From Allacma fusca (Eukaryota > Arthropoda > Collembola > Symphypleona > Sminthuridae): DNA of 64,000 nucleotides. This document shows, piece by piece, positions 1 through 64,000 of this stretch (positions are counted from its first letter, which is position 1; each line of letters starts with the position of its first letter). Position numbers and translations under genes: made by a program. The DNA is taken from positions 13,498,539-13,562,538 of the forward strand of contig OX359250.1 of the NCBI GenBank assembly GCA_947179485.1, written 5' to 3'. The notes under the pieces are model-generated. The model searched no databases. It saw only the letters and a program-made list of their open reading frames with translations, and was not told where the DNA came from.

Positions 1-2733
1 CTGAAATTATCTATGGGCACAACAGTAATTATGCAATGTCCAACATGCTGCGAGTTCCTTAGGCTACAGATGATTGCAGAAGACATCAATAAGCAGAGAA
101 TTTCTTGCTAATGAATACCAACTTCCGACAAGGAACTACTGTAAGTACCCTTCCCCACTAATGGAGTAAACTATGCCCACTAATATCCCCTACACAATGT
201 ACATACTACTTAAATGCAGATGTAAGTACATTGGTACACACATCGGACGAACATACATCAAAATACTTCCACACTCAACGCACTCTCTAACTCTAACACC
301 ATTCTTCCCTGAAAATGACAGAGTCTGATATTCTATTCCGTACCAGCATCAGCATCAGCATCAGAAAGAGCAGCGGACGTGTTAATGTAGAGACGGTACG
401 GATCAAATATGATGAAACCGACATCAAGTTGGCATACAAGTGCCGGCTTAATGTAAACCGTAATGAACATGGAGGAACTTGGAGAGATAGTGAGACAAAA
501 AATCTTAGGATACTTTCCAAGATAAAGTATTGGGTACAGAGCATGAGGAGACTCAAAGGAAAAAAAAAACTTTTTATTTAATTGTCACTTCACTATTTGC
601 AATAATTAACTCTCCACTCTTTGAAACTAACTAGGCATTTAATCCCCTTTCAATATATATATTAAGAGATATATAATTTTATTATATGTAGATATACAGA
701 TATATCCTGAATTTTCCCTTTTGCATTTATTCATACCGTCAAGATGTAACCTTCCTTAAATACACACAAATCGTAAATCTTGTTTAGATAAAATCACCCC
801 GGCATAATGGACGCAATTAGTTGCAATTACAAGCCGACAATTAAGTAACGATCTTAATACATTAATAAAGGGGTTGGAATTCATTGATACCTCATGACTG
901 ACCAATTTCAAAGATCCGACCATCCTAATTGAAGCAAGAAATGGTTGGAGGTACACATATTTATCTGATTTCAGGGTCACGAATTTCCTATCAGTGAAAT
1001 AGCTAATTGGCTACAGTCAAAACTCGGCATAACTCACTTATTAAGGTCTGTGCCGTAATATTCTTTCAAAATCCAAAAAGCTTCACAACAAAAGTAAAGG
1101 TAAGATCCCAGAAAGAGTCATGGGTTAAAAATGTACCTAAAAATATTTTCTTATGGGGAGAAAATCGAAGAATTTATACATAATTTCAATTATTACAGCA
1201 TGATTAGGAAATAGGATTTAAAGGAGTAAATTGAAACAGGACAGAAAAGTTTTACATGTTATAACTTCCTTTTATGTACAGAAAAAAAATACTTCGGAGA
1301 AGGAACTCATTAAAGTATAAATGGAAGAAATACCGCCTCCCCCCATAAGGGAAAATATAGTTCCAGGAAGGAACACGGAAGAATTCCTCTAGCGCATCAT
1401 ACATACATATTTGGCTACTCGTGTTGTTGAGACCCCCAGATATGAGTTACAAGTCAAAAGGAAATAATGACACAGCATTTTGAGAAATAAAAAAAAATGA
1501 AAATGCTCTTCCTTAGCTTATGAATGCCATAACCAACCGCCTTGACTCTTTACCAACAGCTGTAACATATGTGTACGTTTCCACAGACACACACAGAGAG
1601 ACAAACTCACATTAGGGCTTCTATATAGCTCCATCATTCCTTGCCGTTACCGTTCAAGCTTGGACAATAATCATTTATTAAGATATATCACTATCCTTTA
1701 TAGCTCACTTTTATTCCCCACGAAAATCCTATTTTGCTCAAGAGAGAAACAAAGCGACAAGCTCATTAAGAATATTCACCCAAGGAACAGCTGTACAAAT
1801 TAATAACCCAATAAGGAAAAACGTTAAAGCGTGTAGTTGTAATGGTACCGTACCGTAATCAGGTACAGTACTAACAGAGAAATGAAGAAATCAAGTGAGA
1901 ATAAAATAATCCAGCAAAAACGTGGTCAAAACTCACTGACTATTTGTAATATCCACCAGTAAAATGTAATCTCGTCCATGTGTGCCAACACAGCAGGATA
2001 GGATATATGACATGACCATCCCGAGCTAGTACAAATACACCTACATTTCCACATTTTCTGCAATATCCAATTTCCAAAAACGCAATCCGCCCGTTACATA
2101 GGAATCCCCTTATTTTTTTAAGGTAATTAATTCCCTACAAATCAGTCCTAACGTTCACCAGAGAAGACTCTTTTTTAAACTATATTGTCCAATGAGTTAA
2201 AAGAAAAAACCCTTAAAAATTAGTACAATCATACTTCAGAAACCTTGATTACTTTACTTACCCTGAAAAACAAAAGTAGCTCACATTGGGATAATTAGCA
2301 AGAGCATCCTAGAATCTGCAATCATATTATATACATCCCCCATGTATACATACAACAACTATATTGCGTGAATCAAAAGCGTGTAGATACATACGCACAC
2401 ACATGTATGTACGTATGTATGTACATAGAGTACACAGGTCTCTAGTCTAACATAAGTAGTCTGTCAGCAGCTCACTCAGGGAATTTCATCCGTAAAAGTC
2501 AATGTCATTTGATGCATTACAATAATACTGGTACTGGCACTCATGCGTTCCATGTATTCGTAGCTTATATAGTAGTAACTAAGTACATTGTACGTTGATT
2601 AACAATGAAAATGAACTTGCACTTGTTCACCGGCTCCTATTTAGGTTCAATATTTATGTATGTATATGTAAATAGTCAAAGGGAAGGAAAAAGTCTCTCT
2701 CACAATGAGGGACGAGTGACATGAAACTTTTGC

Positions 2734-2792
2734 ATCTCTCTCTATCTCTATCTCTATTTCTCTCTCTCTCTCTCTCTTCCCCCCCCCCCCCC
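2734..2792. repeat. CT-rich tract followed by poly-C
   Basis: A TCTCTA/TC microsatellite runs from about 2734 to 2778. It is followed by a homopolymer of 14 C residues at 2779-2792. Confidence 0.9.
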
Positions 2793-4343
2793 TTTTCATT
2801 CACTAGCTCAAATTAGTCTTGTCATTTTCACGGAGGCATATAGAGTCGACAAACTCTATCTTTAAAAAAAAAGCTCATCTAATGCAATCAAAGCTCGGCC
2901 ATAGCACGTAGTTTGCTACCATTTTCACTCCACTTAGATAGTTGTAGTAGATTGTGTACTCGTAACTGTTTATCCGCCGTATTCTCTGTCTTCTGCCAAG
3001 TCGTAACCTTCATCCGCCGTAAGATGAAATTCATATAATTAACAGTAGATAATCGAAAGTTTAAGTTCTGACTTTCATAAAGGCGTAACCTCATGGAAAT
3101 TAAGAGTTTACACAAAAGAAGACGTTACTGTGGAGGATACGTATAGGGCACGAGGGGTAGTCAAAAATGAAAATTACGTTCTACATATAATACTTAAAAA
3201 AAAAGGACTGTTTCGACCATGCCAAAAGTCAGTAAATCACAGAATTAAATCACCTTATAGCCTGAGTTATATCTACATATTATCATATACATATGCTCGG
3301 AATCAAAAGTCCATTAATCCATAGGGCGAGTCAGAAGTCGTGTATATATTATACTACTATAGGTATTGGGGGACCAGAGCAATACTACTTTCGTTTAATG
3401 TACAAGCCCAACGTATGTACATACATACATATATCTCCTAGGTAACCTTACCTAAGTAACCGAAAATAGAGATCTGAAAGCTGAAACGATTTCCCTGAAT
3501 AATGTGAAAACGTTGAAGCGAACTAAATTCAAGAAATAGATCCTATAATCCTAAATACAGGTGGACTTTAAAGACGCGTATTTATTCGAGCAGAAAGTCT
3601 TAAACATGACTCTCGAAGGAGATTCATGACACGATGAAACTTTAATCGCCAATAAAGTATATATATATCTAGTTTTACCGTATAGATTCCACACAGGTAT
3701 CATCCTACCCACAGGTAGGTATAGATATAGGCACCGGTACATTTACCATATCATGTCACTGGACGAGTCCACCTTTAATAAACATTCCTGCCGCTGCCTT
3801 CATCTTACACACATATGTATATCCATAAGACTACTTACTAACGTTTAGTGGATGTGGATACAGACAGGGAGGAAAAAAAACTGAGCCCAGTATTGTTCAG
3901 CTCTATAGTTGATGAATAGATAGATACATGTGGAAATATTTCTTGGTAAACGGTGGGATAAAATCCAACAAGTTCAAGAGCACGGAGCCCAACAAATCAT
4001 GGCTATACGGAAAATGGTTGCGGTGCTAATGATTAATTCATGAACTTAATTATAAGAGAAACATCCTGTAAATTTGTATTCAACTTTCAATACTCACGCC
4101 AATTATACAAATATTTGAGTCATTTTTCTCCTCCTCCCTGACAGGAGCACAGAGTATATAACTATAAAATGACGGAGGAGTTCGACAGGAGAAATCATAT
4201 TATTTGGGGAAAAAAACCCTACATCCAAATAATTGACCATAGATATGTATTTATACATTTTGGTGACCGCATAAACTTTAATGGGGAGCATGAAGAAATC
4301 CACGGGATGATTCAAATCCATCCAGTACAACATCCCTACAACA

Positions 4344-4348
<5 letters not shown>

Positions 4349-4380
<32 letters not shown>
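4349..4380. repeat. (GA)16 microsatellite
   Basis: An uninterrupted GA dinucleotide repeat of 32 bases. It creates an artificial RE-repeat reading frame on the plus strand. Confidence 0.95.
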
Positions 4381-4383
<3 letters not shown>

Positions 4384-7300
4384 CAACCTCCCCATTTGTG
4401 ATGATTGCACATAAAAAAACCAACCCCAACAATTCCATAAAGAGCCTCGCTAACCCGTTATAACAACTACATTCCTACAATACACACAGTCTGTACAATT
4501 GCTCATTGGACGGCTGTTGAAATTTTATTTCAGCACTTGAGGAGCCCAACACATGTGCCCTGCATATAGAAATAATGTCCAAGTCAAAATCTTCAGTACT
4601 TGTAAAATCACCTGTATTGAATTCTTAACAACTAAAATGATCATTTGGGATAAACTTTTGTCTGCGTAATCCTGACGTATAATAAATGATCATTGCAATC
4701 AGACATTCCTTAAAGGAATCCTTCCCCTACACATTACATGCCCAAGAAACGGTTTACATCCCAGTATATAATACTTCTGCCTTGTCTTCAACATACAAAT
4801 TAACACTGTCTCCGTGGACGCACCTTGCATGAGAAAATCATAGGGACTCAGCCCACTTGTACCAAAAATCTTCCATTTGAATCATGAATGCACGTTGCAC
4901 TACAGCAATTTTGGCTGTAATTATGATCTCATCATCTAATGACAGGTACTATTGAACGAAAATAGCCAGACGCTCAACAACAGGTTATGCCTAGACAAAA
5001 AATGGACGTGAATCACATAGAAGAATCTATCTCCATTTTAATGTACAGCCCTGATGACGGATACACTATGATGACACGGAGGTGTACAGAGAGTATAATA
5101 CTCCACACAGCCATACACACAAACACACACAGAGCCTCAAATAATTGCAAAACTGTACGTTCGTCAAAAAACATACAACTACTATTATTCATACAAAAGG
5201 ATGGATATATATATATCTATACATACATAAATATATACAATTTTAAGAGAACCGAAAAAAAAACTTCCTTCCTTCTCTTTCAAGATTGTAACTGAAGTTA
5301 TGATACGGATGTCGTCTTCAAAAGAGAAATTATTGACGGTAACAGCCGTTGAAAATATAAAGTGTTTATAAATAAGGAGGAAATATTTTTACAGTAGAGA
5401 TTACAGATCTTAATGGTCAATTAATGTAACTTTTGGTTTCAAAAATCCATTTAATGATCGAGATGCATGCATTTGGTTATCAAATAGATACGAGACGACC
5501 GGTTCAATTTAGTTAGAGAACGACACCCGGTCCGCTGAGCACTCTACTCCAAAGATCATGATAATCATAGGCTTTTCAATCCTCCAACCTCAACACGAGT
5601 TCATACATCAAATCCTAGTACAGTGTCACTTGTTTTATCTTAGTATTACATGTGTTCTGTATACTTTTACGTCTGCAACGAGAAAACTACAGCAGGAGCG
5701 TGTGTAATTTTGTCTAATAATTGTAGGATGAATACATGCGTACGGTGTAGATATGTACAATATCCTATCTATATAATATGTATGTATGTATGTACATATG
5801 TATGTATGTCCCTGTGAAAATGTGCCGAGTAGTATACATACTGTCTCATATGTAGATACATAAGTACATGTATTTATTTATTCTCGGAAAGATGTTGATT
5901 GAGGGGTTTCTCTTTAGCAAAAATACAATAAATATGTACAATCATGTTTTACACACCCCATATTGGACCAAAATCTCAGGACCAACTCTTAATCCTTCAA
6001 TCTCTCCACTACTACTTCTCCACTCCAAAGTTTCTAGTTTACACTTGTAATTATTATAGCCACAGTCCGTTAGAGTCTGCAGGAGTTTTAAGAATAGCAT
6101 TGGACTCACAGTCCTAGACAGTGTATATAACTTTATACACTCTCTCTCCTACCTCAACTTCAACTCCCTTTTTATTAGGTGGGATAAAGTCTGTCGTCCT
6201 GCATTCCTATACAGACTCAAGGCAAATTCTTAGGCGGCTAAGAGATTTTATTCCAAGTCAAGTCAGTTGATGGTAGAGAGAAGAACTGGGAACAGCAGAG
6301 AGACAGAGCTGCGTGTGTGTTTGTGTGTGAGACATAAGGATTCATATTCTATCGTTTGCTTATTTACTTATATACTATAATAAGTATACACCTCACTTCT
6401 TTTTTTTTTTTTTTGACTCTCCTGCATCTTCTAAGAGTGTGCTTCTGACTTCCTTTTATGAAGTGCTATTAATTTTTAATTTGAACACAACTGTCAAAAT
6501 ATCATTAAAAATCAATAACATAAAACATTCGAACACGTACATACTTTCTCTAGGAATGACATTTGTGCTGTAAAATTTAATCTCTTCTCTCCAACTCGCT
6601 ACTGACATTCCCCATGCAATCCTAATCAATCCGTGGAGCCTTCTACTTACAGTAACTAGTTACATACAACCAATAAATACATCGAGTGAGCCTTTTCATA
6701 GCAGGAGCAAAACTTAACAGTGGCAACTTATTGGTCGTCTAAAAGCACAATGGTTGCTCATATAATCAGCAGGAGACGAGATGGTATGTTTTTAATAGCC
6801 ACGCCAGCATCCAGCAAACACGTTTTAATTCTGTGCATTTGAGATTTTTTGCTTATAATTAAATCGATGTCAGTGTGTAAGTACGTGTACACATCAAACA
6901 ATACCCTGCCCAGTCAAAATATTACTGACTAAAATATCTACAAATAATAATAAAAACTGTTCAATTAATTATCCAAGCCAAGTCTCCCGCTAATCCACTC
7001 CCTCACACAACAACAACAGTTCGATAACAAGAAAATCTGGGGGAAGGAACACACGTCAGAGAATTGGATACAGTGCAACAGGTGGCAATTGATTATTACC
7101 ATTGCGAGAGTGCTCTATACCTATAAATACATAATATATACAAGTGCGAAAGTAATTGGTTACATTGAACTCCCGCCTGCGTCCTGCTCGCTAACCTATG
7201 AAAACTTGAATAAACGGTTCTAATACGATAGAAATCACTCGAATGTATTTATAGGGGAAAAAGCAATAAGGAAAACAATTTAAAAACAAAAAACAGAAAA

Positions 7301-8725
7301 GAGATATGCAGCTATTTGTGATTTGCGACTTTTACGCTTCGTCCTTTCATAATCTTGAAAGATGCTGGTTGATCTAATTATCTTAATTAGAGTATCTCTT
7401 TGCAATACCGGAATCGGCCCGCTCCACTGGACAGCCATGCTACGCACACCAACTCGCATTAAATCATCATAAAGTACATAGACAAAAAAAAACATAATAT
7501 CTGTAATTGTACCTTCCGAGTGTTTGGATCCAACCAAAGTACAGCAAGTCCTTCGAACAACATTATAGAATCAAATATAAGGCAAATGCCAATTTTCCTA
7601 ACTAAATTCGTGGGCTACAAAGACCAGGACGAGGACGTTCAACTCCTTAAATGCATTTTTAGGTAAGACAAAAGTATGTTTACTTTATATTATACCAAAA
7701 AAAAAACATCATTCTATTCATAACTCCCAGCTGATTTGTATAAAAATCCAGCACATATTAGATATTACCATAAGTCACTATACTGTAGATTGCATATCTT
7801 CGTACCATTTAGCTCATCAGCTTGAACCAGATACATCCTTTGGCTCGTTTTACTTTACTTGAACCTGAAAGTTTATCCTGAAACTGTCAAGTCCCCTCAC
7901 TTTTAACTATATTTAAGAACGTGAAAGAAAACTACCTATTAAAAATGATCTACAGAGGAATTAAAAAATGACCTAACTAGCCATGTAAGTTATAGATGTG
8001 GAAAAATTACTGCAAACTTGATGCATCCCATCTATAAAAAAAACTTGTTGTATCTCGCGGCAGCAACAAGCTGCACCCAAATATACAAATATAAACACAG
8101 TCTGTGTACATTACACACACACACACACACAGAGGAGATGTATTACATCTTTGTACTCACAAAAATTGGCGTACAACGAGTGCAACAAGACAAATCATCC
8201 ACGGAGGTGTGGATGATGAGCCTTGGTTGAAAAACATGCTTTGGGGTAGATACATGGAGGGAAGGAATATGTATTCTTGTAATTATGCTAAAGGTGAATT
8301 CCTCACTGAAACTGAATTTGTCTCATGTGGATCCACACCTATTGGCCACAAACCTGATCCTGTCATTTGTTAAAAAAGCTGGCAGGTAAGTAACCTGCTC
8401 TAACCACATCAGATACAGTGGGACGTATGCACACCACAGTGACCAAACTGTATCCCTCCTTGCGAAATGATAATCAAGAACTTTTAATTTATACCACCTT
8501 CACAGGAGGTGTGCAAAAAATAAGGCAAGGGATGGACAGGAAAACAAATAGGGACTTTATAAACCATACACGCTGGTAATGCATGTAAAAAGACGCGGAA
8601 CTGCCGTATCACTAATAAACTGTAAGAAGACAGTCAGCAGTATTTCCGGTTTGGTTCGACCACTGGGTAGAATCACAACACTGACCATGTGTGACGGGCA
8701 GACATATTATTAGTCCCATGAATTT

Positions 8726-8730
<5 letters not shown>

Positions 8731-8765
<35 letters not shown>
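8731..8765. repeat. (CT)n microsatellite
   Basis: An uninterrupted CT repeat of about 35 bases following a T run. Confidence 0.95.
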
Positions 8766-8767
<2 letters not shown>

Positions 8768-11700
8768 AAGACCAGCTATGTTTTGCGATGTTACCATGCA
8801 GACGAATTTACTGTCGTAACTCCCTAATGAACATAGTTTTTAAGTGCTAAATCATTTCGAAGGTGTTGGTCAAATTGAGAGTACTTCAGCAGCAGGTTGG
8901 GATTGAGACAACTGCCACCTTCCCTTATAAGGTTTCAATGTGTTACACAGCCACATATGTACGTGCATACGCTTCAATCATTGGGGAATATAGTGCATTA
9001 CTATAGTCAACCCTCCCAAAAAATCCCACCGACCCTTGAAACTCTGTCTTGACATTCCGCATAGTTACGTAAGAGCTAAGAAGAGAAAAAAAAACATTAA
9101 AATATGAATTTAAAAAAACGGAATAACATAACGATTACAATTTTACAATGTCTCTCTCACCAGTGCAGTGCAGTGGTAGTTGTAACGTTGTAAGTAGTAG
9201 TGATATTACCACTAACTACCACATTTAAAAAAAAAACTCTCTTGACTCTTACATAACTCACATGAAATAAGTTTCAAGAGTTTAAATTGTTCCATTACCA
9301 AACGGCTCACCAAAGATAGGCGCTAATACAAGTAGAGGAATATCTGAAATAGACTCTTAAATACGTAGAGAGGTAGGTAAATAGTAATAGATTTCAATCC
9401 GAGGGGAAGAAATCGATCTTGGGACCGTCACGACAACAAATAAGGAAGGTAATTAAAACCCGTCATGTTACTTTCCGTCCCGAGTGACTCTACAGAGAGC
9501 GAGTAGATTTAATGAGCATTTCCAAACCAGAAAACATTATCATCCGCGTAAATTACATCAGGAACGGAAAACACGTCCAAAAATGTGCCATTGTTGTCAT
9601 TTAAATCTTCTTTGTCCACTCAGCCCCAAAGCTTGACTTTTTTTTATTCCCTCTCAACACTATTCACTTTACAGTACTTCTTAAACTACACGGACATGAT
9701 TACTTTCCACGAGACTGGACGGGAGAGATACTCTCAGCTGTTGTTGTCTCTGCACTCAGAGTAGTTTTTTTTTTCCAAGTACTGCTCTTCCCTCAAAAGT
9801 TGCCAACTAACTAACTAAATAAGCCGACTTCTGAGTACAGTATTATTATTTGGGGTTTATACTCCGATTTCTTGCCCTTAAGGCCTTACAGAGTTTTCTT
9901 TACCTCCTTTATTCTCTTTTTAATTTATTTACAAATTGGAGCCATTCTGGCCCATTAGCTGCGTACTGTGAAGTGGGGCGGCCGCCCATTCCACACTTAC
10001 TCAACCACAGGCCTGCATGTAAACTCGTCATCATATGACTAATAACCGAAGGTAGAGGTCTAGGCCCCCGCTACGTGTGCAGTCCGCTATACATTAGCAC
10101 ATACAGTTTCAAAGCACATACCCGGTGTCACACACAGCATCCCCGCAGTCTTGCAAGCATGTATATCACCACACACATACGCAGACTTAGCTATAGAGAG
10201 AGAGAGTGAAATGTGAAGCTACAGGTAGAGACAGAGGATATGCAGACAAGGGAGGAGACACGGGACATGCCACGGACACAATCTTATTCGAGATATCAGC
10301 AGTCGAAGTATATACAAATACACCAATTCATCTTACGAATCATTATCAGTGTACGGCACACACTACTCCTGCTGATACTCTTCCAAGAATGCGCAACATG
10401 CCTCCAGACCTCATTTGCATATCGATAGTGTATAGAGAAAGATAGAAATGACCTGAAATTATTTTGGGGTGAGCTAGAGTCGAAAGCCGACTCTTCTGCA
10501 ACCTTACAGATTCACTACACCACCAGACCGCAGGCCCGGTCTTGAGTACAGTATTAGGTGCGTGTGTAATCCTCCCATAAGACAGATAATAATGATTCAA
10601 GTAAGTCAAATATATGTAAATGAAGCTCTCGCAACGTCTCTGGCAGTGAACGCATACATATGTACATACAAATTTACATGTCCGCAACAACAACACACAG
10701 GAGGAGAGAATCGGAACCATACGTCAGATGATTAGATTTATATATGCAATTTCCCAAAGGATTTACCGTTTACTCCTCATAATAAATCATACTCATTTAC
10801 ACGGAGAAAATCTCCAATGATACAGTAGAATCATCCCCCTTTAACAGAGTCTAAAAGGCACCCTCGGTGTTTTCTTTCAATATTGTCTTTTGTCTGGTGT
10901 ACATCTTACCGTTCAGCGAGAACTTGTTTATTTCAATATTTTCAAAGGAAACATATTAGGATTAATTTCATTTCTAAACATCTAACATTACCCATTTCAA
11001 ATGAAAGCACAGCTTGCTCCAAATGTAATAACAACACTCCTACGGCTCTGTCCTGTGTGTAGTAATAATACTTGAACATAACTAGATCAAATGACTTCGT
11101 AAGAATTCGGGAACTAAGGCAACCCATATCGTCCCACTACATTTAACATGTCTGTACTTATAAATAATTATATATATAGATACATATACACATATATACC
11201 TATACATATATACATACGGAACAGATGCAGCCTTTATATGTACCATATATGACCAGAAAATCATAACAGATGTAAGCATGTGAGAGCAAGTTGCGGTTAA
11301 CTTACTTTTAGAAGAATCAAAAAAAGTAAGTGAATGAGTTAGGAATTTTCTAGCCTTAACGGCTCACTTATTTTCCAAAACATGTGTATCATTGTACACG
11401 TACCCGCCTAAAGATATAGGATCAAAATATATGTACAGACACTGCGATGACTTACAAATAACTGAGAACCAGATACTAGAAATATTCAGTTCTGAAATCT
11501 AGTTGAAGCTTGTATGTATATGTACTAGATACATATCTACTGACAGTTAAATATGTATGTATATAAGTACTACAGAGCAACAATACAAGAATAGGTAACC
11601 AGGTAAATTAATGTTCTAATCCACAATCATAGGATTCGACTGCTACATCATCTAATATCATAATAACCCTGGGAAAAAACTCTGTGGACTCAAACGATAA

Positions 11701-14700
11701 AAGAATCCTTCCTACCTTTTAAACCCACCCATTTTAACAAGTGGTTAAAACGTCGTGCATTGGTTTTAACTTTTAACACGATTTTAACACACACACTCAC
11801 AATTATCCGTATGTACTAAACTTGACAACCAATAATTTACTGTTGGAGATACCAAACCTACCATTACTAGAGGAAATTAACTAACTGGTTGTATAATTAT
11901 ATTCCTCTCTTACACAACCAATTTCAGTTTCATATACATATGTCCTTTCAGGATTTTCAATCTTTAGGAAAAAGGAGGCAAGGCTTTTTTTATTGTGGGA
12001 TGTAAGCACATCATATCATGTGTGTCCTCAACGAGGCAATGTAACACAGGCTCTTACAATATATGGGAGTAAAATGTAGAATTTTATAACTACATTAAAA
12101 GGCCTTGCCTTGTTGATTTTATTGAATTTTGAAGTCCCTCTTGTAATATTATCGTTTCGAGAGCATTTCTAGCATTTCTCTGTGTATGTAGTAAAAGGGA
12201 GTCACTCAAAGTCATTTCACCTTCAGACTCACATTCCCACTAAAAATTAGTACACGAACGACCATAGACATTAAAATTAGATCCGTCGTGGAAATGCTTT
12301 GATCTGCTCTCAGCAACTTTGCATTCAAATGATAGTAGTGGGAAACATGTTGTTGTTATTTATATTATTAAGTTATTACAGCCTGTCAAAGGATTTCCAA
12401 CTTTACCGTTGTAACCGTTAAGCCAAATCTGACCCTTGCCTTTTATCATCCCCCACAGGTTTTATTTATTTTCTTTGAACTTCTTTTTCGGGATTATTGT
12501 GTAAGGTATCTGAGTTGATATAGAAAAAATAAAATCCTACAAATTATGAGTGCATCATCCTCACAAGCTTACAACCAACAACCTGATGACCCGATCCTGC
12601 CACGAATAGGTCGAGACATCAACTTACACATACACAACTCCATACTAATGTATAGATACACATGCACGTATATGGAATTCGTACAGAGAGGTAAATTAAG
12701 TGTTACCTGAGGAAATCCACAGGAAAGAAAGAATGACCTCAAATTATGACTTTATGCATGAATTCTCTGTTAAGAATGAAACTATAACATACCATAATCT
12801 CTGTCACGTTTCTAACTGACATGTAAACTATACGATGGCTCTGACCGTTTTGTCAGGATCAGGATTCAAACCAAGAGCAACACCACAAACTGTGAGCCAA
12901 CAGATTCCTAACCCCGTATTTTTCAAAAGAGTTTACACAAATTACAAATTTTGTCCCTACACAGGCTCAAGATTAGTAATTTACAGAGCTGTACACATAT
13001 GATGTAACTCTGCCCAACAGCAACAGCAAATCCCTTACTTCACAATTAATAAAATTAATAACAACCAAACAAAAAAACCTTGCCGTAATAAGTACAAAAA
13101 TACAGACAGAGAAGTACCGACATCAAAAACGAATCAATTATAATCCCCCAAATCCCATAGACTCGTGAATACAGTATATTATAGACTCACAACAAGTAAC
13201 TAGATTAGTAATAATTACATATAGATATAGATAAACACGCTCTGAGTCGTACATATCTATGTACATGTCAGTGTGCGAGCCCATACTTTAAATAAATATA
13301 CATTGCAAAATATAAATTTAAACAATTTTGAAACGCGTCATTGGAATTGATTCATTAAACGTACTTAAGTTATGTGAACCAAACCTAACCACTACGGTAA
13401 TGGAAATGTAGTTTTTAAAGAAATATCACCTAGAATTATTACAATACCATATTTTTATCCTTTCATAAGTGAAGGATATATTTAAGTAAATTATATTTAG
13501 ATTCCACCAAGGAGATAATGATCAAGTGTAGCTATCTCGAGAAAAAAAAAACTTCATGCATAGCACACTTTCGTTTGTGTTATCAGAGACAAGTCAAACC
13601 TCGACACTTTCAGAACTCTTGCAATAAATCTGAGCAAGCTTCAAACGACTGAGATTCGTGTCCCGTTAAAACCATTTTTTCTATTATTTTTATTACAGCT
13701 AAAAGAATTTATCGAAAATATCACGTCCAGACGAAATTCATGTGTAGGTAGAAGAGAGAAGTTTAGGGCCGATCAGAATCCCACTACCAATTCATATAAG
13801 TTTTCTCCATAGTCGACATTGTAATTTATTGCGCCAACAAGCGCAACCGATCATCATCTAGTACACTTCAACATGAAACCAAAAATTGGACTCAAGTCTA
13901 CTATATAAGTATATTTAATATAAGAATGAAACTTTAATAAAAAAAAAGTACGATGAACACTCCCAGTGTTTCAGTGTATTCAACCACTGACATTTTCTAT
14001 CACACTTCTACTCTCTTCCCAATCCTTTACATACCCTCTCAGCTTCAAGCCACGAATCAAAGCGTGTATGACACTTTTATTCCACATTTCGCATACACGG
14101 CCCATATAACAATGTACAAGAAAGTCATGAAATAGCGTTAAAAGTTCACAAGTTTAAATGTAAAATCTCCATTCGAATATTTATATACGCATGCATTATG
14201 TTGGAATTTGGAATGGAAAAGGAACCATAAATTCTTTGACAGAAAAAAGGTCAATTTCAGGCTTTAAATGAGCAAAAAAAAAAAAGAAGTACCTGTACTT
14301 CTGTACATAGTTAGTAATATGTAGGGAATTATTTACGTGTTCATAAATCCGTATACATACGTCAATTATTCTACTTTTATAGAAAAACCTATACTACAAT
14401 TAAATTAGAAAATATCCTTCACCCTTTAATTGGAAAATGTCCGAGGATAAAAATAAATCTACAACCGGAGCCAAAAAATAAGGTAGACTGTGCGTGTGTG
14501 CAGAGTGGAAACTCATATATATCTACTTATATCTATATAAGTAATTACAGATATACAGGTTGAGCAAAGTTTTATGGTAAGTCTTGATTGATTTATCACA
14601 CACACGGCAACCACTGACTTTCCACAAGAACTTCCCTATAGTGTCAATACAATACCAATACAATACAATACATTAAGATTCCCTGCAGGAAAAAAAAAGT

Positions 14701-16087
14701 CTAACCTCAAACTAAATAAAGAAAAGGAATAGTAATACTAGAACTATATGATACGACGAGCTGAAACAAAAATAAAGGAAAATCTCTTGGCCCCCAGCTT
14801 TTCAAAACCTACACAGAATAATGGAGTAAAGGCCTATATACACACACTCGTATGTATAGTTATAAAATATACATATACATTAGTATCTACATCCATGGAA
14901 CAACTTCACGTTCACACTCACTACTTCCGCATGGAAGTCTTGAAGCGTATCAGTCAAAGTTATGCATGCATCTGAGCCCCTGACTCCACTACGTTGTATA
15001 TATGTAAAATATGTATCTACATTTAACCCTACTCAATGTTTAATCCATCCATACTCTTATTATAGGTTCCTCGCCGAGATTTTTCCCTATATACCAGCTC
15101 CTTAACGCACCTGTCTTTAATATCTCGCTCAGCAATCCCACTTTTGAATTTGAAAAAGTTTTATTGTGACGCTGTACACATACATACATACCTACATGCT
15201 CCTAGTCACGTATTTTTCCCCAACAAACAAGCTTCTTTCTTGCGAATCTTCAAAAGGTCATAGTCACAGTCAGGTGAAAAAAAAAGTTTTTTAGACTATA
15301 CTACAGGAACATGTCTTTTGTAGGGGAAGAAAAGGGCTACACAAAAATCGTGAATTCTTAGGCCGTCGGAGTACTACTGTAGCGTCACTCTTTCCTAAGA
15401 TGCAAAAGAAAAAAAAAACAAAATGTATGGCAACAACTTTATTTATGGTTCCATTGCCTTTAACAAACTAGGAAATTAATTCTGAAATGAAACACATAAT
15501 TCAGGATGATAGTGACAGGAGAAATTAAAATATCTCGTTGGTAAATAGACAGTATACTCATAATTAATAAATTATTATCCACTCATTACAACTCTCGCCC
15601 CATTCGAAAATGCAATACAAGACGACTTCCGATTTTCTGTCCCTGTAACATTTTTTTTCCCTCCCTAAATTTCGTCAGTCATAAACATTAAGATCGAAAA
15701 TAATAATTATAATCACCACTCTCACGTCCCCTCCATTACCTTCTCCTCACTCTTCCTTAAAAGATACTGAGCCATTCTGCATAATTAAGTCTCTACAATG
15801 TATGTATGTACAAGTCTCTGGCAGTGTAAGTACAAATGGGCTGGTGTGTCATAAGACTCTTCCGCCAAATTAAAAAACGTCTATTAAAATGTTAGCCTAG
15901 TATAATATGTGGCGTGTCGGACAATGCTTAACAGACGGCGGTTGCTGGGAACATATTTTAATCTTCCCTATCCTGAACACTCTCTTGACTAAGACGACAC
16001 TGTCACATTATAATGGACACAAGGATGCATGATTGGCAAGGAGAAAATGACATAAACACCCTGCATATGTACATTCCATACTATGGC

Positions 16088-16111
16088 CACACACACACAC
16101 ACACACACAGT
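16088..16111. repeat. (CA)n microsatellite
   Basis: A short CA dinucleotide repeat. Similar short CA runs occur near 8113-8131 and 18991-19010. Confidence 0.85.
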
Positions 16112-19100
16112 CAGATACACAGACAATCCTCGCCGCTGCCGCCGTCTCCTGTACATATTTTTAAAAAAAAAATATCATCGAAAGTGAAAAATGGTTTCTC
16201 CACCCTCAAAAGTGTCTTATTTAAATTATCTCTGATGAAAAGTTACACAATTCCTGTTTTTCCGATGGTCGTGAAAAGTGGCTTGTACTAGCAATAATCT
16301 TGAGGCCTTCTGCTTGTCATTATGTACACACCCGAGGTATTATAAAGAGGAAAAAGCGTCATTTCTGATGTTTTGTCATTATTATGATCTTCCGCAATGC
16401 CAATAGCATCAGCAGCAGAAGCAGCACGCAATACCTACATATACTTGTGTAGATATTACTTCACTTTAGGGGTATTTTCTCGAATTTATTCTAAAACAAT
16501 AGGAAATTTACATGCATTACAGATTACAAGTCCCTTTCATTCATATGCATGTATTTTATCAAGCATAGATACATATTCCCCTTAATTGAATATCACAGAG
16601 TTATCCTCAAAATGACTGGAGATACATATATGCTAATAAACTAAATCTTATGTACAGAGATGCGCCTGTACTTACTGTCTCCTCTTCACGACTGTGATGC
16701 TTTGCATACTAAACACAAAGAGTTTCATTCCTCAAGAATTTTTTCTCGCCCTATACAGAGGTATGTAGGTACATAAGCATATAGTCCGTCAACTTCAGTG
16801 TATTTACGGCTAATTATGATTTCCCTCCCCAGCTTTTCATTTTTAGGCAGTCCATTTTGCATGCGTTAGTTACTCCGAGGCTAAGTGTCATTCCACCAGT
16901 TCACTTTGTAAGAGACTCAAATTTGAGATATACTAATTGATACAATGGGAGAGATTGTTCATTACAAATTGCAGGGGGACTATTATTAACCCTTCATCTT
17001 CTGCAAATAATGATAAGTAATAGACTTGTTAGGAGGTACAAGAAGGGAGCTAGGAGAGGAGAGTGACCATTGGATAAAATGCAAAGACTGAGACTGTGTG
17101 TGGATTTTCCCAAATGATAACTATACATAGATACTAGTACATAATTACATACATACAGTATACACATTTCTATTTGAACGACTTGGGAAATTATTAGTTT
17201 GAAGGATCGTTTTTATGTCACGGGTGAAAAACAAGGCATAACGATGTTCAAACATGTTTCAACTGAGAAAAGTTGTAACCCACAGTGCAGTACTCTAAAA
17301 CAGGACCTTGTTTTACATGTCTTGTACATATAATAATACAGAGGCTAAAATCAGTCCAAGTGTAACATGAGCTGAAACAAAAAAAAATAATTCATTGTCA
17401 ATACATTCCTAGAGGCTCTGTAGAAAAATATGTTTCTACTTGAGGAGACTTCTCCTCAACATTGTATATTGTATTATTGGAATATATATACACTACTTAT
17501 AGAAACGATGAGAGTAAAGACTCAGTCAGGTATGTTCCAAATACTGAATCGATAAAAGGGAAAGCACCCCCCCCCGTCCATCCAAGATGAAAAGTAGTTC
17601 AAGCCCATTCTGCTAATCAAGTAATGATTATAGATGACTAGTTGAGGTGATATTACTAAAACCATTATATCATTTTGTGAGACAGAAAATAACTAGTGCG
17701 ATAAGAGAGGACTCACTGCTTCGTTAGAGCTGCTCCCTTTGGTCATCATCATCAAAGGAGCATCGTAGTATTTATCATCCCTGTGTGTACTAGTAGGCTA
17801 GGATCCGAATGACGTTCAGACATACAACAACTACACATGTGAGATTGGTTAAGCCTCAATGACTTCACTATGCACAATGAGATAAGATGACAGGGCAAAA
17901 ATTTTCATGAAAACCTTCTCTTCCCAACCAAGTCCCAGTAGTTTTGCGAGACGAAATACATACCCAAACTCAAGTAAGTAGATATAAGTAAGTAAGTACA
18001 CAACAAAAAGTAAGGAAAGGAAGGTAAATGCAAAAACCCTTCCACGACGGATCTCACTCATAGTAGATAGCTACATATACATATATAATTATATGCATAG
18101 ATATAATAGCAAGACGAGAAAAAAAAACACAGAGGAACACTTTGAGCAAAAATATTTTGCATACCGACAGTGCTGCTTCAAATATGATGTTGATACAACT
18201 ATGTACATGCAGTCATCAATTAGAATCAAACGATAACATAACAATAGGAGAACACAAATTCTTGAGTAGTGCAGTGGCGGTAGGTACAGTCGATCGGGAT
18301 CTTGTCAGTCTATATCTACTTTTAAGCATACATACATACACAGGAGTCTGTTGTTGTCGTCCAAATAGGGAATCTTCATTCCTTAAGTAATTGGGGTCTT
18401 GTACTGATAGTATTACCTCCCGTTCGACTCCAACACACTACTAGTCGTAGTTCAAGTCGTGCCTCAAAATAACCTTTGCTTGTTTTATCAGACAGTTGAT
18501 GTACATACATACCTGCACACATAGATACATATAATTACGCACATATGTATATCTATACATAAGTATTCCAAAGGACCCACAGTGTGATCTCAGATGTGTG
18601 ACTGCATTCAAACGTTCTATTACCTTAGACGCTTCAGCTCATTGCGAGATATTTTAGAGACTTCATACAAAGGCACTTTCACAAAAACATGGTCTACATA
18701 TATAGACAATACAAATGTTATCTGAGACTCAGCACAGCAGTATCCAACCTTTGAAGTATATGTCAAAGTCAAATATAAAAAAAATTAAACTGAGAAGGAA
18801 ATCTTGATGTTTTTTTTTTTTTTCTTTTTTTTTTCAAACACCTTCCCAAATCGAAAATCCTCTGTAGTAGATACATATCTACAGCTTTTATGAAATTATG
18901 AGCCGCAAGATTCTCAATTTAATTGGGTAATTTAATATACCTCTGGAAACTGAGTTTGAAAGGGATCGAGAAAATGAGGCCCTGTGCAAATACACACACA
19001 CACACACACATATATATATTCAATGTAATGTTTTAAATCGCTACAATTACGTTCTGTCAATACGGACAACGTTCGAGTCAGAACTCACTCACACGCCATG

Positions 19101-19638
19101 AGATAAATAAAGAGAAAAGTAATTCCGTGCCGGATCTTTCTGAGAAACCTATTAGTGACTATAATACAATCTCACCTTCAAAAGAAAGAACTATGGAACG
19201 AGTCACTCTAGAGAATAAACCATAATCATCATAAATTAAATCTGGATGGATAGATTTCTCAATCAAGACCCAACCCTCTTATTTTTTGACAATGGGGACC
19301 AGAGAGCCAAAATTAGAGTGACATGACAGGTATCCATAGCCAATTGAAGTCATCAACAGTTCAGAAGCTCCTCAATTGCATCTCTCCTGGATTTAGTCCA
19401 CTTTGTATCTTTTCAATATATTCCCCCACTTTTCAAATTACCAAAACAGGAGCACACTACAGTATCTATCTATATGTACCGTCAATGTTTACGGACACAT
19501 TTTAAGCAGACTCACTCTCAATGGATGAATAGTTCGAATTGTATTCCTTAATCCCATCTTAAACCCCATAGAGAGGTACATGTAGTAATTATGCACACAT
19601 ACACACACGTCTTCCACATCTCAAAAATATCCGTACAC

Positions 19639-19690
19639 ACATACATACATACATACATACATACATACATACATACATACATACATACAT
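19639..19690. repeat. (ACAT)13 tetranucleotide repeat
   Basis: An uninterrupted ACAT/ATAC array of about 52 bases. This is the longest example of a motif that recurs in degenerate form across the first 30 kb. Confidence 0.95.
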
Positions 19691-20938
19691 GAGTAGGATA
19701 TCGTTTCGTAATGTAGACGATAAGATGCAGGTCACTCAATAATTTGCAAATCATACCACAATAAGTCTAACGAAATTTCGTCATGTTCTGAATGATGTCA
19801 AAAATAAAGCCTCCGCACTAAATTGGAGATGTGAAAATCCGTACTGTACTCCAAATGCTAAACAATGAAGACTCACATTCTTCACCGTCATCTCACCAAT
19901 CAGTGGAAAAAACCTGAGCACACCTGAGTATAAATACTGTTAATTACGAGAGTCTCTCCAATTAAGAGTCCAGCCCGCTCCTGATATTTACTAATAATTA
20001 GATATGTACACATGTAATTACATATGAACGACTCAAATGAATCTATAATGACCCAATGGTGTGAATCACAGTCTCCACAGTAATATAATAAGACCTTATT
20101 TACTTCAAGGTCTACATTGTGGAATGTGTATCCACACCGGAAAACCGATTTGAAAAAAATTCATCCTTGCGTCTTGAGTTAATCGGAAAAATCGCACATT
20201 CCACAGTGACGGCAATAGACATCAAAGTAAACAAAAAAAATGGAATGGCTAAATAAATACCTGGTGTACAATTCCCTGCCGCGGCAGAGGTCTACATACA
20301 TACATAAATACATGCATCTGTACCGTATGAGACAGTACATAATAAAGTTGATTTAAAAAAAAAAACTAGGAGTGAGTATATACCCATATAGACAGACACT
20401 GAGTATTGCAATAATGGAACAATAGAAAAATGCAAGGTGCTGTTAGATAAACGGTGAAATGGAATATTACGCTGCATCATTCATCTATTGTTACAGATTC
20501 AAGTTTCAAAATATGACAATGAATTCGAGTGGCATTACTCCCATTATTATCAATGTTATGAATTATTAGTTTCTCTATTATTTCCTATGTCAGTATCTAT
20601 GAACTGTTGTGTAAAATCAAAATCCCTTAGTGTGTGTGTATATGAAGAAAGATGAATGTGAAGCAGAGAGGACATATACAGAAGAGCAGGAGCTCTAATG
20701 AAGCGGCAGTATATGAGAGGACCGTGCGTAAAAACGGGATAAGTACATAAAATATATACCTACATACAGGCACATACATATGTATGTGAGTGGGAACGAA
20801 CAATGAACAACACTGAAATACATGTATCAAGAGTAAGTTGTCGGGCGTGTCTCACACTTGATTCTCGACTTCTTTGAATCATATCGACGGACATTACAAT
20901 TGAGTTACAACATTCAGACACATACTCCAATATACAAA

Positions 20939-20950
20939 GACACACACACA

Positions 20951-20982
<32 letters not shown>
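20939..20982. repeat. (CA)n microsatellite
   Basis: A CA repeat of about 44 bases with a single TA interruption. Confidence 0.95.
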
Positions 20983-23900
20983 TGGACAGAGCAGTACAAC
21001 ACATGTACGTCCCTAGAGTTGTGGAGTATCAAGGTAACTCTAAATCTGAGATAAAAATTTATATCATCCATTGTAGACAATCTTGGTAGTTGGGAACAAT
21101 TTGTAATGTAACTCTGTCTGATACCATTATAATAGTGTTTTGACTAACAGTAAGTAGGTCGAATTGATCATATCTCTATTATGGTCAGGTGCGTGTATTT
21201 ACACTGTATTATAAATTATAAGGAAATTCTCATAATGCAATTAAGGTGAAATGCCATAGAAAACGTTAATTCTCCAAAGCATCAACAATTTGGTCGACAA
21301 GTCGTCAGTCGTCACCTTCACCAAAATTATATTACACTACAAAAATGTTTTATTATGTGGAAATTAATTCCAACCATTCCGACTTTCAATCAATGTCAAG
21401 ACATCACACACTCAATTATAATTTAATTATTTGTATTATTACAATCACCCAAACCTAAAAGAAACGCTCCCACTCACTCCACATGTGCAGCCGTATATAT
21501 CTATGTCCTCTACGTACTACATATGCATCTATGGTTAGTAAGCCTCTCAAGACTTTTCTTTTCCAGAAGTAGCGCATAGCAATCTCTGCTGAGCGAGGAA
21601 GCATGTTCCGGCGAACAATGCCTTGAGCAATTTGTCAATGCTAAAAAATGTATAGTTCTGTATAATCTTGAGAACACAATGTATGGCTAAAAGTGTTATA
21701 ATTCATAATTGTTCAGTTTAGTGTAAAAAAAAAAGATGTTACTTATTCTGCACACACACACATACACACACACACACTCACCACACCACATACAGACAAA
21801 AAAAACTTTCCTTAATGACCTCTACGTACAGTTACAAAAAGTGAATGCGGACGGACAGTAGTTTAGGTCTGAAAACATTAACCGCAGGCTATCTTATACA
21901 TAATGTACTGTGACTGTTGCATCCTTGCGTGATATTAGCAAACAAAACGGTTGTCAGTCAGCTACATAAAAAAACTGAGGATCAATAAATAAATACGATG
22001 GGTATGAAAGAAATGCGTTCAAATGAAACAATAATGTCCAAGACCAATTTTCACTTTCCACTGGAAATGTGGTATTTCGCATGCCTATGGACATACGATT
22101 GTTGTTTTTTTTTTTTTTTTGCTCAAGAAGATTTACGTAAATCCAGATATGTCACTTCTAATAGAGTCTTTAGAGGGAAAATAAAACTGTGTATACACAA
22201 TTTTTGCAAATCTTGAAAAAAACCTAATATACAGTGGATACATACAGACGAGGATGACAATGACAGTACTCATTGTGGACATTGAGAAGTACATTCAAAC
22301 GGAATGTAAATCACACTCCTTCTTGTGTATGCATATACATACAACATAACATGGGAGAGAGAAACCAGGAGTAATAGTGACAACGCCTTTCATTATTTTG
22401 ATTCACATGCAACCTCAACATTTTATTCTGGGCTTTGCTTTCGATCCTATCACAGAATTTTTCTTCAAATTTCTCTCTTAGAAAATCTGAAGCTTAAATT
22501 TGACCCCTACTGTTCACCCATTTTCTTCACGACATGATCCATGCTGTGAGATTTTCATCGTACGATTACCACACATATCAAATCACTCATCATCACTTCT
22601 CCCCAATCTTCTCAATGTACTATGTATATAGTCTCTCCTTGCCAAACAAATATTCCCTCCATTTAGTTTACATTACAAACTTGGTATTTTTTTTTCCAAC
22701 CTGTAATGTCTCATTTACGTTTATACGCATTTTTATACTCATCCATCTTAAAGGCTGGCACTTCTAAATTCAACGTATGCATTCCTACACTAAAGAATAC
22801 AAGTATTATTTTATTCCACAAACTGTCAGACAAAATCTAATGGATACACAGACACACAAACACACACACACGAGGCTGACCATAAACAAAACCTTTTTTT
22901 TTGGCTCACACAGAACAAGTAAATCTTGAAAGTTTCTTTTACAGTACGACCATAGTTAAATTCAGAATAAGATCCAAACAATTCATTTATGACATTCCCT
23001 GTAATATTTTTATTATCATTTGCTATCATCATCAAACTGTGCTTTACCTCCACCGTCTAAAATGAAATGGAGTTGAAATAATGTACTAAAACAAATTTGT
23101 AGGACGCGGTAAATCAACAGTATTTATATTATTTCGTCGTCCCTAATAATTATTAGTCACCACGTCACCAGTTGACATTAAAATATTTCACATGTAGTTA
23201 CAACGGAGTAGCATGTATGCATTACAAAGCCCATAAAAAAACCAACACCTTAAAGACAATATTTACACCTTTCATCCACTAAATAAAAAAGCAGGACTTC
23301 ATCATCAAACATGTAGAATTGAAATACTTGAGTCCAGTATTGTCAAGTAACTTGACTTTTTGTGACTTCAAGTAAAAATCTCTTGAAGACTCTCCTGTCC
23401 GGTAATAACCTAACTTGAATGAACTCGCAGAATTTCCCTACATAGAGATTGAGGGAGAGACATATGTATGTATGTATGTATATCTTGCCATCAATTAAGT
23501 CGAGTACACAGGGACAATGATTAAGCTCCGAGAGTCTGTAAGTAAAAGTATTTTCACTTTGGAGCTTGTGAGCGCCAATGTGCGTGAAAAACATGCTTAA
23601 TTTAAATGAGCAAAGCACCAAAAGGTGTGCACGCACACACATATTCCTTGTTTGACACCATGTACTGAGAAACCCCAAGAGCAGTACACGTACACCTGGA
23701 TGTATGTACATACGTACATCTCCTAGTCTCTCTCCTACTACATATTAACAGGACCCAGTACAGTGTCCGACGACCTATGAACAAATAAGATACATATAGT
23801 CGAATCATCTAGGGCAACTCCATTCGAAGGGATTTACACTTCTCCTTAGCACACAATAATTGTCCACAGTATACAATGCCTGTAAGTATTTAAAGAGATT

Positions 23901-26900
23901 CAATTAATTGCATGCACATCTAACAAATTCTCAAAAGCTCGGAATGATAACTATAACGTGAGTTCATTGTTGGGCTGGGAGTGAGCAGAAAAATGTTTCA
24001 CATGTAATTACAAATAGTCAAGTTTTTTTTTTTTAAAGCAAAATGCACGAAAATCTCATGAGCTTGAATAATTAATTATAATATCTCTGTTAAATAAAAG
24101 AAGGGGTAAAAACTAAGCTCACTGCGCTTTCATTCTTTTGTCTATTTAGTCACAAAAAGTACGGGAGAGAATCACCTTCCTAATTTCCTTGCTTATTAGC
24201 GGCCACGAACTTGTAAACTAGCATCTCGTTTATTGTGGGTGCATACATATATATACATATAGATAGACACACACGTAAGATATATGTAATTATATACATA
24301 CAGACAGATAGACAGATATACAGTCACAGAATCCAAGCGCCAGAGACCTCACAGTACTTGTACTAAATAATTACATTCAATGGTTTCATCAAGGGGTAAC
24401 AGGTCCATTGCCGCTTACAGTGCATAAATTATGCCAGATATTTAAAAAGATTAAGACTAATAACAAGAACAGGTATGTATGTATATGCACAGAAAAGTAT
24501 GAGAGGCTGAGGATGAAGAGACTTGGAATTGGGATATATGTATGTGCACTTCTTTATCGCCCATGCTCTGCAATTAGTTTCAAGGGAATTTAGAGTAATT
24601 TATTAAATATGTAACTTCTCATCTAGGAAAATTTGGATGAGCAGGGTCAATTCTCGCATTAAATTATTCATGCATTTCTAATGTAGAGAGGCTTAATGCC
24701 AATTTTAAACTTCGGACAAGTTGAAATTTCACGGAAGAAACAATAAAATGCATCGGTAATTCTGATCTAGCTTAAATCTTAGATAGTTATATATTGTTCG
24801 TATTTTTTTGTTGTGACTGTGGCCTGTGTGAGTAAACGGAAACAAAAGGTCACACTTAATCAAGCTGCTTAATGTTACATGCATAGGGACTGAGCTCGTA
24901 ACTCACAATTTACTTCCGTGGCCAATGAATAGATAGGTCTGTGTGTGTAGGTAGATATACAAACCATATGGGTATCTTCAAAAGAAACAATGATTACGTA
25001 AGCTGACGATGGTCAGGTATAAAAGTAACTTGAGTTGAGCACCGCTTAAAATGGTCAGTCCCGCACTATCGTGGTATAAGTAACTGAGTCCAAGTCCCAA
25101 GATGGAGTCTCATCTTTCCCAATGCCAGTGAGTGGATTGGCGTAAAAAAAAACAACTATTTAAACTAAAAGACTGTAATCACCATAAAAATGTGTAAAGG
25201 TACTTGTCCCCCAGTTCACGCATTCTACATTTTATAAGGTAGAATATCTATGTACCTATATATGTTTAGATAGATACATATGTATATGCAAGTACATGTA
25301 CGTATGTATATGAAACCTCCACGATTTGAAAATTGTCTCCATGAAATATCTGAGCATTATCCAAGTTAAGAACATGTCTGGTAACAAATAAGACATTTTT
25401 ACGAATGATTGGGCAAGTTCATAACCACGAAGTGGCTTTTACACTGTCCGTACAAGTAACCAGCATTCGTTACTCCATTCCACCAACATCATTTTATTCC
25501 TCATATGATCCACCAGATCCGCTCTATACCGTAGCGAATACTCCTCTCAATTAATAATAATTACACATGAAGGCACTGAAGAGCCCACGATTCTCAAAAG
25601 AAAAATCTGAAACATAAAACCTAACTTGAACTGCAGGAGCTCAAATTGTTTCATCAAGAGGCAAGGCACCACGTAATATATTTCCCTATTACAAATTACA
25701 ATACACTTGCTGGTAGTAAGTACCTTCCACGGATTAAATAAAAATAATGTTTTTATTTTCCCCTGACACATGAGACCAGTAAGATAGACACGGATTTCAA
25801 AGATGTATCTACTTCTTACTTTTAAACCAAACAACAAGACGAGGCCTCATAAAAATAAGCTCCCCCTAAGGCTTCATCGTTTTTGTACATTTTAAGTAAA
25901 ATAGATACACGCATCAGATTACCATCACCAGACAAGTGTAATCATGTATTTACGGATGTACATACATACATACATGGCTACATTATAAAAAATATATGTG
26001 CCGACCAGGCCTGGTGATGACGCGACAGGTGATTTGGTAGCCCGCTATTAATACATCCTAAACGGCTATGAACACTTCCTTTCTTCCTAACCCAGTTGTG
26101 ACGTTCCCTTAAGCATGTAGCATTGACTGTGACTCTTATTACACAAAGCTAAGAATAATAGCCCAACCATAATAATTCTATATGTTCGACGAAAAGTTTG
26201 GAATACCATGAAAAATTATACAAAGAAACAAAAACAAGAAAGATGAATGAGTGAACGTTCAAGAGAAAAAAAAACAGCGTCCTAATTAACGATAATATAA
26301 TTTAGCACTGAAAGGCTGACTGTAATTTGACAGTTTTTCTCCTGCACTCTCCTATTACACTCACATGAGTCAAAACTATCATTCTAAATTTAAAAAATTC
26401 TCGAGTATCTGCCAATATATATACTCCAAAGAGTTGATGACGGAGGGGTTGGAAATGGAGGTAACGCTATAAATAAGGTTGCATGATTTAAGAGAAAATG
26501 TTGTCAGTACCGTGTAAATTCTTCACTGCAACAATAATAATAATTACTCTAGGGTTGTGTTTTGTAGTTATATTATTATTGTCGAAAATTAATTTCAAAA
26601 AACATTTGACAGCAACACTGCATGCGCAACCGAAGGTCATGTATCCACAAATTTATACACGCTATTGGAAATAATATAAATACAATGAGAAACCGGTGAT
26701 AGGTCAAAGAAAATCATCAAGCTCTTATCCCAAAATGGTGGGCCACCCTTGCAGGCAATTGTTCAACACTACAACAGCCCTCCCTCATGAATACAGATTA
26801 TTCCCGGCCATACACATACACACACACGCAGCAGACTGCTTTGAGTTGAGAAAAATATTTGAAAATAGAAGTTCCGATTGATTGTGTATTGCCATAGCAC

Positions 26901-27762
26901 ATTTGAAATGAAAGGATTGGATTGCAATTTAAAGATTTTGTCTCCTCTCATGGCTATGAGGTGCACATTCCGAACGAGTCATGCTTTACCACCACTTTCG
27001 AATGCCAATAATACATATGAAAGGAAATACAGGACCATACATCCATACTAGCAGATACTCAAGATAATCTCAGTTCACTGCGGATTCAGCAATTCTCTCT
27101 CACTCTCTCACTACCAGCCCATTTTGCCAGTTGACTTCTTTGTCAATTTGATTCGGTCAGCATGCTTTGTCATTTACCAGGTATAGATACATATATACAT
27201 ATGACTGGTTTAAATCAACATGTAGGCTGCTTTTCCAAAGCGTCAGTCTCACCCAACCACCAAACTCCATCTCAAAGTGTAGGATGCCTGGGATAGATAC
27301 ATACAAATGTACATATCTCTAGACAGACACATCAAGGGGGATAAAAAGGACTGTATAAAAATACACACAAGACATATTTACGCAGCTCAGAATTGAAATG
27401 TGAAAAGACGACCAGAAACCACAAGATTCATTTGCTGAAATCAAATTTAAATGCTCGTTTGTAGGATTCCCACAATCGATTCCAAGTTTTCAACGCGGAA
27501 TAAATACGGGTGATTAGGTGTGTACTAAAAACTGTGAGTAAAGGTTTGTCGTGGAGTCATCGGAACGTTTTCACTTTAAAGTAATTGGACGTTCTACCTG
27601 CAATTATAGGTACTTGACCAACATTTTCGACTGCCTACAATATTCAGTCGTAGACAGTAAACTCACAGTAACTATTTTAATCAGGCACCGCATTCATTCA
27701 AGCTCTCTAACCCTCTCACAATGCATTGTGCGCGACCATAAGAGATTCAGCCGTTTAATGTT

Positions 27763-27770
<8 letters not shown>

Positions 27771-27807
<37 letters not shown>
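27771..27807. repeat. (CT)n microsatellite
   Basis: A CT repeat of about 37 bases, roughly 1 kb upstream of the first visible exon of the LRR gene. Confidence 0.95.
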
Positions 27808-27814
<7 letters not shown>

Positions 27815-28774
27815 TTAAAGCAGAAAATCTTTAGGTTAGCCGAACGTGATATGTATACACATGTTCAGATATAATGTAAAAATGAAACTTGAATTGGAAT
27901 TAATTTAAAGCAGTAATTAGAATGAAATAAATACTTTACTACTCTGAATGATTACCATGCATGAAAAAATTCCACAAAGTAGTATTAATTAAGACAAAGT
28001 TTGAACTTCTCACGAACATATATGTACAAGTAGTAACATGATCTGGCAAAAGTAACTTTGAAGCAAATTGACCCTTGAGTGTGAAACTACGAGCCTGACT
28101 TTTGTAATGCTAGTACATGTTTGTTATTACATTTTCCAATTTTTTTCGGCCATTGTGATCCGTTACATTTGCAAAGAAAAGGAGAACAAGTCTATATTTC
28201 TTCAGGTGAAAAAGTGGCGTAGAGGAAAAAGTCAACTAAAAAAAAAAGTGAGCTGAGCTAGAAATAATCGCACGCTAGTACAAAGAAGAATTCCTTCAAG
28301 TTATTTTTTCTCTGTAAGTTCAAGCCATAGCCTCAGAGATGTAATAGTACATCAGCCTCATGTATGTAATGTAATGTGTCCACTACGTAAACCTAATTTA
28401 CTCAAGCATTCTATTTTACATGAGTACGGCACTTGCTTAATTGTAAATAGTAGAATCTGCTAAGATTTCTGTGTTTGTAGTTTAGCTACTCCCATTATCT
28501 ACTCCTTGAAAGTCTACTTGTCCTGAGAGTGTGAGTACAAGAATTTACACCTGAGATGGTGATGCCGTGATGCGTCCATAGATACATATTAGGAGTATGC
28601 TTAATAAATTATAGAAGTGCCAGAAAAAACATTGCACCCTAGTGCTATCCTCCATGTTTTACACAGACGGTTTGTCTTGTTCCCTTTTGTCTCTATAATT
28701 CGTAAATGGTTTCATGAACAGTAAATCAACAAACATGACTCCAAGTTGTAACTCAACTGCTTTTCTATTTACAG

Positions 28775-31700
28775 GACTTCCGAAAAAATCTCGAATCATT
28801 ACGCGTGAATCTGAGGACGGACAATCATCCCCTTCCTTTTATCATCTGTCTACTTTCCTACAGAAATACAGAGAGACTCTAACAAGAGAGAACAAGATAG
28901 AGAGAGAGAGAGAGAAAAAAACACCAGTGGGACAACGGACCGTGCAGAAGTGAATCTTGAAAGGAAAAAAAAAGTTACAAAATAAACATAATGCTCAAGC
29001 ATAAAGACCAAGTGAAGACTAAGTCACTGAAGAGAGAAGAAAACAATTTTAAATGCCAGATTGTTAATATGTCAAGTCCTAATTTAACTATTCACTTGAA
29101 GAGAGTAACGGGATATCATTCTTCATCGAAACTACTGTTTCTCATGATTCCCTGGCTATTCCTTTTTTTATCATCAAGCTTTCTTACGGGAGCTAATGGA
29201 GCGGAGGAAGATTGTCCCTGGTATGGTAATGCACGCGTGCCCGCAATCATCAAATCTAACTGTCTTTGTGCTCGGAATCGAACCTCTCACAACCAACTCA
29301 GTGTTCAGTGCCACGAAATTGACGGTCAGCAATTAGTTTCAATTCTAATAGGTAATCGTGCTGGGCTCAAGGATCCCATTGAATTACTTTATCTCAACGG
29401 GAGTCAAGTCACTGACTCCAACGGACAAATACCGGCTCGCCTATTCCGAGAAATTAAACTGGTATAGTAATTATTTACTTTACATTTGTATAAATATTAC
29501 TCAATTATTATAGCAGTTTTATTCAAAAATGAACAATGCTTACTTTCTTCCGACGTCAAAATAACATGTCACAATTACTCATAAATGCCACCGCAAAAAC
29601 TGATCCTTTAATGATCACATTGATCACAGTAGGTGCAATGTCAAACCTACGATAAATTTTTCACACAACAATTGTGCTCCTGACGATAATTAGTATTAGA
29701 TAACATTTAAACACTAGGGGCAGAAGTATTAACACTGTCTGGGAAAGGGATCCTTCATGTATTTGCTTAATTCTGGATACCTCCCTGACTCTCCGGCCTG
29801 TGGAATATACCTATATATACATAATAATATCTATAGATACTGCAGAGTGCCTACTGACTGCTGACCCAAATCTTGCTGCATAGGATCGAGAAACGATTAA
29901 AACAATACACTAGGCAGTCTTCCGTTCTACGAAAACTGTAGGTCACAGATACTTAGCAAATGACATGAAGAGATGCAGTAACTCCCTATCCCTTCATTAT
30001 GATTTGCGTATTATTAATTATTCTATGAGTTTAAATTAACCCCAGGCAAAGATCGTCACAGGGAATGTGTTCATAAACGGAGAATTATACTTGTCATTAG
30101 ACATGGCTGTGTGAACCCAGCGGTGTTAACCTCTGAAAATCTTTTGTAATGAATTACTTCACACGATCATGATCTCCCTTTTCCAACCAAGTGACGCTCG
30201 GAGCATTATAACTAACAAACACTGCACTCCCCTTTATGAAAACTTCAAATTTAACAAAGCAATATTGAAAAGTATGGTTATTTATCATGAGTACGATAAA
30301 CAAAAATCAATTTCTCTATGCATGATTTCAGGTCAGTCTTCAATTGTCTGGATGTAGTGTGAAGTCCATTCATCCTGAAGCATTTCGTGGTCAAGAAAAC
30401 TATCTGAAACATTTAAGCCTGGCTCAGAATCAACTCATAGAGGTTCCGTCAACTTCCCTCGAGCTTCTAACTCACCTTGTACTCCTTGACTTGAGCTATA
30501 ATAAAATCACGAAGATCCCTCAGAGTGCCTTTGAAACACTGACTAAATTGAGCACGATCAAACTGAATGATAACAATCTCGAATTGGATACTCACTGCTT
30601 CAAGGGCCTAGAAAATTCTCTCCGAAATCTAAACTTAAAAGGTTAGTCATCATAGATACAATGTTTTTTCACACTTTACATACATAAAATACATGCATAG
30701 AATATCTATATATATGTATAATTATACATATATACAGACATAACAAATACTTTGAAGGCGTGATGATAATATAAGGGTACAATAATTACCCCAATTTATT
30801 GAGTTATCCTCAATGAAGCAAGTAAATTTAGTACATATACCTTTAAACCTAAAGAGTAAAAGTAATTTCCGAAAGCTGAACTATTTAATAATAAATCAGA
30901 CAACACATCCAAGATAAGAGGTTACAGCTATTGCAATCACTAATAATTGAAAAACATTGGGTGGGCAATTTCTCTCCTTTAATCAAATGTTAAGTATGTG
31001 ACAGCTAAATCAGCAGTATTATTAGAGGACTAAGGAGCCAAATCTGCCAACTTTGTATTTCCATAATTTATTTTTGTTGATTTCTTAAACACTACTTACT
31101 ACTACTGTACATACTATATGATAAGTTACTAATTTACGGTAAGCCTTTCCGCATTGTAGCTACTTCAACATATAATCATTGCACGCTATGTCCACGCACT
31201 TTTTTTTTATGTGCCATAACTTACACCGCATAGAAAGTTAATCCCGATGGATCTGCCCGTCCACGCTAAGTTACTCACTGTAAATTTGCTGCAGCGTGAA
31301 TCATTAAGTAGATACTATAAAGCACACTGCCACCCCGTTTCGTAACCAGCTATTATCGCTATTAATTAATTTATTTTTACCGTCACCTTCGAAAATGTAA
31401 GTTCAGTCAGCACAACGTCTGTGAGGCTTTGGCTTTACTATGAAAGAAGTTACATATATACAAGACACCCTACTCAATAAGACATTTCATACCATTGAAG
31501 TAAAAAATGCAGACGTAGGTCAATCGTAAGTACAGTTGAAAAGCATAAACCATAAATGTAACTACTACAATAAAAACAACTTTGTTTATAGTTTTTTACG
31601 CCTCCCATCTTCAAATAGATACAAGTTACAGCTTAATTATTTACATCAAGGGTATTTGTAAAGTAAGGTAACTGATCTCAATGATATCGTTATTTCCAGG

Positions 31701-34700
31701 AACTCGTATAAGTATGATACCGGAAGCTATCTCAAATCTTTCCTCACTGGCCTTTTTGGATTTGGCTCAAAATCGTCTGCGAGACTTGGAACCCCTGCCA
31801 TTTTTACGACTTGACTCTTTGACAGTTCTAAATCTCGAACGGAATCTCCTTCAAAGTTTACCAGAGTCTGTTTTTACAGGGGTCAATGATACGCTGAGCT
31901 CCCTCAGCCTGCTCAATAATCTCATTACGCACTTCCCTAAAGAAGCTCTTCACTCACTCAAGGAATTACGCGTAAGTTTTTTAAATTATTTTTATGTCAT
32001 TACTCACTGACTCCCCAACTAAGTACATATTACCCTGGCGACATTGTGGAGGATTCCAAGGACCACCCGTTATGCAATCAGTGATCCTATTATATACTAT
32101 CTACTGAAAAGTAAATACAGGATAGCATTTTTTGCAAACATGTAATAATGACTCACTGCACGCATATGTAAATCAATGCACGTACTTTAATACAGTTGCA
32201 GTTCCGTAGTAACAATTTGTAAAAATTATAAATTTTAATTTAGAATAAGGTTGCAAAAATAATCAGCAACTTCAAATTCTTGGTCAGCACTCAGCACCCA
32301 TTTAGGATTGAGATATCATCTAAAGCTGAACTTCTATCATGCCGTTTTGTTTATTGTTGCTTCTTTCTGGCGTGTGGAGGGGTAAAGTAATAAAAACAAA
32401 AAAGAATTCTTCACGCTTCGTTGCTCCAGAAGTTCGTCTTCAGTTTAATCATTACAAAATAAATTTCTTTCATAATGCAGACTAACTGGATCTTTACTGA
32501 CAAAAAAAAATTGAAGATGAAACTCTGAACAGACGTGTGTTGTATGTAGCTCCTTAAATGATACGTCCCTCATGCCATTTCCACTTGTAGGCGTATGCTT
32601 TTACCTAGTATCCATTCTGGCAGACTGAATGGATAAATGAATCTTGAACACAAAAGATTCAAAAATAGGGAACAGTCATTTGTTTACAATGCAAAGATAT
32701 CTGTGGTATGAGTTAGACGTAGAATGACTTGGGAGCAACAAATAAAGCTATGCAGAAATTTAAATTTAATATGAGTTTACATTTAATGTAAAGCCCAGAT
32801 GTAACAAGGAGAGAGAACAATATCATTCTAATATATATGTCTGGGTGACAATATAATTGCACAGGTGCTCGATTTGGGCTTCAATCTCTTAACGGAGATC
32901 CCATCTGATGCGTTTTCCGGTCTCAGCTCTCTCACGCTCCTAGCATTGGATGGAAATCCTTTGGCAACATTACCACTGACTTCCTTTACACCCCTTAATT
33001 CAACTCTACGTGGATTAAGCTTAGGAGGTCGTTTCTTGTCCTGTGACTGTCGGATTAAATGGGTGCATGACTGGATTCAAGAGTATGATTTACAAGTCAC
33101 TAGTCGGGAGAGGAATCCACAATTCTGTGGAAGTCCTCCTGCTCTGAGACAATCCAATTTCTACCAGCTACAAACAGAAGGTACCCATGAGAAGCTCTCA
33201 CAATGATACTGTTACACCGTAGGATTAAAGTATTCGCAACAATAAAGCTCCCATGCGTATAGGCGTAGCGAGTTAATTGATAAAGCACGACCGACACTCA
33301 CTAAATGACTAAATGAATTATTGCAGATTTCAAATGTGAAAAAACTGAACCTTCCACATCCCCACAACCTGACATAGAATCTTCTGACGATGCCCCTACC
33401 AATTCGAATCCAAAGCCCTTTGCGGCTCGAAATGATAATATAGGCAAAATCAGACAGAACATTCGTGTTCAGAAACCTAGGATCAAGCCTCTGACTACAC
33501 AAGCAACCAAAAAGGATGACGAGAGGCCAGGAGGTAGTGAGTCGGAGCGTGTTCCTTTAATGGCACCCACGTCCTACGAAAATGATAACGACGATGAGTA
33601 TGATTCGGGTAGCGAGTCTCAGGAACATGAAATCCATGACACGGCTTCATCCAATTCTGAACCAGTCGAAAAGCTGGCTCAATCCATCCCAACTACCACC
33701 AAGTCCCCACTACTAGAGACAACTAAGCCTACGCAACTACCCGCACAACCTACGAGGAAAGCCTTAAATACTGCTGTTATTAAAGCTTTCCCAGGTTTAC
33801 GACCGAAATTCCAACAGAAAACAATTACGTCAACAACATCCAGCACCAGTGTCAGTAGTACGAGCACATCATCAACTACAGGAGATACCCAAGATGATCT
33901 ACCAGTCATGAATCACAATGCTGAGAATCGTTACTCTACTGCTCCCATTCCTACTTTCAGCACGACAATGCAACCACACATTCCAGCTCAAAGATTTGTT
34001 CCGTCGGAAACCATCCAAATTCGCAAGCCTTCAGTCTCATTTGACGGTCCTGACTTTGATGATTCCAAAATCCCTGTGATTACTGGCGTGGGTCCGGTTC
34101 GAACCATTTCCGGAACCGGAAGTATGATTCCTAACAGTAACAATGCTGGCAACGTGATATCTATTAAGACAAGTACTCTGTCACCGATTCAAACACAACC
34201 ACATCCTGTCATTCCTCCACCACAAACCTCTCCTTCGCTCGGAATCGGAGTCAACAATCGACCACCTAATTTAATATTTGCAGAGAAATCAGACATCCTG
34301 CTGAAGGATGTAGAACGTAGTGGGGATACTGTGCTTTTACACTGGGAAAGTCAGAAGCAGGTAGCAGGTTTCAGGATTATTTATAGGATTTTCGGTGAAG
34401 ACACTTTCAGACATGGGCCACCATTGGCTACTACAGAGAGAGAGTACCGTATCAAAAGCATTCCGGTTGACGTAAGGCATTTAAAATTTAAATAATAATA
34501 ATTATTGTTTATGAATCAAAATGCCTCTTTCACTGTGGCGATGACTCTCAATTTTAAGCAAGTGATAAATACTGTCTCAATATGTTAAACTACATCACGG
34601 CTTTTTACATTTCAGCAATGCATTGTCGTATGCGTAGTTCCATATGAAGATATACTGTACAATGAAATTAGTCCGAGTGCTGGGTCCGTACCTCCAGGAA

Positions 34701-36223
34701 GTCAGTGTAAAGAACTGAAACCTAATTCTCCATCAGCGCTGATGAATAATATGGATAAAATTACCATCGGAGCTAGTGCAGCTATATGTGCAACTGTCAT
34801 ACTTGCGGTGTTCATTTTCATTTTAATAACACGACGTTCCAAAAACCGCCGACCTAGCTCTGGTCTCATTAGTAAGGTGAGAAGTTTCACGAGTGTGCAT
34901 TGGGAAGTCCTTGATAGAAAGTATATATGTAATTACGTCAAATGACGACGAAAGCACGATTCTCAAAATAATATTTTTATCATAGGTTCCTCCAGGTTCA
35001 ATGCTGTCACAGTCCCCGGGACCCCCAGCACTGATTACCCCAGGATCATTGAGTTTAATAAAGGAATGGGACCAACTGTCAGCAATTTCCGCAAGAAGTA
35101 TCCCCCGCGCTAGAGTGTACCATGGCAATAGTATAATGGAAAGCACTGGTAACATTTCAAATGGTCACAGTCACGGGCATGGGACAAGCCGTTCGGTGGT
35201 CCTACCGGTGCAGTCACAAAGATCAATACCAGATGGACATTCAACCCACAGAAGCTACTTGAGCGCTCATCATGCCCACCATAACCACTCAATGCATAGC
35301 TACGGTCACAACACTGGACATTCCACAACTTCCGCAGCAGTGAATAATTACTTAAATAATCAAAGCAGGTTACTTCGAGCCAGTTTAGGATCAAGGTCCT
35401 CGCAGGACGCACTAAACAAGCAGTTGGGACCTTCAACTCATGTGCATAGACACTTTGAGCAAAATCAAAAAAGAAGACGTCCAGGAGTGGCTGGACGGCT
35501 GAGTCAAAGTGACTCCTTGAATACCCTTAGCGGTTATGAGACTCCTGATAACTGGACTGACCATGATATGGACGTTTACGTTGCCAGGAATGCAACGAGG
35601 CATGACTTGGTGCAGTTATAAACCTTGCGCTTTTAAGTTTGTAATTATTACCTAATTAGGGAGAAACTAATTTTCGAATACAACTACCATGTTTATTTTT
35701 ACGAGAATAAAAAAAGGACCATACGATAAACATTTAGAAGGAAAAGACTTGCATGGAATGCAAACATTTAATATAACTTGCTATGTATAGATTAAGCATT
35801 TTTTACAAATGGCAACAAACGTGTAAGGTTTTTGTTACGAAGCTTCTTACAGCTTATAAGAATGTAGTTCTATCATTCTGTATTTTCACTATTTGCCGGT
35901 TTGAAGGGCAGCTTTTTATATGAAATTGCATCTACACTTATTCAATGATAATGTATTTAGACACTGCAGTTATTTACGTACTCTGAAATGTGGTTGCAGA
36001 TGAATGGTTGCAATAGAACAAGCGAAAGAGGAAATACTTCCAATTGATGTGTAACTTATATTGCCATTAGGGCTGTTGCCCGATTGTATGTACATATATT
36101 GTTTTCTTTTTAGCGTTAAATTATTATTACTATGTTAGAAGTAAGCTACTTATACAAATTCAGCTTTAATGCAATTAAGTTATGTTTTGCAACAAGTTTA
36201 ATGTGTAATTTTACGGTAATAAA
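28775..36223 (+). CDS. LRR / fibronectin-III single-pass membrane receptor
   Basis: This is a complete seven-coding-exon gene. Coding exons are 28991-29461, 30332-30641, 31700-31971, 32865-33180, 33327-34471, 34616-34876 and 34986-35621. Phases close throughout to give 1136 aa. The first visible exon starts after a good acceptor (AG at 28773-28774) and carries about 216 nt of 5' UTR with a GA repeat. Order of parts: a hydrophobic signal sequence (near residues 45-70; an in-frame ATG at residue 27 is an alternative start), an LRRNT-like Cys cluster, about ten LRRs, an LRRCT (C411, C413 to C460), a long Ser/Thr/Pro-rich linker (about 460-768), one FN3 domain (about 770-857), a transmembrane helix (about 887-911) followed by RRSKNRR, and a cytoplasmic tail with a His-rich stretch. 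The likely role is as a cell-surface adhesion or signalling receptor. The architecture resembles arthropod LRR-FN3 receptors, but I cannot name the orthologue. Confidence 0.9.
36218..36223 (+). terminator. Polyadenylation signal of the LRR-FN3 gene
   Basis: An AATAAA about 600 bases after the stop codon. A poorer A-rich AATAAA lies at about 35706-35711. The 3' end faces the last visible exon of RAB3GAP1, which is only about 310 bases away on the other strand. Confidence 0.6.
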
Positions 36224-36530
36224 ACACTTGAAACAATATTGGTTCCATTAAGCCTGAAACATTGCACAACTGCAATGACGGTTTCCTATTAAGGAAACCA
36301 GAAGGCTGAATCATCGTCAGATTATTGGACTCCATACATGTATGCGAAAGATCCATTAAAATTATACACACGCAAAAGGTTTCTCTACTAACATATTATG
36401 AAATTTCGTACCCCTGTTAATTTGAGATGAGTCGTCACAGTTTCGAGGCCAATAAATATGAGATGAAAATTTCACGGTGCATTAATTTTTAACCACCAAG
36501 AACTTACAACATGAATTAAAAACTACTTAC

Positions 36531-38611
36531 CCAGGGATTTCAATGGAATTTTCCCATCGGTAGCGAAGTTCCAGAACCAGTTCAGCCCACAAATGTGCAA
36601 CTGCTCCGGCAAACCCGACATAAGTATTTAGGTAACTCAATACCACAGCCAGTCTCCAGACCAAACTTCCCATTGGAGCAGATTTTATGCCTTGCAATCC
36701 ATCCTGCGCATTAAAAGCAATTACCAAAATGTAAGATTTCTTGTCAGAATCCATAATAAACTAGGGAATTAGCAGAAAAATATTTACCACAAGAGATGCT
36801 ATTTGCTCTTTCTCGAACTCGGGTAGTCGATCAAATGCAGATGGGTATGGATACGGCGGATCTGAAGCTGCGTCAGGAAACAGGAATGGTAAAACCATGT
36901 CAAGTTGTTCCTGCGACAACGGAGCTAAGTCTTGATACTGTGCGGGTGAAAACAAAAGTTGTTTTTGTGCTCTGTTTACATTGCTAATAACACGGTTCAA
37001 TTGGGGCAACGGGGAATTCACTAGAGCAAGTCTTTCCAGCGCTGAGATATACTGTAGGTCACCTGGAAGTATTATGCAAATATAAGTTGCGAATTATGGC
37101 AAAGTTGAAATAATCATAATTTTGAGCCGTTACCTGAGTTGTCAAGTTTCTTCCCCAATATTTCTTCAATGGTTCTATTTTCCGCTTTCAAGTTCCAAAC
37201 GCCATCTGCTAAATCATGGAGCCTAAACTCCGCTTGAGTGTGAGGTCTCAAGCTAAAATACCACTCTGGGGCATTGGTAGGTTCTAAGTCAGAATAACTT
37301 GGACTGTCGACGACTACATCTTCAGGAAGATATGGCCACCCAGCTACCAGCTCCAATTCTTGAAACGGATCATCTAAAGAGCCGAATGGTAGAAATGAGG
37401 TAAATGCATGACATCGACTCCATGAGTTTGGCTTAGAGGTTTCGTCTCCAGGCTTCGGGTTCATTTCGTCAAAAATTTCAGGGGGAAAGGAATCAAAATT
37501 AAATTTTGAATGCCAGGTTTGCATCTTATAAAAAAAGTGGGCTGTGACCCCAACGGAAGCACTTAGTGTAGGATTCATTTTCGATTTGAAAATACTCAGA
37601 AGTCCTGACAAATATTTGTGCTGATTGGCAACATTCTTGAGATGGACCATTTGAAACGAGGTCCTAGTTCCAGCATATTCAGCTATTCCACAGTAATACT
37701 GTTGATTCCAGTGATGATATTGGATGAAGATTGGAAAAACCCTTGATATAGTAAAAATAACTACATCGACCCATTGTCACTGTCAAATAACTTTCACCGT
37801 CTTTACTTACGTAATAATTTAAAAATCAAGTAATTTAAGTAATAAAACGACGACTACTTACGAATTCGTATTATTCAGAGCCATACATGCAGAGCTTAGT
37901 AAAGCCTTTAGTTTCGATTCATTCTGCATGGGCTCTAAGCCTGCTGAAGACAAAACAGCGAATTCCTTCACATCGAAATAGTCAGCTACTTTATGAGGAG
38001 AAAACTTGGGAGGGAAGGCATCATTTTCTTTCGACACAGCGCTCATTAAATAGGGTGGAATTGAATCTATACTGCTTGACGGGTTGATGGATGTCGTCAT
38101 CAAATCCGGTTTCGAAGGTTCGATTTTCTTAAAATACGAAAACTTGAATGGAAAATCTGGAAAAAAAAGTTCAGCCATAATCAATAGAACTTTAATACCA
38201 TTCAAAGTAAATACATTATATGACAATCGGAAAAAACAATTCAAAAATATTTTATTCCTACGGAACAACTTTAACTTACCCGAAAAAGAAACCTTTTCAT
38301 GCAACACGGCCCATTGTTCCACCAAGTTTTCTTGTTCAATCGGTCGCGTTTGCCACTCAATCAGGAGCCTCTCCAGATGAGCAGTAAAATGTTCCCAATC
38401 GGAGGCTGTGGTAAAATCTTCGAACTGCTCTTCCTAAATTGTGGAAACAAATTCAGTAATTAAAATTTCATTGAACTCATTAATTTTTGAACACATTAAA
38501 ATACAAAATAAACCCCAAAACCCTCACGAGTTCATAACTGTCATCATATACTTATACACTGATATCACACTAAAATGAAATTACTATTTCAATTACCTCA
38601 GATAACTCCAT
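36531..38611 (-). CDS. RAB3GAP1: Rab3 GTPase-activating protein catalytic subunit, N-terminal half only
   Basis: Six coding exons on the minus strand: 38611-38597 (five codons from the ATG), 38433-38280, 38156-37862, 37741-37134, 37062-36788 and 36703-36531. Phases match at every junction, giving 506 aa plus two bases. Family landmarks in order are EDFTTASDWEHF near the N terminus, VSFSDFPFKFSYFKK across a splice, YLSGLLSIFKSKM, FLPFGSLDDP, the LPFLFPDA motif and VAHLWAELVLELRYRWEN. These match the animal Rab3GAP catalytic subunit, which with its non-catalytic partner acts on Rab3 and on Rab18 in vesicle traffic. The final visible exon ends in GG followed by a strong donor (gtaagt), so the gene continues. 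Family members are about 950-1000 aa, and their C-terminal half, with the catalytic arginine, is not found here. It is either beyond a very long intron enclosing the LRR gene or lost. Confidence 0.93.
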
Positions 38612-39655
38612 TTCGTTAGTTTTCGAAATCAGGCACAAGGAGTAGACAATTAAGACAATACGTTGAAACAGGATCTTGCGGACTCCCCCTTATCTCTCCC
38701 TAAACAACGCAATGAGTATACTCAATGACAATGATACAAGACAACAAGGATGCTGAATACCTGAATCAATTTGAGCACACAATTAAAACGAATATCGTAA
38801 TTAAGAGTGAATCTTTCACACATCTAATGAATCAATGAATGATTTATAGTGTGACAAAAGGGTCACAAAATTGATGATTAGTACTTACAAATAACCACAA
38901 TATTTCACACCAGTCCCAATCTAAACAAACAGACACTACAGCATTGGCTAGTGACAAAAATAACTAATGGTCACAGTAATATTTACGATCAACTATACAT
39001 TTACATGTTACATTTATAACCATCATTTGCTTTGTTTGCAGTATTTACAATATTATTACATGTAAGTATATATAGACGCAGATGCTGAGTCTATTCAAAT
39101 ATTTCTAATCTGAAATGATCAACTACATATACATAGATAGATACTTACACACCAGAACAGGATCCTGTGTTTGTAATTAATAATAGGCAGCAGCAGCTTT
39201 ATACCATCCAGCGTAGGTTGTTCAATGTTGTTCAGTATCAGTATGCTCAACTGAACTTGAATAATTGAAGTTGAAGGTTTTTATTTTCAAACCTCCGCGC
39301 TATTTCACAAAGTCATACATACAAAAAACAGCTAAACTCTATTACAACTAGTTACGTTGCAAACTTAGAGCAAAAAGCACAAGGAGAATAGGTACTAATA
39401 AATAATTCCTAATACAACAATTGAAAAAAGGATCCGCCAAAGAATCCACAAAAGATCAAAATGATGTGAATTTGCAGTAAAAGACTCGCAAAAATTAAAT
39501 AGGACCTCAGTAGTTTGAAACCCTCACTTTACTCGAGGGCTTCCGATGTTCTAAAAAGGGGAATAGAAATGAATAAAACTTACTTACAATTAACTCCTTG
39601 TTGACTTCAGGTACAAAAACTTCGGAGTGGTCCTGGTCTTAAATAGCATTGTCAA
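38612..39655 (-). other. 5' region of RAB3GAP1, possible leader exons
   Basis: No long ORF is present. Reading the minus strand, a strong donor (gtaagtaag just after about 39593) follows a short segment at about 39593-39640. A clean pyrimidine-rich acceptor precedes 39553. These could be non-coding leader exons of RAB3GAP1, whose ATG lies at 38611, or a 3' exon set of the small ORF at 39656-39841. The sequence alone does not decide between these. Confidence 0.3.
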
Positions 39656-39841
39656 CTAAACGTTTAGTTTAGAACGAAGCACTGAAACAGCCTTTATAGG
39701 ACGATGGACAGGTACATATGCACATGTTGGTTCCATTTGCAGACGTAAACCGTGACTTCCAACCAATTTACAGATCACCTTAACTGGAACTTGGGAAGTG
39801 AAAGGGTACTTCACTTTTTGGGACAATTTTAAAGCGTCCAT
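39656..39841 (-). CDS. Small hypothetical ORF, 61 aa
   Basis: An ATG-initiated ORF in good start context (gcATGG), starting MDALKLSQKVKYPF and ending in a TAG stop. It has no signal peptide or membrane segment. The composition is basic, and I recognise no family. It starts 180 bases from the divergent 48-aa ORF at 40022, so the two may share a promoter. It could equally be an upstream ORF in a long RAB3GAP1 leader, since RAB3GAP1 is next downstream on the same strand. Coding status is uncertain. Confidence 0.35.
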   Translation of the reverse strand: MDALKLSQKVKYPFTSQVPVKVICKLVGSHGLRLQMEPTCAYVPVHRPIKAVSVLRSKLNV

Positions 39842-40021
39842 GCGTCATTTTCTGTACCACGTAGGACAACCGTTGCCTTCACGTCACGTTGTACCCTTGA
39901 GTTTCCTAGAAACAGCAGGGATAGACGATTGACATATCTGTAACTACTATAAGTACATACAAGCAGTACACTCATTTCAAAATCTCAAATTTTTCTCTTC
40001 TTTCTAAACTCTATTTTTACA
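39842..40021. promoter_or_regulatory. Candidate bidirectional promoter
   Basis: A 180-base interval between the divergent ATGs at 39841 (-) and 40022 (+). No TATA box is positioned convincingly for either strand. The call rests only on head-to-head spacing and is an inference. Confidence 0.25.
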
Positions 40022-40168
40022 ATGGCGAGTTCAGCCATAACAAAGCGACAGAATCAGAAATTCTTCTTTCTGCGGGTGGTCTTTCCCAGTTTAACTATCC
40101 TCCTGGGACTGCTGGGACTGATTGTGTTTCTTCCAATTTATTGGAATATTGGAATCGTCCATGAGTGA
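40022..40168 (+). CDS. Membrane microprotein, 48 aa
   Basis: This ORF is only 48 codons long. It starts in good context (acaATGG) and runs MASSAITKRQNQKFFFLRVV, then a strongly hydrophobic stretch of about 22 residues (leucine, isoleucine, glycine and valine rich, around residues 20-41), and ends WNIGIVHE before TGA. A basic N terminus followed by a single hydrophobic helix is typical of tail-anchored or signal-anchor microproteins of the ER or mitochondria. I do not recognise the family. The foldback transposable element begins 31 bases after the stop, so its 3' UTR may have been altered by the insertion. Expression data are absent, so this remains a candidate. Confidence 0.45.
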   Translation: MASSAITKRQNQKFFFLRVVFPSLTILLGLLGLIVFLPIYWNIGIVHE

Positions 40169-40189
40169 ATTTATGTCCAGAAATGACAC

Positions 40190-41490
40190 GGTATTCCAGG
40201 CTGGCTTTTACTTTCCCGACCATATTTTCGAATACTACCACCTACCACCTACCACCTGACATACCACTTTACATACCACCTACCGGTAATTCTGCATACC
40301 ACCTACCACCTTACATACCACCTACCGGCAGTCTTATATACCACCTACTGTTTTGGTGGTAGGTTTGGGAGGTATGTTGGTGGTATGTTGGTGGTATGTT
40401 TTGGTGGTATGTTGGTGGTATGTTTTGGTGGTATGTTGGTGGTATGTTTTGGTGGTATGTTGGTGGTATGTTTTGGTGGTATGTTGGTGGTATGTTGGTG
40501 GTATGTTGGTGGTATGTTTTGGTGGTATGTTGGTGGTATGTTTTGGTGGTATGTTGGTGGTATGTTGGTGGTATGTTGGTGGTATGTTTTGGTGGTATGT
40601 TGGTGGTATGTTTTGGTGGTATGTTTTGGTGGTATGTTGGTGGTATGTTTTGGTGGTATGTTGGTGGTCTATTTCAATGGTATGCTGTTGGCACCTTTCG
40701 GTGGTATGTTTCTGTGGTCTATTCATATATTGTAAATCCCAACGTTGTTCTCTTAATTTCAAATCATCAAACGTATATTTTTATATAGGGCCAGGGTATG
40801 TTTTCTCGATATCGTCCGAAATTTTTAAAAAACTTGTTACCCCAGTTATTTTCTTCTAAAGTCAATCTCAACTAGTTTCTGTAAATGCACTCCGCTAAAT
40901 GCAAATCGACAGCTTGAGAACCACTTCTACCAAAAATCTGCTTCAATAGATTTGTTTTTGAAGGGAATTAATAAACGATTCCCACATATTGTCGGCTAAA
41001 TTCTGAAACCTATTCTAGATTCTGAGATCCCATTTAAAAAGCATAATTTACGCAATGAAAATGGTATCTTTTAAAATTTAAGCAATGATATGTTTCCTGC
41101 CTTTCTGAAGATAACCATTTCACATAGTTGAAATACACTGAAAGCTCGTTCGTCAGTATCAATTTGTCAAATGAAATAAGTAAAACCAATTGTTTCGGAT
41201 TTCAGCACGTCTAAATTCACGCCCATCTTTCATTTGCAATGAATCAACTGTCATTGCGAAACAATTTAAATGAATGACAGCTTAATAATTCATTGTTACA
41301 TACTTGATTACTGACGGTGGTAGGTAGTATGTAAGACTGCCGGTAGGTGGTAGGTGAGGTGGTATGTAAGGTGGTAGGTGGTATGCAGAATTACCGGTAG
41401 GTGGTATGTAAAGTGGTATGTCAGGTGGTAGGTGGTAGGTGGTAGTATTCGAAAATCTGGTCGGGAAAGTAAAAGCCAGCCGGTATTCCA
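40190..41490. mobile_element. Foldback-type DNA transposable element with 9-bp TSD
   Basis: The element spans 40199-41481 and is flanked by the 9-bp direct repeat GGTATTCCA (40190-40198 and 41482-41490). Its ends are long inverted repeats of about 150 bp. The left arm starts GGCTGGCTTTTACTTTCCCG and the right arm ends in the exact reverse complement of that start. Both arms consist largely of short TACCACC/ACATACCACC units, and the two arms differ by only a few substitutions and one small insertion. Between them are a GGTGGTATG minisatellite (about 40353-40670) and about 640 bp of non-coding AT-rich sequence. No transposase is encoded. Inverted repeats built of short tandem units with a 9-bp duplication resemble Drosophila FB (foldback) elements; a Mutator-type MITE is the alternative. 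The intact duplication suggests a fairly recent insertion. Confidence 0.88.
40353..40670. repeat. GGTGGTATGTT(TT) minisatellite
   Basis: A tandem array mixing 11-base (GGTGGTATGTT) and 13-base (GGTGGTATGTTTT) units inside the foldback element. It yields open frames of GGMLVVCWWYV type in several frames on both strands; these are repeat artefacts, not genes. The units are complementary to those of the left arm, so the array can pair with it. Confidence 0.93.
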
Positions 41491-42141
41491 TAACCGTCAA
41501 AAATGTTATGGTTACTGAAGGAAATGGTTGTATTTTCCTAAAACATACCTTCCCAATCAGAACAAAACTATCGATGAATGAAATGCTGTAACCTGTAACT
41601 CACGTCACAACCAGTGGACTTTAACATTATTTGAAAAACCGACTATAATAGTTCACACATGTAGACACTAAATAAAGGTGTAAATATACACCTGAGCCAT
41701 AGACTATAGACTCTCTCCAGACCTCTAAGGAGTGACCTAATATTCCCAATCCCAATATTCGCAATTCTGTCTTTGTCTTTTTACATGTAAAGGCTTTTAC
41801 TGGCCCTTGGCAGTAATTGGCTGTCCGGTGGTCCAAGTCTAACCAAATAAAGTATCGACAAATAGCAGACTTGTTGATTTTTATGCCAACTGTCAGGAAT
41901 GCCAGGGTTTATACATAATGCATACAAATCAAATTTTGCCCTTTAGACTGCGCTTGGCTTGTTCGAATTCGTACAGACTGATATTTTCTTGATTTTTTAT
42001 GGTCACCACTTATAAAAATGTCGTCTAATCGAGTCTGACTTTGTCGGATAGAACCCTAAAACTTGATTAAGAGGTCAATAAGGCAAGAAAGACTTTCAAC
42101 GAATATTCTGTAATGTCCTCCTGGAAAGAAGTAGCTTTGTC
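41491..42141. other. Intergenic, 5' side of the ABC transporter
   Basis: AT-rich spacer between the foldback element and the P-glycoprotein start codon. It should contain the ABC gene promoter and 5' UTR. I see no convincing TATA box or other gene. Confidence 0.4.
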
Positions 42142-45100
42142 ATGAGGTTAGTTTATAGCTTGATTGCAGTAGCTGAAGTAGTTTAATAATGAAAACTTAA
42201 CTGTAAATAATCTATTCCATTCCACAGTCTTACATTAAAATTGCGTAATAAGTTTTTAATAACGGTAAAATTATACTTTGTGTTGTAAATGAAAGATTTT
42301 GATTTTTGTCATTTTTTATTACTATTTACCCCTGCCAGGCGGCTCACGAAGACCTCGTTAGGGGATGATCCAAAGAATAACATCAAATTAGAGCAAAAAC
42401 CCGTTCCATATTATCGACTAGTGAGTGCGAACGTGAACATTATTATCTTTACAATATATTATTAATAATTACTCAAAATGAATGTACTTTATTTTCCAAC
42501 AGTTTCGATTCCTTTCTGTGAAAGACAGACTATGGCTGACACTGGCTGTTTTTTCAGCCCTGATCGCCAGTGCTTGTGTACCTGTGCTCAACGTTTTGTT
42601 TGGAGAAATGGCAGAACTTATGGTGAACGCCCAGGAAGACCCGCTGTACTGTAATGGTTCAGGTTCAGGCGGACATGGTTCTAGTACACCTGCTCCGAAG
42701 AATAACCAGTAATTATTAAGCGTTACATTCGAGAGAGAATAATTCCATTTAATAATAGTAATTGAATGTGAGATTTTGTCAATTTAGAAAATTGCTGGAT
42801 GGGATGGCCAAATTTTCAGCCTACATGCTCGCAGCTGGAGTCATCGAGTTCATAGCAGGATACTTTTTCGTTACTACATTTTGCAGGCTTGCTGAAATTC
42901 AGGTAATATGCTGATGATTAAATACGAGATCATGTTTATAAGAAATTATGATTTTTGATTTGCCTCTGATTGAGTATCCCTTTTTAACGTAGATGTACAG
43001 GCTCCGGATAGAGTACCTGCGAGCATTGCTGCGTCAGGATATTGGCTGGTATGATACTGTTGAGGATAGAGATTTCGTATCGAAAATATCCGAGTAAGCT
43101 GTAATTTCTGGACGGAAGTTTTTGTGAAGCTTGATTTAGTTGCAAGAGAACAACTGATCTAATTGTAAGCTTGTATTTCAGGAATGTTACCAAGGTCCGG
43201 CAGGCTGTAGGAGAAACTGCTAGTATGTGCACGTTCTTCTTGTTGAGCAGTATCATTTGTCTGGCCTTTGCTTTGTGGTACGGATGGTTCTTAACACTAG
43301 TAGTACTACTTTCGTCATCCCCTGTAATAGCAGTATCAAGCGCTATTGTTGGATGTTTGCAAGCGAAATTGGCTTCCAAGCAGGAAAAGTCATATTCCGA
43401 TGCTGGGATGGTAGCTCAAGAGGCTCTGTCAAATATCAAGACTGTGATGGCGTTTAGTGGTCAACAGAAAGAAGCAGCTAGGTATGAGAAAAAACTAGCC
43501 AAGTCCCTGAGGGCAGGTCGCATTAGAGGTGTAGTTACGGCTTTTGGGAATGGCTTCCTCTGGTTCTTGAACTACGCCACCTACTCCCTGGTTTTATGGT
43601 ACGGGTCAAAACTTATTTTTGAAGGACGGAAGGAAGCATGTACTAAAACTCCAGAATATAATACAGCATCTTTGACAGTGGTAATGAGGACCTTGCTATT
43701 ATAGTATTTTCACTTGCAATCACTTACAGAGTATCAAAGCATTTGTCTACCCAATAGCCTATATAAATGATGCAAAACATTTGATTCACCCATAAGATCA
43801 AGACCAGCATCGCTTTTAGGAAATCTTATTTTTAGATTAGACAGTTTTAAAATCCAATCTGTCCTAAAATCGAAACACAAAGGATATTTGGGAAAAAGTT
43901 TTGGCCGGGAACAAAACATTGTAATTTCTGAAATCTTTAAATAACCGATTTTGCTTCACATTTATGATCACTGTGACCGCAATAAGTATTATTGACCTAA
44001 GATCTGAATGAAACAAATTTCTAGAAAAACCACCAAAATTTTGGTTGAAAATCGGGGAATCATTTTTTTCCATCATTGTATTTTACTTGGGAGGGGGAGA
44101 CAATTGCTGTGTCGTCATGTGTCACACCTTTTACATTTTCAAACATGATAGTGCTACTTGAGAAATTAATATAATTTTTGTGCTTCATTTTCATTTTGAA
44201 ATGCCAGATATTTTTCAACGTGCTCATCGCATCTTTCAATTTTGGTCAAGCCTTATCATACTTGGAGATTTTTTCCGTTGGACGCGTCGCAGCAGCTTCA
44301 ATTTACAATATCATTGATAGGTATGTATTTTAATTTATTTTAAATGTTAACTATTTTAAATAGTTAAATAAGAGCTTCGCTAGCAGAGTGTAATGACAAA
44401 AACTAATGTGTGAAAACAATCTTGTGTAGAATTCCAGAAATCGACATATACGTCAACTCTGGAATAAGCAGAAAGGAGCGACTGAAAGGGTTGATTGAAT
44501 TTAAACATGTTCACTTCTGTTACCCATCAAGAAAAGATGTTGTAGTAAGGGAACTGATGAAAAATTATTCACAGGGATTGTTGTATTGAAGTCAATTAAT
44601 TTGTAGGTTCTTGATGATATTAACTTAGAAATACATCCAGCTACTACAGTAGCCCTTGTTGGGAACAGCGGTTGTGGAAAATCCACTTGCCTGCAGCTTC
44701 TACAGAGATTTTATGATCCAGATAGTGGCTCGGTGAGTTTACAATATATTGTATGAAAACATTGCGAAAATTCTCACATTCGGAAGGTTTATAGCTCGTT
44801 TGTTTCTGAAGGTAATCATAGACGGCACAAACATAAGAGAATTGAATATTAACTGGTATCGCTCACATCTGGGTGTTGTGAGTCAAGAGCCTATTCTTTT
44901 TAACGACACGATCGCTGAAAACGTAAGGTACGGTAAAGCGGATGCCACACAACATGAAATCGAGGAAGCTTGTAAACTGGCCAATGCTCATACGTTTATT
45001 TCCAGGCTACCAAAAGTAATGATCAATTTTTTAATAAAAGCTAATTTTTTATTTCGAAAAATATTTATAATTAACTTGGTCTTAAGTTGGTGTTTTATTC

Positions 45101-48100
45101 TTCAAATTTTACGTAAATTTCGTATGAATATTTTCTACCATTATTGTTTATTATATTACCATTGCGCATTGTACCGACATATTATTGTTTGTTGTGTTAT
45201 ACAAAGGTGGATTTTGATTATAAAAACACTGTTTTCCAAGATATTGTTACTGTAGGTTTTGTTTTGTAAAATGTAGCTTCCGAAAAATATTTATGGTATC
45301 TTACATAAGTTGGCTAATTTCCTGTACACCTTTATGACTACCAAATGCCCCTCACCCGTGAAGTCAGTCAGAAAATAAGTTTCCAGAGAGGTATACTGTG
45401 GTCTTGCCTAGGTGAAAGAAAATAAAATTCAACCAATGTTGGTTTCTGAAGCCCTGATATGTTTGCGAATGAGTTGTGTTAAAACAAGTCGATCAACTAG
45501 TTCCTAGAGCCCTATCTGGTCTTGAATTGACCGCAAGTTTGAAAATCCGAACCCGGGCAGGGGATACTTGATGGGACCGAATTTTTGTTATACAAGTTCA
45601 AACCCCTAATTTCTACATATGAACGGCTAAGGGTGTATGTACTGTTTATGTTAAGCAAAAAACCCGGAACAAGTACTTATCGCGGTTGGCTGTACCTTAG
45701 ATATGTATGCCCTCGACTAGAAAACCTTTTCAGCCCTTCCGCATATTACCTGAGATTTTTCTGGGTCACTACTTGACAGAGTCACAGTAACTAGTAAACA
45801 CCCCAAGGACATACCCAAATGTATTTCCTTTGGTTTTTTCGGATTTGTGTTTTTGGGACGATGAGACGATCTTATTCCATTCCAGGGCCCCTTCAAAATA
45901 GGCAGTTTTGGAAATATTTACAGAGGAAGAGGAATGAAGTGACCCCTGCCACGTGCACTCAGGTCACGGAATCTTCAAAACAAAGATTCCTTGAGTTCGA
46001 AAACATAATGCAGTATCCATTTTTTTCAATGAACAAATTTTTCAATTAAGTTATCCCCCAATATAAAGCTTTCAAAAAATTTCTATAATCAGAATCCATC
46101 TTGTAGACTCTTCCAAAAGACATGTCGCTAAATGTTATCTGATTTTTGTCTATTTCTGTACAGAAATATAAAACCATCGTGGGTGAACGTGGTGCACAAC
46201 TTTCGGGTGGACAAAAGCAACGAATAGCTATTGCTCGGGCATTAGTACGAAACCCAGCTATATTGCTTCTTGACGAGGCTACTTCAGCATTGGATACTCA
46301 CAGTGAAGCCATTGTGCAAGAGGCGCTAGACAGGGCTAGCGAAGGTCGAACGACGCTGATTGTAGCCCATCGATTATCTACAGTCAGGAAGGCTGATATG
46401 ATCATAGCTATTAAAAATGGTCAAGTAAGTGCAATTCTATTGACCGTCTTCAGAAACTGGTGAGAGAAATGTACTCTGTTTTCTGCTGGTAATGTACCAT
46501 TTGAATTGCGCAGGTAGTAGAAATCGGCTCCCATGACAGCTTGATGTCACAGCAAGGATTTTATTATAACCTGGTCGTTGCTCGAGCAGACGAGATAGAC
46601 GAGCAGGAAAACCTTGAATCTAAATTGATGGAGAGTGCAACATCGATGGAACCCCCAGAAGATCAAGATATTCTGGAATCAGTAATATTTCCTCCGCTAG
46701 AAAAAGAATTGGTAGTAGAATAATAATATAATTAACAAACGGCAACCTGCTACAGAGTACAGAGGTATTGAAAGTACTTAAAATTTACGGTGCAAAATGA
46801 ATTCCAAGGACATGAGAGAGAAAGCTTCAAAATGTCCAAAAAACCTTAATGTATATCTATACCTATGATTTTTCAGGACAAGAATGTAGTTTTAAAACAA
46901 GGTTCTAGAATGTGTCATCGGATAGTGCTGCAATGAGGGAAGTAAATATTAGAGCACAAAAACGGATTATTGAGAAATAGTCTGGATAAGTGGAAGCTTG
47001 TAGTAAAAGAAATGCTGCTATTTCAAATGTAATTTTAAATAAATATTCCGTACCTCTGGGTCTGTATTTAATGGCAGAATGTTTCGCGTCATAAGTCATA
47101 AATGTCCTTTTGGGGGATGAATTTTTATAATGTATATTTATTAACATGGTTTCAGAAACAATTGGCCAAGCATACGAGTTTGTTTAGTTTGCTACGACTC
47201 AACTCAAAAGAATGGCCCTGGATTACTTTAGGTTTCTTCATAGCACTTTTGCAAGGCGGAATGCTTCCTCTGGACGCATACTTTTACGGACAATTCATGG
47301 GCGTTTTGTCAAAAAAGGATACAGAAAAAGCTCAAAATGAAGTCAACTTGTACGCATGTTATTATTTAGGCGTCGGTGTCTACGCCATACTCACTGTTGG
47401 AATAGGATTAAGTTGCTTCAGTATTTCGGGCGAAGCTTTAACTAATCGTTTGAGGAAACTCTCATTTGAAACCATGTTAAAGCAAGATTTGACTTGGTAT
47501 GACAATCCTAGGAACAATGTTGGAGGGCTGTGTATGCGACTATCAGGAGATGCTGCAAGTGTGCAAGGAGTAAGAGAATTAGTTCGTTATTTTTAAAAAA
47601 ATGAGGAACATTCCTTATCGCTCGGCTTAATTAATTGTTTGCATTTTTTAATCTGCAGGCCACTGGGACCAGGCTAGGGCTAGTGGCACAAGCGTTCACC
47701 ACTATAGGGATATCGGCTAGTTTGGGATTGTACTTGCTACCTAAGCTTGGTTTAGTTGCTTGTGCCTTTGTGCCGTTTATACTTATCGCAAATTTTTATA
47801 ATGGAAAATTGTTAGAGAACCAACAGACGGAGGAAAAACTGGCCATCGAATCCGCCTCTTCATGTGCTTTTCGTGCAGTTAGTTGCATTCGTACTGTGGC
47901 AAGTTTAGGAAAAGAGAAGGCTTTTGTTCAAGTGTATACTGAGTCACTCCTGCCGCCTCACAAGTAACTTTTGTTAAAGAATTTGGCTTTTGCAGTCATA
48001 TTTGCAGTTACTTTAATGTATGCACTTATTAAGGGTATTGGAGCAATCAGGGGTGGATTAATAAAATAATTTTTAGCCTGGCTCTAACCCTCAAAATAGA

Positions 48101-49878
48101 TTTGTGAGCCTTTACACATGATATCTGCAATCTGAGGGCCTGAGTCAACATTTTTTTTTACCCTGGCCCTAAATTTACCCTGGCCGAGCCAGGGTGGGCT
48201 ACCCCGTAAATCCACCCCTGGGAGCAATAGTATGCAAATAACTGGAGTTGTCAATATCAGTTTTACAAAATAATTTTTATTAGTGTAATCTTCCTCATCA
48301 TAATTTGGGCTCTTTTTAATTAATTATCCTATTTAATAAATCCTGTAATAATCAACTTTAATTATTATAGGAAAGCAGTAGCTCATTCCCATTTACTTGG
48401 ATTAGTATTTGGATTTTCTCAAGGAATGCTATTTTTTGCATATGCGGCAGTATTTTATTACGGTGCTTATTTGATCAGCCATGAAAATGTGGATTACACC
48501 AATGTTTTCATGTAGGTTCAGTATAGTAATTTAGATATTTCAAAATGCTAAACTTTCGAAAATAACATGTAATGCAACAACGTCTTTTGAAATTATTTTT
48601 AGCATCGGGGAAGCATTAGTTTGGTCCATGCTGGAACTTGGACAAACTCTGGCCTTTGCTCCGAGTTACAACAACGCTAAAGTTGCTGGGGGTCGAATTC
48701 TCACATTATTGGAATCCAAGCGTTCATTACAAGATGACCCTGGATCTGGTTTGCCAATTGTGAGTTTATTATGCTCTCGATGGAAAATAGGTTCACATAA
48801 TCTTTACTTTCTTTTGACGTGTTTTTTGCACTGAAATATTACAATTCCGATTTCCAGGGAATGTATGCAGGGGGCGTTGCTTTTGATCAGGTGAAATTTA
48901 GTTACCCGGAAAGAAAATCTACTACTGTATTAAAAGGGTTATCGTTTGGGATTGAGCCAAACAAGAATGTCGGTATTTGTGGGCCGAGTGGAAGTGGGAA
49001 ATCTACTTGCATTCAACTCATACTACGGTATTACGTTCCCACGATGGGAAAAGTGGTGAGTGCGTTACCCGTGACAATTTGCCACTCGCTGGGAGCTTTA
49101 AAATGTAACTTTTTAGTACATCATAAATCGTTATTGCTCATTACTTTCAATATTTTAGCTTTTGGACGATACCTGTATTCAAGATATAAACTTGGATTCA
49201 CTCAGATCACACATGGCAATCGTCGCACAAGAGCCGGCGCTTTTTGATAGGACCTTTGCAGAAAATATTTCTTACGGTGATAACAGTAGAGATGTGAGTA
49301 TGGATGAAATCATGGAAGCTGCCAAATCTGCCAATATTCATTCGTTTATTTCGTCATTGCCTTTAGTAAGACCATTTGTATTTGGAAGATCAGTTATGTT
49401 TGAATCAGCAAATATTTTCTAACAACAAAATTCAGACAGAAGACTATGATATTAATTTAGAAATTATTCCTGTGAATCTTTGTATGCTACTATAAAATGA
49501 AAACGTTGTTTGTTAAAGGGCTATTCTACAAGATTGGGTGACATGGGTGGACAGATTTCGGGGGGTCAAAAGCAACGAGTGGCGATTGCTCGAGCGTTGG
49601 TCCGGAAGCCAAAACTGCTACTTTTGGATGAGGCGACCTCTGCATTAGACGCTGAAAGCGAACAGCTTGTTCAAACAGCACTGGATAATGCAAGCATGGG
49701 AAGAACGTGTATAACCATTGCTCACCGACTATCTTCCATTTCACATGCTGATCAAATTTTAGTCATTGCTGATGGACAACTCAAGGAAAGCGGAACCCAT
49801 ACAGAGCTTTTACAACAAAGAGGGGTATACCATAAGCTGTGGAAAATGCAAAAAAACACGGGCGTTCGTAGATCTTAA
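42142..49878 (+). CDS. ABCB1: P-glycoprotein, full ABCB1-type transporter
   Basis: Nineteen coding exons give 1268 aa: 42142-42146, 42339-42420, 42503-42708, 42788-42902, 42993-43093, 43182-43680, 44208-44320, 44430-44544, 44607-44732, 44812-45015, 46164-46424, 46514-about 46711, 47156-47569, 47659-47963, 48371-48511, 48603-48759, 48858-49055, 49159-49365 and 49519-49878. The tiny first exon (ATGAG) is fixed by phase. The layout is TMD-NBD-linker-TMD-NBD. NBD1 has Walker [10 protein letters not shown] (431-439), Q-loop VSQEP, signature LSGGQ (535-539), Walker B LLLDE and switch His591. NBD2 has GPSGSGKST (1056-1064), VAQEP, ISGGQ (1162-1166), LLLDE and IAHRLS. All catalytic motifs are intact, so both ATP sites should work. 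It is a plasma-membrane exporter of hydrophobic compounds. The donor ending exon 12 is the least certain junction. The symbol denotes the family, not proven orthology. Confidence 0.95.
48040..48228. mobile_element. hAT-like MITE, 173 bp, with 8-bp TSD
   Basis: The element spans 48048-48220 in the ABC transporter intron between 47963 and 48371. Its terminal inverted repeats are CAGGGGTGGATTAA (left) and the near-complement TAAATCCACCCCTG (right). It is flanked by the 8-bp direct repeat GGAGCAAT at 48040-48047 and 48221-48228. CAGGGGTG-type ends with 8-bp duplications are the hallmark of hAT elements. A second, imperfect inverted pair lies just inside (TAGCCTGGCTC against GAGCCAGGGTGGGCTA). There is no coding capacity, so it is a non-autonomous copy. 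Confidence 0.9.
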
Positions 49879-51226
49879 TTTCAGAAAAATTGATAGTAAA
49901 TTATGAAAAAGTTTTAAAATATTCTATGGAGAAATATCTCATTCTTAGGGATTTTTCAGAACTCACAATTGTATAAACCTGTTGTTACTAGATGATCTTT
50001 ATTTTACCCCTGAATTTCGGATAGTGATTCCAGAAAGTCTCGAAACATTGATGCGTCCACTTTTTGTGGATCTATATTTAAAAAAAAAATTGAGACTAAT
50101 ATTTAATAATAATCGCTACCCAGTTGAAAGTTTGAGCATTTGTCAATGTGCTACATTAGTAGTTGCCACAACTGGTGGACAGTGGATTGTAAAGTTATTC
50201 CGAGGCTGAGGATGTTATCATACGTCAGGTTCTTTCAATTGAATGTTGGGGTGTTTGACATTTTTTCTAAAGATTATAATTTCTATTTTTACTCATTTTA
50301 TTTCCCCCATTTTAGGCTACCTTGATATAATATCCCGTTAGCCTGCAGGGGCTGCAGTAATTTATAGGATCCGTGAAGCATTTGGTCATCAGTATTCTCA
50401 TAATGTGAATTTGCATTTCTCATCAATTAGAACTTTAGAACCCTGCAGCCTACATCTATTCAAAATAGCAAATGATAGTAAGTATTAGCATACACAGAAT
50501 TCGTGTTGAGGACTGGAATAACAGATTTTACAAGTCTTTGGGTGCTTGTCCTTGCTATTAATGTCAGTGGTAAAATGATGGAAATGCTTTCAGTTTAAGT
50601 AGATTGAACTGTTTGAAGTAGAGTATACGAGGATAGGATAACGGATAACCTCTGCCTGGTAATGTGGTATATAATATCAGTGCACTTTGCCCCAATCATT
50701 TTGTTTACACTTTACCCTATCATACGGTACAATTACCTATACAAATAAACACTACCCCAAGCAACTAGCAAAATAAAATCGACTTGGATACTAAACTATT
50801 ACTAATGATAATGTAATTAACAAATACCCTATCAATCTAATTGTAAGCGCTAATAGTATCTCATTGCCCCAAGTTTAATTACCTTCTAAATCCAATTAAA
50901 GCGTCCCTCCCTCCTTAATAAAACCTGAAGATCTCACAATCAGCTCAAGCTCAAAATGCTCATAAATATAATCCCCTTCCTGTGAATGATAATAACCATT
51001 GTTACACACCCCCTGACAATCAGCCAAATAAATGCAACTGTAAGACTGCTACTGTACAGTACTTACTCCTACACCCCACTGTTTTGTTTCTTCTTTTATG
51101 TCTTTCCTCAATATGGCATATACTTGACCTTTCATATTTACTCAGAAATCCTGCCCCTGAGTGTATAGTAACTTTATAATACTTACTTAGCTTACTTAGA
51201 TTTTAAAAAAAATATTTTTCCAAGGT
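49879..51226. other. 3' UTR and intergenic region after the ABC gene
   Basis: AT-rich sequence. AATAAA motifs occur at 50744-50749 and 50917-50922, either of which could serve the transporter transcript. No coding sequence was recognised. Confidence 0.4.
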
Positions 51227-51437
51227 ATGATTTTTTCAAAAGACTTGCAAGCAATAAGGTATCAGGCAGGCATCCCTTTCGTACGGAGCTTGACTCAAAT
51301 GACTGACTTACGTGTCAAACAAGTACACACAGTCTGTTCCCCTTCTCAAAAATACATTATTTCCAAGCTTTTGTCTGATTGTTTACCTAATTACGAAGAC
51401 ATGTCTCATGAATTGCTGGCTGTTTGTGAGGTGAGTT
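51227..51437 (+). CDS. Orphan exon-like ORF, unrecognised
   Basis: An open frame starting MIFSKDLQAIRYQAGIPF and continuing about 70 codons to a good donor (GAG|gtgagt at 51437-51438), with balanced amino-acid use and no repeats. A pyrimidine-rich segment ending AG (51223-51224) immediately precedes it and could be an acceptor. It looks like an internal coding exon, but no partner exon is visible. The next gene downstream (TMED, ATG at 51783) begins with its own signal peptide. It could be a leftover gene fragment, an alternative first exon, or chance. Confidence 0.25.
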
Positions 51438-51637
51438 TAAGTGCGATGCGCTATGTGACTTTAACTCTGTAACCATAACCAGAACTCGAACTCGAATATC
51501 CATTGTGCGAGAAAAAGTGGACGGACAGGATGTGAACGTGAAATGTGAATAGTTGAGGCGGCGAGTACGAATGTAGGGATTATTTGACACACACACAGGT
51601 GTAGCTGAATAAGGCAAAGGAGAAAAATACAGAGAGA

Positions 51638-51641
51638 GTGC

Positions 51642-51677
<36 letters not shown>
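51638..51677. repeat. (CA)n microsatellite in the TMED upstream region
   Basis: A CA repeat with one AA interruption, ending about 105 bases before the TMED start codon. It is therefore in the promoter or 5' UTR. Confidence 0.9.
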
Positions 51678-51678
<1 letters not shown>

Positions 51679-51782
51679 GCCATAGCCCATATACTATTAT
51701 AGTCCACTTGTTTTTTGAGTTGAGATATTGTGACGGAGACATCCGACAGTGAAGGCATAAGGAAAGTGTCAATTGGTACAAT

Positions 51783-52789
51783 ATGTTAACGGTATTACTG
51801 ATATTTTTTGCGGTGCTTGCCCAAATTTCCTATGGACTTTATGAAGATGCACCGGGCATCGCCATGGACTACAAAATACACGTCGACGCTGGGAAGGAGG
51901 ACTGTTACTATCAATATGTTCATCCGGGGGCGACACTTTACGTAGGATTCCAAGTCCTTCGTGGGGGGGATGGACAAGCGGGCTTCGCAGTTCGTCATCC
52001 TAATGGCCAAATAGTTCATCCTTATGCTTGGAAAGCACAGTCGGATTATCAAGAGACATCAGCTGTGGGGGGTTACTATGCCGTGTGTGTGGACAACCAA
52101 TTCTCTCGATTTGCGGCGAAACTCATCAACTTGTATATAACTACATTCCGGTATGATGATCAACTTGGGTGTTTTAGAACTAATGGCAAAATTAAAAATT
52201 CATGAGGAGTGTGAGTAGAGGTAGAGATATGGGGAAGTGGGATGTGGGATTGATTTTGAGAATTTTTAAATGATGGACATCATTTTGATTGCAGATATGA
52301 TGAATGGGAAAAGTATACGAAGGAGCTGGAGTCGTTGGATATCAGTGTGACGAACTTCACGGGGATATTGTCAGGTTCGTGAGAGACTGTTGGTTAGGGA
52401 GCGGTAGTTGTAGGCTTGTAGGGATTGTTTGTTATTTAGTGGTGTTTGAGGGTGTTGGGTTAGCGGAATCTGTAGTGGTGTGGTAATTGTAATTGATATG
52501 ACAGTGATACATTAGGCATTGTTTGGAGAATGTAAACATTGAGGAATTGTAAATTGTGGTTTGATTGACAGGTGTGGATCAGAAGATTGGACAAGTTTTA
52601 CATTATTTGCATCAGACGAGGGCTCGGGAGTCTCGTGATTATGCCCTGCTAGAAGACAATCAGTCCTATGTTTCCTTTTGGTCCATCCTGCAGTGCCTTA
52701 TAATTGCGGCAACGTCGTCAGTTCAAGTGTATTTTGTGAGGAAGCTTTTCGATAGCCCTTCCCATGGGGGAGGCAAAGTGAGGGCCTAG
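51783..52789 (+). CDS. TMED6: p24 family cargo receptor, TMED6/logjam-like
   Basis: Three exons, 51783-52150, 52295-52374 and 52572-52789, join in phase to 221 aa. An N-terminal signal peptide (MLTVLLIFFAVLAQISYG) is followed by a GOLD domain containing KEDCYYQY and a second Cys in YYAVCVDNQFSRF. A coiled-coil segment begins about YDEWEKYTKELESL, leading to RESRDYALLEDNQ, one C-terminal membrane helix and a short cytosolic tail starting VRKLFDSP. These are the standard parts of p24 proteins, which cycle between ER and Golgi in COPI/COPII vesicles and select cargo. The wording of the GOLD domain matches my recollection of the insect logjam/TMED6 branch. The tail ends GGGKVRA and lacks a canonical KKXX signal, so ER retrieval may depend on partners. 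Assignment to the family is firm; the subfamily symbol is less so. Confidence 0.9.
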
Positions 52790-54062
52790 AGTTTGTGGAC
52801 TTGAATCCAACTTATGGGATTCGGACTTGCGATGAACACCTGACGTTCATGCATTTCATGGGATTTCATCTCACATTCCTTATGATTTTTAAGAAATTAA
52901 CTGAGTGTTTCCAGACGTATTTTAAAAAAATTACTGTTATTGCATTCCTTGTAAACATCACTTTGATTTTTAATCTTGGACGTTCTACAAAAAATGGATA
53001 TTATTAGGAAAATAAGTATGAGGTTTTGCTGGTGGCGCAAAAACAATTTAACGCATAATGTGCGGTGATGTGATTATGTACCCAATATTGATTGGATACT
53101 TGATTTTTAATTGTGCAATCTGTTGTCGTAACCTTTATTTTATTTTGAACAGCACTGTAGGTCTATACAACTGTTCGGACCAGCGGCATACTGTCGGTTT
53201 GGGTAAAGATTTCAATCTGTATTTTATTTGTGTACCTGTAATTTACACACGCAGTATCGAGTTACGAACAATACTATTTTTCGTAGGGAATCTCTGTTAT
53301 TTTCATTTTTTCTTATCAAAATTGTGTTACATTTGCACAAAGCCGGAAAACTGTAACTATCAAGTATTAATTGTCACTTTTGTACAATCTAATTCAGCCA
53401 AAAATGTACCTTCTACTCACAGTTTAAGGAGATTCATACTTCATTGTAGGTCGGCCGCATTTTCTTGATTTTGAGATTATCATTGTTGTGAAAGTTGTAT
53501 TTTCTTCATGAACGGTATTTTTACGTGTGCAAATATTTTGAATAAATTTTTCCTGGAGCTAAAACTCATACTCTTCTTCAGTGATTGTATTTCTATCAAT
53601 TTGAAGCTGCTGCTTGGCTTGTGTACAATCTAATTGACTTAATGGTAGCACATGAATACTTAGTAGTTACAGGTCAGCATGCCCAGTCGAAAACAGATTT
53701 CTGAAATTCTCAAAATACTGTTATGAAATACCAAGTAAATTAAATATAATATGAGTATTACGTCCTTGCAGAAGCAATTTACTGTCACTTTCCAAACGTG
53801 TACTACAAAGAAAAGGGAAGGTAACATCCAATTCAACTACATTCGAGGTACTTGGAGAAACTCCCAATAAGGATTTATTACATTACCACCGACTACGTCA
53901 ACTTATACAGCACTATTATTTTGGTATTGCCGTAACAAGTTACTTAGGAAGTATTGATTACAAAACAAATCATATCCCATATTTTACCTACATGATCTAC
54001 TAAGATATAACCGGAAATATACGTATTCCAGTGGAATATTAACAAATTATCATTAACTGTGT
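52790..54062. other. TMED 3' UTR and intergenic spacer
   Basis: AT-rich sequence without a recognisable gene. It lies between the converging TMED (+) and TIMM10 (-). A minus-strand AATAAA at 53874-53879 may end the TIMM10 transcript. Confidence 0.5.
53541..53546 (+). terminator. Candidate TMED polyadenylation signal
   Basis: An AATAAA about 750 bases after the TMED stop codon. The sequence between them has no supported gene; its open frames are AT-rich and without domains. Confidence 0.45.
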
Positions 54063-54329
54063 TTAAGTTTGCATCCGTTTCATCATTTCTTCATCCTGAA
54101 CGGTAAGGGCTGTTAATTTCTTCCCCACCCTGTCGTGGGTCTCCAGGAACTTAGCTACACACCGGTCTAAACAAACGGCTTCCCCCTTTGCCACGTCTCC
54201 TTCCGTGTATTTGGTATTGATACACTTATCGTGACAAACGGAAACTATCCGATTGTACAAATCGCTCATCATTTCCATTTCTAACTCTTGCACAAGCTTC
54301 AGCTTGTCCACTTGTCCTTTTTGCGCCAT
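54063..54329 (-). CDS. TIMM10: Mitochondrial small Tim chaperone Tim10
   Basis: A single-exon ORF of 88 aa starting MAQKGQVDKLKLVQELEMEM. It carries the twin CX3C motif of small Tims: C32-HDK-C36 and C53-LDR-C57, separated by 16 residues. The segment after it (VAKFLETHDRVGKKL) matches the second helix of Tim10. Tim10 pairs with Tim9 in a hexameric chaperone in the intermembrane space that escorts hydrophobic carrier precursors to the inner membrane. Length and motif spacing are those of Tim10 rather than Tim9 or Tim13. The start codon sits in an NcoI-like gccATGG context. A 65-aa microprotein gene ends only 91 bases upstream on the same strand. Confidence 0.95.
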   Translation of the reverse strand: MAQKGQVDKLKLVQELEMEMMSDLYNRIVSVCHDKCINTKYTEGDVAKGEAVCLDRCVAKFLETHDRVGKKLTALTVQDEEMMKRMQT

Positions 54330-54420
54330 GGCGACAACAATAATAACAGTAGTCTTGTCCTCTAGCAGTAAATATTTAAATTGTTCAAGTTATGCCTACA
54401 ATTTAAGCACCAGTCGTACA

Positions 54421-54759
54421 CTACGTGGATTTTGGTCCTGATTCGTAATCTCCAGAAATAGATTGAAGTATTCGCTGACGAGCTTTCATATTTTCATAAC
54501 GATTCTGAACAACTTGATTCTTGGCTAGCACAAATCCGAAAACTCCTAGTAATGAAACTACGACCCTGTCAAATCAAATGAAATCAAAAAAATTACATCC
54601 ACTTCATAAAATTTACCTCCATCACCACACATAATTAATCTTCACCACACTCATTCAAGACAATCGAAAATAAAAAATGTTTCATTTTTAAAATCTCAAA
54701 ACTTACACTCCAACATTTGTTTTTCCAATTCGACTTAATTTGATCGAGGTAACCTTCAT
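54421..54759 (-). CDS. Two-exon membrane microprotein, 65 aa
   Basis: Exons 54759-54707 and 54565-54421 join in phase (53 + 145 nt) with a consensus donor (gtaagt) and an acceptor ending gacag. The product begins MKVTSIKLSRIGKTNVG, has a hydrophobic segment of about 16 residues (VVVSLLGVFGFVLA) split across the intron, and continues with a polar tail containing NRYENMKARQRILQSISGDY. A basic N terminus, a single helix and a charged C-terminal tail suggest a mitochondrial inner-membrane or ER microprotein, possibly an assembly factor. I do not recognise the family. Precise splicing through a conserved-looking frame makes a real gene likely. It lies 91 bases upstream of TIMM10 on the same strand, so the two might be transcribed together. 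Confidence 0.6.
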
Positions 54760-56536
54760 CAGTAATCAGTACAATTTACTTCGAAACTCAAAATCACATC
54801 GGATGCCCAACTTATATCTTCATGGATTGCCTCCCCGACCCAAGGGTGATTCTGATTCCTCTCGAAACCTGTCACATTATTTTAAAAAAAAACAAATTAA
54901 CATGAATTGTTTCACCTTTCTAATCTGCAAACAGTCAACATCACATTTCAATACTTGCTACACAACTACTATTAAACAATACTATTATGATAATAGTCTC
55001 ACACAAATTTAGAAAATTCGAGGTATCCAATTTAATCCATTCTTGAATCCATGATCATCAAATCATCTATTCTTACAATTACGAATACCATAGTTACCAA
55101 TCCGGCATCTCATAGAGCTTTCTTTTATACATTCAACATTACAATACGAACATTACGGGAATACACGGATATATTTTTAGGCTTCAAACTGCTAACGGGT
55201 GATGCAATGGAGCAAAATTTCAGACGAATCCTTATAATTACTAAAATATTTATTTGAATGTTTCTTAATCCTAAAATAAATGTATACTTGTCTTACCTTT
55301 TATTTAACTGATAGAAATGTTTATGATCGAGCACTAGTTCGATATGATTTAACACAAAATTTAATAAGACTGAAAGAAACGTGGACGACTAGTTTGCATC
55401 TCTATCGTAATGAAGTGCTGTATACGGATTTTTTTTATTATGCTGGGAAACGGGATGAGCATGAGCTGAGCTTGAGCCACATGGAGAGGTATGCATGTAT
55501 GTATGTACGTGTTATACATACGGAACGGAGCACCAGCACCAGCACGAGGAATTACAGTAGGAGCAATCCTATTGCTACCGATACCGATCTGCTCTTGCTC
55601 CAATGTCCAATAGCTCTCCTATAGACTATAGACTCCTTTTCACATGAATGAAGGAACTCAACGGTGTTCTTGTACTGTTTAAAGAGTAGAAGTGGATGCA
55701 ACATATAGCCGCATGCGATTTCGATGGCGAATGAATTTATAGTCTGCATTCAAAGGTAAAGGTTCTTCCGCGAGACATGCGTTTCTCGACTCACGCTTGA
55801 AATAGTCTGCATCTCGGTTAGAATTTCATAAGCAATGTAATTTAATTAATCTAAAATAATAATTATGATTAAATACTTAATTGTAATTTTTATTGCATAC
55901 TCGCATTTGATGGGATGTAATTTAAAGGTAATTTAATAGGTTGTAGGGTACTTAGCAGCTCGTTAAGAAGGAACAAAATTTGTGGACTTATGATTAACTG
56001 TAGTGTAAAAAAGTTTTGGAAATTGTCTTGGTACATTCACTCCTTACTTGAAATGGAAGTTTATTTCATAAAAATTACCAATGAATAACATACATTTACA
56101 GGATATAGCATTGTAACAAAACTGACAAACGGTCTCTCACCCTCACATAATAATTACATCTGTCTACCTAAACTTCAGCATACTCTGTGGATGCTTATAG
56201 TCAAAGTTTGAACTCACAGAAGAATAAGCATTATTCATATTTTGAAAAAAGTCTAAAACTGTCATAACCTAGTGCAGAGGAATACTTCGGAGGGGAGAAC
56301 TGAGTGAGCTAATTGTGTCTATGATGAAAACAGAAGATATAGAATATGTTCAAATGAAGGAAGATTCAGAAATTTTGTGATGATCTATGACTACCTATAA
56401 TTTACGTTCCCTATGTACAAAATTGTTCCATCCGAATTGAAGGACCACCAAAAGCAAAGGTATAAGACAGGATGAAATCAGCCAAAAGTTTTGTTTGTCC
56501 TTAACGAAGTTAAGGTTAGTGTAGCAGTCAAGTCTG
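54760..56536. other. Intergenic, 1.8 kb
   Basis: AT-rich sequence with no supported gene. A 114-codon plus-strand frame at 55280-55624 and its minus-strand shadow have low-complexity ends (STSTSTR) and no domain. A minus-strand AATAAA at 56060-56065 may end the U2AF transcript. Confidence 0.45.
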
Positions 56537-57730
56537 CTAATGTCTGCCTCGCTCCCGGGATCGTGTGCGGTCTCGCCGGCGTTTGGGCTCCCGCTCTCTG
56601 GAACGGGATCGCCGTCTTGAACCACGGTCCTTATTGGGTGATGCTGACCGGCTTTTCCTTCCCCGTCTTCGACTGTATAGGTATCGACGGAGCTCTCGGG
56701 AGATTGGTTTCAAGTGCATGAAATTACAAAATCCGGATCTGGTACACTCTCCCACCTCATACTGCCGGCAACATGCTTCTCGGAAATCAGTAACCGGACT
56801 CAGCTCCGCATAAATAGGACGACCACCAAACCATCGGTTGTTCAAATCATTAACTGCCTTTTCTGCATCTTCCTCTCGCCGGAACTAAGAATTAAATCCA
56901 AACTCCAATAACAATGCAAAAAAACCCAAATCTAAAACAAGTTTCCCAGTACGGATCCATACTTACCTTTATGTATACATTTCCCACAAGATGGTCGCCC
57001 AAATTATCGCAAACATTCATTTCCTCGATTTCCCCGTACTACAACAACAAATCAAAGAAAGCAAAACAATATATTTTACCCACACGCCAAGAACAATCCA
57101 CCATCCACATAAATATCAAGCACATGAATACACTCCCAATTCCCTTTACCTTGTCTTCACATTCCACGAACACATCCTCAAAGAAATTATCATAATGTTC
57201 TTGCATTTCTTCATCGCTAACGTGGTTCATCTGAAAAACTATCCACAAAAAAATACACACCCTGTCAACCTCTCTATACCAAATCCCACCAGAATATATA
57301 ACACCATTAAATACACAATTACTGTACAAACTAATATCACAAAAAAAGACCATCAAGAGCCAACTCCTCACCATCAGCTGTTTTAGTGGAATTCTGTGGA
57401 TTGACGTATAGATTTTGTAGTACAATCGTTTGACTAAAAGTAGGCTTATTATGGATCCGAGAACACCGATCCCCATGTCGGCACGCTCCAATTTTGAAGT
57501 AAAATGAGCAATTTACCCTGAAAAAGAAACAAACCCTCCAGAATTACAACCCAGCACAATTCATCCCATTCAAATATTAATTTCCATATCCCCAACCCAA
57601 AGCCTCTATCATCTCAAATTATTGCTGACTCTCCAGGAATTATCAAACTATCCCACACACATGCACAAACACACATTCCAACTTACTTGTCCTTTTCGGT
57701 TCCGAAAATTGAAGCCAAATACTCCGCCAT
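56537..57730 (-). CDS. U2AF1: Splicing factor U2AF small subunit (U2AF35/U2af38)
   Basis: Five exons, 57730-57687, 57517-57372, 57238-57150, 57038-56967 and 56884-56537, join in phase to 232 aa. The N terminus [15 protein letters not shown] and first CCCH zinc finger (C18, C27, C33, H37) are those of the U2AF small subunit. A U2AF-homology RRM follows, with [18 protein letters not shown], and the invariant NRWF motif. A second zinc finger ([10 protein letters not shown]...CNFMH) comes next, then an Arg/Ser-rich tail from about residue 188. It recognises the AG of the 3' splice site in a heterodimer with the large U2AF subunit, in the nucleus. The tail lacks the Gly run found in vertebrates. 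Exon 3 begins with an unusual VFQMN, fixed by phase and acceptor, where relatives have a shorter, different sequence. Confidence 0.96.
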
Positions 57731-57904
57731 CTCGTCTAAATTCAAGTAATGTGATGACTTTTAGAAATAATATTCCGGGAATGGAATTCCTGGAATCCAA
57801 ATCCACCCTTGTGCTTAGTTTTTTCACTGTCAACAAACTAACAAAATTCAATAATCCAAAAGTGTAACTCCGAGTCAAACAACATGAATGTGACGAGCAC
57901 AGAA

Positions 57905-58215
57905 TCACTCAGTATGTACACGCTGAGGAGCGAGCTTTTTGCTTATGCCTCCTAAAGCCGCTTTTTGAATGGGACCTCTGGGCTGAAGGATGAATCCTGC
58001 CCCAACTAGCGTACTTTCGAATAGTCGCGGGACGCACGAGCTCCAACACCATAAGTGACAGTGCTATAGCACCCGCGCCGCCCAGCTCCACTAGCACGCC
58101 TGACACTAGTATTAACGGGCTGGGAGTGGGAGTCGCAACCTTAGACAGGCACCAGCCCTCGTAGGAGCCGGACGTTGCGCTCGCGAGGCGAGTAGCAGCG
58201 TTCCCCAAACAGGAC
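57905..58215. other. GC-rich block of unknown nature
   Basis: About 300 bases that are far more GC-rich than their surroundings. On the minus strand a 99-codon open frame spans the block, but it has no ATG at its start (its first in-frame ATG is internal), so coding status is weak. The plus strand can form local hairpins such as GGGCtgaaGGATgaATCCtGCCC. The block lies just upstream of U2AF1. Options are a CpG-type promoter block, a structured non-coding RNA or an old short interspersed element. I could not match it to SRP, RNase P, RNase MRP, 7SK or the U snRNAs from memory. Confidence 0.35.
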
Positions 58216-59565
58216 TATAGCTATAACTACTTATACGAGCTCGAACTATATCTATGCTTACCATTGGCTAAGATTTAAATTAATTTTTTCCAGTAATTAA
58301 ACTCTTTGTTGTGATACTAGTCATATATTTTTTTTTAAATTGCAAGAACTGTAATAGGTTTTAATATATTCTAAGTAGTATTTTAAAGACCCTTATATTG
58401 CCGTCTACTCCGTTGGGCTTTTGAAAGGACAGGCTGATGTAGTCCTGCCTCTTAGCGGCTGTACATTGAATGGATTGCTCTCCGATGACATGTGGCTATG
58501 GATGAAGGGGATAGCGGATAGAGATCACAAGGCACTACTAATTCAGATCAAAAAATGCCCGAAGCCCTTGAACTGTCACAAGACGCGGGGGAAAAAGAGA
58601 TGCGGACAAAGATGAGGGCTCCATGATTTTGCCAATTTTTTTATGGGCGAAATGGCATTCATAAAAATAATTATTCCTGAGCGTTGTGTTTACTGTAAAA
58701 TTCATAGGGATTCCCTTTAGTCTATAATAGAATCTTCGGAAGTCCAAAATTTGGGTCTTACAAACAATTATTAGGAACGGAAAATATTTTTACCCCTCAA
58801 TTTTAAACAGTCATTTTAAGCTCAGTCTTGACATCGCCCTGAAAAGCCAATAAAATTTTATAAAAACCAGCTCAAATAGATACACATTTCCCAAAGTGGT
58901 TTAGTACGCAAGTTGTACTTTTATAATAATTGGCCCTGACTTTTTAATTTTATGAATCGTTTTAAAAATATTCCAGTCGGGTGTATTTTTTTGCATTTTA
59001 GAATTGAAAAGATCCGGTTACATAATTACTGAATTGAGGTCTCGTAGGTGTCAATAATGTAACACAAGGTTTGATTGACGTAAAAACCATTGTTCCTATA
59101 ATTTTTATAATAATTTTGACATTTGACTCTCCTACTGTCAAAGTTTTCCACATGAGCTCATGATATGAAATAAAGAATCCGCATAAAATATGAGACAAAC
59201 TCAGTGCCTTGAAATATTTTGTAAGGGAATACAACGGGGTCTTGCCAGGGTAGGGGTAAATATAATAACAGTATTATTACAGCCAAACCCGAAAATATTG
59301 GGGTTTTGACTAGATAGATTATTGGTAGCGGACGCAACAATAACGTCAAGATCAATTGAAGGAGTTTAAATGATTAAATTAATTAAAAATAGTGAGCATT
59401 TTATTTAGAGTAAGCCGGAAAGCTAGAGGTATTTAATGTATTGTCACATGAAGGAAATATTATTAAATACCCGGCAAGATGAGGTAAACTTCACGTTTTA
59501 TTTAAGAAAAGTTTAAAAAGTAGGTAGTTTGATTTTTTTTTCCATAGAGAGACACTTGATGAATT
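58216..59565. other. Intergenic, AT-rich
   Basis: No supported gene. A 64-codon frame at 58421-58615 (+) has no recognisable features. A minus-strand AATAAA at 59497-59502, 64 bases past the PI-PLC X stop, is a good polyadenylation signal for that gene. Confidence 0.45.
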
Positions 59566-61317
59566 TTAGCATGTAATGCCGGAATTGCGATTGACTTTGA
59601 TACATGTTTGGATTAGATCATTTCCAAAGTAGTAGTCTGTAGATACAATATTAGACTTGGAGTACCACTGGGGCGTCTTGTACCACACGTTGAGAGGCTT
59701 ATTTACATCCGCAGCCATGTTCCGGAGACCGTAATTAGGTCGAGTAATTATATCCCCGGCGGCGGGTGAAAGTTCCGCCATTGCGGACCAAAAGCGGTTG
59801 GTACATCCGAACTCGGAAATAGCTGTTGGCAAATAATCTAGTAATTTCTCGACGGTGTTCTTGTCGCCCCAACCCTGGATAGAGGACAACAATATTATAC
59901 GAAGAAATTCTTGAATACTTTTTTGAAAATTGAATAATTACTTTTAGAAAAAATTACAATTACACGAATGGTACTTCATTTTAAAACAAAGCAGGATCGA
60001 GGGGTTTGAAATTCATAAGAGAACACATAAAAATATTCCTGATATTGCGACTATCTTTTGTCACAAGTTGTAGGATGAGTAGGTGCTAAATAATTATATT
60101 ACAGATTTTTGACTAGAAACTTACATGCTGAAGAGGTGACCAAAGTAGATTACGTTTTGTGTAGAAATCGTCATTGTAAGTCAAAACCACGTATTTTTTG
60201 GCATTCAGCAATTGATTGAGAGTGGCGTCAATTGTAAGAGATCTAGGGGCTAGGACGTCTCCTAAATGCTCTAGCAAAAAGTCGTAGAGTTTTTCATGGA
60301 TACTTTCACTGGTGAATCCTTGGGGAAAGCGGTGGAAGTCCATGAAGACCACTTCTTTGAATTCCGTGACAAATTTTAACACGTCTTGTAATAAATTTTT
60401 AAGCTCTCGGATTTTTACCAAATCATGGTTCACCCAGAACTCTTCCCCCGTACTTGATGGGTAATGACCAACTCGGACGTCCAGGTAGCGCACCCCAGAA
60501 ACAAGCTGATTATAAATATGTTCTTCTTGTCTGTGCATGTACAAAATTACGAATAAGATGTAGTCTATGGATTGAAGTTAAAAGTAATTACTAAAATATA
60601 AAAGTAGCTCAAAATATTACGTGTATGTAAATCTAGCAAGGATCCCATCCGAAGCGAAAGATCCATCGTAAACAATCCAAGCTCCAGCGTCGTGTGTTCC
60701 TGGAATCATTAACTTGCGCAAAGGCTTGTTCCCGATTATGTCTCTAATATCGTTCATCCAGGTGGGGTACAGTCTTAAGCAGTTTGATTTGTAAGGACGG
60801 GTATCTCCAGACCGGAAGTACCCCATCCAAGCTAAACAAAATTCTTGCCTAACACTTGTAAAATTCAGAACTTCCAAGCGAAAGTTTGTTTTCACGTAGC
60901 CAGTGGACTCTCCCACGGTATGGGAAGATAATGGTGAGGATGGATCTTGCTCAGGATCATGGTCAAATAATTTCACTGAATGGCCAGCATAATTCGGGTA
61001 GTCAAAATTCACCCAATTCAGTTCTAACTCCCTTCCAAAAATTTGACCCGAGGACTTGTCCACGGAAGCCACTTCATTTAAGGTTACAAAGACGTGAGCG
61101 TCATCAAACAGTCCTGGAAGTAAAATAATGTTAAGTAATGTATTTTTTATATAAAAGAAAAATATTCATTACAATCAAAAATAATAGCGTAGTCTCAAAT
61201 GAAAAAAGAATTATTACCTGTCGGTGTTAATCCCCTTCCTTGTGTTGTAAGAATTGGTGCAAGTCCTTGAAAAAGGAAAAGAAGAACGAATGGAGCAAAA
61301 ATACTAAAGTTGGACAT
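59566..61317 (-). CDS. Secreted PI-PLC X domain-containing protein
   Basis: Four exons, 61317-61218, 61113-60621, 60530-60125 and 59874-59566, join in phase to 435 aa. The first exon encodes a signal peptide (APFVLLFLFQGLAPIL). An N-terminal beta-rich region of about 140 residues precedes the X domain. The X domain opens with KLMIPGTHDAGAW (catalytic-type His174), then YLDVRVG and a second His in WVNHDLVK (His233), followed by FKEVVFMDFHRFPQGF. These match the arthropod PLCXD-type family. Unlike classical PI-PLCs there is no Y, C2 or PH domain. The product is predicted to enter the secretory pathway. Substrate and activity are not proven for most of these proteins. No symbol is given because one-to-one orthology is unclear. 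Confidence 0.92.
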
Positions 61318-64000
61318 TCTGAAGGAAACCTGGCTTCTGAGTGTTTCTCAAAAGTTGACAAATGTCAGCCAGCAAGTCACTATACTGAAAAAGGTTATGG
61401 AAATTTAAACTATTTAAGACCATGATGCCTGAAATATTTTCCTTTATCATCGTGTCAATTACTCTATTTTGTATGTATTCCAGCTCGGGATTAACCTCTT
61501 CAATTTTTTTGCGTAGATTTCTGGGCTTGCATATTTTTATTGAATGTTTGTAGAGCATTGTAGGTGGTTTGAAATTCTTGTATGCTTTCGGTAATCCTAT
61601 TATTTTATAAGTCACTTGAGATGGGGTATGCACGGGAATAAAAAGCCGGTTAAATCCCTTTATCAGGAGGAAAATATCTTTTTGCGAAATAGCAGCATTA
61701 CATAGCAGCCCGAGTGCTAGTCATACTTTAGAACGTAATCCGAAATATTATTTCAGCGATTTTGTCTTATTTTAATCCCCCTGTTGGAATTTGATTGATT
61801 GAAGCTTACTGTAATTTACGCTTTACCTTTAATCATCTGTAGCGCTCACGAGAAGCTCATTCTTCACTTTCACCACCAAACCTGCCCTGTATTAGCCTTG
61901 AGGATGGCTATCTCTGCACATATTTACAGACAAAGCACTTGTCGTCTATCATCCCGAACGAAATTTGGCTTTTGAAACTGTCTATTAAATACTGACTGCA
62001 ATGAAATTCATATTTGATTTAGGGTTCGGAGAGTAAACTAATAATGTGCATAATTAAATGTTTTTACTGAGGCTGAATTTAATGTAATGTTGCAATGTTA
62101 TAATAATAATTATTCAAACTGCCACATGCGGTTATTTATAATTGTCTTTATCTACATTGTCTTTATTCGGTTCATAAAGTATCTACACATTGCTGTGAGA
62201 AGGTCACAACATAGAATTAAAGTTGTGTGTTAAAAATGTGCACATTACTGCGTTTTTGAAGATAATTGTATGAATCCCGTGCCAAATGTTTAAAGTGGCC
62301 ACTCAATGAGAACTTTTAGCTTTTCCTATTCAAATTCAATAAACTAGGTTCTTTATTTGAGCGAACACACTTATTGTAAATCTTGCGCTTACATAAACAA
62401 TATAATTACATAAATCTCTTGAAAAACAAGGAGGTATTCTAAATGAATACCAATAATAATAAAAGTGTGTGCTATCAGTTCTCTGGTAGAAGAAAGTTTG
62501 ACGAGTTATTTTTGAGTGCTCCAGCTTCCTTCACCGTAGATTGTAGTGTATTCTTTCTCTTCAAATATTCAAGCAGTTCAAAAATATTTTTTTGGTTTCC
62601 GAAAGCTGAGGACATCTTGTTCAAAGATGATCGGGGTAATGGTGCAAACATAAAAAGGCCTCCTGGTTTTATATATCTTGAAAAATGTTTTGACAGCCTT
62701 CCCAGATATACTTCCTGAGAATAATAATAGTTCAATCTGTTAAAAATCAAGCGTCCATGGTTGATTTATTTCCACTTTCCAATTTTCCTTTATTTCCAAT
62801 TAGTTTTACGTATAATATTCTCGACAATATGTACACAAGGGTGCCAAGAAATATTTCAACACCCCCAGTCTATTTCTGGAATCGTTCTTATGGTTACAAA
62901 AATTAAATTCCCGTGTTTTAGGAAATCTTCTTCCAGATATTTTAACAATGGTTTTAGCCACCTTGCAAAAAACCAGGACAAAGGTCAAGGAAATGCAGCA
63001 AAGTCATAAGTAATTTATTGGGGGAAACAAAAATGTTTTCCAACAAGTACAACATGAGACCCCGTGCCGCTGAATTGTTTATAGGCACAGAAGGTAAAAT
63101 TGTGAAGCAATAACGTTCACCATGAAAATGGTAAACCAGTTTCATAAATCCAAATGTAAAAAAAAATATAGGAAAAATATTTATCAAAGCGCGTTTAGGC
63201 ATGAGGGGGAAGGGTCAATTCTAGACGAATCCTTGACGGAAAAAAAGTGGAAATGGTTGAACAATAAATTGATACTATTGATAGTAACGATTATCCTGCC
63301 AAAATATTTACTATGAATAGGAAATTTCAATCTAATTGAATAAAATCTGTAGGAAATACAATGCAGTATATTGCCTTAAAATGAGCTATTTACAATTTTC
63401 AAGTCCAAAGTTATGCAGCTTTTCGAATGGTTCTCGAAATTAGTTTATTTCGAAATTTTGAGCTCTAATCAACAGTAATTTGAATTTTTTAAATTTAAAA
63501 ACTTGCCGAAAAAAATTGCGAGTATTTACGGTAGATAAATGGTCAATTTTGAATACTCCTACAAAATTTTGACTACGATTTTGAAATTTTGCTTAGAATG
63601 ATTTTAATTTAGAGCAATTCAATAGCTTTTTAATGAGGTATGTATGACCGAGATACCTATACCACAATACATGTTTGCAGTTACCTCTTAAAGCTTATTA
63701 ATACTTTTTAATTTATTTATTTTCTTCACGAATCTTTGTAATTAATGCACTAATGAGCGGGTTATCAGTTAGTTATAAATGCAGCTTGCGTTAAAGCTTT
63801 AAATATTTTAAACCACCATGTGTTTGAAAATAGGGCTATGTATCATCACTCGAATGTTCTATATACAAGCATGTACAATCAAGAGAGATACATAATTTCC
63901 AATGAAAAACCTCAAAAAGAGGTGAAATACTTCTTACCTATTTTATATACATCCTAGAATTTTTTAAGTGCCTATCCTTTAATTCCCATTGTTCCTAAAA
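61318..64000. other. Downstream spacer, no supported gene
   Basis: AT-rich sequence upstream of the PI-PLC X gene running to the window end. Open frames at 61304-61633 (-) and at 62443-62750 (both strands) show no domain I recognise. They may be relics of repeats or exons of genes outside the window. Confidence 0.4.

Follow-up and report, generated by a model that had tools for sequence, protein, structure and literature searches.

The window analyzed here, a 64,000-nucleotide stretch of contig C9 (C9:13498539-13562538), contains the predicted 5′ half of a minus-strand RAB3GAP1 gene that runs toward the window's left edge, together with a plus-strand leucine-rich repeat (LRR) gene. The features are given below in window positions, or in contig coordinates where they lie beyond the edge.

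38597..38611, minus strand: RAB3GAP1 coding exon 1, beginning at an ATG that is the model's choice of start codon; 15 nt coding, donor gtaatt
38280..38433, minus strand: RAB3GAP1 exon 2, bounded by tttag and gtaagt
37862..38156, minus strand: RAB3GAP1 exon 3, bounded by ccag and gtaagt
37134..37741, minus strand: RAB3GAP1 exon 4, with a weak acceptor (tatcaag); the alignment to 8vyb is gap-free across that join
36788..37062, minus strand: RAB3GAP1 exon 5, joining in phase in the assembled reading frame
36531..36703, minus strand: RAB3GAP1 exon 6, ending in phase 2 at gtaagtag and gap-free against 8vyb into exon 7
C9:13492511-13535068 (window -6027 to 36530, of which 1..36530 is in the window), minus strand: RAB3GAP1 intron 6, 42,558 bp
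C9:13492510-13492362, minus strand: RAB3GAP1 exon 7, outside the window; donor gttacc, weak by eye
C9:13491196-13491030, minus strand: RAB3GAP1 exon 8, outside the window
C9:13489764-13489627, minus strand: RAB3GAP1 exon 9, outside the window
C9:13489252-13489031, minus strand: RAB3GAP1 exon 10, outside the window; bears the FDDTREAEK arginine
C9:13488390-13487686, minus strand: RAB3GAP1 exon 11, outside the window
28991..35621, plus strand: nested LRR gene, wholly inside intron 6, with seven coding exons (28991-29461, 30332-30641, 31700-31971, 32865-33180, 33327-34471, 34616-34876 and 34986-35621)
35706..35711, plus strand: candidate poly(A) signal AATAAA of the LRR gene, identified by consensus only, ~85 nt past the stop and ~820 nt before exon 6

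The original prediction described six phase-perfect exons that encode a 506-residue N-terminal half of RAB3GAP1 and that end in a strong gtaagt donor, and both points are borne out. When joined, exons 1-6 give 1,520 nt of open sequence with agreeing phases, or 506 codons plus 2 nt, and the last exon is followed after position 36531 by gtaagtag. In a search of the PDB, the 506-residue product aligned over residues 5-506 with 8vyb_A (E 1.2e-72), which was the sole distinct PDB sequence that it matched at E <= 0.001. The same half, when searched alone, matched no Pfam family at E <= 0.001. The match of the predicted six-exon product to RAB3GAP1 is far above chance.

The rest of the gene was sought in the direction of RAB3GAP1 transcription, where the next 100 kb were taken as ten loci (L002-L011). 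Six-frame translations of the window, of L001 and of L002-L011 were scanned with a handful of short motifs typical of the family's C-terminal part, not with a profile. Three matches were obtained, each of them in L002 and in the minus orientation, and exons 7-11 were then placed by direct inspection of portions of the L002 and L003 sequences. They lie on the same contig and strand, 6.0-10.9 kb past the window's left edge. The resulting 11-exon model has a coding sequence of 2,901 nt that is open, with agreeing phases, and specifies 966 residues plus a stop. The boundary between exons 7 and 8 may be a few residues off because the stretch there is poorly conserved. On the minus strand of positions 1-36530, the few short motifs found no match, in line with the original prediction that no C-terminal exon is recognizable there. 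Stronger than this motif scan is the placement of exons 7-11, which complete the protein, outside the window; the original prediction was wrong that the C-terminal half is missing. Looking in the adjacent genome sequence, as had been suggested, was sufficient to recover them.

Comparison of the full-length model with 8vyb_A shows that the two halves belong to a single gene. The 966-residue model aligned at E 3e-165 in two stretches that occur in the same order, with model residues 5-548 matched to 60-589 of 8vyb_A and model residues 559-963 to 629-1035. The join between exons 6 and 7 (...WENSIEIPG|LERGSPNSGTCLLNQKLQMLNCCIEKK) aligned without a gap. Furthermore, the catalytic domain PF13890 was found at residues 585-737 (E 4.7e-62; 208.8 bits versus a cut-off of 26.1). 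A second family, PF19533, was matched across profile positions 2-200 of 203 with E 0.00013 and 22.2 bits, which is under its 27-bit cut-off; we read this match, on the predicted protein, as a diverged C-terminal domain. A profile search of the genome with PF19533 gave no match, and 14 control genomes likewise gave none. The PF19533 cut-off was not taken as defining for the assignment, which was made because of the PF13890 catalytic domain and the full-length alignment.

The catalytic residue is also present in the model. R728 sits in FDDTREAEK, a motif that is identical in the 8vyb alignment, and its arginine is presumably the family's catalytic arginine, human Arg728. A literature search on the catalytic role of this arginine found nothing on topic, as judged by title. 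RAB3GAP1 and RAB3GAP2 form a complex that acts as a Rab3 GAP and a Rab18 GEF, with RAB3GAP1 as the catalytic subunit. We take chain A of 8vyb to be the human protein of that kind; its entry reads Rab3 GTPase-activating protein catalytic subunit, isoform 2. The springtail model resembles it in the near full-length collinear match, in PF13890 and in the FDDTREAEK arginine. It differs in its diverged C-terminal domain (PF19533 under the cut-off) and in an unaligned stretch at about residues 548-559. The product would be expected to behave like other RAB3GAP1 proteins, that is, as a catalytic subunit with RAB3GAP2.

By DNA similarity, exons 1-6 and exons 7-10 each occupy a single place in the genome. 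In a whole-genome DNA search, the 2,081-bp 5′ half (exons 1-6) was found in one place, as was a 3,601-bp stretch spanning exons 7-10. These queries were exons 1-6 and 7-10, without exon 11, and such a search sees similar DNA only. A count of genomic copies of the exon at 37741-37134, proposed as a check, is covered by the first of these searches and comes to one place.

Intron 6 is the unusual part of the gene. It begins with GTAAGT and ends with TTGCAG, contains no N and has a GC content of 36.4%. At 42,558 bp, it dwarfs the remaining nine introns of the RAB3GAP1 coding region, which measure 71-1,265 bp. The original prediction placed a desert here; with plus-strand stretches over the LRR gene excluded, 66 runs of 70 aa or more between stop codons were counted in the intron. 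When positions 1-36530 were compared with themselves, a test that addresses repeats within the stretch rather than genome-wide transposons, we found no direct repeat families and no inverted pairs of at least 60 bp. Recursive splicing of the intron was considered and set aside. A ratchet-like AG|GTAAGG occurs near window position 3451 on the minus (sense) strand, with 11 of 15 upstream positions being pyrimidines. AG|GT hits with at least 11 upstream pyrimidines averaged 0.08 in 200 order-1 Markov sequences, a figure whose threshold was set from the hit itself. For the plain recursive-splicing motif, the sense strand had one occurrence, against 1.24 expected, and the antisense strand had two. 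The motif test thus gave no support, and the single sense site is too weak to use.

The gene nested in this intron encodes a protein of 1,136 residues, with agreeing phases and one stop, at the end. Its whole coding sequence lies in one host intron, with host coding exons on both sides. The product contains LRR_8 (E 5.7e-36). By eye, it also has a hydrophobic segment at the N terminus, a flank with cysteines, a long linker of low complexity and a tail. Another hydrophobic segment near residue 900 was called transmembrane by eye. In the original prediction this was an antisense LRR-FN3 gene. The LRR gene is there, on the plus strand, and the FN3 part is not supported: the segment, cut out and searched alone, gave no Pfam family at E <= 1. 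The LRR part matched 352 distinct PDB sequences at E <= 0.001; among the 60 of these 352 that were listed, the best was the IGFBP acid-labile subunit (E 5.1e-45). We left the gene unnamed because its best PDB matches are general LRR proteins. At its 5′ end, a sequence resembling an acceptor (tttctatttacag), immediately before 28775, hints at a possible non-coding exon further left. At its 3′ end, 909 nt separate the stop at 35621 from RAB3GAP1 exon 6; given this distance and the AATAAA at 35706, the mature transcripts of the two genes need not share exonic sequence.

Taken together, these results indicate that the locus almost certainly holds a complete RAB3GAP1 gene of 11 predicted coding exons and 966 residues, whose 42.6-kb sixth intron contains an oppositely oriented LRR gene. 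The original prediction had offered this arrangement, with the LRR gene lying antisense within a RAB3GAP1 intron of more than 36 kb, as one of two readings. What the DNA provides is anatomy, agreeing phases, continuous homology and, by DNA search, a single genomic place; from these we infer transcription, splicing and function. RAB3GAP1 would be transcribed straight across the nested gene, and the gtaagt donor of exon 6 would be spliced to exon 7, 42,558 nt downstream, as one long intron. The LRR gene would leave with intron 6 as antisense sequence; its own transcription would start at a separate promoter, on the opposite strand. On the predicted gene model, nothing is broken: the gene is ordinary and intact, and its second half only seemed to be missing because the window's edge falls within a long intron.

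Other explanations deserve consideration. Polyadenylation within intron 6 could yield an additional short form, a 507-residue protein without the catalytic domain, beside the full-length mRNA. Reading through exon 6 gives GGG TAA at once (...EIPG*), as such a form would have it. Yet, the immediate stop is mechanical and would be the same for any phase-2 exon end before GTAA; since it is set by the phase and the donor, it is no evidence for a short isoform, which we consider unlikely.

A related and still less likely idea is regulation of RAB3GAP1 by the antisense LRR gene within it. Specifically, transcription of the LRR gene would end RAB3GAP1 in intron 6, leading to a 507-residue noncatalytic form that could compete with the full-length protein. 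If true, such regulation would tie the control of Rab3/Rab18 to a surface protein with LRRs. However, the closest precedent, the nested gene 2mit and its Drosophila host timeless2 (tim2), is reported without a functional relationship in the text available for that study (PMC3786989).

It is similarly improbable that the assembly is in error, with a foreign stretch containing the LRR gene and the supposed desert inserted between RAB3GAP1 exons 6 and 7. The size of intron 6, which far exceeds that of the other nine, would be consistent with this. Against it, there is no N in intron 6, contig C9 is 48.06 Mb long in an assembly of 393 Mb in 91 contigs, and other cases of LRR genes inside large introns have been documented. 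The weakest alternative, and the second reading of the original prediction, is a truncated copy that retains only the N-terminal half and has lost the catalytic arginine; the scan with a few short motifs did find no C-terminal match on the minus strand of positions 1-36530, but this reading is refuted by exons 7-11, which complete the protein collinearly and in phase on the same strand just past the window, with exon 10 carrying the arginine and exons 7-10 found by DNA search in one genomic place.

The preferred reading, an intact RAB3GAP1 gene with an LRR gene nested in its sixth intron, has documented parallels, in which a large intron encloses an LRR gene read from the other strand. In Drosophila melanogaster, nested genes are reported to make up about 6% of the total and to lie frequently on the strand opposite that of the host (PMC3786989). 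One of these, 2mit, lies on the opposite strand in intron 11 of tim2 and is described as having 2 exons and encoding an LRR type I transmembrane protein of 1,141 residues with 16 LRRs; the authors, in the available text, find no functional relationship with the host (PMC3786989). Our case resembles it as an LRR protein of similar size (1,136 residues versus 1,141) encoded antisense in a host intron. It differs in its host, which is RAB3GAP1 rather than tim2, and in having seven coding exons as opposed to the 2 exons of 2mit; the likeness is one of size and arrangement only.

Vertebrates provide a second comparison. In jawed vertebrates, LRRTM1-3 are reported to be nested in alpha-catenin introns on the opposite strand, and LRRTMs are described as restricted to vertebrates, with all or nearly all of their coding sequence in one exon (PMC3933685). 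According to the same source, as far as its available text goes, LRR-superfamily genes were the guests in 12 of 19 nested vertebrate pairs that were lost in frog or chicken (PMC3933685). Like LRRTM1-3, the gene described here is an LRR transmembrane gene, as judged by eye, that lies antisense in a large intron flanked by coding exons of its host; unlike them, it has RAB3GAP1 rather than a CTNNA gene as host, and its coding sequence is spread over seven exons rather than about one. Among titles and abstract openings on RAB3GAP1 gene structure or nesting, none described such a nested gene, and the available text of a paper on overlapping genes in Aedes contains neither "Rab3" nor "leucine-rich" (PMC3689595). 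Antisense nesting in a large intron is commonplace among animals. The significance of our findings lies mainly in annotation: a supposed truncation of a conserved gene is removed, and the set of LRR genes known to sit antisense within a large intron of another gene grows by one. More generally, with an intron as long as 42.6 kb, the edge of a 64-kb window can make an intact gene look broken.

The remainder of the window holds other features. Upstream of RAB3GAP1 exon 1, positions 40262-40710 consist of tandem arrays with periods of 11, 24, 35 and 42 bp (of the TTTGGTGGTATG type), over which run open reading frames of 130, 142 and 168 aa; these arrays are likely a minisatellite. Further along, as judged by eye from the list of open reading frames, those at 43171-49878 on the plus strand resemble exons of an ABCB (MDR-type) ABC transporter, and those at 60113-61072 on the minus strand resemble a PI-PLC X-domain-containing protein.
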